Shown here piece by piece: positions 1 through 64,000 of a stretch of 64,000 nt of DNA. The position numbers and the translations under genes are program-made. Below the pieces are notes generated by a model that had not been told where the DNA came from, did not search any database, and was given only the letters and a program-made list of their open reading frames with translations. The stretch is from Henckelia pumila (taxonomy: Eukaryota > Streptophyta > Magnoliopsida > Lamiales > Gesneriaceae), in contig NC_133122.1 in the NCBI RefSeq assembly GCF_033568475.1, positions 168,294,130-168,358,129 of the forward strand, in the 5' to 3' direction. The number at the start of each line of letters is the position of its first letter. Within the stretch, counting starts at the first letter, position 1.

Positions 1-661
1 TCTCTGACAATCTTCAGTGAGAAACAATCTACAAACGCTTCCAAGTAAAAAAGTTTGATTTGAAAAGCCAAAGCAAAGCTTTGAATAAAAATCCAGAGAG
101 AATTTCAATAATTTGTGTGTAAACTGAATCTGAATTTTTAATTATTCAATAATGAATGTATTTGTTGTATTTATAATACAACTACAAAATAATAAAATAT
201 ATAGTAAAATAATATATAATGATATCAAAGATATCTCCTAAAAGTTTCATAGTATAATTAGAACTCTAAAAAATAGGAAAATAATATCAAAATATCAAAA
301 ATCCTCAAAAATCCAAAAACACACACTACACACCGTACTATATGTAAGTGCGGTCAGTGCGGGTGCACCATAGAACAGCGCGGGTGCGCCCGAATAGTAC
401 TTCCAAGGGCGCGGGTGCGCCACCTAGGGCGCGGGTGCTCCGCGATGCTCGGCGATGGGCGCGGGTGCGCCCTGCTGAACATCAAATTCTTCAATGTTTT
501 GATCTTGTAGGACTTCATTAACACCATAACACCCTTCAAAATGATCTTCAAGCATTCTAACTTTATTGCCATGAATTCCAAACCCTTCAAGTCTTGATGG
601 CAAGTTACGGGACAATTCTTGGAAAAATATGAATCTTCGAACGCCTTCTAGATTCATATCA
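1..661 (-). repeat. 3' LTR (partial) of the gag-only element
   Basis: It aligns with 2600-3261 with scattered substitutions. The inner boundary is set by the polypurine tract and a TGATATGAATC start on the minus strand. The rest of the LTR lies left of the window. The segment contains a GC-rich run (about 356-475) made of variants of GCGCGGGTGCGCC, unlike the surrounding AT-rich sequence. Confidence 0.8.
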
Positions 662-663
662 GA

Positions 664-675
664 CTCCCCTTCTTC
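664..675 (-). promoter_or_regulatory. Polypurine tract
   Basis: The minus strand reads GAAGAAGGGGAG immediately before the 3' LTR start. This is the expected position for plus-strand DNA priming. Confidence 0.7.
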
Positions 676-918
676 AAAAAGATTTGTCCTCAAATCTTGC
701 TCCTTCTCTTGACATGGATCCAAGATGTTAAGCCCTTTAGTGTTGTATCTCCTTTTCTTCTTCATCAATACATCTCTAACATCCTGCAAAGAAGAACAAA
801 CAATGGTCGGGATTGAACCGGCTAAATCATGACAATGAGATAAAACCTCTTTGTACAAAAATACTTTAGGAATTTTATTCAATTGAACAAAAATTTCAAC
901 CTCACAATTGTTGACCAT
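670..918 (-). pseudogene. C-terminal pol tail remnant
   Basis: A minus-strand reading frame of about 80 codons lies next to the polypurine tract. It contains the string DPCQEKEQDLRTNLFEEGES, which resembles the acidic tail found at the end of gypsy pol polyproteins in plants. The ORF runs on artificially into the LTR as far as 424. If it is a pol tail, this element arose by internal deletion of an autonomous gypsy element that kept gag and the last pol codons. The resemblance is from memory and only moderate. Confidence 0.45.
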
Positions 919-1160
919 ATTTATTTCTTTTTTGGTCTCTTTCCACTCATTTTCTTTCCACTCGTTTTTTTACCTCAAAGACTATCTCATCCTTTTGAAC
1001 CCTCTTTCTTTCGACCTCAAAATTTTCTTTTTCTTTTTCTTTTTCCATGGCTATCTCACCTTTTTTATCACTTTTTTTTTCAGCCATACCACTCAAATTT
1101 TTAATTCCCAGTTGATCATCAAAAATTTCTTTTGGGACCAATGGACAGTAAACAATACAT

Positions 1161-1633
1161 GAATCCAATAACTCATTACTAGATTCAATAGTGAATCCAA
1201 CATTAACAAGACTAATCTCCAAAACATGCGCAATAGAAGAATAATCATCAAACAATGATTCACCCTCCACCGCACTTATTTAAACACTAACATCATTAAT
1301 AATAATTGGAGTATCATCAACCTCAATTTTCTCAACTTCTTCAACTTTAAATTTTAATTCATAATCAACTTCAACATTGGATTCATCAACTACTTTAGAA
1401 TCCAATAACTCATTACTAGATTCAATAGTGAATCCAAAATTAACAAGACTAATCTCCACATCATGCGCAATAGAAGAATAATCATCAAACAATGATTCAC
1501 CCTCCACCGCACTTATTCAACACTAACATCATTAATAATAATTGGAGTATCATCAACCTCAATTTTCTCAACTTCTTCAACTTTAAATTTTAATTCATCA
1601 TCAACTTCAACATTGGATTCATCAACTACTTTA
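1161..1633 (-). repeat. Two-copy tandem duplication (about 237 bp each)
   Basis: The segment starting GAATCCAATAACTCATTACT at 1161 recurs at 1398, and its tail recurs again at 1634. The unit length is 237 then 236 bp. The one-base difference (cttatttaaac against cttattcaac) and the duplication itself disturb the reading frame. Translated copies share MEGESLFDDYSSIAH and IEVDDTPIIINDVS. It is a local duplication in the acidic linker after the gag zinc knuckle. Confidence 0.85.
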
Positions 1634-2046
1634 GAATCCACCACCTTCACCACCTCATTAGGACAATGGCTAATATCATGCCCAATTTCACAACACCATA
1701 TACACACAATATCACAAGTACGAGGATTTGAAAGTTTAGATGTACCTTGATATTCTTGCTTCGGATTTTCACTCTTTGACTTTCTCATGGACTTAGTCAC
1801 GACCACCTCTTCTAGATTCGACCTCTATGTGGATGACACATCATTCCTATAAACATCTCCAAAATCATCGATTTTTCTCTCTCTCCTACTCCCATAATCT
1901 CTCCTACTACTTTCTTCACCTCTACCAATACCATAGTCATCCTCCAACTTACTCAATTTCTTATGTATTGGCTTAATCACATCCTTAACCTCCTTTCTCA
2001 TTATCTCGGTTAACTCTTCCATTTGAACCGTAGATTGCACAAACAC
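1513..2046 (-). pseudogene. Gag remnant with CCHC zinc knuckle
   Basis: Two same-frame minus-strand segments (2046-1825 and 1806-1513) are separated by an in-frame stop. The upstream piece is charged and probably coiled coil (MEELTEIMRKEVKDVIKPI). The downstream piece has a CCHC knuckle, CIWCCEIGHDISHC (C-X2-C-X4-H-X4-C), typical of retroelement nucleocapsids. The rest of gag is either missing or unrecognisable. The acidic segment after the knuckle is duplicated. Inference: this is what remains of an RNA-packaging protein. It is unlikely to be functional in this copy because of the stop and frame changes. Confidence 0.65.
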
Positions 2047-2369
2047 AAGTAAGGAATTTTATTGACAAATTGACTCTGACTCGCACCCAAGGATGAACAA
2101 AGATAAAGGAATTGGCCACAAGCTACTTTTCTTTACTTTTTTTTTTTCTCAGATTTTCGTTCCCATTATTTTTTTTGACCTATTTTTTTATTTTTTTTAA
2201 ATTTATAACTTGCAGCACAAGACACGAGACTTGGATAATAAGTTTGAAATAATGACACATAAATTTGATATGAGATAGATGAAGAACGAAGAACGAAGGA
2301 TGAAGAACAACGAACACGAAGAAAACAAAGAACAGATGAAGATAAGATACTTACTTGATTCAAAACCTT
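2047..2369. other. Leader of the gag-only element, no gene
   Basis: AT-rich untranslated leader between the primer binding site and the gag remnant. It has T-rich runs and purine-rich GAAGAACGAAG-type repeats at 2280-2340. No ORF with family resemblance was seen. Confidence 0.5.
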
Positions 2370-2382
2370 GGCTCTGATACCA
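2370..2382 (-). promoter_or_regulatory. Primer binding site, initiator tRNA-Met type
   Basis: The minus strand reads TGGTATCAGAGCC two bases inside the 5' LTR. This is the classic initiator-methionine tRNA complement used by many plant LTR retrotransposons. It fixes the element's orientation. Confidence 0.85.
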
Positions 2383-2384
2383 AA

Positions 2385-3261
2385 TGATATGAATCTTGAT
2401 GTGTAAGATTAGCAAACACGATTACAATTTGAATCGCACCCTCTAATAAATAAACAAAAGATCCAAAGTTTTGCCCAATCTTTGAAACAAATAAAATTGA
2501 TAGGATTTTGGATTTCCACCTTTAATCGAAGGTACGATTAACAACAGAAATCACGACAATTGAAACCAAAGAAAACCTTCAGATAACTTGTATCTGACAA
2601 TCTTCAATGAGAAACAATCGACAAACGCTTGCAAGTAATTAAACTGAAAAAAGTTTGATTTGAAAAGCCAAAGCAAAGCTTTGAATAAAATTCTAGAGAG
2701 AATTTCAATAATTTGTGTATAAACTGAATCTGAATTATTAATTATTCAATAATAAATGTATTTGTTGTATTTATAATACAACTACAAAATAATAAAATAT
2801 ATAGCAAAATAATATATAATGATATCAAAGATATCTCCTAAAAGTTTCATAGTATAATTAGAACTCTAAAAAATTGGAAAATAATATCAAAATATCAAAA
2901 ATCCTCAAAAATCCGAAAACAAACACTACACACCGTATTGTGTGTAAGTGCGATCAGCGCGGGTGCACCATAGAACAATGCAGGTGTGCCCGAATAGTAC
3001 TTCCAAGGGCGCGGGTGCGCCACCTAGGGCGCGGGGGCGCCGCGATGCTCGGCGATGGGCGCGGGTGCGCCCTGCTGAACATCAAATTCTTCAATGTTTT
3101 GATCTTGTAGGACTTCATTAACACCATAACACCCTTCAAAATGATCTTCAAGCATTCTAACTTTATTGCCATGAATTCCAAACCCTTTAAGTCTTGATGG
3201 CAAGTTACGGGACAATTCTTGGAAAAATATGAATTTTCGAACGCATTCTAGATTCTTATCA
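2385..3261 (-). repeat. 5' LTR of the gag-only element
   Basis: An 877-bp LTR, TGATAAGAATCT...AGATTCATATCA on the minus strand. A TATA-like ATTATAAATAC lies around 2768-2778 on the minus strand. A GC-rich array of GCGCGGGTGCGCC variants lies upstream of it in U3 (about 2955-3075). The base after the LTR (3262) begins tcaac, the only visible flank. Confidence 0.8.
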
Positions 3262-3628
3262 TCAACGAATGCCGGAGATCGGAAGCTTCGATCAGAGTTA
3301 GGACGTTCCGATCTCTCCATGGCATACACATGTCAGACTTCATGGATTAGTCACCGGTACACATCATCGAAAGCTCCGATCTTGTCTTTTGACCTTTCGA
3401 TCACGATCGGAAGCTCTGTTCCTACGATCAGACGTTCTGATCTACCTTGTTTCCGAAGTTCATCATTGCCTCCGAACTGTGTGCAGTTTGGATCTTCCGA
3501 ACTTATCATGATTTCCTAAGTCCAGCATTCATGCTTTAATCTCATTTAATCCCTTGATCACGTGTTTAGTAACCCCTTAATCATGTTTATCATTTAATTA
3601 ACTTAAAACAGGGTACGGGTTATTACAA
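3262..3628 (-). repeat. Gypsy LTR fragment (U3 start) with dyad repeats
   Basis: Read on the minus strand it starts TGTAATAACCC and runs into CpG-rich dyads around 3275-3440 (for example GATCGGAAGCTTCGATC). This is the same order seen at the start of the LTR ending at 16544. The gag-only element is inserted in it, so its TATA box and downstream part are not visible here. Confidence 0.5.
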
Positions 3629-4328
3629 ACGTACTATCCGAGATACCCTGGTTGAGTATGCATTTTCTATGATTGCATGTTTTATGTGGCATAGATTATA
3701 TGTGCATTTGTTATGTCACGGATATTATGCTGCATGAATTGGCACGTTGAGCATGTATTTTATTGATACTACCAGTAGAGGGGTCGCTCATCCCCATGTT
3801 ATTTTATGGATGGATGTCATGATTTTGGATCTGGATATGTCCATGATTTTATGGTATGAGAGTCATCTCCTGATTCGACGGCCCAGCGTGCTACATAACA
3901 TGGCGCCTTTGACTAAGCAGTGTTCATTATAGGTTCCCAATACCTTTCACTTGCTTATGTACTCATAGCACTTGTATACTCAAGCTTTCGTACTGAGCCT
4001 TTTTATGCTCACGTCTTCGGTTTTTGTTCTGGTTCCACGGGACATGACTCAGGTTGGATGGACCCGCTGGTAGTGGTCCTTGAGCTACAGCAGGGTGGAT
4101 TTGTACTGCGCTAGGTTTTCGTTGTAATTGGGATTTTAGTTTTACCTTCGATGAGGTTGTATAACATTATTGGTTGTTATAGTATTCGTTTGGACCGGTT
4201 GTATTCTGTCAGTAGGTTTTAATTATTTTAATTAATTAAGTTTCCGCTGAATTTTCTGATTACCACTTTTAAGTTGATTTGCATGCTTTAAGCTTTGGTT
4301 AATTAGTAATTCTGGGTTGGGTCACTAC
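3629..4328 (+). repeat. Gypsy LTR fragment (R-U5 end), plus orientation
   Basis: It ends GGGTTGGGTCACTACA, the inverse of the TGTAGTGACCCAACCC start at 15153. It shares order and wording with the inverse of 15153-15880, for example GTAC..CCGAGATA and GCTTTAAGCTT near the end. No primer binding site follows, so it is a truncated LTR. No gene was seen. Confidence 0.55.
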
Positions 4329-4807
4329 ATAGAGGGAAGAAAAATATGTACGAGGGAATCATTTTTCACAAAAAAATGTCTACCTGCTCCAAGATAAAGG
4401 ACATACGGACTTATAGGGAGGCACCTCTCCCACAGAGAAGTCACGGCCGTCAGGAAACTGGCGGAAAGAGAAAAAAAATACAAGCGAAAGCTTGGCATAA
4501 CTCTTTCTAAGGACATTATCAAATCTAAGGGTGTCCTCTTTTTGATGCTCATGAAAGATCTTAAAACTCTTCAAAAAATCTTCTCCTCTCATGAATTCCT
4601 GAATTCATCTATTGGTAAATTATATACCTGGATGAACTTCTAGAGAAATGCAGTGCAGAGGGAAATAGCTGTTGCCAAATGTTCTTAGCAGTAGAACATG
4701 TCTCAATAGTTTTGGCAGTACAGTTTTCTAGTGTATTGTATCAAAATCTCTTAGAAATTTCTCCTAATGCAGCCGTTTGAATATGTTCAGAAACGAGAAA
4801 GAAAATT
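4329..4807 (-). other. Truncated copia internal region, no intact gene
   Basis: This sequence lies downstream of a copia-type primer binding site on the minus strand. Short ORFs of 70-75 codons exist, but none shows a retroelement domain. It is probably the untranslated leader and broken gag start, cut at the junction with the gypsy LTR at 4328. Confidence 0.4.
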
Positions 4808-5836
4808 CTCTCTGATACCACTTGTTAGGATCGGATATGTTTGTTTTGGAGCTCGACTGGATCCTCTACTGATTTCTATTCCATTTGTGAGTTCAGTTGT
4901 GGTTGCCAATTGGACTCCAGTCTTTCTCATGTGTCGATATTATTGACCAATAAATGAATGTGCGAAAAGAGGCCAACTAACAGATTGAACAATTATTAAA
5001 TGTCTTGAATCAACGGAAATGAAATGCTTTACTAAAATGTAAAGAACACAATAATTGTTTATGGATGTTCGGAAACTGAAAACTCCTACGTCACCCCTTC
5101 TTCTACCTCGAAAGAATTCACTCTAAAAGATTTGAGTATTACAACTGCTTGCAACACCCCGATCCAAGACTAGGACTTATCACTGCCTATCTCAGAACTC
5201 CTAGACTTAACTTGAGAATTACAGCCCTTGACTGAACTCTCTTACAACAATAGTGTTTGACAGAACACTCAAATGATCTAAGATAGTGAGTTTACAACTT
5301 GATAAACTTAGCACAGTATGATCCTATACTTGATCAAATATAACTTGAGGCGTGTGCCTGATCAATTGTTTCAATGGTTCTTTGAAGCTCTTAGCTTGAC
5401 TGATTGAGTGCTTGGAAAATGCAAGAGCATGCTTCTCAGGTGTGTGTATTGTCTCTCCCAACTGATCTTCTTCAGCTATTTATAGCTTTGCATTGGATTG
5501 CAACGATCATGATTTTCAAAATAGTCGTTCAAATATATAGTCGTTGCTTTGTCCTTTAGCTCCAGACATCCGTACTCTGTTCTTGTAGCATATGCGTTCC
5601 CGATCCATTGTACGGGATGCTTCAATATATTTCAGTTGAGTTTCAATCAGTCTTCTTTGATTTGTTCAGTCTTGCTCCGCTCGATTGAATAGCTCGACTA
5701 GTCCAATCTTCCATTCATACAGTTTAGCTTTTGGACTGGTTGGCTGGTTGTCGTTGACTCGTCCAGTTGAGTAGTTACTATTCAGTCATAGACAAGTTCA
5801 GTCGCCTAATGATATTGTCTATATCGTTTGTCAACA
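4808..5836 (-). mobile_element. Copia-type 5' LTR (4823-5836) with primer binding site
   Basis: The LTR is 1014 bp and reads TGTTGACAAACG...CCTAACA on the minus strand. It is followed after two bases by TGGTATCAGAGAG (4808-4820), an initiator tRNA-Met primer site with its last bases diverged. A TATA-like CTATAAATAG on the minus strand lies at 5475-5484. No second LTR was found in the window, so this is the remaining 5' end of a truncated element. Confidence 0.65.
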
Positions 5837-6470
5837 CCAAAACTATGAATGTTCAAAAAATATCAAACGAGCCGATCTCGAGCCTGATACTGCTCGGCTC
5901 GGCTCATTTACATCCTTATCTTCCATGTCCTCAACACGCAAGGCAACACAACTAATTCGGATACAAAAAAAATTTCAGAAATCTTCGAATTCTTCAATGT
6001 GATTTTCTCTCTAATGCTCTGTGAATTCTTCTCTGAAGTATTGTATTTGTTTGTACGCAAGAATTCTTATTTATAGATGAGAGTCCAACCCTTGAAAAAA
6101 TTTCTTAGATAGAGTCCTACAAAATAGGAAAACTAAGTTTATTATAAAATACTCTTTTAAACACAATAAATCAAATCTTGGTAAATAAAGATAATAGTAA
6201 TTCTTGAAAATACCACGTCAAGATAATAATAAATCTAAGAAATATTTATTAATCTAGAAAATATTAACTTTCGAAAATATCAAGTCTAGAAAATATCAAA
6301 TCTAGAAAATCTAAAGTTAGAAAAGCAAAACATTTAAATTAAAGCTTTAATAATTTAGAAAAATATGATTAAGAAATTTTTTGTGTAGGCAAGTTATATT
6401 CCTTTCAGACGATTTGAAAAAGAATTAAAATATAAGATTTATTCCACGTCTGATAGAAAAGGAGATAAAC
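5837..6470. other. AT-rich intergenic sequence with an LTR-like promoter remnant
   Basis: No gene. A CTATAAATAAG TATA-like string on the minus strand sits near 6070. It follows a T/C-rich stretch resembling LTR leader DNA, and a GAGCCGA/TCGGCTC palindromic patch lies near 5868-5905. AATATC/AAATCTAGAAAAT repeats fill 6200-6330. Probably an old LTR or MITE remnant. It also serves as the distal upstream region of the host gene at 6596. Confidence 0.35.
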
Positions 6471-6595
6471 TCTATTAGCTATGGTGTGCTAACATTGATG
6501 ACTCAGAGCAGAGGTTCGTTCCGTGTACCAAACAAGGCTTGGTAGATAATAATTATAATAATTATTACGAATTTCATTCTTGTGAGTGAATTGAA
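6471..6595 (+). promoter_or_regulatory. Proximal promoter and 5' UTR of the E1-beta gene
   Basis: The 125 bp before the start codon include an AT-rich TAATAATTATAATAATTATT run (6546-6565). No canonical TATAAA was seen. The ATG at 6596 is in the context GAAATGGCT, good for plants, and begins a presequence. The transcription start cannot be set from sequence alone. Confidence 0.35.
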
Positions 6596-9500
6596 ATGGC
6601 TGGATGCAGCAGTTTGAGGAGAATTGGAAGCTTGTTGGATCGTGGTGTTCAGTTTTCTTCCTCTAGGAGAGGACTGTCGACGGAAGCTGGGAGGATCAAT
6701 CTCTTCTCCGCAATCAATCAGGCCCTTCACACTGCCTTAGAAACTGACCCACGGTTCGCCCCTGATCCCTCGATCTTGTAGAGTTTTTGTTTTCTGATTT
6801 TTAATTTAATTTTGAAATGGGTTCTTTAACTTTGTGATTTTGGGGTTCCTGACTTGCTTTCAGTGCGTACGTATTCGGGGAAGATGTGGGCTTTGGGGGT
6901 GTTTTCCGTTGCACTACTGGATTAGCCGATCGATTTGGCAAATCTCGCGTTTTCAACACTCCTCTTTGCGAACAGGTAAAAAATATCGGAATCTTGTTTT
7001 ATGTTTCGTCCATTCAGAAAGTATTTTCGCATGACTTTGATCTCTGACGCAGGGTATAGTTGGATTCGCTATTGGTCTGGCAGCAATGGTGAGCTTTCAA
7101 TGTTCGATTGATACTTATTATATATAACAGCAGAGACTCAACATTTTCGTATTTTTCATCCACTAACACTTAGAATGCCTTTAAAAATCTAGGGAAACCG
7201 ATCAATAGCTGAAATTCAATTTGCAGATTATATTTTTCCAGCTTTTGATCAGGCATGTATCCTACGCCTTCTTGCTACTCTTCCCACAAGAATAGTGGAT
7301 TAATTGATCTTAATCACATTCAGTCTTAATTTGTAGATTGTGAATGAGGCTGCTAAGTTTAGATACAGGAGTGGTAATCAATTTAACTGTGGAGGTAATT
7401 CTTGATCGAGCTTTGTTCTTCCTTCACGGTAAACATTTTTGTAAGAGGTGGTCGTTGTCGACCGCCTAGGCGGTTGGATTTTTTTGTACAGTTATTTATA
7501 TATAATTACGGGTAATCATAAAATGTGGTGCCTAGGCGGTTGAATTTTTTTACTTGTTTTTATATTTAATTACAGGTGATCATACAATATATGCGGTGGC
7601 TAGGCAGTTGAATTTTTTGTACTAGTTTATATATATAATCACGTGTAATCATACAACATATGCATAAATTAAATGATGTTTATGCATAAATAAACTCAAT
7701 ACACTATAATATAATTTATATAAATTGCAAATATGTATATGTAACTGTAAAGAATAAGAAAAATAGAACAAGATTTTATTATAAATATAGTATACAAAAG
7801 CTAGCCTACTGCGCTGGAGGTGGCGACGAGTGGGGGTAGTGGTGTAAAGAAAAGGAGAGAGACACTTGTGGGTTGTCTCCTTTTATGTTTTGACTTTTGA
7901 AATTTGAATAGAAAATATAGGTATAAATAATTTTGGTTGTTTTAAATTGGTTGACTAGTCTTAAAAAGGAAAAAAATTGGTTGACTTTGACCACCACCCA
8001 CCCGCCTTGACTGCCGCCCCGTCCGCCTCGCCGAACTTCAACTGCCTAGAACGTTGCCTTAGGCAAAGGCAGGGCGGCCGCCTTGGCCACCATTTAGAAC
8101 ACTAACAGTAAAATATTCTATTAACAAGCTTACTCTACTTAGGTTTAACAATTAGAGCGCCTTATGGAGCTGTGGGTCATGGAGGCCATTACCACTCACA
8201 ATCCCCTGAAGCTTTTTTCTGTCATGTTCCGGGTATTAAGGTATTTGGGGAATATGCAATATTTGCTATTGACATGCAGCTTTTGTACAAAGGATTGTTA
8301 GTAACTTGTTGATTTTAATGGTCATCTTCAACTTGGTTTGCGTTGTCTTTTCTTATCTACTTCATTTAGGTGGTGATCCCACGTGGTCCTCGGCAAGCTA
8401 AAGGATTACTATTATCTGCAATTCGAGACCCAAACCCTGTCGTGTTTTTTGAACCAAAGGTATAGATATAGATTGTAAAAACCTAAAAAAATATTAAAAT
8501 TCATAGCAATTGCTAAGTAAGTTTTCAAATGGTCTCAGTGGCTTTATCGGCTTGCTGTTGAAGAGGTCCCAGAGGAAGATTACATGTTGCCTTTATCTGA
8601 GGCAGAGGTATTCTGATTTCTTTTTCTAGTTTTATAGTGAATGAATTATCTCTAAATTTAGAAATTTCTGGAATCTCAGGTGATTCGTGAAGGAAGTGAC
8701 ATAACACTTGTCGGGTGGGGAGCTCAATTGTCTGTTATGGAACAGGCATGTGTCGAAGCTGAGAAGGTAATCCTCCTTGCTGCTAATCTGCCAACCATTG
8801 GTTAATACGGTCCATTTGACCCTGAAACTATTTTGAAATTTCAATAGTCCATGTTAGGCTTTAAATGTCAAATGAGACGTTTAAGATTCAATTTTTGTTT
8901 TTATTACAAGTAAAAGGAATTTTAAATTGGAGTTGTTTCTTGCATTACTATTTATTGTACTTTTCATAAGTGTAATAGCTAAGTATCTACGTATATTTCT
9001 TCTCTAAATCGTGGTTGAGTCACGATTCTCGGTATTCACATTTTCTAAACCTTGTGACCGTTGTAGGATGGCATCTCTTGTGAACTGATAGACTTAAAAA
9101 CTCTAATCCCATGGGACAAGGAAACGGTGGAGGCATCAGTAAATAAAACTGGAAGACTTTTGGTGAGAATTTATGGCTCAACTTTGTTCCGGCATGATGA
9201 TTCTTGTTCCTTCTCAACGTTTTCCTGACTATTTTCTTCACAGGTCAGCCATGAAGCTCCGATAACAGGAGGATTCGGTGCTGAAGTCTCCGCCTCTATA
9301 GTTGAACGCTGCTTTCTGAGGGTAATGTTTTAAACTTGTTTCGGTTCTATGTGGTTCTGATGAACTATGAATGCTTCAATCTTGATGCCTCGATCTTTGG
9401 CTAAGTGGTATATTTTTGCATACAAGTTGCGCTCGTCTATCGCAAGCTTTAGCATGACTGTAACCAGCTAAAGACTGCCAAATCTATTGCTGATAGCAGT

Positions 9501-9999
9501 GTAGAATACGCTGCTAGTCTCTCTTTCTAGTGGGTGTTTTCATGTGCATGTGTTCCTGTGGAAATACATTACACTCAATTAAGTTAAAGCTAGGAGATGT
9601 GATAGCTTGTCACTTTGCATCTACTTGTATGTTTTTCTGTTTATCTGTCGTAACCATCAAATTAGATGGTGTCATAATCGGGCTCGTCTGGTCTGTAAAT
9701 TCTATAAAATCAATTGTACCAAACCCGAAGCTCGAACATGTAATTTGTTCTTTCTGTATTTGAAATATTTTATGTACTTCTTGGCAGTTAGAATCTCCAG
9801 TAGCAAGAGTATGTGGTCTGGATACTCCTTTCCCTTTAGTATTTGAACCATTCTACATGCCAACTAAGAATAAGGTCAGTCCGGTCATTTTTTTATTGGA
9901 TGCCTCCTTTCGCTTTAGTATGTGCGCTGGTATGATTGTGACTTGGTTCCTTTCTTCTCGCAGATATTGGATGCCATCAAGTCAACAGTAAATTACTAG
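6596..9999 (+). CDS. BCKDHB: Branched-chain 2-oxoacid dehydrogenase E1 subunit beta, mitochondrial (13 exons)
   Basis: Exons read by eye: 6596-6753, 6864-6975, 7053-7088, 7193-7252, 7337-7394, 8143-8240, 8370-8459, 8539-8607, 8680-8766, 9067-9162, 9244-9321, 9788-9874 and 9964-9999, giving 1065 nt or 354 codons plus TAG. This matches the usual plant length of about 352-358. The first 30 or so residues are rich in Arg and Ser without acids ([17 protein letters not shown], then RRGLSTE), a mitochondrial presequence. The body has the pyrimidine-binding transketolase domain ([33 protein letters not shown]) and a transketolase C-terminal domain ([22 protein letters not shown]), ending AIKSTVNY. 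With E1-alpha it forms the thiamine-diphosphate decarboxylase of the complex that degrades Val, Leu and Ile keto acids. All frames join without stops. Intron 4 starts GC rather than GT. Intron 5 is enlarged by an insertion. Confidence 0.95.
7253..7336 (+). other. GC-AG intron (intron 4 of the E1-beta gene)
   Basis: The exon ends GATCAG and the intron begins gcatgt; the acceptor is ttgtag before ATTGTGAATG. Protein conservation (FAFDQ then [12 protein letters not shown] sequence) fixes the junction, so the donor is GC, a minor but known spliceosomal class. Confidence 0.8.
7430..8100 (-). mobile_element. MITE-like insertion in intron 5, probably hAT-type
   Basis: Intron 5 is 748 bp while most other introns of the gene are about 75-130 bp. 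Its left part has three tandem units of 66-69 bp with a GCCTAGGCGGTTG core, starting at 7464, 7530 and about 7598. The right end holds inverted matches (CAACTGCCTAG) and a GC-rich terminus reading GTGTTCTAAATGGTGGCC on the minus strand. Subterminal repeats in inverted orientation plus a GTGTTCTAAA-type end suggest a non-autonomous hAT element. The left terminus and the 8-bp target duplication were not resolved. Confidence 0.45.
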
Positions 10000-10329
10000 T
10001 GAATTTACCTTCTATTTGCAAAAAAAAAAAAATACCTTCTTGTAATGCCAGTGAAAGAGATAACATCCTTGGAATTTGAATGAATGTTATTCATGGAATA
10101 TTATGGAATGCATCAATTTTAGAGCAATATGCTTCTTATGAACCATCACTTGGCATATCCTCAGCACATGAAAAGAAACGGCAATGTTAGCATATACCCA
10201 AACTTGAGTTGTGTTGGAAAAGCCGGTATTTTTCTCAAACAAAATTTGCTCGGATATCCACTTTACGTAACTTTATCGGTCCCAACTCCCAACTATAGCT
10301 ATCAATGATCCTTAATATCTAGAACAAAA
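10000..10329 (+). other. 3' UTR and downstream flank of the E1-beta gene
   Basis: An A-run at 10020-10033 follows the stop closely. AT-rich sequence with AATGAATG-type strings near 10078-10095 could hold the polyadenylation signal, but no clear AATAAA is present. No gene. Confidence 0.3.
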
Positions 10330-11274
10330 ACAAGGATAATGTTATCAATTTAATGAGAGAGTGAGGAGAAGAGAGAAATGTGAGTTCCATGAATGACTTA
10401 AGCCTATTTCATTCATAACTGAGAATCTTTATTTATAGAGTATAAATCATATATAAATATGTAGATAGATAAAATTGAGATCTCTATCTTAACAAAAAAT
10501 TTATCTTGATAATCATCTACATTCAAAGCACATCATAATATACTTCCTCTTAGATAATCAATTCCGTTGGGCAAGATGGTTGCTTGGAAATTTGGAATTT
10601 AATGTCCAAACACAGTAAATCGTGTACCTTTTCAGCGGAAATAGATTGTTGGATTTCTGACTCAATCTACAAGCAAGTTTCTGGAACAAATCCCACGAAC
10701 AGTCTTTTGTTTCTTTTGCGGTCGTCGAAATATTACTAGAATATTTTGATCACGCGCACACTTTAAATACTTGGAGATTCTGACGATGCTCAAAGAATTA
10801 CCATAGAGAATATTTGATTGTGTGTATTGTGTTGTGAATTCGTTCGATCATCCTGCCAACTCAAGGCTACCTATATTTATAGGATTCTCAGCTAGCCTGG
10901 CCAAATTAGAATTCTAGTATACATCAAATTGTGGATACAGTTTGATATATCAAGTATTCTATATCAAATAATATATTATGGGTCAATATTATTGATATAT
11001 CTAATCTTTAAATATGGTATATCTTAATCTAAAATACCAAATACATAAAAGATCATAGTAATATCCAATAACTCCCACTCATACACATTTTGAGTAAGTG
11101 AATATCACTCTCTTCAAGACATTTTCTCGTATTATGACACATTCTTTGATACAGAGAGTAAATTAAAGTGTGCGGTCCGATCTGCACATGAATTCAACAT
11201 GTAGACAACATTTTGACACGTCGAGTTCTGAAGGTCCGAACTAATGTACACTGCCTAACCCAATTCAACACCTA
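10330..11274 (-). repeat. LTR remnant(s), copia-like, no coding capacity
   Basis: TATA-like strings on the minus strand occur at about 10869-10879 (CTATAAATATA) and near 10430-10440. CTCCCACTCATACACA-type wording at 11070-11090 is common in plant LTRs. No primer site, polypurine tract or paired repeat was found, so borders are uncertain. No gene. Confidence 0.35.
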
Positions 11275-11345
11275 TTGTCTACTGAGATCGGACGTTCCGA
11301 ACTGGATCGGAAGGTTCTAACTGGTTCTGCCCCTTCTAAACCAGT
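11275..11345 (-). repeat. Two dyad motifs related to gypsy LTR U3 arrays
   Basis: The segment contains ATCGGACGTTCCGAA and ATCGGAAGGTTCTAA, spaced about 19 bp apart. They match the CpG-rich dyads of the LTRs at 16250-16485 and 16830-17050. It is probably the U3 of a decayed LTR. Confidence 0.5.
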
Positions 11346-11459
11346 TCAACTGCTTCTGAACCGATTAGGCCCCTGGGACCATCCCGGCCATTTTCGGACG
11401 TTTTGAAGCTGATTTTCAATTATTTTTCCCAAAATAATGACCTCCTTAATCATCTTTTA

Positions 11460-11790
11460 CCAATTTTAAAACTTAGTGTAATTTTTTAGCATGTAAAACG
11501 GAACTCAGGTTAATACAATCGCCTAAGTACTACATCCGAAAATCTCAATCCAAGTAACCTATTATTCTGTCAAAACCTACATATTCCTAAATCTGCTCAT
11601 TTCAATTGTCCAAACCCTAGACCCTACTTTCACTTTTCTAAACACTTAACCCTAAAATGTTTCCTAGACCATAAATCCTATACCCAAATTGTACTCGTCT
11701 AAACACTAAACCCTAAAATATTTCCTAAACCCTAAAATATCAATCAAACTCCGCTAATTTAAAAATATCCAATTATTTGTTGAAAAAAGA
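11460..11790 (+). repeat. Degenerate telomere-like CCCTAAA repeat
   Basis: Units of the form AAACACTAAACCCTAAAAT and TTTCCTAAACCCTAAAAT recur about every 20-70 bases between 11600 and 11745. The same wording recurs at 18760-19140. The CCCTAAA heptamer is the plant telomere unit, but here it is spaced within longer units and is not a true telomere array. Confidence 0.6.
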
Positions 11791-11839
11791 CTTCTCAATC
11801 TTGTTCGTACAACGCTAGGATCGCTACCAAAGTACCGGT

Positions 11840-13534
11840 TATCCCCAACCTACAAGTAGAATCCTCGGGTACCATAACTCGACCAAAAAGACACAACAGA
11901 CCGTCTCCCTGCAAATGGAAACCAGAAGTATTATCACCCTCAGCCTGCCAGGCCAACTTCTGAGTCTTCGGATCAGAATTCTGTGCTTCTCGGATTCGTC
12001 TATATAGCGCTGGCTCTGCAAGCACAGAAGAGACACGAATCCCTTGTTGTTCTTTCTTATGACGGAATGTGAATCCTAAAGAACAACACTCCTCCACTGC
12101 CTTCGAAACCGAACTGGTACGAATGGAACTCATATAAACTTTGCGACTAAGCGCATCAGCAACAGGATTTGAAGAACCTGGATGGTACTTGATCTCACAA
12201 TCGTAATCCTTCAACAGATCCATCCAACGACGCTGCCGCATGTTCAACTCAGCCTGAGTGAACAGATACTTCAAACTCTTATGATCGATGAAGATCTCGA
12301 ATCGTTCTCCGTACAAATAGTGACGCCATATCTTAAGAGCAAAGACAATGACTGCAAGCTCTAAATCATGTATGGGATAGTTCTCCTCGTGAGTCTTCAA
12401 CTGTCTAGAGGCATAAGCGATCACGTGGCCATTCTGAGTCAACACACACCCCAAACCCTGGAGAGAAGCATCAGTGAAGACTACAAAACCATCTGATCCA
12501 GACGGTAAAGCAAGAACTGGAGCTGTCGTCAGACGACGTCTCAACTCACAAAAACTGTCTTCACAAGAATCAGACCAAACGAAAGAAACGTCTTTCTTCG
12601 TCAACTGAGTCAAAGGCTTAGCTATCTGAGAGAAATTCTCCACAAAACGACGATAGTATCCTGCTAAACCAAGGAAACTACGAATCTCAGAAGCTGTAGT
12701 CGGTCGTGACCAATTCAAAATAGTTTTTGTCTTGCTAGGATCAACAGATATGCCATCTTGAGAAATGACATGACCAAGGAACACAACTCGGTCAATCCAG
12801 AAGTCACACGTACTCAGCTTCGCGTACAGCTGTCTCTCCCTCAAGACCTGCAATACAGTATAGAGATGGTAGGCATGCTCATCCATGCTGCGAGAATACA
12901 CCAAAATGTCATCGATGAACACCACCACGAACTTATCCAAAAAGTCGCGGAAAACTCTGTTCATCAGATCCATAAAAACAGCTGGAGCATTCGTCAAACC
13001 AAATGGCATCACTAGAAACTCATAGTGTCCATACCGCGTATGAAATGCTGTCTTAGGAACGTCCTCTTGTCGAACTCGCAACTGATGATACCCAGACCGA
13101 AGATCAATCTTCGAATAGACAGATGTACCCTGCAACTGATCAAAGAGATCATCTATCCGCGGAAGAGGATACTTATTCTTCACTGTCACTTGATTCAACT
13201 GACGGTAGTCAATACACAACCGCATAGAACCATCCTTCTTCTTGACAAACAGTACTGGGGCTCCCCATGGCAAAACACTAGGTCGAATATAACCCTTATC
13301 AAGAAGATCTTGCAATTGCTTCTGCAGCTCTTTCATTTCTGACGGTGCCAATCGGTAAGGACTTCTGGAAATCGGTGCAGTCCCTGGCACTAACTCAATG
13401 CCAAACTCAATCTCCCTTACTGTTGGCAAGCCTGGAATCTCCTCTGGAAACACATCTGGAAAGTCACGAACCACTGGTATCTCTTGGATATCTGGCTCTC
13501 CTAAGGATGCGTCAATGGCGTAGATAAGGTAGCC
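11840..13534 (-). pseudogene. Gypsy reverse transcriptase-RNase H, 3' truncated
   Basis: A long open stretch (13474-11795) begins [16 protein letters not shown], the usual join between protease and reverse transcriptase. It carries the RT core ([20 protein letters not shown], then the catalytic FIDD in [11 protein letters not shown] near 12900) and RNase H ([13 protein letters not shown]). It continues into the linker where integrase should start. After PEDSTCRLG (about 11840) the translation no longer resembles pol, marking the truncation point; the last codons are flanking DNA. An in-frame TAG separates it from the protease segment upstream. It cannot make a full polyprotein. Confidence 0.85.
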
Positions 13535-14122
13535 CTACCCGCCAGACTCTAATGCACGCCGGGCCTTCAAAGCTGAAACCACTGGCATCGGGGGTCGCGC
13601 TCCCTCACCATAGAAATACCACGACTCATCATCCTCTGGACGAAACTGAACAAACCTCTGATAGCAATCCACTATCGCTCGGTAGGTAGTCAATAGATCT
13701 ATCCCAATGATGCAATCGAAATCCTCCATCGCTAGAATCATTAGGTTAGCACTAAGCTGATGTCCCTCGAAATCCAAAACACAACCCACAACTAGACGCT
13801 TGGCTAAAACCTCGCTACCCATAGGAGTAGAAACCACTAATAACACGTCTAGAGGAATATATGGCAACTTATACTTCTTAGCAAAATGTGCTGAGACAAA
13901 AGAATGTGATGCACCGGTATCAATTAAAACATATGCAGGAAAACCACATAAACTACAGATACCTGCAATCATCTGATCGCTGTCAGCCTTTGCCTGCTCC
14001 TGGTTAAGCGCAAAGATCTGACTCTGGGTACGTGGCCTCAAAGAAGAATGACCCCGAGAAGGAGTCTGAGTAGGCTGTCTCTGAGACTGCTGCGGATGCT
14101 GGCGCTGCTGCGAAAACTGTTG
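13535..14122 (-). pseudogene. Gypsy aspartic protease region
   Basis: The reading frame at 14041-13535 contains the protease active-site string VLIDTGASHSFVS (D-T-G) and a second conserved block, FDCIIGIDLL. It sits between the zinc knuckle and the reverse transcriptase, as in all gypsy elements. It shares the frame of both neighbours but is bounded by in-frame TAG stops on either side (near 14123 and at 13535), apparently point mutations. The Gln-rich linker between knuckle and protease spans 14042-14122. Confidence 0.8.
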
Positions 14123-15075
14123 CTAGAAAGGTGGCTGCTGGTACTGAGGTGGCTGAACAGATGCCTGAGAACCTCCGGAACCACTCGCTGTTCCAACCAG
14201 CATAGGACAATCTCTCTTCATGTGACCCTCCTGGCCACACTGGAAACATGCAGTGGTCGATCGACCACACTGCCTGGCGAATGCCTGCATCGGCACTGAG
14301 TACACCGGTTCAGTCTCTGTCCACCAAAACAATGCACCCCACCAGATCCAGAGGAAGAAGAAGAAGTACCTCCTGGCTTCTTGAAGGACTGTCCTCTCGG
14401 ACCCAAAGGACTAGAGCTTGTTGGCCTGGAAGAATAAGAATAAAGTCCCCTGTTCCTCCGAATACTGTCCTCGGCCTGGCGACAACGGTCCACCAAATTC
14501 TCGTAAGTCCCATCGCCGCCCACAACAACCATACGATGAATGTCAGGATTCAAACCCTGAAGGAAATGATCAAACTTCGCCATAGAACTATCAGCAATAT
14601 GAGGACAAAAGGGTAGCAGATCAAAGAACTTCTGCTGGTACTCCTCGATCGTCATCGTCCCCTGTCGCAAACTCAACAACTCACTGGCTTTCGCCTGACG
14701 AAGAGCTGGAGGAAAATAAAATCTCTGATAAGCAGTACGGAACTCAACCCAAGTAGCTGCACCTCTAGCTGCTATGAACGGTGCGGAAGTAGATCTCCAC
14801 CACTTCCTCGCTCTGCCCTCAAGCATAAAGGCAAGAATCTCCATCCTATCCTCAGCCGTGCAACGGAACTCCTGGAAGCACTGCTCCATCCTCTCCATCC
14901 AATCCTCCGCCTCTTCAGCTGTCTCACCACCCGTCAAAGGATTTGGGCTAACTTCTTTGAATCTACGCATGCTCACTCGCCTGCGCTCCTCGGGCTGTCC
15001 CCGACGTCTACGATCATCTGGATCGCCCCAATGACCGCCGTCTATGCTACCGTGACTTTCGTCGTAATCTGCCAT
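14123..15075 (-). pseudogene. Gypsy gag with CCHC knuckle, frameshifted
   Basis: The start codon at 15075 opens a gag of about 240 codons. It has a retrotransposon-gag domain (AEDWMERMEQCFQEFRCTAE; RARKWWRS; ELLSLRQGTMTIEEYQQKF; FLQGLNPDIHRMV) followed by a Ser/Gly-rich linker. Near 14335 the frame shifts by one base; the next frame carries the knuckle CFQCGQEGHMKRDC. Gag coats and packages the genomic RNA. The shift removes the knuckle from the gag protein, so this copy is defective. Confidence 0.85.
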
Positions 15076-15131
15076 CTTTTACATAAGAACAGATAATTAC
15101 TTAATCCGTTTTACGATATTCCCAGTGCAAT

Positions 15132-15148
15132 GCGTCGCTTTGATACCA
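15132..15148 (-). promoter_or_regulatory. Primer binding site
   Basis: The minus strand reads TGGTATCAAAGCGACGC four bases from the LTR end. It is initiator tRNA-Met-like with an A in place of the usual G (ATCAAAGC). Confidence 0.75.
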
Positions 15149-15152
15149 AAAA

Positions 15153-16544
15153 TGTAGTGACCCAACCCGGATTCCCTATATAATCAGAGTTATAGTAAAA
15201 GCGCATGCAATAAAAGCTTAAAGCGTAAAGTGCGGATAATTAAAATACAACAAATCCAATCGGCAGAATACAACCGACACTATCACAAGCGTATAAAATA
15301 CTGTTATACAACCAAATCGAAGGTTCAGGGTAAATAAATCCCTACCCTCTACAACCTCGCACTCTCCAAAGCTCAATCCTGCTGAGAGCCGCCTGGACCG
15401 TCCAGCCTCAAACCTGCCTCGCCACAAGGTACACAATACCCAAACACAGGGGCGTGAGCTAGAACGCTCAATACGAAGCAATGATATAAATACAAATATG
15501 CGCACACAGATGATTTAAAACTCAAGTGAAAACACTTGCTCATGGCACCAAGAATATACAGTACCGGCTAGAGAACTACTCCGCGGGGTACTCGTATATT
15601 CCATATCAGGGCTGAGCCAACCCCATCCTGACCCGAATCCAAAACAGGATACAAGCCTCATATGGAAACTGTCATACCTGACTCGAGTTCAGAATGAGAT
15701 CATCGTTCCCTATGGAGACTGTCAATGACTCACATCTCTCCGGATGCAGTCACACGTAAAATCATGTATGTGCTAAGGCGGTAGAACATGCTAAAACATG
15801 ATAAAACATATAGCACATACTCATGCAACATATAAGCAAATATATCATGCCGGCTATCTCGGTCAGTACATATGTACCTCTAACACTGCTGGTCAAACCT
15901 AGCTCTGCTGGTCTAGACTCCAAGCCTACTAGTCCAGTCTACTAGCTACTATAATGCAAATATCCATGCATCAACAATTAAGCTCTAAAAGCCTTAACTA
16001 AGCTATTGCATACTCCTAAATATTTTTAGGAAGCAAAATTATACATTCGTCCGTCGTCAGCCCGCTGGTGTAGAATCGCCTCAAAACTTAGGCACACCTT
16101 CGCTACGACGCCGGGATCGCTAGGCAACTTCCGGATTCCCAATAGGATGCCTAGAACTCCGTAGATCTAAGTAAGAAGGTTCGAAAACCAGAGGAAATGA
16201 GGGAAAATCGGTACACAGAATGAGGGCTCGGACCCCTTATTTATAGACGGCGATCGGAATGTCCGATCCCTCATCGAAACGTCTGATCACGAACGGAGCG
16301 TCCGATCGTGACATCGGAACGTCCGATGTCACCTCACGTGCGTAAGCAGTGACGTCATCTTGCTGACGTCGGTGATGACGCCAGCCCTAGCCTGAACGGA
16401 ACGTCCGATCCTCCAACGGAACGTCCGATCCCGATCGGAGCTTCCGATCTGTGCTTCGGAGCTTCCGATCCACTTCGGATAATTTTAGGTCAAAATTTAG
16501 TAATTAATTTCCTTAATTACCTTGATTAATTGCGGGTCACTACA
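15153..16544 (-). repeat. 5' LTR of the Tekay-like element
   Basis: A 1392-bp LTR bounded by a perfect 11-bp terminal inversion, TGTAGTGACCC / GGGTCACTACA. On the minus strand, U3 starts at 16544 and is followed by an array of about eight dyads (16250-16490) and a TATA box CTATAAATAAG (about 16236-16246). R-U5 follows, ending at 15153. Confidence 0.9.
16250..16490 (-). promoter_or_regulatory. Array of 15-bp CpG dyads upstream of the LTR TATA box
   Basis: About eight copies of a 15-bp dyad, consensus WTCGGANNNTCCGAW. Examples are ATCGGAATGTCCGAT, ATCGGAACGTCCGAT, AACGGAACGTCCGAT and TTCGGAGCTTCCGAT. They lie in U3 directly upstream of the minus-strand TATA box, the usual place of LTR enhancers. 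Confidence 0.7.
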
Positions 16545-17109
16545 ACAATCATTATAGCGTTCTAAAAGCCTTAACTATTCTAAAGCATACTCCTAAATAT
16601 TTTTAGGAAGCAAAAGCTATACCTTCGTTCGTCGTTAGCTCTTTGCTGTCGAATGCTTCAAAACTAGGCCACAGCTTCGTTACAACGCCTGGACTGCTAT
16701 GCCACTTCCGGATTCCCAACGGGACGCCTAGAATGCCCTAGATCTAAGCTGGAAGACTGAAGAAACAAGAGAGAAGAGGTGATCGGTGTGCTCAAAACTG
16801 AATCTCGGCCCTCCTATTTATAGACGGAGTTTGGATCGTTCGAACTGGACTTCGGAGCGTCCGAACACGATCGGATCATCCGATCCTGACTTCGGGTCGT
16901 CCGAACCCGCTAATACATCATTGCTTACGTCAGCACAATGACGTCATCCATGACGACTGTAGGCAGCACGTTCGGAGCGTCTGAACCACTCTTCGGACCG
17001 TGCGAACTCGGACTTCGGACCGTCCGAACTCACCAACGGAGCCTCCGAACTTAACTTAAGTAAATACGATTAGTTCCTTAATCTCTTCATTTGGTTACGG
17101 GCCACTACA
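16545..17109 (-). repeat. Partial LTR of a related gypsy element
   Basis: It aligns to 15980-16544 with clear divergence, sharing CTCCTAAATATTTTTAGGAAG and a TATA box at 16814-16823 followed by dyads. It ends GGGCCACTACA at 17109. About seven dyads occur between 16830 and 17050. It is likely the outer LTR into which the Tekay-like element inserted. Confidence 0.7.
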
Positions 17110-18734
17110 TGTTCACTTAATTCCTTTTTTTTAGAAGTCTATTGTGTTTAAAGTAAGGGCACAAAACAAAAGTATTTTTAGTACAAGCTATTTTTAATCT
17201 GCGTGTGCATGTATTTATGTAGTACTCGTTATTTTCCTCATATTCTTGTTGGACCCCTAGGCTCACTACATCTACTTGGTGCAGGTTTAGGTTATCATTG
17301 AGATTGCGGGGTAAGACGATCGAGTGGACTGTGATGCGGGCACGACACATCCCTCTGACAATGCCAGTCTTCCGCAAAAGTTTATTTTAGCACTTTAAAG
17401 TCTTTTATCTTGTTAATTTAGTAAATGTAAACGTAAAGATAATATTCTTTGGAATTGTTTGTGGGCACTTATTTATCAAATCTTTTAACTTTTGGATGTT
17501 TGGAGTGTCAATCTCTTTCTCAGGTTTTCGTTTATTTTTTTCCTCGGTCTAGTTTATTTAGTATTGTTTGGTTGGGTTTGTAATTTTGATGTCTGTGTCA
17601 GGTGGGTTGTTATTTAAATAGATAGGTCATGCCGAAATTTTTTGAAAATCGGCCGTATTTTATTCAATGAATAATTATAAGGAGTTGTTAGGGTCGTTTC
17701 ATGTTCTGTCTAGAATTTTTCACTACGTGTATTTAAGGTCCTAAATTTAATTTTATAATCTTTTAAGATATTTTAAGTATTTTTAAGATGTTCTATCGAA
17801 AAAGTTTTGTTTTTGACGTCTAGACTTGAAAGAACGACTCTCATGGATCGAGTTAGCAATCTATTGCATGCAGATGCTATTTTTCTTCACGAAAGCTATG
17901 TCCTTTGTTTAACGAATGAAGTTTTATGAAGTTTTTATAATGTAAATGTTTTAAGAAGATCAAGTTTTATGATGAAGAATGATGTTATGATGAGAATGTA
18001 TGAAGAAATTTTATGATGATGATCATGTTTGATGTTGCATGAAAAACATTTTGATTCATGTGTTATTGTGATAATAGTATTGGGTTGGTACTGCGAATTT
18101 ATCCCCAGAGGGACCCTTCCAAATAATGAAAGTTAAGTAGCCAAGGCCGAGATGGGAGGCATATTGGCCAAGCCCAGTATGATTCATATGCTTGTTATAT
18201 AGCGACCGTGATCACGAGAACCCAATGCGCTCATAAATGGTGGCTATCATAATTGCATGTACATCATCACCCAAATGAAGAATTTTATGACTTATGTTTT
18301 ATGCATGATGTGTATTTTTATGTTTTACAAGTCCTTAGCGTGATGAACCTTTATATGTGTCCAATTTGGATATGAGTAATGTTTGTTGAGTCTTTAGACT
18401 CACTATACTTGAATGGTGCAGGTAACGATGAAGTTAATGATATCACTAATGAGTATGTCGAGGGACATAAAGCGGAGTATATGAGCGGAAGGAGATAATC
18501 TGCACTAGCGCGCTGTCTGAAAAACTTTTATGTTGTACATTTTTAATTATTTGAAGGGAAAAAAGAGGTTTTTACTTTTAAGCTTGTTATATTTTGACAA
18601 AACATTGTTGAAAAACATTTCATTAAGTTGTTTGGTGCACATAACTTTATTTTATGAAAGTTTTTATTCTCCGCAAAATTTTATTTTTAATTAAGTTAGT
18701 ATATTTAATAGCGTTCTCAAGTTTTGGGATGTTA
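17110..18734 (+). repeat. Gypsy LTR fragments, plus orientation
   Basis: Two pieces show the same LTR phrase, CTCACTA..CTTGGTGCAGGT at about 17261-17285 and CTCACTATACTTGAATGGTGCAG near 18399-18421. The second ends with GGGATGTTACA (18724-18734), a typical gypsy LTR terminus. No primer site or internal genes were seen. These are truncated or solo LTRs. Confidence 0.5.
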
Positions 18735-19170
18735 CAAGACATCCCCGAAATCCCTTAATATCACTAGCCTAATTTCAATCTCCGAAATCCCCTAATATCA
18801 CTAGCCTAATTTCAATTGCAACCAAAATTTTGCATTCAAAAAAAATTTAACCCAGATGTCTTCCAAACACTAAACACTTAAAATTTTTCCTAAATCGATA
18901 ATTTAACTTGTCAAAATTCCTAAAGCTAAAATATTTCAAAAACTTGAAACATGATAATGTTGACTAAGCTCTAAATGTTGCCTAAACCATGAAACCTAAT
19001 TTTACTTGCTTAAACATTGAGCCCTAAAATTTTTCCTAAACTTTAATAGTACATGCCTAAACACTAAGACCTAATATGTTGCCTAAACCCTAAAATCGAA
19101 AATCTCGTTTAAACACGCTAATTTTAAAATAATATATTATTTTTTATAACCCAAAATCCTCCACATTATT
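18735..19170 (+). repeat. Second copy of the degenerate telomere-like repeat
   Basis: Same wording as 11460-11790: CTAAACCCTAAAAT, TTGCCTAAACCCTAAAA and CACGCTAATTTTAAAA at the end. It is more diverged than the first copy. No gene. Confidence 0.55.
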
Positions 19171-19181
19171 TTGGTAAAATA

Positions 19182-19495
19182 GACTACAAGAAAAACTGAA
19201 AACGACAACGGATAAAATCCGTTGTCGTAGGGGGGTTAAAACCGTTGTAATTGTTGGTGTTGTAAAAGGCATGCCCAACGACAACAGTTTATATTCGTTG
19301 TCTTTGGAGACATTCCACAACGGTTTTGCAGCAGTTTATATCCGTTGTCTTTGAACGCATACGACAACGGTTCTGCAACAGTTTAAATATGTTGTCTTTT
19401 GAGGCTTACGACAACGGTTTTGCAAAATTTTAAATCCGTTGTCTTTGGAGACATACGACAACGGTTTTGCAACATGTTAAATCCGTTGTCGTTTC
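19182..19495 (+). mobile_element. Left end of a CACTA (En/Spm) DNA transposon
   Basis: The terminus reads GACTACAAGAAAAACT, one base off the canonical CACTACAAGAAAA. It is followed by alternating subterminal repeats in both orientations (ACGACAACGG and CCGTTGTC), at least five units of about 47-60 bp. This is the usual terminal architecture of CACTA elements, where the transposase binds. The opposite end (TTTTTCTTGTAGTG) was not found in the window, so the right border is unknown. Confidence 0.75.
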
Positions 19496-21609
19496 TTTAA
19501 AAAAACAAAAAAAAATTTAATATACAAATTTTTAATATTATAAATCAATCAAAATTTAAAATTTCAAAAAAAAAATTTAATATACAAATTTTAGTATTAC
19601 AAAGCTCTCAAAATTCGAATTCTAATTCAAAATCTGAAAACTACTAGTACTTGAATATAAAATGAAAACTAAGCAATCTGCGGAGATAACTTCGCTGAAT
19701 TGGATGATCGTAGAGGAATATGAAACTTCATTATATCTTCCCTGACGCTTTTCATGCTTGATTATTCATCATCTATGCTAATCACACCCGAATCTGTTTC
19801 TCGTGTCAGACGAGCAAGAGTCTTGATGCTTGGAATGCCAGTTTGAAGAGTTTATTAATCCCTGATCGAGCTGAGGGAACATTGTCGTATTCTACCACAG
19901 ACGATATGTATATGAATCCCTGTTTCATTGAATATGCATTCAAACACTTGATATATCCTCCAGAATATATTATTTAAGACTAGCTAGTTAGTAAAAAGGA
20001 TAGTAGTACCTCTTCGGTTCCGCTAGTTAGCTAGTATAAGAAATAATTTAGGCCAGGAGAAAAAAACCATGGTGGAATTATCCACGCTCTTTTTGACACG
20101 ATTAAGTAACAAGATTAAATTTCAGCTAAATAACTACACTTCTACCCCATGGTTACAATCACAATTACACACTACAAAATTTGTCATTTCTTTTTTGTCA
20201 GACATCTATAAGGCATCAGAACATAGGCAGGCCAAAGAAGGTTCTTCTGGTATGGGTTTTCAAATCTTACAAGAAACTAGTTGATAAACTACACCGCATT
20301 TTCAGGACTCAAATGTAAAAATAAAACATCAATAATCAACTCTAAAGTCACGAATAAAATTCCTGAAAATATATTTTGACATCATTTCCATATTTTGCAA
20401 GTTGGCCATACTAAAAGAACTCAAATACAAGTCTAATCGCAAGTATAAAAAACATCTGTATAATGTTGAGTTGGGCTGAACAAAACCATGTAGAAAATCA
20501 ATTACTACAAAACAGAGCCTTGCAGAAATAGACTAAAATACACAACAAAAGATATTATGAAATCATAGTCTTATCTAATTCCCAAGAATAAAAGCATCCA
20601 TATATCTCTCAACCCAGATAAATAAATATTGAAAGTCTCTACAGTCAAAACTATAATTAATGAAACCACTAGGAAGCATAGAATCATAAAGATACTGCAC
20701 TATCCAAGCAGCACCAATTTTGGTACCGATCTGAAGTTTCCTAGATGTTCTGGTTCAAATTATCCAATAATCTTTCAAAAATTGATACAGACTAAGATTT
20801 TTAGCTGTCATGATTCATGAAGAAAATATATGAACAGATCTTTCACATGTACATGAGAAAGTTGCTTCCGTAAGTTTCTGTTAAACGGACAAATTACATG
20901 CATGACGATCGGAACCTCCAATCTTGTCTATTCTGTTTTTACGTATTTTCTCATTATATCAACATATCATATATATTTTTCTCAAAAAAAAAAAAACATA
21001 TCATATATATGCAAGAACTAAGTTTTCACAACATACACGTTTCAAGAAACTAATTCTTTTCAAAAACAAGCTACCAGGAACAATCGAAAAAGAAATAAGA
21101 TAGTCGTATCCCAAGATATTTTAAGATCCGACTAAATTATACTGGTTAAATGAGATATAAAGGATTGTTTTTGCTATAGTTCACAAAATTAGTTTCTGTT
21201 ATATCTTAAAAATATTTAATTCTACAATCGGTTTGCTAAATTTCAAGAAGTTCAATAAGCAACGGAAAGAACATAGCTCCAAGCCTAAACGAAAGGTGGA
21301 GATGGAGGAACCCACATGATTGGTTGGTGACCGTGAATAAAGATCAAATTTATATTTATATTCTATATAAATATCTGGGTTTATATTTGTAAAAAATCAA
21401 AAAATACATAGTATAAAAGATGCTAAAAATTATACTGACTGCAAACGAGAAAGACAAGTACCTCGCACCAAAGACAGTCACGGCTTGTCACCAAAAAGAA
21501 GGGACTTTCAATCCTTGATGGTGAGTTCATGCTTTTTCCATTGACCGTGAACACTGTCGTATTTGAACATATATGTCTATATGCCAAAAAAAATAGTGGT
21601 GGTCAAATG
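19496..21609. other. Gene-poor AT-rich sequence
   Basis: No ORF above 71 codons and no recognised domain. It may be CACTA interior or host intergenic DNA. A dA run with ATATCATATATAT repeats lies at 20958-21010. A possible short minus-strand exon at 21462-21530 is discussed among the rejected items. The right edge (21610-21614, GCACA) is the target-site duplication of the copia element. Confidence 0.35.
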
Positions 21610-21614
21610 GCACA
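21610..21614. repeat. Target-site duplication GCACA (left) of the copia element
   Basis: GCACA here matches GCACA at 29985-29989, directly outside the two LTRs. This proves a single insertion event. Confidence 0.9.
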
Positions 21615-22017
21615 TGTTAGAGTTTTCTCAATTATCATGTTTATACAATATATGAACATGATAAATAATATGCGGAAGCAAGATCGAGCGTTACCTCCAG
21701 CCATCGAATAATTTGTAAGTGTGCTGCTTTCCTCTCCAGTTGAAGCCTTCTAAACACTCCAACTCTCTCGCAGATGGTGTATTTGTGTTGTTATGAGTTG
21801 TGTATTTAGGGACCTCAAAAGCCTCGATATTTATAGGCAAATTCTCATACCATCAATGAGTTCGGGAGCACAAGATTCAAACTAAGTGTGCGTTGCGTGT
21901 CTCACTTTTCTGAATGTGAGACGCCATATGCACAGTGTTCAAGTATGGCTGCATCGGTCGTCACCGCTTCCATCATCGTATATATCTCGTTTTAATTATG
22001 TGCCATATTTTTTTACA
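21615..22017 (-). repeat. 3' LTR of the copia element
   Basis: 403 bp, TGTTAGAG...TTTTTACA on the plus strand. It is nearly identical to the 5' LTR. A TATA-like CTATAAATATCG on the minus strand lies near 21824-21835. Confidence 0.9.
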
Positions 22018-22279
22018 GTCTCCCACTTGGCACATATACAAGCCAATATATATAAGAAAACAAAATACATGAATCATGGCGATAAGTCCTGTGATAAGCG
22101 AGTATTATCTTCCATGTATTACAATGTATTATGTCTCTCAAGCTTTATAAATAAACCTTTACTTTATGTTTATTCGAGGTCCAACGTTATTGATATTTTT
22201 CTCGAATCAATGAATGTGTACATAACAAATATGAGAAAATATCACAACAGAGTTTCATTAATTTGTTTTTACAACAAAT

Positions 22280-23827
22280 TTACATATAGGAACCAAGTCC
22301 CATGCTTTCAGTATGATCCTTAAATTTCAATGGTGGCATGCCTTTAGTCAAAGGATCGACAATCATCAATTCAGTGCTAATGTGTTCGATAACCACTGTT
22401 TTATCTTTAACACGTTCTCTGATGGCTAAATACTTAATGTCGATGTGTTTGCTTCGACTACCACTTTTGTTATTTTTAGCCATAAAGACAGCAGCTGAAT
22501 TGTCACAATATATCTGTAATGGCCTAGATATAGAATCAAAAATTTTAAGCCCCGATATGAAACTCTTCAACCAAACACCTTGTGAGGTGGCCTCAAAACA
22601 AGATACGAACTCAGCCTCCATAGTGGAAGTAGCAGTCAATGTCTGCTTTTCACTTCTCCAAGATACAGCTCCACTAGCTACTATGAAAATATATCCTGAC
22701 GTGGATTTTCGAGAGTCAATGCAGCCAGCGTAGTCTGAATCAGAGTAGCCAATTACTTCCAAATTCTCAGTTCTTCTGAACATAAGCATATAGTCTTTGG
22801 TCCCTTGAAGGTACCTCATAAATTTCTTTGCAGCTTTCCAGTGGTCTAAACCTGGATTACTCTGATATCTTCCCAACATCCCAACAACAAATGCAATGTC
22901 AGGTCTAGTACAAACCTGAGCATACATTAAGCTTCCGACAGCAAAAGCATAAGGAATGTTTTTCATTTGTTCCCGTTCAAGATCATTCTTTGGGCATTGG
23001 TTCAAATTGAACGTGTCACCTTTTACAATGGGAGCTACACTTGGTGAACAATCTTTCATCTGATATCTCTCTAAAACCTTGTTGATATAGGTTTCTTGAG
23101 ACAAACCTAGAATTTCTCGAATTCTGTCTCTATGTATCTTAATGCCAATTACATAAGATGCATCACCCATATCCTTCATATCAAAGTTTTTAGAGAGGAA
23201 TTGTTTCACATCATACAGCAAACCCATATCATTGGTTGCAAGCAATATATCATCCACATATAGAATAATTAAACAAATATTACTCCCACTGACTTTCTGG
23301 TATATACAATTATCCATGATGTTCTCGACGAATCCATATGAAGAGATAACATCATGAAATTTTAAATACCATTGGCGAGAAGCTTGTTTCATTCCATATA
23401 TAGATTTCTTTAATTTGCATACCAATTGTTCACCATCACTAGAGAAAAATCCTACAGGTTGTTTCATATAAACCTCTTCCTCTAGATTTCCATTGAGAAA
23501 TGTTGTTTTCACATCCATTTGTTTTAATTCCAATTCAAAGTATGCAACTAATGCTAGAATTATACGGAGAGAATCTTTCTTAGAAACAGGAGAAAAGGTC
23601 TCCTTGTAATCGATTCCTTCCCTTTGATTGAATCCTTTGGCGACGAGTCTTGCTTTATATCTTTCAATGTTTTCCAATGAGTCTTTCTTTGTTTTGAAGG
23701 CCCATTTACATCCAATGGCTTTTACACATTCAGGCAACTGAACAAGATCCCAGACTCCATTAAATGCCATAGAATTCATCTCTTCTTTCATATCATCATA
23801 CCATAATTTTGACTCGTTACAACTCAT
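22280..23827 (-). pseudogene. Copia reverse transcriptase-RNase H
   Basis: An open frame of 515 codons starting MSCNESKLWYDDMKEEMNSM. It carries the copia RT signature (CKWAFKTK; FNQREGIDYKETFSPV; MDVKTTFLNGNLEEEVYMKQP; catalytic YVDD in LIILYVDDILLATN) and RNase H with the ARPDIAF-like TRPDIAF, YSDSDYAGC and CDNSAAVFMAKN blocks, ending with the HIDIKYLAIRE segment. This is the complete C-terminal half of a TNT1-94-like polyprotein. It overlaps the integrase frame by four bases where a single polyprotein frame is expected, so a one-base frameshift separates them. The RT itself looks intact, but it cannot be translated from the polyprotein start. Confidence 0.9.
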
Positions 23828-25209
23828 GGCTTTGAAAATGTTTCAGGATCATTTTTGGCTCCGATGTTAAAATCCGATTCTTGTAGATACACAATATAAT
23901 CACTAGATATCACTGACCTTCTTATTCTAGTAGATCTCCTTAGGTTGTTATTTTGAGTAACTGGTTGATCAACAATTTCTTGTTGATCCTCATTAACAAC
24001 TTGATGTATTGGAATATCATCAGTGATTTGTGGAACTTCAGTGCTCGGTTGTCTAACACCCGTTTTTGCTTGATGGGTGTGAACAACAATCAATCTATCA
24101 CCTGAATATGAGGGTTGTACATTAATGTGATCTTCTTTACAAAATGATTCATTAAAGTGATCACTCACACTATTCAAGTCATTTTCAAGAAACTTTGCAT
24201 TTCTTGATTCTACAATTCTAGTGCTATGAGATGGACAATAAAATCTGTACCCTTTGGATTTTTTGGCATATTCATTGAAATATCCACTTATAGTTCTGGG
24301 GTCCAGCTTCTTTTCTTGTGGGTTGTAAACTCTTATTTCAGAAGGACAACCCCAAATGCGTATATGTCGCAAACTCGGTTTCCAACCTTTAAACAATTCA
24401 AATGGCGTTTTTGGAACAGCCTTTGTTGGAACACGGTTTAATATATACACAGTTGTCTTAGGAGCTTCGGTCCACAAGGATTTAGGAAGTTTGGAGCTAC
24501 TAAACATGCTCCGCACCATGTCCAATAATGTTCGGTTTCTCCTTTCCGCTACGCCATTTTGGTCTGGAGAACCAGGCATAGTATATTGGGAAACAATCCC
24601 ATGTTCTTGGAGAAACTTTGCAAACGGACCAGGTGCTTGTCCATTCTCGGTGTATCTACCATAATATTCTCCACCTCTATCAGTCCTCACAATCTTAATA
24701 TGTTTTTCACATTGCTTCTCCACTTCGGCCTTGAAAACCTTAAAGTCATCCAAAGCTTCGTTTTTGTGATGAAGCAAGTAAATATACATGTATCGTGAGT
24801 AATCATCAATGAAAGAGATGAAATATTTCGGATTTTGCATGTCCATGTCTGGACAACATATATCTGAATGTATGATTTCTAATATGTCTGTACTCCTCTT
24901 GGCACCCTTTTTAGACTTGTTAGTCTGCTTTCCTTTAATGCAGTCCACATAAGTTTCAAAATCAGCAAAATCTAAAGTACTAAGTACTCCATCTTTTACT
25001 AATCTTTTTATTCTTTCAATGGAGATATGTCCCAATCTCCGATGCCACAATATAGAGGAATCTTCATTTATAACACATATTTTAATACCTCTCTGAACAT
25101 GCATAGAGGTATTTGTATTATTTTGTAAAGAAAGAGAGAAAAGACCATCAATAATTGTACCATTTCCAACAAGATTGGATTTATAAAATAAATTTATTGA
25201 GTTATTCAA
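23824..25209 (-). pseudogene. Copia integrase
   Basis: A frame of 461 codons. The zinc-binding HHCC region is visible (WHRRLGHISIERIKRL, then VDCIKGKQTN with one of the expected cysteine pair changed to Val-Asp-Cys). The DDE core follows (IHSDICCPDM; FIDDYSRYMYIYLL; QNGVAERRNRTLLDMVRSM), then the copia-specific WTEAPKTTVYILNRVPTKAV block and the acidic linker to RT. Integrase inserts the cDNA copy into the host genome. The frame ends at a premature TGA next to the RT frame and starts after a frameshift at about 25210-25253. Confidence 0.85.
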
Positions 25210-25253
25210 AAACTAAAAGGAATAACCAAATGGTACAAGTCTTGAAACAGAAA

Positions 25254-25847
25254 TTAAATTCCTAGAGAAACCAGGAACATAAATGTCTTTTCTAATTTCA
25301 AAATATAACCACTATCCAAAACTAGGCAGCAAGTCCCAATAGCCTCAACAAGCGAAGACATCTTGTTTCCTGAATAGATGTTCCGCTCATTTCCCAGAGG
25401 TATCCTTAGGTTTTGCATACCCTGCAAGGTATTTGTAACATGGATTGTAGAACCAGAATCAATCCACCAAGTGTTATAAATCATATCAACCATATTAGAT
25501 TCATAACAGACAAATGAGATTGGAATACCTTTAGTCTCAAGCCATTTCTGGAATTTAGAGCAATCCTTCCTCATGTGCTCTTTCTTTTTACAAAAGAAAC
25601 ACTTGGATTCCTTTTTAATTCCTCTTTGGGGTGGTATTTTACCTTTCCCTTTCTTATTGGCCTGGTTTTGATTCTTTCCTTTTGTCGTTAGTAGTGCACT
25701 CTCACCCGATTCCATTAACAACCTCATTTCTTCTTGAACACACATGGTCATAAGTTCATTAATTGACCATTTATCTTTATGTGTGTTATAAGAAATTTTA
25801 AAAGGACCGTATTGTTGTGGAAGGGTATTCAGAATGTAATGCACCAA
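25254..25847 (-). pseudogene. Copia gag C-terminus, zinc knuckle and protease
   Basis: The 197-codon frame starts with the end of the gag domain (LNTLPQQYGPFKISYNTHKD). It continues through a basic linker and a CCHC knuckle, CFFCKKKEHMRKDC. The aspartic protease active site is WWIDSGSTIHVTN (D-S-G). The gag domain is split between this frame and the one at 25829-26305 by a frameshift. The frame closes before integrase at another shift. Confidence 0.85.
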
Positions 25848-26305
25848 AAAGTTATATCCACCTCAAGTATTTTCAGTCGAGCTGCTATATCCCGCATTTT
25901 CATGATGTGCTCGCGCACACTTCTCACATTGGTGAGCCTTAATGAAGAGAATTCCATAAATAGGGTGCTGGCAAGTGCCTTATCTGAAGACTGAAATTGT
26001 TCATCAATAGCCTTCAGTAATTCTTTGACATTATTATGCTGATCGACAGAACCATGCATACCAGCAGAGATCTTGGTCTTTATGAACATTACGCAGAGTC
26101 TATTAGATCGCTCCCACTTTTCATAAAGATCAACATCATCTGAAATGCTATTTTCAGTAATAGCAGGTGATTCGTCTTTCCGAATAGCATAATCAATATC
26201 CATCCACCATAATTGAAGAAGAATTCTTTCTTTCCATATTTTATAATTATCGCCCTTTAGACTGGGAATATCACATTTCATATCAGAAAAACTCGCAGGT
26301 TGCAT
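25829..26305 (-). pseudogene. Copia gag N-terminus
   Basis: ATG at 26305 opens 158 codons with the UBN2-type gag domain of copia elements (SLKGDNYKIWKERILLQLWW; DKALASTLFMEFSSLRLTNV; VREHIMKMRDIAARLKILEV). It ends just after a frameshift near 25847, where the downstream frame continues the same domain. This start is chosen because it follows the long leader and matches the family's MxxxFS.M..IP.L.G.NY layout. Confidence 0.85.
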
Positions 26306-27673
26306 AACTGCATAAAAATATATATGCTTATTAACTTAAAAATTTTGTGGTAAATTTCATGTTTAAAAAACATGTCATAAAAATCTAGTGTCATAACTTG
26401 CCTGTGGGCTAAACTTTTAATTCAATAAGATTTTTCTGTAACTTTATAATAAAACTATAAAAAATAATTTTCCTTAACTCCTGTGGGTAAATTAAGAAAA
26501 ATATAATTTTGATATTTTATTCTAATTAATCACATAAATATAATAAATATCCATGTGGGGTAAAATTCATCATATTTATGCAATTAATTACAATTTATGT
26601 CCATTATGTGATCCAAATCAACTTAATGCATAATTTTGCATAATTAAGGGTGCTGAGGCTAAATCTTAATTATTTAAAATTATACGGTTCACCGGACAAA
26701 AATTTTTGGTTTCACTTAATGTTTTATAATAATAATTACTTAGTAACATAATCGACACTTTCTAAGAGTGCTCTCAGTTGATAGGTAGGGCGAGGCCTCT
26801 TTAAAAACCTATCTTCTTAGATAGAGCAACGTTCATCAGGGAGACCAGTCGCAAGTCAAGGCAGTTTAAACCGGTTTGTGAAGAACTCCCTTAGATCATG
26901 TTTTATAATGTTACTTCATAATTATTATTCAACTCCATAATGTGAATTTTTATGCCAAAAAATTTTTCATCAAAAATTTTATTCACATTTTTAACATGAA
27001 TTGTTCATATAAATTATAAGTATCTTACTAATAATTTAATATGAACATAATGTGAATATTGAGATGACAAAATATTTTTCAATATAATTGCATTTAAAAT
27101 CAAGAATATAAATGCCAAACATAATGTTGAATTTGCATGTTACTCAAAAAATAATCACAATATTTGAGATAATATATATCATGCAAATTTAACTTCTAAA
27201 CACGTATTGGAAAAGTCAAAACTTGAAAATGAGAGAAATTTCCCAAATTATTAAACTTTAAATTTGAAAATTATTTTCAAATAAAATCAACCGAAATATA
27301 TAATTCAATTGACAACCAATCTTCTTAATTCATTTGGCAGAATTCACGTGCATAGTCTTGACTTTTATCAATTCACATTCAATGAACATCATTAAATATG
27401 TTTCCTGCTCGTAGCTTGAATTCATTATTAAAACAGGGATAGCTTCATCTTCTTCTCTTCAGAATATTTTCAGAAAGCTTCTTTATCTCCGAGAAATTCG
27501 AACAGAAATTTCAAAAATTTTAATCAAAAATTTCTTTCCACTTTTGATTCTCGATACATGCAAGCTACCAAAAATTTTGCATATCAAAATTTGAAAATCA
27601 AAACAAAGTTTTACGTTATGTAGGTTTGAGATCCAGCAAAATCAAAAACAAATATTCAAGGCAGAGGTATCAT
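26306..27673 (-). other. Copia leader, no gene
   Basis: 1.37 kb of AT-rich DNA between the primer site and the gag start, with no ORF over 60 codons. A near-palindromic cluster around 26740-26880 (ACTTTCTAAGAGTGC ... CTTCTTAGATAGAGC) could fold in the RNA. The length suggests it may serve RNA packaging or translation control, but this is inference. Confidence 0.5.
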
Positions 27674-27686
27674 GGCTCTGATACCA
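27674..27686 (-). promoter_or_regulatory. Primer binding site of the copia element
   Basis: The minus strand reads TGGTATCAGAGCC two bases inside the 5' LTR, the initiator tRNA-Met complement. Confidence 0.9.
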
Positions 27687-27688
27687 AA

Positions 27689-29984
27689 TGTTAGAGTTTT
27701 CTCAATTATCATGTTTATACAATATATGAACATGATAAATAATATGCGGAAGCAAGATCGAGCGTTACCTCCAGCCATCGAATAATTTGTAAGTGTGCTG
27801 CTTTCCTCTCCAGTTGAAACCTTCTAAACACTCCAACTCTCTCGCAGATGGTGTATTTGTGTTGTTATGAGTTGTGTATTTAGGGACCTCAAGAGCCTCG
27901 ATATTTATAGGCAAATTCTCATACCATCAATGAGTTCGGGAGCACGAGATTCAAACTAAGTTTGCGTTGCGTGTCTCACTTTTCTGAATGTGAGACGTCA
28001 TATGTTGGAAAACGGTGTTCAGATCAATTGGAATTGATACCCGGTGCAGCGGAAGTTTAAAAATTTATTTTTATTAATATGGAACGATTCCATATTTGGG
28101 TATCAAAACTTTACGATTAAATTTGTGTAAGTAAAACAAATAATCACTATTAAATATTTTACCTTAAAATCTCGAAGCGAGATTATGGACACCAACAGAA
28201 TTTAATCTTCTCTTGTTGTATATCCCAGGAACTGATGAACGAACATTTATTCAATCAGGTCCACGAATAGAAAACAAAACCCTCTGATTGACTGCACTAG
28301 AAATCAATCAGAAGTTTGCGTAGAGAATAAACAGATATGATCTGTTAATTCAGATTGTAATTTTTCATAAAAATCACAAGCCAAATTTTCTCCGAAAGGG
28401 ACAGAGGATTTCGAAATTCCTCTTGAATAATCTAGACTGATTTTCGAAAATTCAAGACTGAAAATCACACACAATTTTTGAACACTGCAGTCCTATTTAT
28501 AGATAATTTCTAGACTGGATTAAGTTATAATTATATCAGGAATCTAACTCCTTAAAGCCCACAATCCATAACTTAAGCCCAACAAGCCAAGCCTGTTGTT
28601 ATAGAAACTAATATAAAATTCATCGTGACTCCGATTGATAAACTGATTTTACCAATGTGCACAGAAACCATTTCTGCATCTTTTAAAGTCAAGATAATTT
28701 TTACGAATCCGAATGCAGTGATTTCCAAAAATGCCCATCCCTATGTCATTTTAGAAAATCCCACTCCCTTTAGTTAAGAAGTCCAACTTCTCTTTCATTA
28801 AATTTAACTCTTTAAATTTAACTATCTCTACGGGGTTTTAGTAATTCATTACTTGTGTAACCCTCAATGGTTCAGGAATACAGCTAGCCGTGGGCTCACA
28901 ACTCCTTGTGACTCGAAACAACAATTTCCGACTTACCCATCGAATCATGGTAAGAGCGCCTAGCAACATCGCCCCATGATTCCCTAGGTATTACTGATAG
29001 TGCCTGCAAGAACCAGTAGATTTTGGTTAGCGTACAGTACGGTCCCTTCATCCATATATCCCGATCGAATCAACAACTATTGGTGCATCGAGAGTCGTTC
29101 GAGATTCGATAACTATGCATAACATCTTGGAGATCTATTAGTGACATCGCATGTGTTACTAGGATAATCCATTAACCTAAAACACATCATGTACTCTGGC
29201 CAGATATTCGTCACACTAATATCTCCTCAGATCGCATAGGATATCCACACTCGCAAGTATGTGGTGAATCCTTGACAACAAAGCATCGACTCCTATATGT
29301 GTCGTAACTGTACCCAATCCCGACACCTGATGACCCCAATAGAGACGGTAAACGAGTCAAAGTACAGTACTAGCATATAGAGTCTCAATGATGTTTCAAG
29401 TAATAAGGACTAATGGTGTACAACCAAAACCGCGGACTTTATCCACTCGATAAGTGATAACCACTTGGAAAGTTCGAATAGGGTAGTTCGATCATTCATC
29501 ATATGAATATCCATTTGCATGCTTTGAACATCTCTATGTTCCATACCAATGAAACGTGGTACTTGGCATCGCAAATGCTAGTCTCAATCTCGAGCAATCC
29601 TTATCCTTATTTGCGGACCGCTCAATTGAATAGGAACAGTTTAGAATATACAGTGACTATAAGATGTGTTTCATGATAGCCATCCCCATGTGCTACCACA
29701 TCTTACATACACTATAGTATATTCAAGGTCTTTATCAAAACAACAATAGTATATCATAATATAACAATATGAAGAAAGATAAAGTCAATGCCATTATAAA
29801 AGTGTAAATTATATTAAACAAAAGATTGTTTTACATAGAGTCATAAAAGCCCTTAGCCACAAGTTGGCTAACCGGGCACCCACTCTTTCACCATATGCAT
29901 AGTGTTCAAGTATGGCGGCATCGGTCGTCACTGCTTCCGTCATCGTATATATCTCGTTTTAATTATGTGCCATATTTTCTTACA
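27689..29984 (-). repeat. 5' LTR of the copia element, split by a solo LTR
   Basis: The LTR sequence is in two pieces, 27689-28002 and 29896-29984. Together they give 403 bp, exactly the length of the 3' LTR. The interruption is the solo LTR 28003-29890 plus one 5-bp target duplication copy. Confidence 0.9.
28003..29890 (-). mobile_element. Solo LTR (1888 bp) nested in the copia 5' LTR
   Basis: It starts TGTTGGAAAACGG and ends CTCTTTCA, flanked by TCATA (27998-28002) and CCATA (29891-29895). The intact 3' LTR of the host element has CCATA at this site, so the left copy has one C-to-T change at a CpG. A TATA-like CTATAAATAGG on the minus strand lies near 28492-28502. There is no primer site, ORF or second LTR inside. 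The GTGCAGCGGAAG wording near its start is common in long copia LTRs. It most likely formed by recombination between the two LTRs of a full element. Confidence 0.8.
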
Positions 29985-29989
29985 GCACA

Positions 29990-30591
29990 TACAAACAACA
30001 TTTGGAAAAACAGAACATCAACCGTACTTTTTCCAGCAAAAAGGACAAGAAGAATACCATTCATTTTTATTTTAGTCATGAATATGCTTATTTATTGTTT
30101 GTCAATAGCTTTTATATAATATATAAGATGCAATAATGTTTGTCATGCATCCAAACTTTAAATACCATCAATCAATGCATGCTTTGAGCTTCTAACCGTA
30201 ATCCTAGCTGTTTACGTTTTATTCAAACTGGTTACCCAATAGACATCAAGGTGCAAGCTTAGATCTTTAGATATTATCTCGAATATACATTTCAGGTCTC
30301 TATCTTACATGGGAGGGAATGCTTAAATTATAAAACTATCGTTGGTTCCTCACAACTGCAATGTATGATTTAGATTGAATGAAAAAGCATATACAGATAA
30401 CGGACCTGGTAAAATGAGTAGATATGATCCAAAACTTGCAGACATGTAAAACCTTTATTGCTGAAGAATGTTCTTGAACGTGGTCACATCTCCAAAAATC
30501 GGTCGACGGAGAACAGTATAGTAAGGAAATGGCTTTTGAATATCAACTCAGATTTTTTACTGCAATTTCCAAGCAATCAAATTTCAAGAAC
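29990..30591. other. Intergenic sequence; 3' flank of the gene at 30592
   Basis: AT-rich with no ORF of note. Before the copia insertion it was contiguous with the DNA left of 21610. It may contain the 3' UTR of the minus-strand gene ending at 30592. Confidence 0.35.
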
Positions 30592-30963
30592 TCAAGACGT
30601 AGAATAATAAAAAGACAAGTTCAGAACATCAGATGAACTTTCTGTAAGAGGTCTTGATAAGTTCACAAATAAAGTATCTGATTCTTTTCCATCTGGCTTC
30701 GCATCAAACAATGCTGATCCCTGATCTTCAATGACATCGACACTTAAAGAGTCTGTATAGATGCAAGCTTCTGATGTTGGCTCAAAAATTGACCAACTTA
30801 TGGAATCCAAAATCATTCTCGGCGTTATTGGACATATTGGAGTTTGGCACGTCTGAAATTGCAATAAAATAAAGCATGCCATCAAATCCGAGAGCAAAAG
30901 ACTGAAAAAAATATTTGAATGAACAAATATACCTGCTGTAAGACTCGGTTCTCAACTCGAATA
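30592..30963 (-). CDS. Last two exons of an unidentified host gene (5' part absent)
   Basis: On the minus strand a 31-nt exon (30963-30933) is preceded by TTCTTTATTTAG and followed by the donor CAG|GTATAT. An 80-nt intron ends TTGCAATTTCAG, and the terminal exon (30852-30592) then runs 87 codons to TGA. The joined frame reads ...VENRVLQQ then TCQTPICPITPRMILDSISW, ending VLNLSFYYSTS. I do not recognise the family; the first part looks coiled-coil-like and the rest is acidic and Ser-rich. Upstream exons should lie above 30963, but that side is occupied by retrotransposon DNA, so the gene is probably disrupted or has a very large intron. Splice sites are convincing; function is unknown. Confidence 0.45.
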
Positions 30964-30969
30964 CTAAAT

Positions 30970-31983
30970 AAAGAAATCCAGAATAAAATAATAAAATTAA
31001 TTCAACACATCTGGCGACGCAAGATCGTACATTTGGCGACGCAAAATCACGTTGCGAAATGAATAATTTTTTTTTTTTTAAAAAAAAACTAGCGCGTTTG
31101 CGCTAGAAACTAGCGCAGAATGCGCTACTCACTAGCGCAAACGTGCTAGTGAGGGATTTTCAAGGGGCGCGCATATGCGCCCCTCCCTAGCGCATATGCG
31201 CTAGGGATTCTTCAAAAAAATTCCAAAACTCGGCCACTTTGCGCCTTTGCGGGGAAAAATAGGCGCATCTGCGGCCTCTCATTTATCAAATCTCTGTAAA
31301 ATCACGCATATGCTCAAAAATCAAACGCATCTGCTCAAATAAAATTTCCAGTCGGATCTCAAATCTCGAAAATAATCGACAACTCCAAAAATTCCAGAAA
31401 TCTAAAAATCTCAAAATAGTCGATAACATACAATCAAAAGGAGTTTACAAATATTAAAAACGAGATTCTAATACATCGTTTTAACTAAAATATAAAATCA
31501 AGTTTTACAAATCACACTCGATAAAACTCCAACATAAAATCCTGAAATCAACTTCTACAACAAGATCAAACTAGCCAAGCTTTTTCTGACTCGATCCTGC
31601 CCCACCTGTTGCCAAGTACACATAAAAAACAAGACAACATCCGGATATTCCGGTGAGAATAATATTCCCAGTAAAAGTAACATAACATGCAATATCAGAT
31701 AATATATCAATTTCATAATATATAAAACAACATATTAAAAAATGAATAGAATGAAATGCATGTCTTTCAAATCATGATTATCTAAGTCGGATAATCAATT
31801 CGTTTCGTAATTTCTTCGTTTCGTCGGTTGGGATCCCGAGGCCAAGATATCACAACAACTCACCTACTCTCCCATTCGAGGTGGAAGATTGTATATTTCG
31901 ATCCTATAGACTTTGGAGCAACTATAAGGAGCATTCTAGCTCTTGAAAAAACTCGAAATCCAAGGCCACTCGATTATAGTTAC
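30970..31983 (-). repeat. Gypsy B 3' LTR, far segment (R-U5 side), with GC-rich palindromes
   Basis: No gene. The segment holds LTR-like wording (CTCGATCCTGCCCCACCTGTTGCC near 31595; CCGGATATTCCGG near 31642) and a patch of GC-rich palindromes at 31080-31270 such as TAGCGCATATGCGCTA. It is separated from the other parts of this LTR (43703-43767 and 54240-54859) by the two Athila elements. The exact left border is not resolved; an inverted pair CATTTGGCGACG / CGTTGCGAAATG lies at 31031-31062. Confidence 0.5.
31979..31983. repeat. Target-site duplication GTTAC (left) of Athila-LOG copy 1
   Basis: GTTAC here and at 43703-43707 flank the two LTR ends exactly, showing a single intact insertion of copy 1. 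Confidence 0.92.
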
Positions 31984-33651
31984 TGCTACAACTTAAATTG
32001 TAATTCACCCAAGTGTAGGTTGTCTGCAAGTAATATACTCGTGAGTACGAGATCGATCCACGGAGAGGATGTTGTAAGTTTAATTTTAGCAATAATATAT
32101 TATAGATGAAAATATTATTATAAAACTTCAAATACACAAATTATAAAATTGTCAAGGTTTCAAAGGTTCATTGTTGGTTTATTTAAGATTGTTTAATAAA
32201 AATAAATAAAAGAAACTAAAATAAGAATAAACATAAAAGAACAATGAAATATTTAAACAAGTATATCATATAATATAGTTCCCACTATATTAATATCAGT
32301 CGATATTTAATACATGGTACCCATAATATATATATAAATGCATAAATATAAATTGACATAAAAGTAAATGTTAGATCAAATCACAATATTTCATTTAGAA
32401 CAACCGGCAGAGCCACGCTATCGTCAAAATAAAATATATGACTTTATGTTAGATGCGATAAAGTAAATGTTAGTTGCGGAAAAGTAAATGTTATATGCGA
32501 GAAAGTAAATGTTAGTTGCGAAAAAGTAAATGTTAGTTGCGATAAAGTAAAAGTTAGATGCGAGAAAGTAAATGTTAGTTCAAATCACAATATATTATTT
32601 AGAACAACCGACAGTGTCACGCTATCGTCTAAATAATATATATGACTTTATTATAAATAGATACATATATTTATAGTATATAATTATTGTAGTATTTATT
32701 GTATCATATTGACAACAAATCAAGGTAACCACATTCAAGGTACCAAGCATTTGATGTAAATAGATAACAACAAATCATCCAAAATTATACCTACAAATAA
32801 AGATCAATTAGTAAAAATAAAAATAGAAAAGAAAAGAATATACAAAATATAAAAAATCTTACTTGACCAACAATGAAACCTTTTCACCTTGACATAAATA
32901 GATTTAGTTTTCCATGAACATGAAACTCAAGAATAAAGATAAAAGAAATTTCATACTTGAACTTGAGAAACTTGCACACTCAAACTTTTATTCTCACACA
33001 CACAATATTTATTTTACAAATGAAGAATTCTCTACACTCTTGCACACTACAAAGCTTATACAACACATCTATTTATAGGCCAAATGAGAGCAAGAGTCCA
33101 AGGCTCATTAAATGTGAAATAGTAAAGTTGGTGGGTGCTTGTCTCCTTGAATGTCAATACCATGACCCAACTTTAATTGGCATGTTTGATGCCTTAGACC
33201 ACCGATTCAGCCTTTCTTTTCAACATAGAACACGTAGGATATTTTGTGTAGATGTGTTTGGACAACTCATTCACCCCTTTTGGATAAAATATGAAATACT
33301 TATGATATTTTTACTCCAAGCTGGTCATAGTAAAAGTAAATCTATCTCCATTTTGATGTTTGATTATTTTGATCATCTTAATGAAGTTTTTGGAATTTCT
33401 TGTCTTCTACAAAGTTGAAGATGCCTCTTTTGTGATTCTACAGGTTTTGAGATTACTCCATTATGACCTCTGTAGCTTGAGTAATTTTATTTTTACCAAA
33501 CCTGCGCAAACCGTAAAATACAATATTTTAGTAAAACATTTAAATATAAACACATAACACTAAAATAATACAACTTCATAATTTTAATTAAACTTAAAAT
33601 TTAAAACACACTTTTTAACATATAAATAATTACAAATTTTAAGTTTCATCA
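31984..33651 (-). repeat. 3' LTR of Athila-LOG copy 1
   Basis: 1668 bp, TGCTACAAC...TTTCATCA on the plus strand (TG...CA). TATA box CTATAAATAG on the minus strand at 33069-33078. Downstream in the transcribed direction lies a repeat cluster (32371-32655): about seven 20-bp units of the AGTAAATGTTAGTTGCGA type, flanked by two related 75-bp segments that contain CACGCTATCGTC. Confidence 0.95.
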
Positions 33652-35119
33652 CACCCCCAAACCGGCTAATTACTAGTCCCTTAGTAATAAAATATCATAA
33701 AATATCATAAAATCACAAGTTAGATTTTTATTCCTTAATATATATATTCAAATTTGCAAACTTTGAAATTTTAAAACACACTTGTGAGGAGATCATATGT
33801 TTATTTATAAATCTCATTATCAACCAATATATTAATATGTAATTGGATGGGCTATACATATATATTTCACACAATATCAAAATATTAAATATATATAATT
33901 TTTTTTTTTACATAAATATTTTCTAAAAACTTTGAGAATAATATAATTAAAAGGATAATAGAAATCATTTTCATAACATGTATATCATCAGGAATATTAA
34001 TGTAAAAGTCTCAACTCCATATTCTCTCGGGTTAAAGTATTTCATATATAGCTGTTTTTCACTCATGGAGTTGGAAGAAAATTATACACTCTTTGAAAAT
34101 GGCTAGTAAAGCAGACAATCAAATAACTTAATATTGAAAATAAGATAAGATGATTTACAAAGAATAAACCCATTTTTTTTTGTTTTTTTTTTTTTTTGTT
34201 TTTTTTTTGTTTTTTTGTTTTTTTGTTTTTTTGCTTGGCTGCAAAATTGTTTTTACATAATCAAATACCTCCAATAAACTTTGAAAATGTAACATTTTTT
34301 TTTAAAGTTTATTTATTTTTTTTATTTTTTATGAGGTAAATCTATTACATTAATAATTATAGTAGAGATATTAATACTCTACATCTTTACAATCAAACTT
34401 CAAACAACTTTGCAGCCAATTTTCATTTTTCTTTTTTTTTTCTTTTTTTTTTCAAAATGGGTTTAATCTAGTAATCAACCATTTCTTAATAATCAATAAA
34501 AGCTTATAAGTTGTTTTCTCAATTCTTACCCCTCACTCACAAAATTTATGTGAGTAACTATTGCACTTTTACAAATTAATTCCCTCAATTATACATGTTA
34601 TTATTTATTCAATCAATATCACTTTAATTATATACTCATAAAAGTTTTAGAAAATATGTATTTGAAAACACACAATTATATATTATTTATAACTTATATC
34701 CCATCAATTATATATTTTCTATTAAATTGATAAAAAGAAGAATAAATAAACATCTATACAAAAAGACTTCATTTTCTTAGTAGTTTGCAATTTAAATATA
34801 TACGGAATATTAAAATCTAATCTATTGTGATAAGATGATAAATAAACACTAATGCGTGTCAGGAGTTTTTGACTCCTTACTCTGCCATTGAAAAAGAAAA
34901 ATAAATATTATTATAGAAATATATTTTTTTTAAAAAAATTTTAAATTTTTTTTTTTTTTTTTTTAGAGATAAACCCTCCCCCAAGCCTGAATATGACATT
35001 GTTTTTAATTTTTTTTTTTTTTTTTTTTTAAGAAAAATAAAGAGTACATGATGAAAGAGATATCACCTGGAATTATTGAAGATGAGGAACAAACACAAAC
35101 CATTTCATGACATGTTGAA
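33652..35119 (-). other. 3' untranslated region of copy 1, with polypurine tracts and hairpin
   Basis: No gene in 1.47 kb. It ends at a polypurine tract (minus strand TTTGGGGGTG before the LTR at 33651). A second G-rich run (minus strand GGGGGAGGG, 34974-34982) lies close after the LOG stop codon. An inverted-repeat block at about 34160-34470 pairs AAACCCATTTT with AAAATGGGTTT and TTGGCTGCAAAATTGTT with its near-complement. Long T and A runs are interspersed. Confidence 0.7.
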
Positions 35120-35758
35120 TCAATGATCCAGTTTTCTTTTCTTACTGGTTGGTTGAGACCAATTGATCTTTGTTATAGCTGAATCAGGTTGATGAACAAA
35201 AGCTTGGAGATCATCAATTAATTGGTCTTCATTCGAAGCAGAGATGAGCATCCTTCGTGAATTTTCTGAAATAAAATTTTGTTCCACGGCTACATCGAGA
35301 AAAGTTAACAAACCATCATAATAGTTATTGATATTCAACAAGCCAACAGGTTTATTATGGATATTAAGTTGTGCCCAAGAAACAACATGAAAAATTTCTT
35401 CTAAAGTACCAAAACCACCAGGTAAGGCAATAAAAGCATCAGAATTTTCTATCATTTTAGTTATTCTCTCGTACATTGATGAAACTTTCAACTCTTCCCC
35501 AACCGTAACACCTGTAATATTTCCTTCAGCTAAAGCTGTAGGAATAATACCCAAAACCTGACTACCTCCAAGATGAGCTGCTGTTGAAATAGATCCCATT
35601 AACCCTATATTGCCTCCTCCGTAAACCAAGTGAATTTTTCTCTCTGCTAACTTTTTTCCAAGATTAATTGCTGCATCAACAAATATTTCATTCTTTCCAG
35701 TATTAGAACCACAAAAGACACAAATATTTTTCAATTTTTGTGAAGAAGATCCTGTCAT
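35120..35758 (-). CDS. LOG: LOG-type cytokinin riboside 5'-monophosphate phosphoribohydrolase, copy 1
   Basis: An intact, intronless 212-codon ORF. LOG enzymes release active free-base cytokinin from its riboside 5'-monophosphate in one step, normally in the cytosol and nucleus. The sequence shows the family's Rossmann-type start (NICVFCGSN), YGGGNIGLMG (about residues 46-55), an Arg at the expected active-site position in MYERITKM, the signature PGGFGTLEE (about 114-122) and the following SWAQLNIHNKPVGLLN. Length matches plant LOGs (about 210-220). Plant LOG genes have introns, so capture through an RNA copy is likely. The C-terminus ends SKKRKLDH, a possible nuclear localisation signal. It lies inside the retrotransposon, downstream of pol, in the same orientation. 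An origin as lysine-decarboxylase-like family member is the older name for the same fold. Confidence 0.93.
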   Translation of the reverse strand: MTGSSSQKLKNICVFCGSNTGKNEIFVDAAINLGKKLAERKIHLVYGGGNIGLMGSISTAAHLGGSQVLGIIPTALAEGNITGVTVGEELKVSSMYERITKMIENSDAFIALPGGFGTLEEIFHVVSWAQLNIHNKPVGLLNINNYYDGLLTFLDVAVEQNFISENSRRMLISASNEDQLIDDLQAFVHQPDSAITKINWSQPTSKKRKLDH

Positions 35759-35950
35759 GTTTTTTTCTTTTCTTTTAAAAAATATAGAGAGAGTTGAGTG
35801 ATTTTATAAGGAAAACAAGGAATAAGACAGAAATAGGAATACAGATGTGAACAAAATGATAAAAATAGTAAAAAAAATAATAATATATAATAATAACATG
35901 CATGCGTATAAACAGTGATGTGATTGTGGCTCACAGTGTTCCTTCAATAT
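35759..35950 (-). promoter_or_regulatory. Spacer before LOG (copy 1) with TATA-like motif
   Basis: On the minus strand TTATAAAATCACTC lies about 45 bases before the LOG ATG, followed by a CT-rich stretch (CTCTCTATATTTTTT). The same motif is in copy 2 at 50307-50315. It could be a promoter brought along with the captured gene; the pyrimidine-rich stretch could instead help splicing. Confidence 0.4.
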
Positions 35951-36502
35951 TTATGAGTCGAGGGTTGGCTTACCATCTAATTTTCTTATAAATTGGCAAA
36001 TAGGGTCTTTTTTAGTCAGATTCCCAAGACCATCACCATGACGCTGCGCTTGGAATAGTTTCCATAAACGGAGAAGTTGACCTTGTACATCTCCACTAGA
36101 ATGCGTCTCAAGAGTTAATGAGATATCATCCAATGACTCTTTACTCAGCCCATTCTTAATGAAATCAATTTTATCTTCTCTATTTGTGGAAACATATCCC
36201 AAAGATCTGCATTGTCTATTACAAGTCCATCTGGCACAATTATGACAAACATCTAACCTTTTAGCCCTTCTTTTCTTCGCATAGGTACTTTTTCCTAGTC
36301 CAGACATATTTCGAACAAGTAAGAATTTTGGAACTTCACCACCTAATCGAACCTTGGCTTCAATTATAAGACGAATATCCTCCGGGATTCCTTTTTGCAT
36401 AAGCATTCTCAATCTTTCACATCTGCCTTCATAAATCATTCTCAGAACTTTTTTAGAAACAGATGGAAAATATTTACCAAGTTTTTTGATAGCTTCATCC
36501 AT
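35951..36502 (-). CDS. NABP-like basic cysteine-rich protein, copy 1
   Basis: An intact 183-codon ORF, MDEAIKKLGKYF to KPTLDS. An N-terminal helical part (to about residue 60) is followed by a basic run, SGLGKSTYAKKRRAKR (about 68-83). A zinc-finger-like CHNCARWTCNRQC and a short hydrophobic DFIKNG segment come next. A GxGxSxYAxxRRA basic motif directly before paired cysteines is the layout of the carlavirus nucleic-acid-binding protein family (Viral_NABP), whose members bind nucleic acid and in some viruses affect silencing or host gene expression. That assignment is from motif memory and needs a profile search. It occupies the env-like position of Athila elements, between pol and LOG. Alternative: an unrelated nucleocapsid-like duplication. 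Confidence 0.6.
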   Translation of the reverse strand: MDEAIKKLGKYFPSVSKKVLRMIYEGRCERLRMLMQKGIPEDIRLIIEAKVRLGGEVPKFLLVRNMSGLGKSTYAKKRRAKRLDVCHNCARWTCNRQCRSLGYVSTNREDKIDFIKNGLSKESLDDISLTLETHSSGDVQGQLLRLWKLFQAQRHGDGLGNLTKKDPICQFIRKLDGKPTLDS

Positions 36503-36648
36503 AATATATATTTATATATATATATATTCAATTATTTTGGGAAATTGAAATAAAACCGACTGAAAGTAGTCACGGAGTACCGTTATCCGCCACTTAACCG
36601 GGAAGTGAACTCAATTCTGCAAAAATAAAATAAAAATATAAGTAACAA
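36503..36648 (-). promoter_or_regulatory. Splice-acceptor-like site between pol and the accessory ORFs (copy 1)
   Basis: Thirty or so bases after the pol stop, the minus strand reads TTTTATTTTATTTTTGCAG (acceptor AG at 36617-36618). It is T-rich with a CAG end, as in plant 3' splice sites, and is conserved in copy 2 at 49484-49503. It would place the NABP-like ATG first in a spliced RNA. Confidence 0.5.
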
Positions 36649-37815
36649 TTAAGTTGGATCATATAAAGGCATAAACTCTTCATTAAGAACTTTATTTTCT
36701 ATAAACGGTTTAAGTCTTTGCCCATTAACTTTAAATACATTATTATTTTTAGGATTTTCAACATCAACAGCACCATGAGGATAGACAAATTTAACAATAA
36801 ATGGTCCAGACCATCGCGATCTAAGTTTTCCTGGAAACAAATGCAAGCGAGAATTATAAAGTAAAACTTTTTGTCCGATTTCAAAAGATTTTCTCATAAT
36901 ATTTTTATCATGAAATGCTTTTGTTTTATCTTTATAAATCTTTGCATTTTCATATGCATCATTTCTTAATTCTTCTAGTTCATTTAATTGCAATTTTCTT
37001 GATTTAGATGCATCATCTAAATTAGTATTAAACGCTTTAATTGCCCAATAAGCTTTATGTTCAATTTCAACAGGTAAATGACAATGCTTTCCAAAAACTA
37101 ATCTGTATGGTGACATCCCCATTGATGTTTTAAATGCAGTTCTATATGCCCATAATGCATCACTTAATCTTAAAGACCAATCTTTTCGATTTGGATTGAC
37201 TGTTTTTTCCAAAATTTGTTTTATTTCTTTATTTGCAAGTTCAACCTGACCATTCGTTTGAGGGTGATATGGAGTAGAGACTTTATGTGTAATACCATAT
37301 TTTCTTAACAACGAAGAAAATGATTTATTTATAAAATGACTTCCCCCATCACTTATTATAGCTCTAGGTATTCCAAATCGACTAAAAATATTTTCTTTCA
37401 AAAATTTTATCACAACTTTATGATCATTAGTTCTACATGCAATTGCTTCAATCCATTTTGAAACATAATCGACAGCTACTAAAATATAAGTGAATCCAAA
37501 AGATAATGGAAATGGACCCATAAAATCTATTCCCCAACTGTCAAATATTTCAATAATCATGATTGGATTTAAAGGCATCATGTTTCGTTTTGAAATTGAA
37601 CCCATTTTCTGACAATTTTCACAAGATTTGCAAAATGAATGTGTATCTTTGAATAAAGAAGGCCAATAAAATCCACATTGAAAGATTTTTGCAGCTGTTT
37701 TCTTTGACGAAAAATGACCTCCACATGCCTCAGAATGACAAAATTTAATGACACTACTTACCTCATTGTCGGGTATGCATCGTCGAAAAATTTGATCAGG
37801 ACAATACTTAAACAA
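36649..37815 (-). pseudogene. Athila integrase, copy 1, separated from pol by a frameshift
   Basis: A 388-codon frame with the HHCC zinc region ([28 protein letters not shown]), the DDE core ([50 protein letters not shown]) and the C-terminal [21 protein letters not shown] and [19 protein letters not shown] blocks. It overlaps the upstream frame by 58 bases. Copy 2 has one more A in the run after GAGGTC (48276-48284) and stays open, so copy 1 lost a single base. The domain is otherwise complete. Confidence 0.9.
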
Positions 37816-40800
37816 ATAAGGATCATCCCAATAAAATTTTTGACCTCTTTCAAGAATTTATTTTTATCTTGTGAACTCCAATGAGAAGGCATTTTATTTG
37901 TCACAAGAAAATTTACAATATTAGCAAACCAAGGCATAGTAGTAGCATAAAATAGTTGATCATCCGGAAAATTTTCATTTATTGGTATTTCATTTTGAGA
38001 TGATTCAAAAATTATTCTTGATAAATGATCGGCTACTACATTTTCTTTTCCTTTTTTATCTTTTATTACAAGATCAAATTCTTGTAACAACAAAATCCAT
38101 CTTATTAATCTCGGCTTAGCATCTTGTTTATTTGATAAATATTTTATGGCAGAATGATCAGTGTAAACAATAGTAGTAGAACCAATTAAATAGGATCGAA
38201 ATTTATCTAATGCAAACACTACTGAAAGTAATTCTTTTTCAGTTGTTGAATAATTGATTTGAGCACTATTTAAGGTTCTACTTGCATAATAGATCACATA
38301 AGGTTTACCTTCTTTTCTTTGTCCTAACACGGCTCCTACAGCATAATCACTTGCATCACACATTAATTCAAATGGTAAAGACCAATCAGGAGGTTGTAAA
38401 ATAGGTGATGTAGTTAAAAGATTAATTATCTTTTTAAAAGCAGTTTCACATTCTTGAGTCCATTCAAATTGTGCATTTTTTGTTAAAAGATTTGAAATTG
38501 GTTTCGATATTATGCTAAAATTTTTTATAAATCTTCTATAAAATCCCGCATGACCCAAAAATGATCGAATTTCTTTGATCGTGTTTGGTGATGGTAAATT
38601 AGCAATAACATCAACCTTAGCTTTATCAACTTCAATTCCTTTTTCAGATATGGCATGCCCTAACACAATTCCGGATTTAACCATGTAGTGACATTTTTCC
38701 CAATTTAAAACAAGATTTTTTTCTTCACATCTTTTTAAAACTTCTTCCAAATTTTTAAGACAGTTTTCAAATGAGTTTCCAAAAACAGTTATATCATCCA
38801 TAAAAACTTCCACAAATTCTTCAATCATGTCACTAAAAATACTTAGCATGCATCTTTGAAAAGTAGCCGGGGCATTACATAAACCAAATGGCATTCTTTT
38901 AAAAGCAAAAGTTCCGAACGGACAAGTGAAAGTAGTTTTTTCTTGATCTTCTAATGATATTGGTATTTGATAATACCCCGAATACCCATCAAGAAAACAA
39001 TAATAAGGATTACCTGCCACTTTCTCTAAAATTTGATCTAAAAATGGTAACGGAAAGTGATCTTTTCTAGTTGCATCATTTAATTTTCTATAATCAATGC
39101 ACATACGCCAACTAGATGGAATCCTAGCTTGTAATAATTCTCCCTTTTCATTTTTTATAACAGTGATGCCTGATTTTTTTGGTACTACTTGTGTTGGACT
39201 TACCCATTTACTATCCGAGATTGGATAAATAATTCCGGCATCTAATAGTTTTAAAACTTCATTTTTAACAACTTCTTTCATGTGTGGATTTAATCTTCTT
39301 TGTGGTTGTTGATATGTTTTAGCATTTTCTTCCAAATGAATTCTATGTGTGCAGATTAAAGGATTTATACCTTTTATATCTTGCAAAGTCCATCCAATTG
39401 CATTTTTGTGTTTTTTAAGTAGTGTTATTACATCTTCTTCTTGTTTTGGTAAGAGGGTAGAAGATATTACAATAGGATATGTTTGATTTTCACCAAGAAA
39501 AGCATATTTTAGTTCTATTGGCAAGGGTTTTAATTCAAGTTTTGGATGATCATTTTCTTTTACTTCTTCAAGTTCATTAATTTCTTCAAATAACTTTGAT
39601 TTAAAAACATTTTTTGAATCAAAACTTTCCACTAAACAAACTTCAGATTGTTGATTTAAGTTTTCTTGGTGTATATTTTCTTCCACAATTGTTTCTATTG
39701 CATTATCATCTTCATCTTCATTAATACTTGGTTGTTTACATAAATTGAACACATTAAGTTCTAAAGTCATATTTCCAAAAGACAATTTCATTATTCCATT
39801 TCGACAATTAATTAAAGCATTTGAAGTTGCTAGAAATGGACGTCCCAATATTACTGGAATTTCGTTATGTACTTCTATTGGTTGTGTATCCAAGACAATA
39901 AAATCCACAGGATATATGAATTTATCGACTTGAACTAACACATCTTCTACGATACCTCTAGGTATTTTGATTGACCTATCGGCTAGTAAAAGAGTAACAG
40001 ATGTAGGTTTTAAATCTCCCAACTTAAGCTTTTCATAAACTGAATAAGGAATTAAATTCACACTTGCTCCCAAATCTAACAAAGCTTTTTTAATTTTATT
40101 TTTTCCAATAATACATGAAATTGTTGGACAACCGGGATCTTTATATTTCAAAGTAGAATTATTTTGAATAATAGAACTTACTTGCTCCGTTAAGAATGCT
40201 TTCTTCTTTACATGCAATTGTCTTTTTACAGTACATAAATCTTTTAAAAACTTTGCATAAGAAGGCACTTGTTTAATAGCATCTAATAATGGAATATTTA
40301 TTTTTACTTGTTTAAAAACTTCATAAATATCAGAATCATTTTTTTGTTTTTTATTATTAACTAATGCATGAGGGAAAGGAACATGTTTATTTGACTCACA
40401 TATTATTTCAGATAATTTATCATCAACTTTCTTAATCTTAGGACTCAAAGTATCATCTTTCTCGAAAGTATCAAGATTTTCATCCTTACTCTTTGAGTTT
40501 GACTGATATTTGTTTTCATCACTATATGGATCATTAACTATTTTACCACTTCTAAGAGTAATAACAGATTTTACTTGATCAAATTTTTCTTGATTTTGAT
40601 TTTTAGGATTAGGTTGTGGTTGAGATGGAAATTTTCCTTTTTCATGAATATTAAGTGCAGATGCAAATTTTGCAAGAGTTTCTTTCAAATCATTCATAGA
40701 TTGAATGTTTTGAATATTGATAGACTCTTGCTTTTGAATGTATGCATGAATTTCATCTTCAAAATTTTTTCTTGGAGGTGGGATATAAGGAGCATAACCT

Positions 40801-41957
40801 TGATGATTTTGGTTATTTTGAAAAGGTTGTTGTGAAGGTTGTGAATTATTATCGTTCCTCCAACTAAAATTGGGATGATTTCTCCAACCAGGATTGTATG
40901 TTTGTGAAAAAGGATCTAATGTTGGTTTTTTAAAATTGTTAACATAATTGGCTTGTTCATGGAGACATTCTTTAAATGAAGGCAAAGTAGGACAATTTTT
41001 TGTAAGATGATCATGTGTGTCACATATATGACAAACAATTTCTTGAACACTTTTTAATTGATCACTCTTTTTCATTTCTAATGACTCGATTTTTCTTGCT
41101 AAAGATGCAAGTTTAGCTTGAACATCTACATCATCTTTAAGATGATAAGTACCACCCCCATTTGTTGAATTATTGGTTTTACTTGGTGGTTCAATTGAGC
41201 CTATATTATCCCAATTTTGAGCATTTTCTGCTAATGACTCCAAATATTCCATAGCTTCATTTGGGTTTTTATCTTCAAAAGTTCCATTACACATGAATTC
41301 TATCATTTGCCTATCTTTAGGTATTAAACCTTCATAAAAGTGAGAAACTATTCTCCATATTTCAAAACCATGATGTGGGCATGTATTAAGTAACTCTTTA
41401 TATCTATCCCAACATTGATAAAATGTTTCCCCTTGTTTTTGAGAAAAAGTTGTAATTTGTCTTTTAAAAGAGTTTGTTCTATGGGAAGGAAAAAACTTTT
41501 TTAGAAATTGTTGTTGCATTTCTTCCCATGATCTTATTGAACTTGATCTCAAATTTTGCAACCATGTTTTAGCTTTATCTTTTAAGGAAAAAGGGAAAAG
41601 CTTTAATCGAACAGTATCCATGCTACAATTTTGATCATTATAAGTGTTGCAAACCTCCTCAAATTCTCTTAAATGCAAATATGGATTTTCAGAATCTAAG
41701 CCATGAAAATTTGGTAAAAGTTGAATGACTTGTGGCTTAAAATTGAAATTAGATGCATCAGGAGGAAAAACTAAACAAGATGGTGTACTAGTTCTTATTG
41801 GATTCATATGGTGCCTAAGTGTTCTTGGTTGTTCATGTTCTTGATGATTATTATTATTATTATTATCATCTTGATTATTAGAATTATCGTCCATGTTTAA
41901 AATATTTTCAGTTACTCGAACAAGTCTACCACTTTGTTTACGACTCCAAACAATCAT
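37758..41957 (-). CDS. Athila Gag-protease-RT-RNase H polyprotein, copy 1
   Basis: 1399 codons. Gag domain at about residues 75-250 ([33 protein letters not shown]), CCHC knuckle [14 protein letters not shown] (about 308-321), aspartic protease with the Athila-style [17 protein letters not shown] (about 626), RT with FMDD in [13 protein letters not shown] (about 1050), and RNase [17 protein letters not shown] (about 1198). The frame shifts after FLKEVK, so integrase is not fused. A second in-frame Met (MDDNSN) is at codon 22. The domain order, DLG protease and tRNA-Asp primer site fit the Athila lineage. It provides particle, processing and cDNA synthesis. Confidence 0.92.
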
Positions 41958-42013
41958 ACAATTAAAAACAACATACTATTTACATAATAACAAAATTAAA
42001 CTTAATTTATACC

Positions 42014-42031
42014 TCCCCGGCAACGGCGCCA
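42014..42031 (-). promoter_or_regulatory. Primer binding site, tRNA-Asp type (copy 1)
   Basis: The minus strand reads TGGCGCCGTTGCCGGGGA six bases inside the 5' LTR, the aspartate tRNA complement typical of Athila elements. It is followed by GGTATAAATT, a possible splice donor. Confidence 0.9.
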
Positions 42032-42037
42032 AAAACT

Positions 42038-43702
42038 TGCTACAACTTAAATTGTAATTCACCCAAGTGTAGGTTGTCTGCAAGTAATATACTCGTGAGT
42101 ACGAGATCGATCCACGGAGAGGATGTTGTAAGTTTAATTTTAGCAATAATATATTATAGATGAAAATATTATTATAAAACTTCAAATACACAAATTATAA
42201 AATTGTCAAGGTTTCAAAGGTTCATTGTTGGTTTATTTAAGATTGTTTAATAAAAATAAATAAAAGAAACTAAAATAAGAATAAACATAAAAGAACAATG
42301 AAATATTTAAACAAGTATATCATATAATATAGTTCCCACTATATTAATATCAGTCGATATTTAATACATGGTACCCATAATATATATAAATGCATAAATA
42401 TAAATTGACATAAAAGTAAATGTTAGATCAAATCACAATATTTCATTTAGAACAACCGGCAGAGCCACGCTATCGTCAAAATAAAATATATGACTTTATG
42501 TTAGATGCGATAAAGTAAATGTTAGTTGCGGAAAAGTAAATGTTATATGCGAGAAAGTAAATGTTAGTTGCGAAAAAGTAAATGTTAGTTGCGATAAAGT
42601 AAAAGTTAGATGCGAGAAAGTAAATGTTAGTTCAAATCACAATATATTATTTAGAACAACCGACAGTGTTACGCTATCGTCTAAATAATATATATGACTT
42701 TATTATAAATAGATACATATATTTATAGTATATAATTATTGTAGTATTTATTGTATCATATTGACAACAAATCAAGGTAACCACATTCAAGGTACCAAGC
42801 ATTTGATGTAAATAGATAACAACAAATCATCCAAAATTATACCTACAAATAAAGATCAATTAGTAAAAATAAAAATAGAAAAGAAAAGAATATACAAAAT
42901 ATAAAAAATCTTACTTGACCAACAATGAAACCTTTTCACCTTGACATAAATAGATTTAGTTTTCCATGAACATGAAACTCAAGAATAAAGATAAAAGAAA
43001 TTTCATACTTGAACTTGAGAAACTTGCACACTCAAACTTTTATTCTCACACACACAATATTTATTTTACAAATGAAGAATTCTCTACACTCTTGCACACT
43101 ACAAAGCTTATACAACACATCTATTTATAGGCCAAATGAGAGCAAGAGTCCAAGGCTCATTAAATGTGAAATAGTAAAGTTGGTGGGTGCTTGTCTCCTT
43201 GAATGTCAATACCATGACCCAACTTTAATTGGCATGTTTGATGCCTTAGACCACCGATTCAGCCTTTCTTTTCAACATAGAACACGTAGGATATTTTGTG
43301 TAGATGTGTTTGGACAACTCATTCACCCCTTTTGGATAAAATATGAAATACTTATGATATTTTTACTCCAAGCTGGTCATAGTAAAAGTAAATCTATCTC
43401 CATTTTGATGTTTGATTATTTTGATCATCTTAATGAAGTTTTTGGAATTTCTTGTCTTCTACAAAGTTGAAGATGCCTCTTTTGTGATTCTACAGGTTTT
43501 GAGATTACTCCATTATGACCTCTGTAGCTTGAGTAATTTTATTTTTACCAAACCTGCACAAACCGTAAAATACAACATTTTAGTAAAACATTTAAATATA
43601 AACACATAACACTAAAATAATACAACTTCATAATTTTAATTAAACTTAAATTTAAAACACACTTTTTAACATATAAATAATTACAAATTTTAAGTTTCAT
43701 CA
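42038..43702 (-). repeat. 5' LTR of Athila-LOG copy 1
   Basis: 1665 bp. It differs from the 3' LTR by a 2-bp change in an AT run (near 42380), three substitutions and one missing A near 43650. TATA box on the minus strand at 43119-43128. It is the only complete 5' LTR of the pair, so it is the promoter most likely to drive copy 1. Confidence 0.95.
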
Positions 43703-43767
43703 GTTACCAAATCATCTAATTTGATATGCAATCAAATCATTTAATTTGGTATGAATGCTGGGTACCA
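43703..43767. repeat. 65-bp spacer between the two Athila elements (gypsy B LTR piece)
   Basis: It begins with the GTTAC duplication and contains a direct repeat (AAATCATCTAATTTGATATG and AAATCATTTAATTTGGTATG). It belongs to the DNA into which both elements inserted. Confidence 0.6.
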
Positions 43768-44103
43768 TGTATTAAATATCGGTTAATCTGATATTAATAT
43801 AGTGGGAACTATATTATATGATATACTTGTTTAAATATTTCATTGCTCTTTTATGTTTATTTTTATTTTAGTTTCTTTTATTTATTTTTATTTAGCAATC
43901 TTAAATAAACCAACAATGAACCTTTGAAACCTTGACAATTTTATAATTTGTGTATTTGAAGTTTTATAATAATATTTTCATCTATAATATATTATTGCTA
44001 AAATTAAACTTACAACATCCTCTCCGTGGATCGATCTCGTACTCACGAGTATATTACTTGCAGACAACCTACACTTGGGTGAATTACAATTTAAGTTGTA
44101 GCA
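43768..44103 (+). repeat. Truncated 5' LTR of copy 2
   Basis: It matches the final part of the 3' LTR at 53894-54239, starting at GGGTACCATGTATTAAAT. It lacks U3, the TATA box and the 20-bp repeat cluster. Confidence 0.9.
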
Positions 44104-44109
44104 AGTTTT

Positions 44110-44127
44110 TGGCGCCGTTGCCGGGGA
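44110..44127 (+). promoter_or_regulatory. Primer binding site and adjacent splice-donor-like site (copy 2)
   Basis: TGGCGCCGTTGCCGGGGA, the tRNA-Asp complement. The next bases GGTATAAAT give GGGGAG|GTATAA, a plausible 5' splice donor at 44128/44129. Confidence 0.8.
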
Positions 44128-44183
44128 GGTATAAATTAAGTTTAATTTTGTTATTATGTAAATAGTATGTTGTTTTTAATTGT

Positions 44184-45815
44184 ATGATTGCTTGGAGTCG
44201 TAAACAAAGTGGTAGACTTGTTCGAGTAACTGAAAATATTTTAAACATGGACGATAATTCTAATAATCAAGATGATAATAATAATAATAATCATCATCAA
44301 GAACATGAACAACCAAGAACACTTAGGCACCATATGAATCCAATAAGAACTAGTACACCATCTTGTTTAGTTTTTCCTCCTGATGCATCTAATTTCAATT
44401 TTAAGCCACAAGTCATTCAACTTTTACCAAATTTTCATGGCTTAGATTCTGAAAATCCATATTTGCATTTAAGAGAATTTGAGGAGGTTTGCAACACTTA
44501 TAATGATCAAAATTGTAGCATGGATACTGTTCGATTAAAGCTTTTCCCTTTTTCCTTAAAAGATAAAGCTAAAACATGGTTGCAAAATTTGAGATCAAGT
44601 TCAATAAGATCATGGGAAGAAATGCAACAACAATTTCTAAAAAAGTTTTTTCCTTCCCATAGAACAAACTCTTTTAAAAGACAAATTACAACTTTTTCTC
44701 AAAAACAAGGGGAAACATTTTATCAATGTTGGGATAGATATAAAGAGTTACTTAATACATGCCCACATCATGGTTTTGAAATATGGAGAATAGTTTCTCA
44801 CTTTTATGAAGGTTTAATACCTAAAGATAGGAAAATGATAGAATTCATGTGTAATGGAACTTTTGAAGATAAAAACCCAAATGAAGCTATGGAATATTTG
44901 GAGTCATTAGCAGAAAATGCTCAAAATTGGGATAATATAGGCTCAATTGAACCACCAAGTAAAACCAATAATTCAACAAATGGGGGTGGTATTTATCATC
45001 TTAAAGATGATGTAGATGTTCAAGCTAAACTTGCATCTTTAGCAAAAAAAATCGAGTCATTAGAAATGAAAAAGAGTGATCAATTAAAAAGTGTTCAAGA
45101 AATTGTTTGTCATATATGTGACACACATGATCATCTTACAAAAAATTGTCCTACTTTGCCTTCATTTAAAGAATGTCTCCATGAACAAGCCAATTATGTT
45201 AACAATTTTAAAAAACCAACATTAGATCCTTTTTCACAAACATACAATCCTGGTTGGAGAAATCATCCCAATTTTAGTTGGAGGAACGATAATAATGCAC
45301 AACCTTCACAACAACCTTTTCAAAATAACCAAAATCATCAAGGTTATGCTCCTTATATCCCACCTCCAAGAAAAAATTTTGAAGATGAAATTCATGCATA
45401 CATTCAAAAGCAAGAGTCTATCAATATTCAAAACATTCAATCTATGAATGATTTGAAAGAAACTCTTGCAAAATTTGCATCTGCACTTAATATTCATGAA
45501 AAAGGAAAATTTCCATCTCAACCACAACCTAATCCTAAAAATCAAAATCAAGAAAAATTTGATCAAGTAAAATCTGTTATTACTCTTAGAAGTGGTAAAA
45601 TAGTTAATGATCCATATAGTGATGAAAACAAAGATCAATTAAACTCAAAGAGTAAGGATTCAAATCCTGATACTTTTGAGAAAGATGATGCTTTGAGTTC
45701 TAAAAATAAGAAAATTGATGATAAAATAAATAAACATGTTCCTTTTCCTCATGCATTAGTAAATAATAAAAAACAAAAAATAATTCTGATATTTATGAAG
45801 TTTTTAAACAAGTAA
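44184..45815 (+). pseudogene. Athila Gag, copy 2, frameshifted
   Basis: 543 codons that match copy 1 through the gag domain and the CCHC knuckle ([14 protein letters not shown]), then run out of frame after NNKKQK near 45778. Copy 2 has one A fewer in the A-run here and a nearby G-to-A change. It also has a short in-frame deletion (DDKINKHV against a longer acidic stretch in copy 1). The protease-pol part continues in another frame, so Gag and Pol are uncoupled. Confidence 0.9.
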
Positions 45816-45850
45816 AAATAAATATTCCTTTATTAGATGCTATTAAACAA

Positions 45851-48800
45851 GTGCCTTCTTATGCAAAGTTTTTAAAAGATTTATGTACTGTGAAAAGACA
45901 ATTGCATGTAAAGAAGAAAGCATTCTTAACGGAGCAAGTAAGCTCTATTATTCAAAATAATTCTACCTTGAAATATAAAGATCCCGGTTGTCCAACAATT
46001 TCATGTATTATTGGAAAAAATAAAATTAAAAAAGCTTTGTTAGATTTGGGAGCAAGCGTGAATTTAATTCCTTATTCAGTTTATGAAAAGCTTAAGTTGG
46101 GAGATTTAAAACCTACATCTATCACTCTTTTACTAGCCGATAGGTCAATCAAAATACCTAGAGGTATCATAGAAGATGTGTTAGTTCAAGTCGATAAATT
46201 CATATATCCTGTGGATTTTATTGTCTTGGATACACAACCAATAGAAGTACATAACGAAATTCCACTAATATTGGGACGTCCATTTCTAGCAACTTCAAAT
46301 GCTTTAATTAATTGTCGAAATGGAATAATGAAATTGTCTTTTGGAAATATGACTTTAGAACTTAATGTGTTCAATTTATGTAAACAACCAAGTATTAATG
46401 AAGATGAAGATGATAATGCAATAGAAACAATTGTGGAAGAAAATATACACCAAGAAAACTTAAATCAACAATCTGAAGTTTGTTTAGTGGAAAGTTTTGA
46501 TTCAAAAAATGTTTTTAAATCAAAGTTATTTGAAGAAATTAATGAACTTGAAGAAGTAAAAGAAAATGATCATCCAAAACTTGAATTAAAACCCTTGCCA
46601 ATAGAACTAAAATATGCTTTTCTTGGTGAAAATCAAACATATCCTATTGTAATATCTTCTACCCTCTTACCAAAACAAGAAGAAGATGTAATAACACTAC
46701 TTAAAAAACACAAAAATGCAATTGGATGGACTTTGCAAGATATAAAAGGTATAAATCCTTTAATCTGCACACATAGAATTCACTTGGAAGAAAATGCTAA
46801 AACATATCAACAACCACAAAGAAGATTAAATCCACACATGAAAGAAGTTGTTAAAAATGAAGTTTTAAAACTATTAGATGCCGGAATTATTTATCCAATC
46901 TCGGATAGTAAATGGGTAAGTCCAACACAAGTAGTACCAAAAAAATCAGGCATCACTGTTATAAAAAATGAAAAGGGAGAATTATTACAAGCTAGGATTC
47001 CATCTAGTTGGCGTATGTGCATTGATTATAGAAAATTAAATGATGCAACTAGAAAAGATCACTTTCCGTTACCATTTTTAGATCAAATTTTAGAGAAAGT
47101 GGCAGGTAATCCTTATTATTGTTTTCTTGATGGGTATTCGGGGTATTATCAAATACCAATATCATTAGAAGATCAAGAAAAAACTACTTTCACTTGTCCG
47201 TTCGGAACTTTTGCTTTTAAAAGAATGCCATTTGGTTTATGTAATGCCCCGGCTACTTTTCAAAGATGCATGCTAAGTATTTTTAGTGACATGATTGAAG
47301 AATTTGTGGAAGTTTTTATGGATGATATAACTGTTTTTGGAAACTCATTTGAAAACTGTCTTAAAAATTTGGAAGAAGTTTTAAAAAGATGTGAAGAAAA
47401 AAATCTTGTTTTAAATTGGGAAAAATGTCACTACATGGTTAAATCCGGAATTGTGTTAGGGCATGCCATATCTGAAAAAGGAATTGAAGTTGATAAAGCT
47501 AAGGTTGATGTTATTGCTAATTTACCATCACCAAACACGATCAAAGAAATTCGATCATTTTTGGGTCATGCGGGATTTTATAGAAGATTTATAAAAAATT
47601 TTAGCATAATATCGAAACCAATTTCAAATCTTTTAACAAAAGATGCACAATTTGAATGGACTCAAGAATGTGAAACTGCTTTTAAAAAGATAATTAATCT
47701 TTTAACTACATCACCTATTTTACAACCTCCTGATTGGTCTTTACCATTTGAATTAATGTGTGATGCAAGTGATTATGCTGTAGGAGCCGTGTTAGGACAA
47801 AGAAAAGAAGGTAAACCTTATGTGATCTATTATGCAAGTAGAACCTTAAATAGTGCTCAAATCAATTATTCAACAACTGAAAAAGAATTACTTTCAGTAG
47901 TGTTTGCATTAGATAAATTTCGATCCTATTTAATTGGTTCTACTACTATTGTTTACACTGATCATTCTGCCATAAAATATTTATCAAATAAACAAGATGC
48001 TAAGCCGAGATTAATAAGATGGATTTTGTTGTTACAAGAATTTGATCTTGTAATAAAAGATAAAAAAGGAAAAGAAAATGTAGTAGCCGATCATTTATCA
48101 AGAATAATTTTTGAATCATCTCAAAATGAAATACCAATAAATGAAAATTTTCCGGATGATCAACTATTTTATGCTACTACTATGCCTTGGTTTGCTAATA
48201 TTGTAAATTTTCTTGTGACAAATAAAATGCCTTCTCATTGGAGTTCACAAGATAAAAATAAATTCTTGAAAGAGGTCAAAAAATTTTATTGGGATGATCC
48301 TTATTTGTTTAAGTATTGTCCTGATCAAATTTTTCGACGATGCATACCCGACAATGAGGTAAGTAGTGTCATTAAATTTTGTCATTCTGATGCATGTGGA
48401 GGTCATTTTTCGTCAAAGAAAACAGCTGCAAAAATCTTTCAATGTGGATTTTATTGGCCTTCTTTATTCAAAGATACACATTCATTTTGCAAATCTTGTG
48501 AAAATTGTCAGAAAATGGGTTCAATTTCAAAACGAAACATGATGCCTTTAAATCCAATCATGATTATTGAAATATTTGACAGTTGGGGAATAGATTTTAT
48601 GGGTCCATTTCCATTATCTTTTGGATTCACTTATATTTTAGTAGCTGTCGATTATGTTTCAAAATGGATTGAAGCAATTGCATGTAGAACTAATGATCAT
48701 AAAGTTGTGATAAAATTTTTGAAAGAAAATATTTTTAGTCGATTTGGAATACCTAGAGCTATAATAAGTGATGGGGGAAGTCATTTTATAAATAAATCAT

Positions 48801-49471
48801 TTTCTTCGTTGTTAAGAAAATATGGTATTACACATAAAGTTTTTACTCCATATCACCCTCAAACGAATGGTCAGGTTGAACTTGCAAATAAAGAAATAAA
48901 ACAAATTTTGGAAAAAACAGTCAATCCAAATCGAAAAGATTGGTCTTTAAGATTAAGTGATGCATTATGGGCATATAGAACTGCATTTAAAACATCATTG
49001 GGGATGTCACCATATAGATTAGTTTTTGGAAAGCATTGTCATTTACCTGTTGAAATTGAACATAAAGCTTATTGGGCAATTAAAACGTTTAATACTAATT
49101 TAGATGATGCATCTAAATCAAGAAAATTGCAATTAAATGAACTAGAAGAATTAAGAAATGATGCATATGAAAATGCAAAGATTTATAAAGATAAAACAAA
49201 AGCATTTCATGATAAAAATATTATGAGAAAATCTTTTGAAATCGGACAAAAAGTTTTACTTTATAATTCTCGCTTGCATTTGTTTCCAGGAAAACTTAGA
49301 TCGCGATGGTCTGGACCATTTATTGTTAAATTTGTCTATCCTCATGGTGCTATTGATGTTGAAAATCCTAAAAATAATAATGTATTTAAAGTTAATGGGC
49401 AAAGACTTAAACCGTTTATAGAAAATGAAGTTCTTAATGAAGAGTTTATGCCTTTATATGATCCAACTTAA
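45851..49471 (+). CDS. Athila protease-RT-RNase H-integrase, copy 2
   Basis: 1206 codons, open from just before the protease to the end of integrase. Protease [12 protein letters not shown] (about residue 69), RT FMDD (about 495), RNase [13 protein letters not shown] (about 640), HHCC zinc region ([10 protein letters not shown] ... [11 protein letters not shown], about 845-885) and the DDE core ([31 protein letters not shown]). It stays in frame where copy 1 is shifted. The listed start at 45851 is the first Met after the gag frameshift, not a natural start. All catalytic motifs I can check are kept, so enzymes may be active if translated. Confidence 0.88.
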
Positions 49472-49483
49472 TTGTTACTTATA

Positions 49484-49503
49484 TTTTTATTTTATTTTTG
49501 CAG
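49484..49503 (+). promoter_or_regulatory. Splice-acceptor-like site after pol (copy 2)
   Basis: A T-rich tract ending TTTTTGCAG, 30 bases after the pol stop and 111 bases before the NABP-like ATG. It is conserved with copy 1. A matching donor is possible at 44128/44129. Confidence 0.5.
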
Positions 49504-49614
49504 AATTGAGTTCACTTCCCGGTTAAGTGGTGGATAACGGTACTCCGTGACTACTTTCAGTCGGTTTTATTTCAATTTCCCAAAATAATTGAATATATAT
49601 ATATAATATATATT

Positions 49615-50124
49615 ATGGATGAAGCTATCAAAAAACTTGGTAAATATTTTCCATCTGTTTCTAAAAAAGTTCTGAGAATGATTTATGAAGGCAGATGTGA
49701 AAGATTGAGAATGCTTATGCAAAAAGGAATCCCGGAGGATATTCGTCTTATAATTGAAGCCAAGGTTCGATTAGGTGGTGAAGTTCCAAAATTCTTACTT
49801 GTTCGAAATATGTCTGGACTAGGAAAAAGTACCTATGCGAATAAAAGAAGGGCTAAAAGGTTAGATGTTTGTCATAATTGTGCCAGATGGACTTGTAATA
49901 GACAATGCAGATCTTTGGGATATGTTTCCACAAATAGAGAAGATAAAATTGATTTCATTAAGAATGGGCTGAGTAAAGAGTCATTGGATGATATCTCATT
50001 GACTCTTGAGACGCATTCTAGTGGAGATGTACAAGGTCAACTTCTCCATTTATGGAAACTATTCCAAGCGCAGCGTCATGGTGATGGTCTTGGGAATCTG
50101 ACTAAAAAAGACCCTATTTGCTAA
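49615..50124 (+). pseudogene. NABP-like protein, copy 2, late stop
   Basis: It matches copy 1 for 169 codons, including the basic GKSTYANKRRAKR run (one Lys to Asn change) and the CHNCARWTCNRQC cysteine cluster. A CAA-to-TAA change then ends it 14 codons early (KKDPIC, stop). The conserved core is retained, so it may still be functional. It lies between pol and LOG as in copy 1. Confidence 0.6.
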
Positions 50125-50354
50125 TTTATAAGAAAATTGGATGGTAAGCCAACCCTCGACTCATAAATATTGAAGGAACACTGTGAGCCACAATCACATC
50201 ACTGTTTATACGCATGCATGTTATTATTATATATTATTTTTTTTTACTATTTTCATCATTTTGTTCACATCTGTATTCCTATTTCTGTCTTATTCCTTGT
50301 TTTCCTTATAAAATCACTCAACTCTCTCTATATTTTTTAAAAGAAAAAAAAAAC
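50125..50354 (+). promoter_or_regulatory. Spacer before LOG (copy 2) with TATA-like motif
   Basis: TATAAAATC at 50307-50315 lies 40 bases before the LOG ATG at 50355. It follows a long pyrimidine-rich stretch (CTGTATTCCTATTTCTGTC) and precedes CAACTCTCTCTAT. It could be a captured promoter with a very short leader, or part of a 3' splice site with AG at 50342-50343. Confidence 0.4.
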
Positions 50355-50993
50355 ATGACAGGATCTTCTTCACAAAAATTGAAAAATATTTGTATCTTTT
50401 GTGGTTCTAATACTGGAAAGAATGAAATATTTGTTGATGCAGCAATTAATCTTGGAAAAAATTTAGCAGAGAGAAAAATTCACTTGGTTTACGGAGGAGG
50501 CAATATTGGGTTAATGGGATCTATTTCAACAGCAGCTCATCTTGGAGGTAGTCAGGTTTTGGGTATTATTCCTACAGCTTTAGCTGAAGGAAATATTACA
50601 GGTGTTACGGTTGGGGAAGAGTTGAAAGTTTCATCAATGTACGAGAGAATAACTAAAATGATAGAAAATTCTGATGCTTTTATTGCCTTACCTGGTGGTT
50701 TTGGTACTTTAGAAGAAATTTTTCATGTTGTTTCTTGGGCACAACTTAATATCCATAATAAACCTGTTGGCTTGTTGAATATCAATAACTATTATGATGG
50801 TTTGTTGACTTTTCTCGATGTAGCCGTGGAACAAAATTTTATTTCAGAAAATTCACGAAGGATGCTCATCTCTGCTTCGAATGAAGACCAATTAATTGAT
50901 GATCTCCAAGCTTTTGTTCATCAACCTGATTCAGCTATAACAAAGATCAATTGGTCTCAACCAACCAGTAAGAAAAGAAAACTGGATCATTGA
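50355..50993 (+). CDS. LOG: LOG-type cytokinin riboside 5'-monophosphate phosphoribohydrolase, copy 2
   Basis: 212 codons, intact. It differs from copy 1 at two positions, Val to Ile in NICIFCGS and Lys to Asn in NLGKNLAE. It keeps YGGGNIGLMG, the Arg in MYERITKM, PGGFGTLEE and the C-terminal SKKRKLDH. An upstream in-frame extension (to 50214) exists, but the ATG at 50355 matches copy 1 and the family's N-terminus. A-rich sequence precedes the ATG, typical of plant leaders. Transcription would have to come from a spliced or internal promoter, since this copy's 5' LTR has no TATA box. Confidence 0.93.
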   Translation: MTGSSSQKLKNICIFCGSNTGKNEIFVDAAINLGKNLAERKIHLVYGGGNIGLMGSISTAAHLGGSQVLGIIPTALAEGNITGVTVGEELKVSSMYERITKMIENSDAFIALPGGFGTLEEIFHVVSWAQLNIHNKPVGLLNINNYYDGLLTFLDVAVEQNFISENSRRMLISASNEDQLIDDLQAFVHQPDSAITKINWSQPTSKKRKLDH

Positions 50994-52443
50994 TTCAACA
51001 TGTCATGAAATGGTTTGTGTTTGTTCCTCATCTTCAATAATTCCAGGTGATATCTCTTTCATCATGTACTCTTTATTTTTCTTAAAAAAAAAAAAATTAA
51101 AAACAATGTCATATTCAGGTTTGGGGGAGGGTTTATCTCTAAAAAAAAAAAAAAAAAAAAATTTAAAATTTTAAAAAAAAAAATATTTCTATAATAATAT
51201 TTATTTTTCTTTTTCAATGGCAGAGTAAGGAGTCAAAAACTCCTGACACGCATTAGTTTTTATTTATCATCTTATCACAATAGATTAGATTTTAATATTC
51301 CGTATATATTTAAATTGCAAACTACTAAGAAAATGAAGTCTTTTTGTATAGATGTTTATTTATTCTTCTTTTTATCAATTTAATAGAAAATATATAATTG
51401 ATGGGATATAAGTTATAAATAATATATAATTGTGTGTTTTCAAATACATATTTTCTAAAACTTTTATGAGTATATAATTAAAGTGATATTGATTGAATAA
51501 ATAATAACATGTATAATTGAGGGAATTAATTTGTAAAAGTGCAATAGTTACTCACATAAATTTTGTGAGTGAGGGGTAAGAATTGAGAAAACAACTTATA
51601 AGCTTTTATTGATTATTAAGAAATGGTTGATTACTAGATTAAACCCATTTTGAAAAAAAAAAAAGAAAAATGAAAATTGGCTGCAAAGTTGTTTGAAGTT
51701 TGATTGTAAAGATGTAGAGTATTAATATCTCTACTATAATTATTAATGTAATAGATTTACCTCATAAAAAATAAAAAAAAAATAAACTTTGAAAAAAAAA
51801 AATGTTACATTTTCAAAGTTTATTGGAGGTATTTGATTATGTAAAAACAATTTTGCAGCCAAGCAAAAAAACAAAAAAACAAAAAAAAAACAAAAAAACA
51901 AAAAAAAAAAACAAAAAAAAAATGAGTTTATTCTTTGTAAATCATCTTATCTTATTTTCAATATTAAGTTATTTGATTGTCTGCTTTACTAGCCATTTTC
52001 AAAGAGTGTATAATTTTCTTCCAACTCCATGAGTGAAAAACAGCTATATATGAAATACTTTAACCCGAGAGAATATGGAGTTGAGACTTTTACATTAATA
52101 TTCCTGATGATATACATGTTATGAAAATGATTTCTATTATCCTTTTAATTATATTATTCTCAAAGTTTTTAGAAAATATTTATGTAAAAAAAAAATTATA
52201 TATATTTAATATTTTGATATTGTTTGAAATATATATGTATAGCCCATCCAATTACATATTAATATATTGGTTGATAATGAGATTTATAAATAAACATATG
52301 ATCTCCTCACAAGTGTGTTTTTAAAATTTCAAAGTTTGCAAATTTGAATATATATATTAAGGAATAAAAATCTAACTTGTGATTTTATGATATTTTATGA
52401 TATTTTATTACTAAGGGACTAGTAATTAGCCGGTTTGGGGGTG
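50994..52443 (+). other. 3' untranslated region of copy 2
   Basis: It mirrors 33652-35119, with a G-run GGGGGAGGG at 51123-51131, the hairpin block at about 51635-51930 and the polypurine tract at 52434-52443. Homopolymer A runs differ in length from copy 1. No gene. Confidence 0.7.
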
Positions 52444-54239
52444 TGATGAAACTTAAAATTTGTAATTATTTATATGTTAAAAAGTGTGTTTTAAATTTTA
52501 AGTTTAATTAAAATTATGAAGTTGTATTATTTTAGTGTTATGTGTTTATATTTAAATGTTTTACTAAAATGTTGTATTTTACGGTTTGCGCAGGTTTGGT
52601 AAAAATAAAATTACTCAAGCTACAGAGGTCATAATGGAGTAATCTCAAAACCTGTAGAATCACAAAAGAGGCATCTTCAACTTTGTAGAAGACAAGAAAT
52701 TCCAAAAACTTCATTAAGATGATCAAAATAATCAAACATCAAAATGGAGATAGATTTACTTTTACTATGACCAGCTTGGAGTAAAAATATCATAAGTATT
52801 TCATATTTTATCCAAAAGGGGTGAATGAGTTGTCCAAACACATCTACACAAAATATCCTACGTGTTCTATGTTGAAAAGAAAGGCTGAATCGGTGTTCTA
52901 AGGCATCAAACATGCCAATTAAAGTTGGGTCATGGTATTGACATTCAAGGAGACAAGCACCCACCAACTTTACTATTTCACATTTAATGAGCCTTGGACT
53001 CTTGCTCTCATTTGGCCTATAAATAGATGTGTTGTATAAGCTTTGTAGTGTGCAAGAGTGTAGAGAATTCTTCATTTGTAAAATAAATATTGTGTGTATG
53101 AGAATAAAAGTTTGAGTGTGCAAGTTTCTCAAGTTCAAGTATGAAATTTCTTTTATCTTTATTCTTGAGTTTCATGTTCATGGAAAGCTAAATCTTTTTA
53201 TGTCAAGGTGAAAAGGTTTCATTGTTGGTCAAGTAAGATTGTCTATATTTTGTATATTCTTTTCTTTTCTATTTTTATTTTTACTAATTGATCTTTATTT
53301 GTAGGTATAATTTTGGATGATTTATTGTTATCTATTTACATCAAATGCTTGGTACCTTGAATGTGGTTACCTTGCTTTGTTGTCAAATATGATACAATAA
53401 TTACTACAATAATTATATACTATAAATATATGTATCTATTTATAATAAAGTCATATATATTATTTAGACGATAGCGTGACACTGTCGGTTGTTCTAAATA
53501 ATATATTGTGATTTGAACTAACATTTACTTTTTCGCATCTAACTTTTACTTTATCGCAACTAACATTTACTTTTCCGCAACTAACATTTACTTTCTCGCA
53601 TCTAACTTTTACTTTTCCGCAACTAACATTTACTTTATCGCATCTAACATAAAGTCATATATTTTATTTAGACGATAGCGTGGCTCTGCCGGTTGTTCTA
53701 AATAAAATATTGTGATTTGATCTAACATTTATTTTTATGTAAATTTATATTTATGCATTTATATATATATTATGGGTACCATGTATTAAATATCGGTTGA
53801 TATTAATATAGTGGAAACTATATTATATGATTTACTTGTTTAAATATTTAATTGTTCTTTTTATGTTTATATTTATTCATCTATATATATATTATGGGTA
53901 CCATGTATTAAATATCGGTTAATCTGATATTAATATAGTGGGAACTATATTATATGATATACTTGTTTAAATATTTCATTGTTCTTTTATGTTTATTTTT
54001 ATTTTAGTTTCTTTTATTTATTTTTATTTAGCAATCTTAAATAAACCAACAATGAACCTTTGAAACCTTGACAATTTTATAATTTGTGTATTTGAAGTTT
54101 TATAATAATATTTTCATCTATAATATATTATTGCTAAAATTAAACTTACAACATCCTCTCCGTGGATCGATCTCGTACTCACGAGTATATTACTTGCAGA
54201 CAACCTACACTTGGGTGAATTACAATTTAAGTTGTAGCA
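52444..54239 (+). repeat. 3' LTR of copy 2, with internal duplication
   Basis: 1796 bp. TATA box CTATAAATAG at 53017-53026. It is about 130 bp longer than copy 1's LTRs because a segment beginning TATTATGGGTACCATG is present twice (about 53766 and 53892), with the two halves slightly diverged. The 20-bp repeat cluster lies at about 53520-53650. Confidence 0.9.
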
Positions 54240-54859
54240 AGTTTTTTGCACTTATTTTGAAATTTACTCAGAAATTTCATAATCTTCAAACTCAACTCAT
54301 ATCAATACCAATTCCATCTAATCAATTCAATATCAACCATATTCCAACAGCCCCTATTTTGAAATTTACTCAGAAATTCATAACAAATCTGTACGTCGTT
54401 ATTTTTCCGATACGACTTTGAATAAACGATACATGCTATCTCAAGCACGTTATATCCAAAGATAATCAAAATCCATCGACATCCAAAAAATGAAATATAA
54501 CCGATCGAAGAAATACTTACGGTAAAACGAAGCACTCGTCGTCGTGATCATGAATATATATTCAAATCAAATTTTTATCGGTCGGATCGTGTAGATCGAA
54601 GGAAATTAGAAGCTCAATGATGCGGCCATGGAGGATTTCTCGTTGAAGAAGAAGAGAGAATGATGGAATGAGCCACCTACAAGCCCACTCATCATACAAT
54701 AAATAATACTAAGTCAAAAATCATCAAATTGCACTTTATTCCCTGAATTCCTCCAAAAATTTCAAATCAGTCCCTGATCAAATATCAATTTAGCCCTCGG
54801 ACTTCATAATCTCAAAATATCAATAATAATCTCAATAAGATAATTTTCGGGGCATTACA
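54240..54859 (-). repeat. Gypsy B 3' LTR, U3 segment
   Basis: Read on the minus strand it starts TGTAATGCCCCG at 54859, right after a polypurine tract. It has a direct repeat of ATTTTGAAATTTACTCAGAAATT (23 bp) at about 54255 and 54356; only its first 20 bases are shared exactly with no gap. No gene. The LTR continues beyond the nested Athila copies at 43703-43767 and left of 31984. Confidence 0.7.
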
Positions 54860-54877
54860 ATTCTCCCCCTCTAAGAA
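54860..54877 (-). promoter_or_regulatory. Polypurine tract of gypsy B
   Basis: The minus strand reads TTAGAGGGGGAGAA just before the LTR start. Confidence 0.75.
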
Positions 54878-54932
54878 TTGATTTCGTCCTCAAAATCGAA
54901 TACAAATCGATCACATAAGATAGAAAATAGAA

Positions 54933-55474
54933 TCAAAGACAGAATAGGAACTCACACCGTAGAAATAAATCTGGAAATCGCTGTCTCATATCGGATTCTA
55001 TTTCCCAAGTGGCTTCTTCAACTCCGTGTCGGTTCCACTGCACTTTCACTAACTGAATCGATTTTTTTCTGAGCTGTTTCTCTTTACGTTCTAAAATCTG
55101 AATCGGCCGTTCGAAATAACTAAAGGTCTCATCAAGTTCTGCCTCGTCTGGCTGAAGAACATGAGAAGGATCCGTATGATACTTTCGCAACATCGAAACA
55201 TGAAAAAATCATGAATTCCAGAAAGAGATGGAGGAAGTGCAAGTCGGTAGGCAAGATCACCTATCTTTTCAAGAATTTCATACGGACCGATAAATCTCGG
55301 AGACAACTTCCATCTCTTTCCAAATCTGACTGTGCCTCTGAAAGGAGAAATCTTTAGAAATACTCGGTCTCCCTGTTCAAAACTCAAAGGTCTACGTCGG
55401 ATATTCGCGTACTTAGCCTGTCTGTCTTGGGCTGTCTTCATTCTCAATCGAATAATCTTTACCTGTTCAGCCAT
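54933..55474 (-). pseudogene. Gypsy B integrase C-terminus and chromodomain
   Basis: The frame at 55474-55091 has the integrase C-terminal block (RRRPLSFEQGDRVFLKISPF; KLSPRFIGPYEILEKIGDLAYRLALP). The overlapping frame at 55193-54933 carries the chromodomain segment (FERPIQILERKEKQLRKKSI; VQWNRHGVEEATWEIESDMR). A frameshift near 55200 separates them. Chromodomains target integration of chromoviruses to marked chromatin. Inactive here. Confidence 0.8.
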
Positions 55475-55482
55475 GTCTCAAA

Positions 55483-56379
55483 TCATATTTGGTCCCAACT
55501 CAGGCGACTCTGAAATTTCATCCAGTACAAAGGAGATCTGCATTTTTTTCCGTACAACGCTTCAAAATATGTCATACCAATACTTGTCTGATAGCTATTG
55601 TTATACGAAAACTCAACAAGAGGTAACGAATCTTGCCAACTAGTGCCAAAATCCAGCACCACGGCTCGGAGCATATCCTCTAAAGTTTGAATCGTTCGCT
55701 CTGACTGCCCATCGGTCTGAGGATGATATGTTGTACTCAAATATAATCTAGTACCAAGTGCCTCTTGCAAACTATGCCAAAAGTGTGAAGTAAATCGAGG
55801 ATCTCTGTCTGAAACAATCGAATTCGGCACACCATGCAATCTAACAACATCTCTGACATAAATATCAGCCATCTGATCATGTCTGTATGTCATTATATAC
55901 GGGATAAAACAAGCAGGCTTCGTCAATCGATCAATCACTACCCAGATAGCATCACAACCTCGAATTGATTGTGGTAACTTCGTAACAAAATCCATCGAAA
56001 TATGATCCCATTTCCATTCAGGAATAGATAAACTGTGTAACAGACCTCCCGATCTTTTCCTTTCTGCTTTCACCTGTTGACAGTTCATACATCGGGATAC
56101 AAACCTCGTAACATCATTCTTCATTCTCTTCTACCAGAACTGATTTCTCAAATTGTTATACATTTTTCGGCCCCCTGGATGAACACTGAATCGACTGCAA
56201 TTTGCCTCTCGCAAAATACGTTGTCTCAACTCAGAAACATCTGGCACAACAATAAGATTATTCATAAACAATGTATCATCGCTGACCTGAAACTCAGACT
56301 GGTGTCCCGTTCTGACTTTTTCTATCGAACTCTAAATACTCGGATTAGATTTCTGTGATTCTTTAATCGATATAAATAA
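55483..56379 (-). pseudogene. Gypsy B integrase core
   Basis: The frame at 56124-55483 contains the zinc-site end (CMNCQQVKAERKRSGG), the first Asp block (WDHISMDFVTKLP), the second (VSDRDPRFTSHFWHSLQEAL) and the Glu block (YHPQTDGQSERTIQTLEDML). The stretch 56125-56379 is the start of integrase broken by stops. Upstream and downstream frames are separated by stop codons, so the domain is not part of an open polyprotein. Confidence 0.8.
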
Positions 56380-57531
56380 TTATGGCTCGGCTTGAATAGC
56401 AAAAACTCGGATAGGTCTTCTATCTGTTTCAAACTCCAAACCAGAAGTACAACAATCATTAATCAAACGAGAAACACTGATAGTCGATAAAGATAAAGAA
56501 CAAATCTTTTGGCTCAAAGCATCAGCTGCTGCATTCGATTTCCCCGGGTAATATTTGATTTCACAATCAAAATCTTTCAACAAATCTAACCATCTTCTCT
56601 GTCTCATATTCAATTCTGACTGCGAAAACAAATACTTCAAAGTTTTGTGATCAGAAAATATTTCGAATGTCTCACCGTAAAGATAGTGACGCCAGATTTT
56701 CAAAGCAAAAACAATTGCTGCAAGCTCAAGATCATGAATCGGATAACGAGTCTCGTGCGGTTTTAACTGTTTCGATGCATAAGCTATAACATGCTTTCTC
56801 TGCATTAGAACACATCCCAAACCTCTGTTAGAAGCATCACAATAAACTGTAAAATCACCAGTACTTGAAGAAATAGACAACACTGGAGCACTGGTCAATC
56901 TTTTCTTCAACTCGATAAAACTAGCTTCACAAGTATCGGTCCAGATAAAAGGTGTGTTTTTCTGAGTTAGCTGAGTAATCGGCTTCGCAATGGATGAATA
57001 TCCCTCGATAAATCTGCGATAATAACCAGCTAAACCCATAAAACTTCGAATTTCAGGCACAGACTTTGGTCTAGGCCAATTCATAACTGCTTCTATCTTA
57101 CTACGGTCAACAGAAATACCATCTCTTAATACAATGTGACCGAGAAAAATCACTCGATCTAACAAGGACTCACACTTCGACAATTTAGCAAACAACTATT
57201 CAGTCCGCAAAATCTGCAAAACTGTTCTCAAATGCTCTGCGTGATCAGTACGACTCTTAGAATAAATAAGAATATCATCGATAAATATAATCACAAACTC
57301 ATCCAGATATTTCTGAAAAATTCGGTTCATCAAACCCATAAATACTGCCGGAGCATTCGTCAATCCAAATGGCATAACAATAAATTCAAAATGACCATAC
57401 CTCATTCTGAACACAGTTTTAGGAATATCTTCCTCTCGAACTCTCAACTAATGATACCCCAACCTCAAATCAATCTTCGAAAAAATAGACGAACCCTGCA
57501 ATTGATCAAAAAGGTCATCTATTCGAGGCAA
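56380..57531 (-). pseudogene. Gypsy B reverse transcriptase-RNase H, split by stop and by insertion
   Basis: 57447-57196 and 57195-56380 are one frame interrupted by an in-frame TAG. The RT has FIDD in [13 protein letters not shown] and the [13 protein letters not shown] block. RNase H has [13 protein letters not shown]. The RT start (QLQGS-type fingers and the protease) is cut off at 57531 by the nested element. Another stop follows at about 56380, before integrase. Confidence 0.85.
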
Positions 57532-58926
57532 TGTTGATAAGTGTATTTTATACACTTAATTTATATATGCTTTTAATTGTTAATTGCTTGTTTCGAGCAG
57601 ATTTATGTGGGTATTTTGTTGTTTTTGTGTTTGTAGAAAATTATGGAATTTATTTGGAAAATGAGGAAAAATGAGGAAAAATGAGAAAAATGAGATTTGA
57701 GAGAAAAAAATTAAAAGAATAAAAGGGAAGAAGAAAAAGGAAAAGAAAAGAACGATCAGACAAAAGAAGAGAAGGAATAGTGTTGGGCCTTTCTTATTTG
57801 GGCCAAGGTTCAGCGCTTGTTGTTAGCGCTCCAAGATGTGCTAACGCGCTATTGCTATGTTTTTGAGAGAATTGAGATTTCGAGTTGAAGGCGCGCCCGC
57901 GCCGTTCTTAGAGCGCCCGCCCTGTAGCTGTTTGGAAAGTTTTATTATTTCGGGTAATTTTTATGGGCTTGTTTTTGTGGGCTTTTGCTGAGCGATATAA
58001 GAGAGATTCTTTGTCAGACAACTTGGGGAGAGTCGCCACACACACATTAGGATATCAGAGAATTGATCGTGATTTGCTGAGGATTTTTCTGGAGTTTAAC
58101 TTGAAGAACGAAGACGGAGTTTGATCGACCGGACACGGCGTCGACGACGGATTTGTTTCTTATCTTTTATTTAATTCTGAACATGTTTGGATTTATTATT
58201 TATTGTTTTCAGAATTTTATTATGAACTAATTTTTTAGAGTCTAGAGGTCGGATGGAACCTGGTGTAGACGCTTTCATGAATTTTTGATTTTATTGAATT
58301 GAGTTTCTTCTAGATTAATTTTTTTTTCTAGAACTGATTGTCTTTTCAATTATCTGATCAATAATTGATTTGTTATATTTATTTGAAATCATTGCTCGGG
58401 AGAGAGGATTTTGAATAGGACATTAGAAAATACACTGTTAATTATTTATACAGCTCGGGAGAGTGTATAATTTTAACAGAGCTTTTAAAAAGAACATTGG
58501 TTTGTGATAGATCAATGCGATAAATTCTTAATAGGGATATTGGAATTTAATTGTAGTTGATAAACATTATTTGTTGCTCGGGAGAGGGAAATAATAAACT
58601 TAAGTGTTCTTAGCTATTAATCAACTGAAATTCATGAAGATTAATTAATTAGGATTGACTGTTGTTGAAACCAGGTGAAACCTATACCTCTAGACCATTT
58701 TTCTCTGATTGATTATTCCTGAAAGTTGTGTGCGTGCTATCTAAAATCATCTTAATTATTTTATTTTTATTGCAAAATTCTCAAAGTTTGATTTTCTAGA
58801 TAAAGTTTAGACTATTCTAATTACAAGTACTAAATATTTTCATTTTACTCTCTGAGGGATCGATATCTGATTTAATCACTATATTAAAACTTGACACTCG
58901 TACGCTTGCGAGGAAATTTCACAACA
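57532..58926 (+). repeat. 5' LTR of the non-autonomous Athila/Tat-like element
   Basis: 1395 bp, TGTTGATAAGTG...TTTCACAACA, 5-bp terminal inversion. TATA-like GATATAAGAG near 57994-58003. Directly upstream (57810-57935) are GC-rich units such as GGCGCGCCCGCGCC and GAGCGCCCGCC. Downstream (58395-58600) are several copies of GCTCGGGAGAG about 60-115 bases apart in the transcribed leader. Confidence 0.85.
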
Positions 58927-58932
58927 AGTTTT

Positions 58933-58950
58933 TGGCGCCGTTGCCGGGGA
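58933..58950 (+). promoter_or_regulatory. Primer binding site, tRNA-Asp type
   Basis: TGGCGCCGTTGCCGGGGA, six bases after the LTR. The next bases GTAAAT make a possible splice donor (GGGGA|GTAAAT), and TTTTAATTGCAG just before the gag start (59057-59068) is a matching acceptor, so the leader may be spliced. Confidence 0.85.
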
Positions 58951-59062
58951 GTAAATTTTAATTATTTTTTAGTCTTGTTACCAATTAGTCTAGATTTTAA
59001 TTTAGAGTTTTTTATTTTATTTTTTTAAGTTACTAATTAATTAATTTCTTCTTATCTTTTAA

Positions 59063-61318
59063 TTGCAGTTTATGCGACGATCTCAAAGTGCTAATTCTCT
59101 ACTGTTTGATCCGGAGATCGAGCGCACTGCACGTGCTTTGAGAAGAGAGAGAAGAGAAGAAATTAATAACATGGCTGAAGAAAATGTGAATCAAGCTCCC
59201 TTGGTGCCAATTAGAGATCACTTTTGGCCGACGATCCAGGCTCACTATTCTGGAATCGCTCGTGGAACTATCAATGCAAACAATTTTGAGCTAAAGCCGG
59301 CCTTAATCAACATGGTTCAATCGAACCAATTTAATGGGAGTGCCACAGCTGATCCTCACTTGCATCTCAGGACTTTTTTAGAAATTACTGATACGGTAAA
59401 ATTTAACGGTGTTCCTGAGGATATTATTCATTTACGCTTGTTTCCGTTTTCTCTCAGAGATCAAGCCAGAAGTTGGTTGCAATCACTGCCGCTTGGAAGC
59501 ATCACTACTTGGGAGGGGATGGCAGAAAAATTTCTTGCAAAATATTTTCCTCCTGCCAAAACCACCCAACTGAAGATCGAGATCAGCACCTTCCGGCAGA
59601 TGGACACTGAACAGTTATACGAGGCGTGGGAAAGGTATAAAGAATTATTAAGACGTTGTCCTAACCACAATTTTGCAGATTGGGAATAGATCGAGTGGTT
59701 TTACAACGGACTGAATGCTCCTACAAGGATGAATGTCGATTCTGCTGCTTGAGGTACTATATTTGCGAAGGATCATGTTCAGGCTTATGATATGTTAGAG
59801 CAGATGACGGTCAATAGCTTTCAATGGCCATCTGAGCGTATGGGAGTCAAAAAGCCAGCTGGAGTGTATGCAGTGGATCCTCTCACGTCCATCACTGCTC
59901 AATTATCGGCACTGACTACACAGGTAGCTGCATTGAATAAAGTGAGTGTTGCAGAACCAGCAGGTGTGCGGAGTGCTATGGATGAATCTCACTATCATGA
60001 ACAAGCCCAATACATCAATCAAAGAGGTTATGGAGCTTTCAGAGGTAATCCTGTCCCTAATACTTACCATCCTAGCTTTCGAAATCATGAAGATTTTTCT
60101 CATGCTAACAATACTAATAAGGGTGATGGTAAGTTGTCTTTGGAGGATGTGGTTAGTACCTTTGTGCAAGAATCAGGTAAGAGGATGGCAAGAACTGAGT
60201 CTCGCCTTGACAGCTTGGAGACGCACATGGCCAACATGGGTGCTGTGTTGCAATCCATGGAAACCAGCATAGGGTAGTTGGCGAACGCACTGAAGGACAA
60301 CAATCGCGGCCAGTTCCCTAGCAATACTGAGGTGAATCCCAAGGAGCAGTGCAATGCCATCGAAGTGCGGAGTGCCAAAGACGTTGGAGTCCAAATTCCT
60401 ACTGTTGCGGATAAGAAACTTGAGGAAAAAGTTGAGGAGAAAGAGAAGGAGCTTGAATCTGAGCCAGAACCGATGTACAAGCCTTCACTTCCATACCCGC
60501 AAAGATTCAAGAAGAAAGCATTGGACGAGCAGTTCTCCAAGTTCTTGGAGATTTTCAAGAAAATTCACATCAACATCCCCTTTGCTGAAGCTTTGGAGCA
60601 AATGCCGATCTACGCAAAATTCATCAAAGAGGCGATGTCCAAGAAAAGGAGACTTCAAGAGAACGAGGTAGTGAATTTAACGGAAGAGTGCAGTGCAGTG
60701 CTCCAAAAGAAGATGCCACAAAAGCTTAAGGATCCAGGGAGTTTTACTATTCCTTGCACTATTGGCTCTTCTTATTTTAATAATGCACTTTGCGATTTAG
60801 GAGCTAGCATTAATCTCATGTCTTTGTCTGTTTTCAGGAACTTAGGACTTGGTGAGGTGAAGCCCACCATGATCGCGTTGCAGTTGGCTGATCGATCTAT
60901 CACATATCCGCTTGGAATCATTGAAGATGTTTTGGTAAAAGTAGATAAATTTATTTTTCCAGCAGATTTTTTTGTGTTAGATATGGAGGAGGATGCAAAC
61001 ATGCCCCTGATATTGGGGAGACCTTTCTTGGCCACTGCCAATGCCAAGATAGAGGTGAAGAGAGGTGCATTGTCGATGGGTGTGGATGGTGAGAGTGTAA
61101 TTTTTAATATATTCATGAAGTCATTTAACACCCCTATTGGAAAATTATGCTTCATAGAGCCGGTTATGAAGTTGGAGGTTCATTCAAAAGCCGACATTGC
61201 GGTTGATTCATCGAACGAGAGAGCGCCAAAACCACCAAAGAAGGCCACGAAAAAAGCAAAATTTAAAAGGCGGTTCGTGGAATTTATTTGGCGAGTGAAT
61301 GAGAAGGGGAAGAATTAA
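59063..61318 (+). pseudogene. Gag-protease of the non-autonomous element, three in-frame stops
   Basis: One continuous frame from 59063 to TAA at 61318, broken by TAG at 59687, TGA at 59750 and TAG at 60275. Gag domain at about residues 85-205 (LHLRTFLEITDTVKFNG; LRDQARSWLQSLPLGSITTW; QLYEAWERYKELLRRCPNH). An Athila-type protease active site DLGASINLMSLSVFRNL lies near 60796, with the conserved [12 protein letters not shown] block downstream. No CCHC knuckle was seen. The frame stops with a Lys-rich tail and no RT follows. With the stops it is non-functional here, although RNA and LTRs may still be mobilised by relatives. Confidence 0.85.
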
Positions 61319-62421
61319 TCCCGTGAAAGTCGGGCTGACGACTTTAAACCAAGCGCTACTTGGGAGGCAACCCAAGAATTTTCTTTTATTATACTTTATT
61401 TGTTTTTTTTTCTAAAATTTAATTTTTGTTATTTAATTTTTTTAAGTTTTTTTATTTTAAATTTTTGAGCTTAATTTTTATTAATTTTCAAAAATTTGCA
61501 GGCTTGAGAAACCTCAAAATCGAGCTAGAGGCGCGTCCGCCTCATTAAATTGAGCGCCCGCGCATCTCCTGGACAAAAATGGTATTGATTTGCGAACTAG
61601 AGGCGCGCCCGCGCCACTCCTCTTGAGCGTCCGTGCTCTTTCTACGCCAACAACAATCGTCAAGTGCACAATACCAAGCGCTATCGCGCTTCCGAGCTGT
61701 GCCATCCATGCGCTAATGCGCCAACAAAGAGCGTCATCCCTTGCGCTATCGCCTACCCCAACCGCGCGCCCATCAGCGCTAACGCGCTCTCTCAATTGCG
61801 CCTAAGACAGTGCTAACGCGCATCCTCAAACACGCCACACAAGCGCTATCGCGCTCCTTTACAGCGCCAATCTAAGCGCTATCGCGTGAGTGAATAGCGC
61901 ATTCTTAGGCGCTATCGCGCAATTTATGCTTCAGAAATTTAAAAACCCACTCCAGAGTCTGCTCCTTCCAGACTTCAGCAATCACTATCTCTCGTTCGAG
62001 TCCATCTTTAAATCTCACATACTGGCATGATCATCGTAAATCTCTCACTCAACAAAATATCATCATCTCAAGGATTTTGATCTTCATTACAAGGCAGAGA
62101 TTCTCAGAATTCGTCTTGCTCCATCCACGCTTGTCGAGAAAGGGGAATCTGGAGGATTTGGAAAATTTTCTTCTTGAACGGTACAAAAGCTGAAATTTTA
62201 TCTATTACATTTGATCCGTGATAAATGTTGTGATTTGAGGCTATTGGGTTGTCTGAGCTGTGGTGTAGAGTACGTTTGATGCAGTGAATTTCTATATCAT
62301 TTTCTTCGTGCCTACCAAGTGTTTGTTGAATTGCTTGGGTTGTATTTAAACATTGCTGGAATTGTTTGGAGTTTAGTGCATTGTTTGAGGCATTTGATTT
62401 GAGTTGAATTATTGAGTTACA
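61319..62421 (+). other. GC-rich palindromic array and leader before the third ORF
   Basis: No gene in 1.1 kb. 61530-61925 is packed with GCGCTATCGCGC, GCGCTAACGCGC and AGGCGCGCCCGCGCC-type units, far above the local GC content. A TATA-like TTTAAAAACCC follows at 61939-61949, then an untranslated stretch up to the ATG at 62422. The arrangement repeats that of the element's own LTR (GC units, TATA, leader), so it may be an internal promoter. Confidence 0.5.
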
Positions 62422-63579
62422 ATGCCACCGAAAACCAAAGGAAAGGGTGCAATTTCTTCGTCCTCTGCTAGCTCATATGATAGACACAGATTTTGGAATG
62501 CCACAGCAGAGGAGTATTGTTTTGATGTAATGGAGAGAGGGATGCACAAAGAAAGAGGAATGAGTTTGAGAGAGCATAGTGCTCCGGCGTTAATTGAAGC
62601 TAAGAGAAGAGGTTGGGAGACATTTGTTAGGAGTCCACCATATGCTGTTATATCATTGATTCATGAGTTTTATGCAAATTTGATGGTCAAAGACGTGAAT
62701 CTGAAAGTTCGAGTTCGAGGAAAATTGGTGCCTTTTGATAAGAGTACAATTAACAGTCTCTATGAAATGCCGGATTTGGACATTTCAGATGATGAGTATG
62801 AGGCATTTAAGAATGAGTCATATCCAGATAATATTGTAATTCAGACTTTGTGTCATGAAGGGGCGGAATGGAAGAGGAATGCAAAGGATGAAGCTGTTAC
62901 ATTTCCATCCATCTTTCTTAGAAGAGAAGCGAATAATTGGCATGAGTTTGTGGCTGCCAGAATTTTGCCGTCTGGGCATACATCTGATGTGACTAAGGTT
63001 AGAGCTGGTCTTGTGTACTGCATTATCACCGAAAAATCTGTTGATGCTGGGAGGGTGATTCAGGAGTCTATTATTGCTGCAGTTAGGGGTTCCTCGACTA
63101 TTAGTTTACCCCACTCATCTTTGATTACTCAACTTTGCCGATTAGCTGGTGTTGTGTGGGATGATACGGAGCAGATTCTTCCAATTCGAGGTCCTATAAG
63201 AATTACTGGTGCACTGAGATGGGACAAGAAGAAGAAAGCAGCCAATACTTCTGAACAGGCAGCTGAACCACCGCAGCCCTCTGAGCCACTACCACACTTT
63301 GAGCCAGCACCTTCCCATTTGGAAGGACCTATGTCACTATCGACGCATCCGACCACTGAGTATTCTACTCGTGATGATTCTACGGCCGTGCTTACTCAGA
63401 TGAAGAAGCAGTGGAAGATGATGCGAGCACATATGACATATATGCATGGCTTCACTGCCGCTCTCGCCCAGAATTATCCGCCCACTGTTGTGCCTTATCC
63501 AGCTCCTCCGCAGTGGTCTTCTGATGATACTGCTGCTGCTGCACCTTTTTTCCATGGAGATGATGATGATGAGTCCTGA
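62422..63579 (+). CDS. Plant transposon-protein-like ORF (Transposase_32-type)
   Basis: 385 codons, open. The N-terminal 40 residues are Ser/Lys-rich. The body (about 40-270) has blocks typical of the putative plant transposon protein family found downstream of gag or pol in Athila/Tat elements: LIHEFYANLMVKDVNLKVRV, RGKLVPFDKSTINSLYEMPD, RILPSGHTSDVTKVRAGLVY and SLITQLCRLAGVVWDDTEQI. The C-terminus is Pro-rich and ends in an acidic DDDDES tail. The role is unknown; the family name rests on similarity only. It is intact whereas the upstream gag has three stops. An own promoter is possible (61530-61950). Confidence 0.7.
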   Translation: MPPKTKGKGAISSSSASSYDRHRFWNATAEEYCFDVMERGMHKERGMSLREHSAPALIEAKRRGWETFVRSPPYAVISLIHEFYANLMVKDVNLKVRVRGKLVPFDKSTINSLYEMPDLDISDDEYEAFKNESYPDNIVIQTLCHEGAEWKRNAKDEAVTFPSIFLRREANNWHEFVAARILPSGHTSDVTKVRAGLVYCIITEKSVDAGRVIQESIIAAVRGSSTISLPHSSLITQLCRLAGVVWDDTEQILPIRGPIRITGALRWDKKKKAANTSEQAAEPPQPSEPLPHFEPAPSHLEGPMSLSTHPTTEYSTRDDSTAVLTQMKKQWKMMRAHMTYMHGFTAALAQNYPPTVVPYPAPPQWSSDDTAAAAPFFHGDDDDES

Positions 63580-64000
63580 TGCTCGGTGTCGAAGGTATGA
63601 GTCTCTTGTTCTTTTTATTGTTTTTAATCATTAGGGACAATGATTACATTAAGTTTGGGGGGGTGAATCAATGTTTGATTTAGTTGTTTGGTTGTTTGGT
63701 TGAAAGTTGAGTTTTGAATTTTATAGATAAAATTTTTGTTGAGTTTAGTTGTTGTTGTTGAGTTGAGTTGAATTTAAAAGAAGTAGAGAAAGAATTGGAT
63801 GCATGGCTGCTGATGAAAAAAAAAAAGAAAAAAATGTTTTTTGTGCTATAACTGAAATCCATGATTGTTTGCCTATCTGACAAATATTTTTTGAAAAAAA
63901 TGGAACCAATTGGATGAACAATTTCCTATATACTCTGTGATTAATACTTGAATCTGATTTTTGAGACATACAGACATAGATATGATTGAGGCATTGTTTG
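63580..64000 (+). other. 3' flank of the third ORF with a polypurine-like run
   Basis: AAGTTTGGGGGGG at 63651-63663 resembles the polypurine tracts of the Athila-LOG elements. The sequence after it does not match the 5' LTR start, so it may be an internal G-run as seen after the LOG genes. No gene up to the window edge. Confidence 0.4.

Follow-up and report, generated by a model that had tools for sequence, protein, structure and literature searches.

A LOG phosphoribohydrolase gene and a viral-type cysteine-rich ORF after pol in Ty3/gypsy retrotransposons of Henckelia pumila: a possible accessory module

The function of extra ORFs in plant LTR elements is mostly not known. In the stretch of Henckelia pumila DNA studied here (contig NC_133122.1, positions 168,294,130 to 168,358,129; 64,000 nucleotides, hereafter the window), an earlier note made from the letters alone had placed an intact gene for a LOG cytokinin-activating enzyme between pol and the 3' LTR of an Athila-type element, with a second copy elsewhere in the window. 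The question raised by this locus is whether such a gene is part of the element and, if so, what it could do for it. With a hormone enzyme located next to a viral-type protein, the role of such extra ORFs becomes open to direct assay.

The anatomy of the two copies, here called A and B, with an intact LOG gene and its family motifs in each, is practically certain (Table 1). Element A has two LTRs, TG...CA ends, a target-site duplication, a primer-binding site and a polypurine tract. Its LTRs differ by three substitutions and two gaps; if plants are taken to accumulate 7e-9 to 1.3e-8 substitutions per site and year, the divergence corresponds to an age of about 70,000 to 130,000 years. A is a recent insertion. 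The interval 35120-35758 given in the earlier note was right, and its strand is minus: read on the plus strand it contains many stops, while on the minus strand an ATG opens a frame of 212 aa. As the note had claimed, this frame is intact and lies between pol and the 3' LTR, inside the LTRs of A, and a second gene is present at 50355-50993, on the plus strand, encoding the same protein but for two amino-acid changes. Element A is complete; in B the 5' LTR is truncated, each gag-pol is frameshifted, and a further frame, ORF2, lies between pol and LOG. There is one gag-pol frameshift per copy and the sites differ, with the integrase off-frame in A and gag off-frame in B. Because of these frameshifts, neither A nor B need be autonomous.

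Table 1. Features of elements A and B in the window, with strand and basis of assignment
Feature	Position	Strand	Basis or remark
Element A, complete LTR retrotransposon	31984..43702	-	LTR pair and 5-bp duplication GTTAC on both flanks
Left target-site duplication GTTAC of A	31979..31983	.	
Right target-site duplication GTTAC of A	43703..43707	.	
5' LTR of A	42038..43702	-	Repeat comparison
Primer-binding site of A, TGGCGCCGTTGCCGGGG	42015..42031	-	Sequence
Gag, protease-like, RT and RNase H of A, 1399 aa	37758..41957	-	Pfam
Integrase of A	36649..37815	-	Pfam; frame differs from rest of gag-pol
ORF2 of A, 183 aa, Viral_NABP / Carla_C4 families	35951..36502	-	Pfam
LOG of A, 212 aa, intact	35120..35758	-	Pfam, NCBIfam, PDB relative, predicted structure
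C-terminal basic tail KKRKLDH of LOG A	35123..35143	-	NLS-like, without LxLxL
Polypurine-like tract of A, TTGGGGGTG, before 3' LTR	33652..33660	-	
3' LTR of A, ends TGATGAAAC...GTTGTAGCA	31984..33651	-	99.64% identity with 42038-43702
Element B, 5' LTR truncated	43759..54239	+	98.5% identical to A over 10.2 kb
Remaining 345 bp of 5' LTR of B	43759..44103	+	344/345 identical to 53895-54239
Primer-binding site of B, TGGCGCCGTTGCCGGGG as in A	44110..44126	+	
Gag of B	44184..45815	+	Pfam, frames; frame differs from pol
Pol of B (protease-like, RT, RNase H, integrase), 1206 aa	45851..49471	+	Pfam
ORF2 of B	49615..50124	+	Pfam, comparison with A; 14 residues shorter at its end than that of A
TATAAAA, 48 nt before LOG B	50307..50313	+	Sequence
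LOG of B, 212 aa, intact	50355..50993	+	Another in-frame ATG at 50214
Polypurine-like tract of B, TTGGGGGTG, before 3' LTR	52435..52443	+	
3' LTR of B	52444..54239	+	

The two elements are oppositely oriented. At 43703-44103, A stands head to head with the truncated 5' LTR of B, about 50 bp apart, and the repeat comparison of the window found no missing portion of the B LTR to the left of A. Ahead of LOG B, the TATAAAA is a candidate promoter of its own, which could possibly permit a separate LOG transcript. In the interval between LOG and the 3' LTR of A, a second G-rich tract, GGCTTGGGGGAGGG (34970-34990, minus strand), is possibly an extra polypurine tract. A run of A after LOG was considered as the scar of a captured mRNA and rejected, since runs of A are found all over the 3' region.

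The Pfam scan, which covered ten ORFs, eight from A and B and two from another element, gave the same series of domains in both copies, i.e., gag, protease-like, RT, RNase H, integrase, ORF2 and LOG, the protease-like match falling under its cut-off. The order RT-RNase H-integrase assigns them to Ty3/gypsy. Neither a chromodomain nor a second (archaeal-type) RNase H was found in the pol ORFs (Pfam, E 0.001), and the primer-binding site of both copies is of the tRNA-Asp type. The name Athila in the earlier note is consistent with the primer-binding site and with the absence of such Pfam matches, and the elements may be called Athila-like by their primer-binding site. Athila elements are alike in the type of primer-binding site and in giving no chromodomain match. 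Members of the Athila group that carry additional ORFs downstream of pol, before the 3' LTR, are described in PMC7264820 and PMC6317226, and they resemble A and B in the position of these ORFs and in domain order. However, the extra ORFs reported there are env-like or carry Athila ORF-1 domains, while here they are ORF2 and LOG. In the latter paper, extra ORFs were listed from at least 250 codons only (PMC6317226); both ORF2 and LOG, being shorter than this, would fall below such a listing.

That the encoded protein is a LOG homolog is not a chance match. The family signatures named in the earlier note are indeed present: both window proteins match Pfam PF03641 (Lysine_decarbox) at about 1e-38 to 1e-39, score above the cut-off of TIGR00730 (NCBIfam) and contain the GGG...PGGxGTxxE motifs of LOG phosphoribohydrolases. 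With the LOG equivalog NF058542 they reached 122.9 and 122.0 bits against a cut-off of 300, a value which plant LOGs may not attain. The closest solved relative is Arabidopsis At2g37210 (LOG3; PDB 2a33; E 3e-64), which was also the top Foldseek match of the AlphaFold model (pLDDT 85.7; E 5e-21, TM by target 0.94), and the four top Foldseek rows were AtLOG3 and AtLOG8. In fold and motifs the window LOG is like Arabidopsis LOG3 (2a33) and LOG8 (1ydh); it differs from them in identity (51% and 49%, respectively), in falling into a separate clade and in its basic tail. Judged by the modelled fold and the retained motifs, production of free cytokinin by this protein is plausible, and the enzyme is probably catalytically active.

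The earlier note regarded the capture of such a gene as not described, and this has to be corrected, as LOG in plant Gypsy elements is already in print. When the LTR elements of 121 angiosperm genomes were screened for additional domains, a YgdH (LOG) domain was reported in Gypsy consensuses of Citrus sinensis and C. clementina and, once the filter was switched off, in Populus trichocarpa as well, in agreement with the survey of Steinbauerova et al. 2011 (PMC9289625). These elements share with A and B a LOG domain inside a plant Gypsy LTR element, and Citrus and Populus were also among the matches listed in our LOG, ORF2 and integrase searches. By contrast with what is presented here, the section of that paper on YgdH elements mentions no ORF2-type neighbour, tail, order, age or function. 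The same paper describes an m6A demethylase ORF in Gypsy elements of orchids, likewise a captured enzyme in plant Gypsy; this demethylase was active in vitro, and differs from the present case in being another enzyme in another lineage (PMC9289625). No report of an ORF2-LOG pairing in retrotransposons was found in the literature searched, the coverage of which was partial, with most subscription journals outside it. The pairing with ORF2 and the tail of LOG are the testable and surprising features, the core LOG fact having precedent.

ORF2 of A scored above the Pfam cut-offs of Viral_NABP (PF05515; 25.9 vs 23) and Carla_C4 (PF01623; 23.1 vs 20.9), matching part only of the viral profile. Both are families of viral cysteine-rich proteins, of which some members are silencing suppressors. 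Like carlavirus and related cysteine-rich / NABP proteins, ORF2 has a basic stretch that precedes a four-cysteine pattern, and it passes both cut-offs; unlike them, it is encoded by a retrotransposon and the profile match is partial. Of 288 candidates in the ORF2 search, 229 were homologues. In the best 120 of these 229, all homologues with an organism name were from plants and 109 retained the four-cysteine pattern, and of 19 rows chosen from 122, 18 matched Viral_NABP and 17 Carla_C4 at E 0.001. The structure of ORF2 was poorly predicted (pLDDT 53), no solved relative was found (best E 0.15), and a viral contig collection contained no relative of ORF2 when searched with the ORF2 alignment.

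A protein search for related elements, as proposed in the earlier note, was productive. There were 7909 matches to the integrase, of which the best 120 were examined, those outside the window being predicted proteins only. According to precomputed domains, the ORF2 family occurs in three of these 120 (P0267, P0289 and P0304) and a LOG domain in one (P0304); as most of these genes are separate ORFs, such same-protein counts neither test nor support the module. In P0304, from Primulina huaijiensis, the Pfam scan found integrase (rve) and LOG, and BLAST aligned 159 columns with ORF2 at 42% and 115 with LOG at 72%, the LOG part being incomplete, i.e., without about its first third and with the PGG motif altered. 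The integrase is followed by ORF2 in P0267 of Primulina eburnea (79% over 169) and in P0289 of Citrus clementina (64% over 168), and P0211 of Rhamnella is 65% identical to P0289 across the integrase end and ORF2. Predicted gene models thus show ORF2 directly after integrase in Primulina, Citrus and Rhamnella, and the order integrase-ORF2-LOG in one Primulina model with its LOG part incomplete. LOG after integrase and ORF2 was found in Primulina and in the window. The three genera with integrase-ORF2 models presumably span Lamiales, Sapindales and Rosales. LOG and ORF2 relatives fell on longest contigs of equal size in five pairs, two of which (2128 and 4511 bases) were of at least 2000 bases on short contigs; these two compare with a mean of 0.07 over 60 slides, the slide maximum also being two, and as linkage of LOG and ORF2 the equal sizes are suggestive only. 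The module is very likely conserved in one element lineage, and the occurrence of relatives in other plants suggests an accessory kit that has been retained rather than an accident.

For LOG itself, at least 8000 candidates were scored, with at least 7973 at E up to 0.001, and the best 120 were examined. Among the best 120 of at least 7973, organism names were those of plants only, many rows came from Reevesia, Diplodiscus, Populus and Xanthoceras, and several match clusters had many members (327 and 205). The viral contig collection gave no relative of LOG with either the LOG protein or the LOG alignment as query. The tree combined the 120 best rows and the two window copies, less the fused gene models P0003, P0004 and P0016, to give 119. 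In this phylogeny, of the kind proposed in the earlier note, the 119 closest rows form one clade apart from AtLOG3 and AtLOG8 (support 98/95), under a midpoint root; the host source of LOG was not named by it, since with these two as the sole plant references and some long branches no donor can be picked out. The window LOGs cluster with P0002, P0005 and the pair of P0010 (Primulina) and P0014 (support 100/99). Some members of the clade are annotated as host genes (LOG3-like, LOGL10) and yet group with element-borne LOG copies, a point of relevance to genome annotation. The checked motif positions are retained in 111-119 of the 119 rows; the strict joint motif pattern is found in 95 and missed by 24.

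We tentatively favour, at somewhat less than even odds, the reading that ORF2 and LOG form an accessory module after pol which a Ty3/gypsy lineage has kept for its own benefit. The module would consist of a viral-type cysteine-rich nucleic-acid-binding protein followed by a LOG phosphoribohydrolase, and it would be kept for the help that it gives the element. LOG would convert cytokinin riboside monophosphates to free cytokinin in cells expressing the element, and free cytokinin would favour division or a meristem-like condition of these cells, under which new insertions can become heritable; a benefit by way of cytokinin is possible, though we would not call it probable. ORF2 might blunt silencing or act in the nucleus, by analogy with some viral relatives; one viral cysteine-rich protein is described as a weak silencing suppressor and a transcription factor causing hyperplasia (PMC12172455). 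If true, this would be a case in which a transposon affects the development of its host as well as its own replication. The anatomy, the gene order elsewhere, the retained LOG motif positions and the report on Citrus and Populus (PMC9289625) argue for the kept module. On the other hand, the frameshifts in both gag-pols, the rows off the strict motif pattern and the defects in the LOG part of P0304 weigh against this explanation, as does the basic tail, which is suggestive of a nuclear role that cytokinin release would not need. A bolder form, in which a virus-like two-gene kit of an RNA-virus-type suppressor and a hormone enzyme with a nuclear, often co-repressor-binding tail drives host division and hence more germ-line insertions, seems to us doubtful.

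The tail bears on a different reading, according to which LOG would act in the nucleus, the basic cluster importing it and the LxLxL of most relatives recruiting a TOPLESS-type co-repressor, so that host defence or silencing genes are altered. The function of the EAR motif (LxLxL) is known from other proteins. Among 122 LOG rows, fused models P0003, P0004 and P0016 included, 98 have an LxLxL (EAR-like) C-terminal end and 107 a basic cluster, against 0.5 LxLxL ends per 119 in shuffled LOG proteins, and AtLOG3 has nine residues past its aligned part. However, the real rows are related and their counts not independent; the basic cluster is present but LxLxL absent in the window copies and in P0002, P0005, P0010 and P0014, the window LOG ending in KKRKLDH and so lacking an EAR motif; an EAR role of the tail would be by analogy with other proteins; and the catalytic motifs are kept, which a mere adaptor would not need. 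A nuclear action of this kind is rather unlikely.

That LOG and ORF2 ride as passengers, after a transcript of a host LOG was at some time captured and carried without benefit, is also unlikely. Transduction of gene pieces by LTR elements is described for Bs1 and others (PMC7264820), and the 4 of 639 bases which differ between the LOG genes of A and B, two silent and two replacement, show no visible constraint; these four differences carry no information on selection. Against carriage without benefit stand the open frame and the motif positions retained across the predicted proteins of one clade, the ORF2-LOG pair in another genus (P0304), and the LOG-domain reports from Citrus and Populus (PMC9289625). 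Even less probable is a LOG that hydrolyses AMP or another nucleoside monophosphate and serves the element through a changed nucleotide pool or altered defence signalling: the NF058542 cut-off was missed and several PDB relatives found by Foldseek were solved with AMP, but the identity to AtLOG3 and the plant LOGs at the top of the structural matches count against it. That this is an ordinary host LOG gene merely near retrotransposons, for which nothing speaks beyond LOG being a host gene family, is already contradicted by its location within LTRs, at an equal position in two copies, and after integrase and ORF2 in Primulina.

The rest of the window, with a G+C content of 34% overall, contains further repeats. 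A Ty1/copia-type element lies at 21611-28004, where 320-bp direct repeats, 98% identical, surround RVT_2 and integrase ORFs. At 59063-63579, a gag ORF is followed by a Transposase_32 ORF, a domain reported for Athila elements (PMC11728184). A tandem pair of about 240 bp each, 97.5% identical, is located at 1161-1640.
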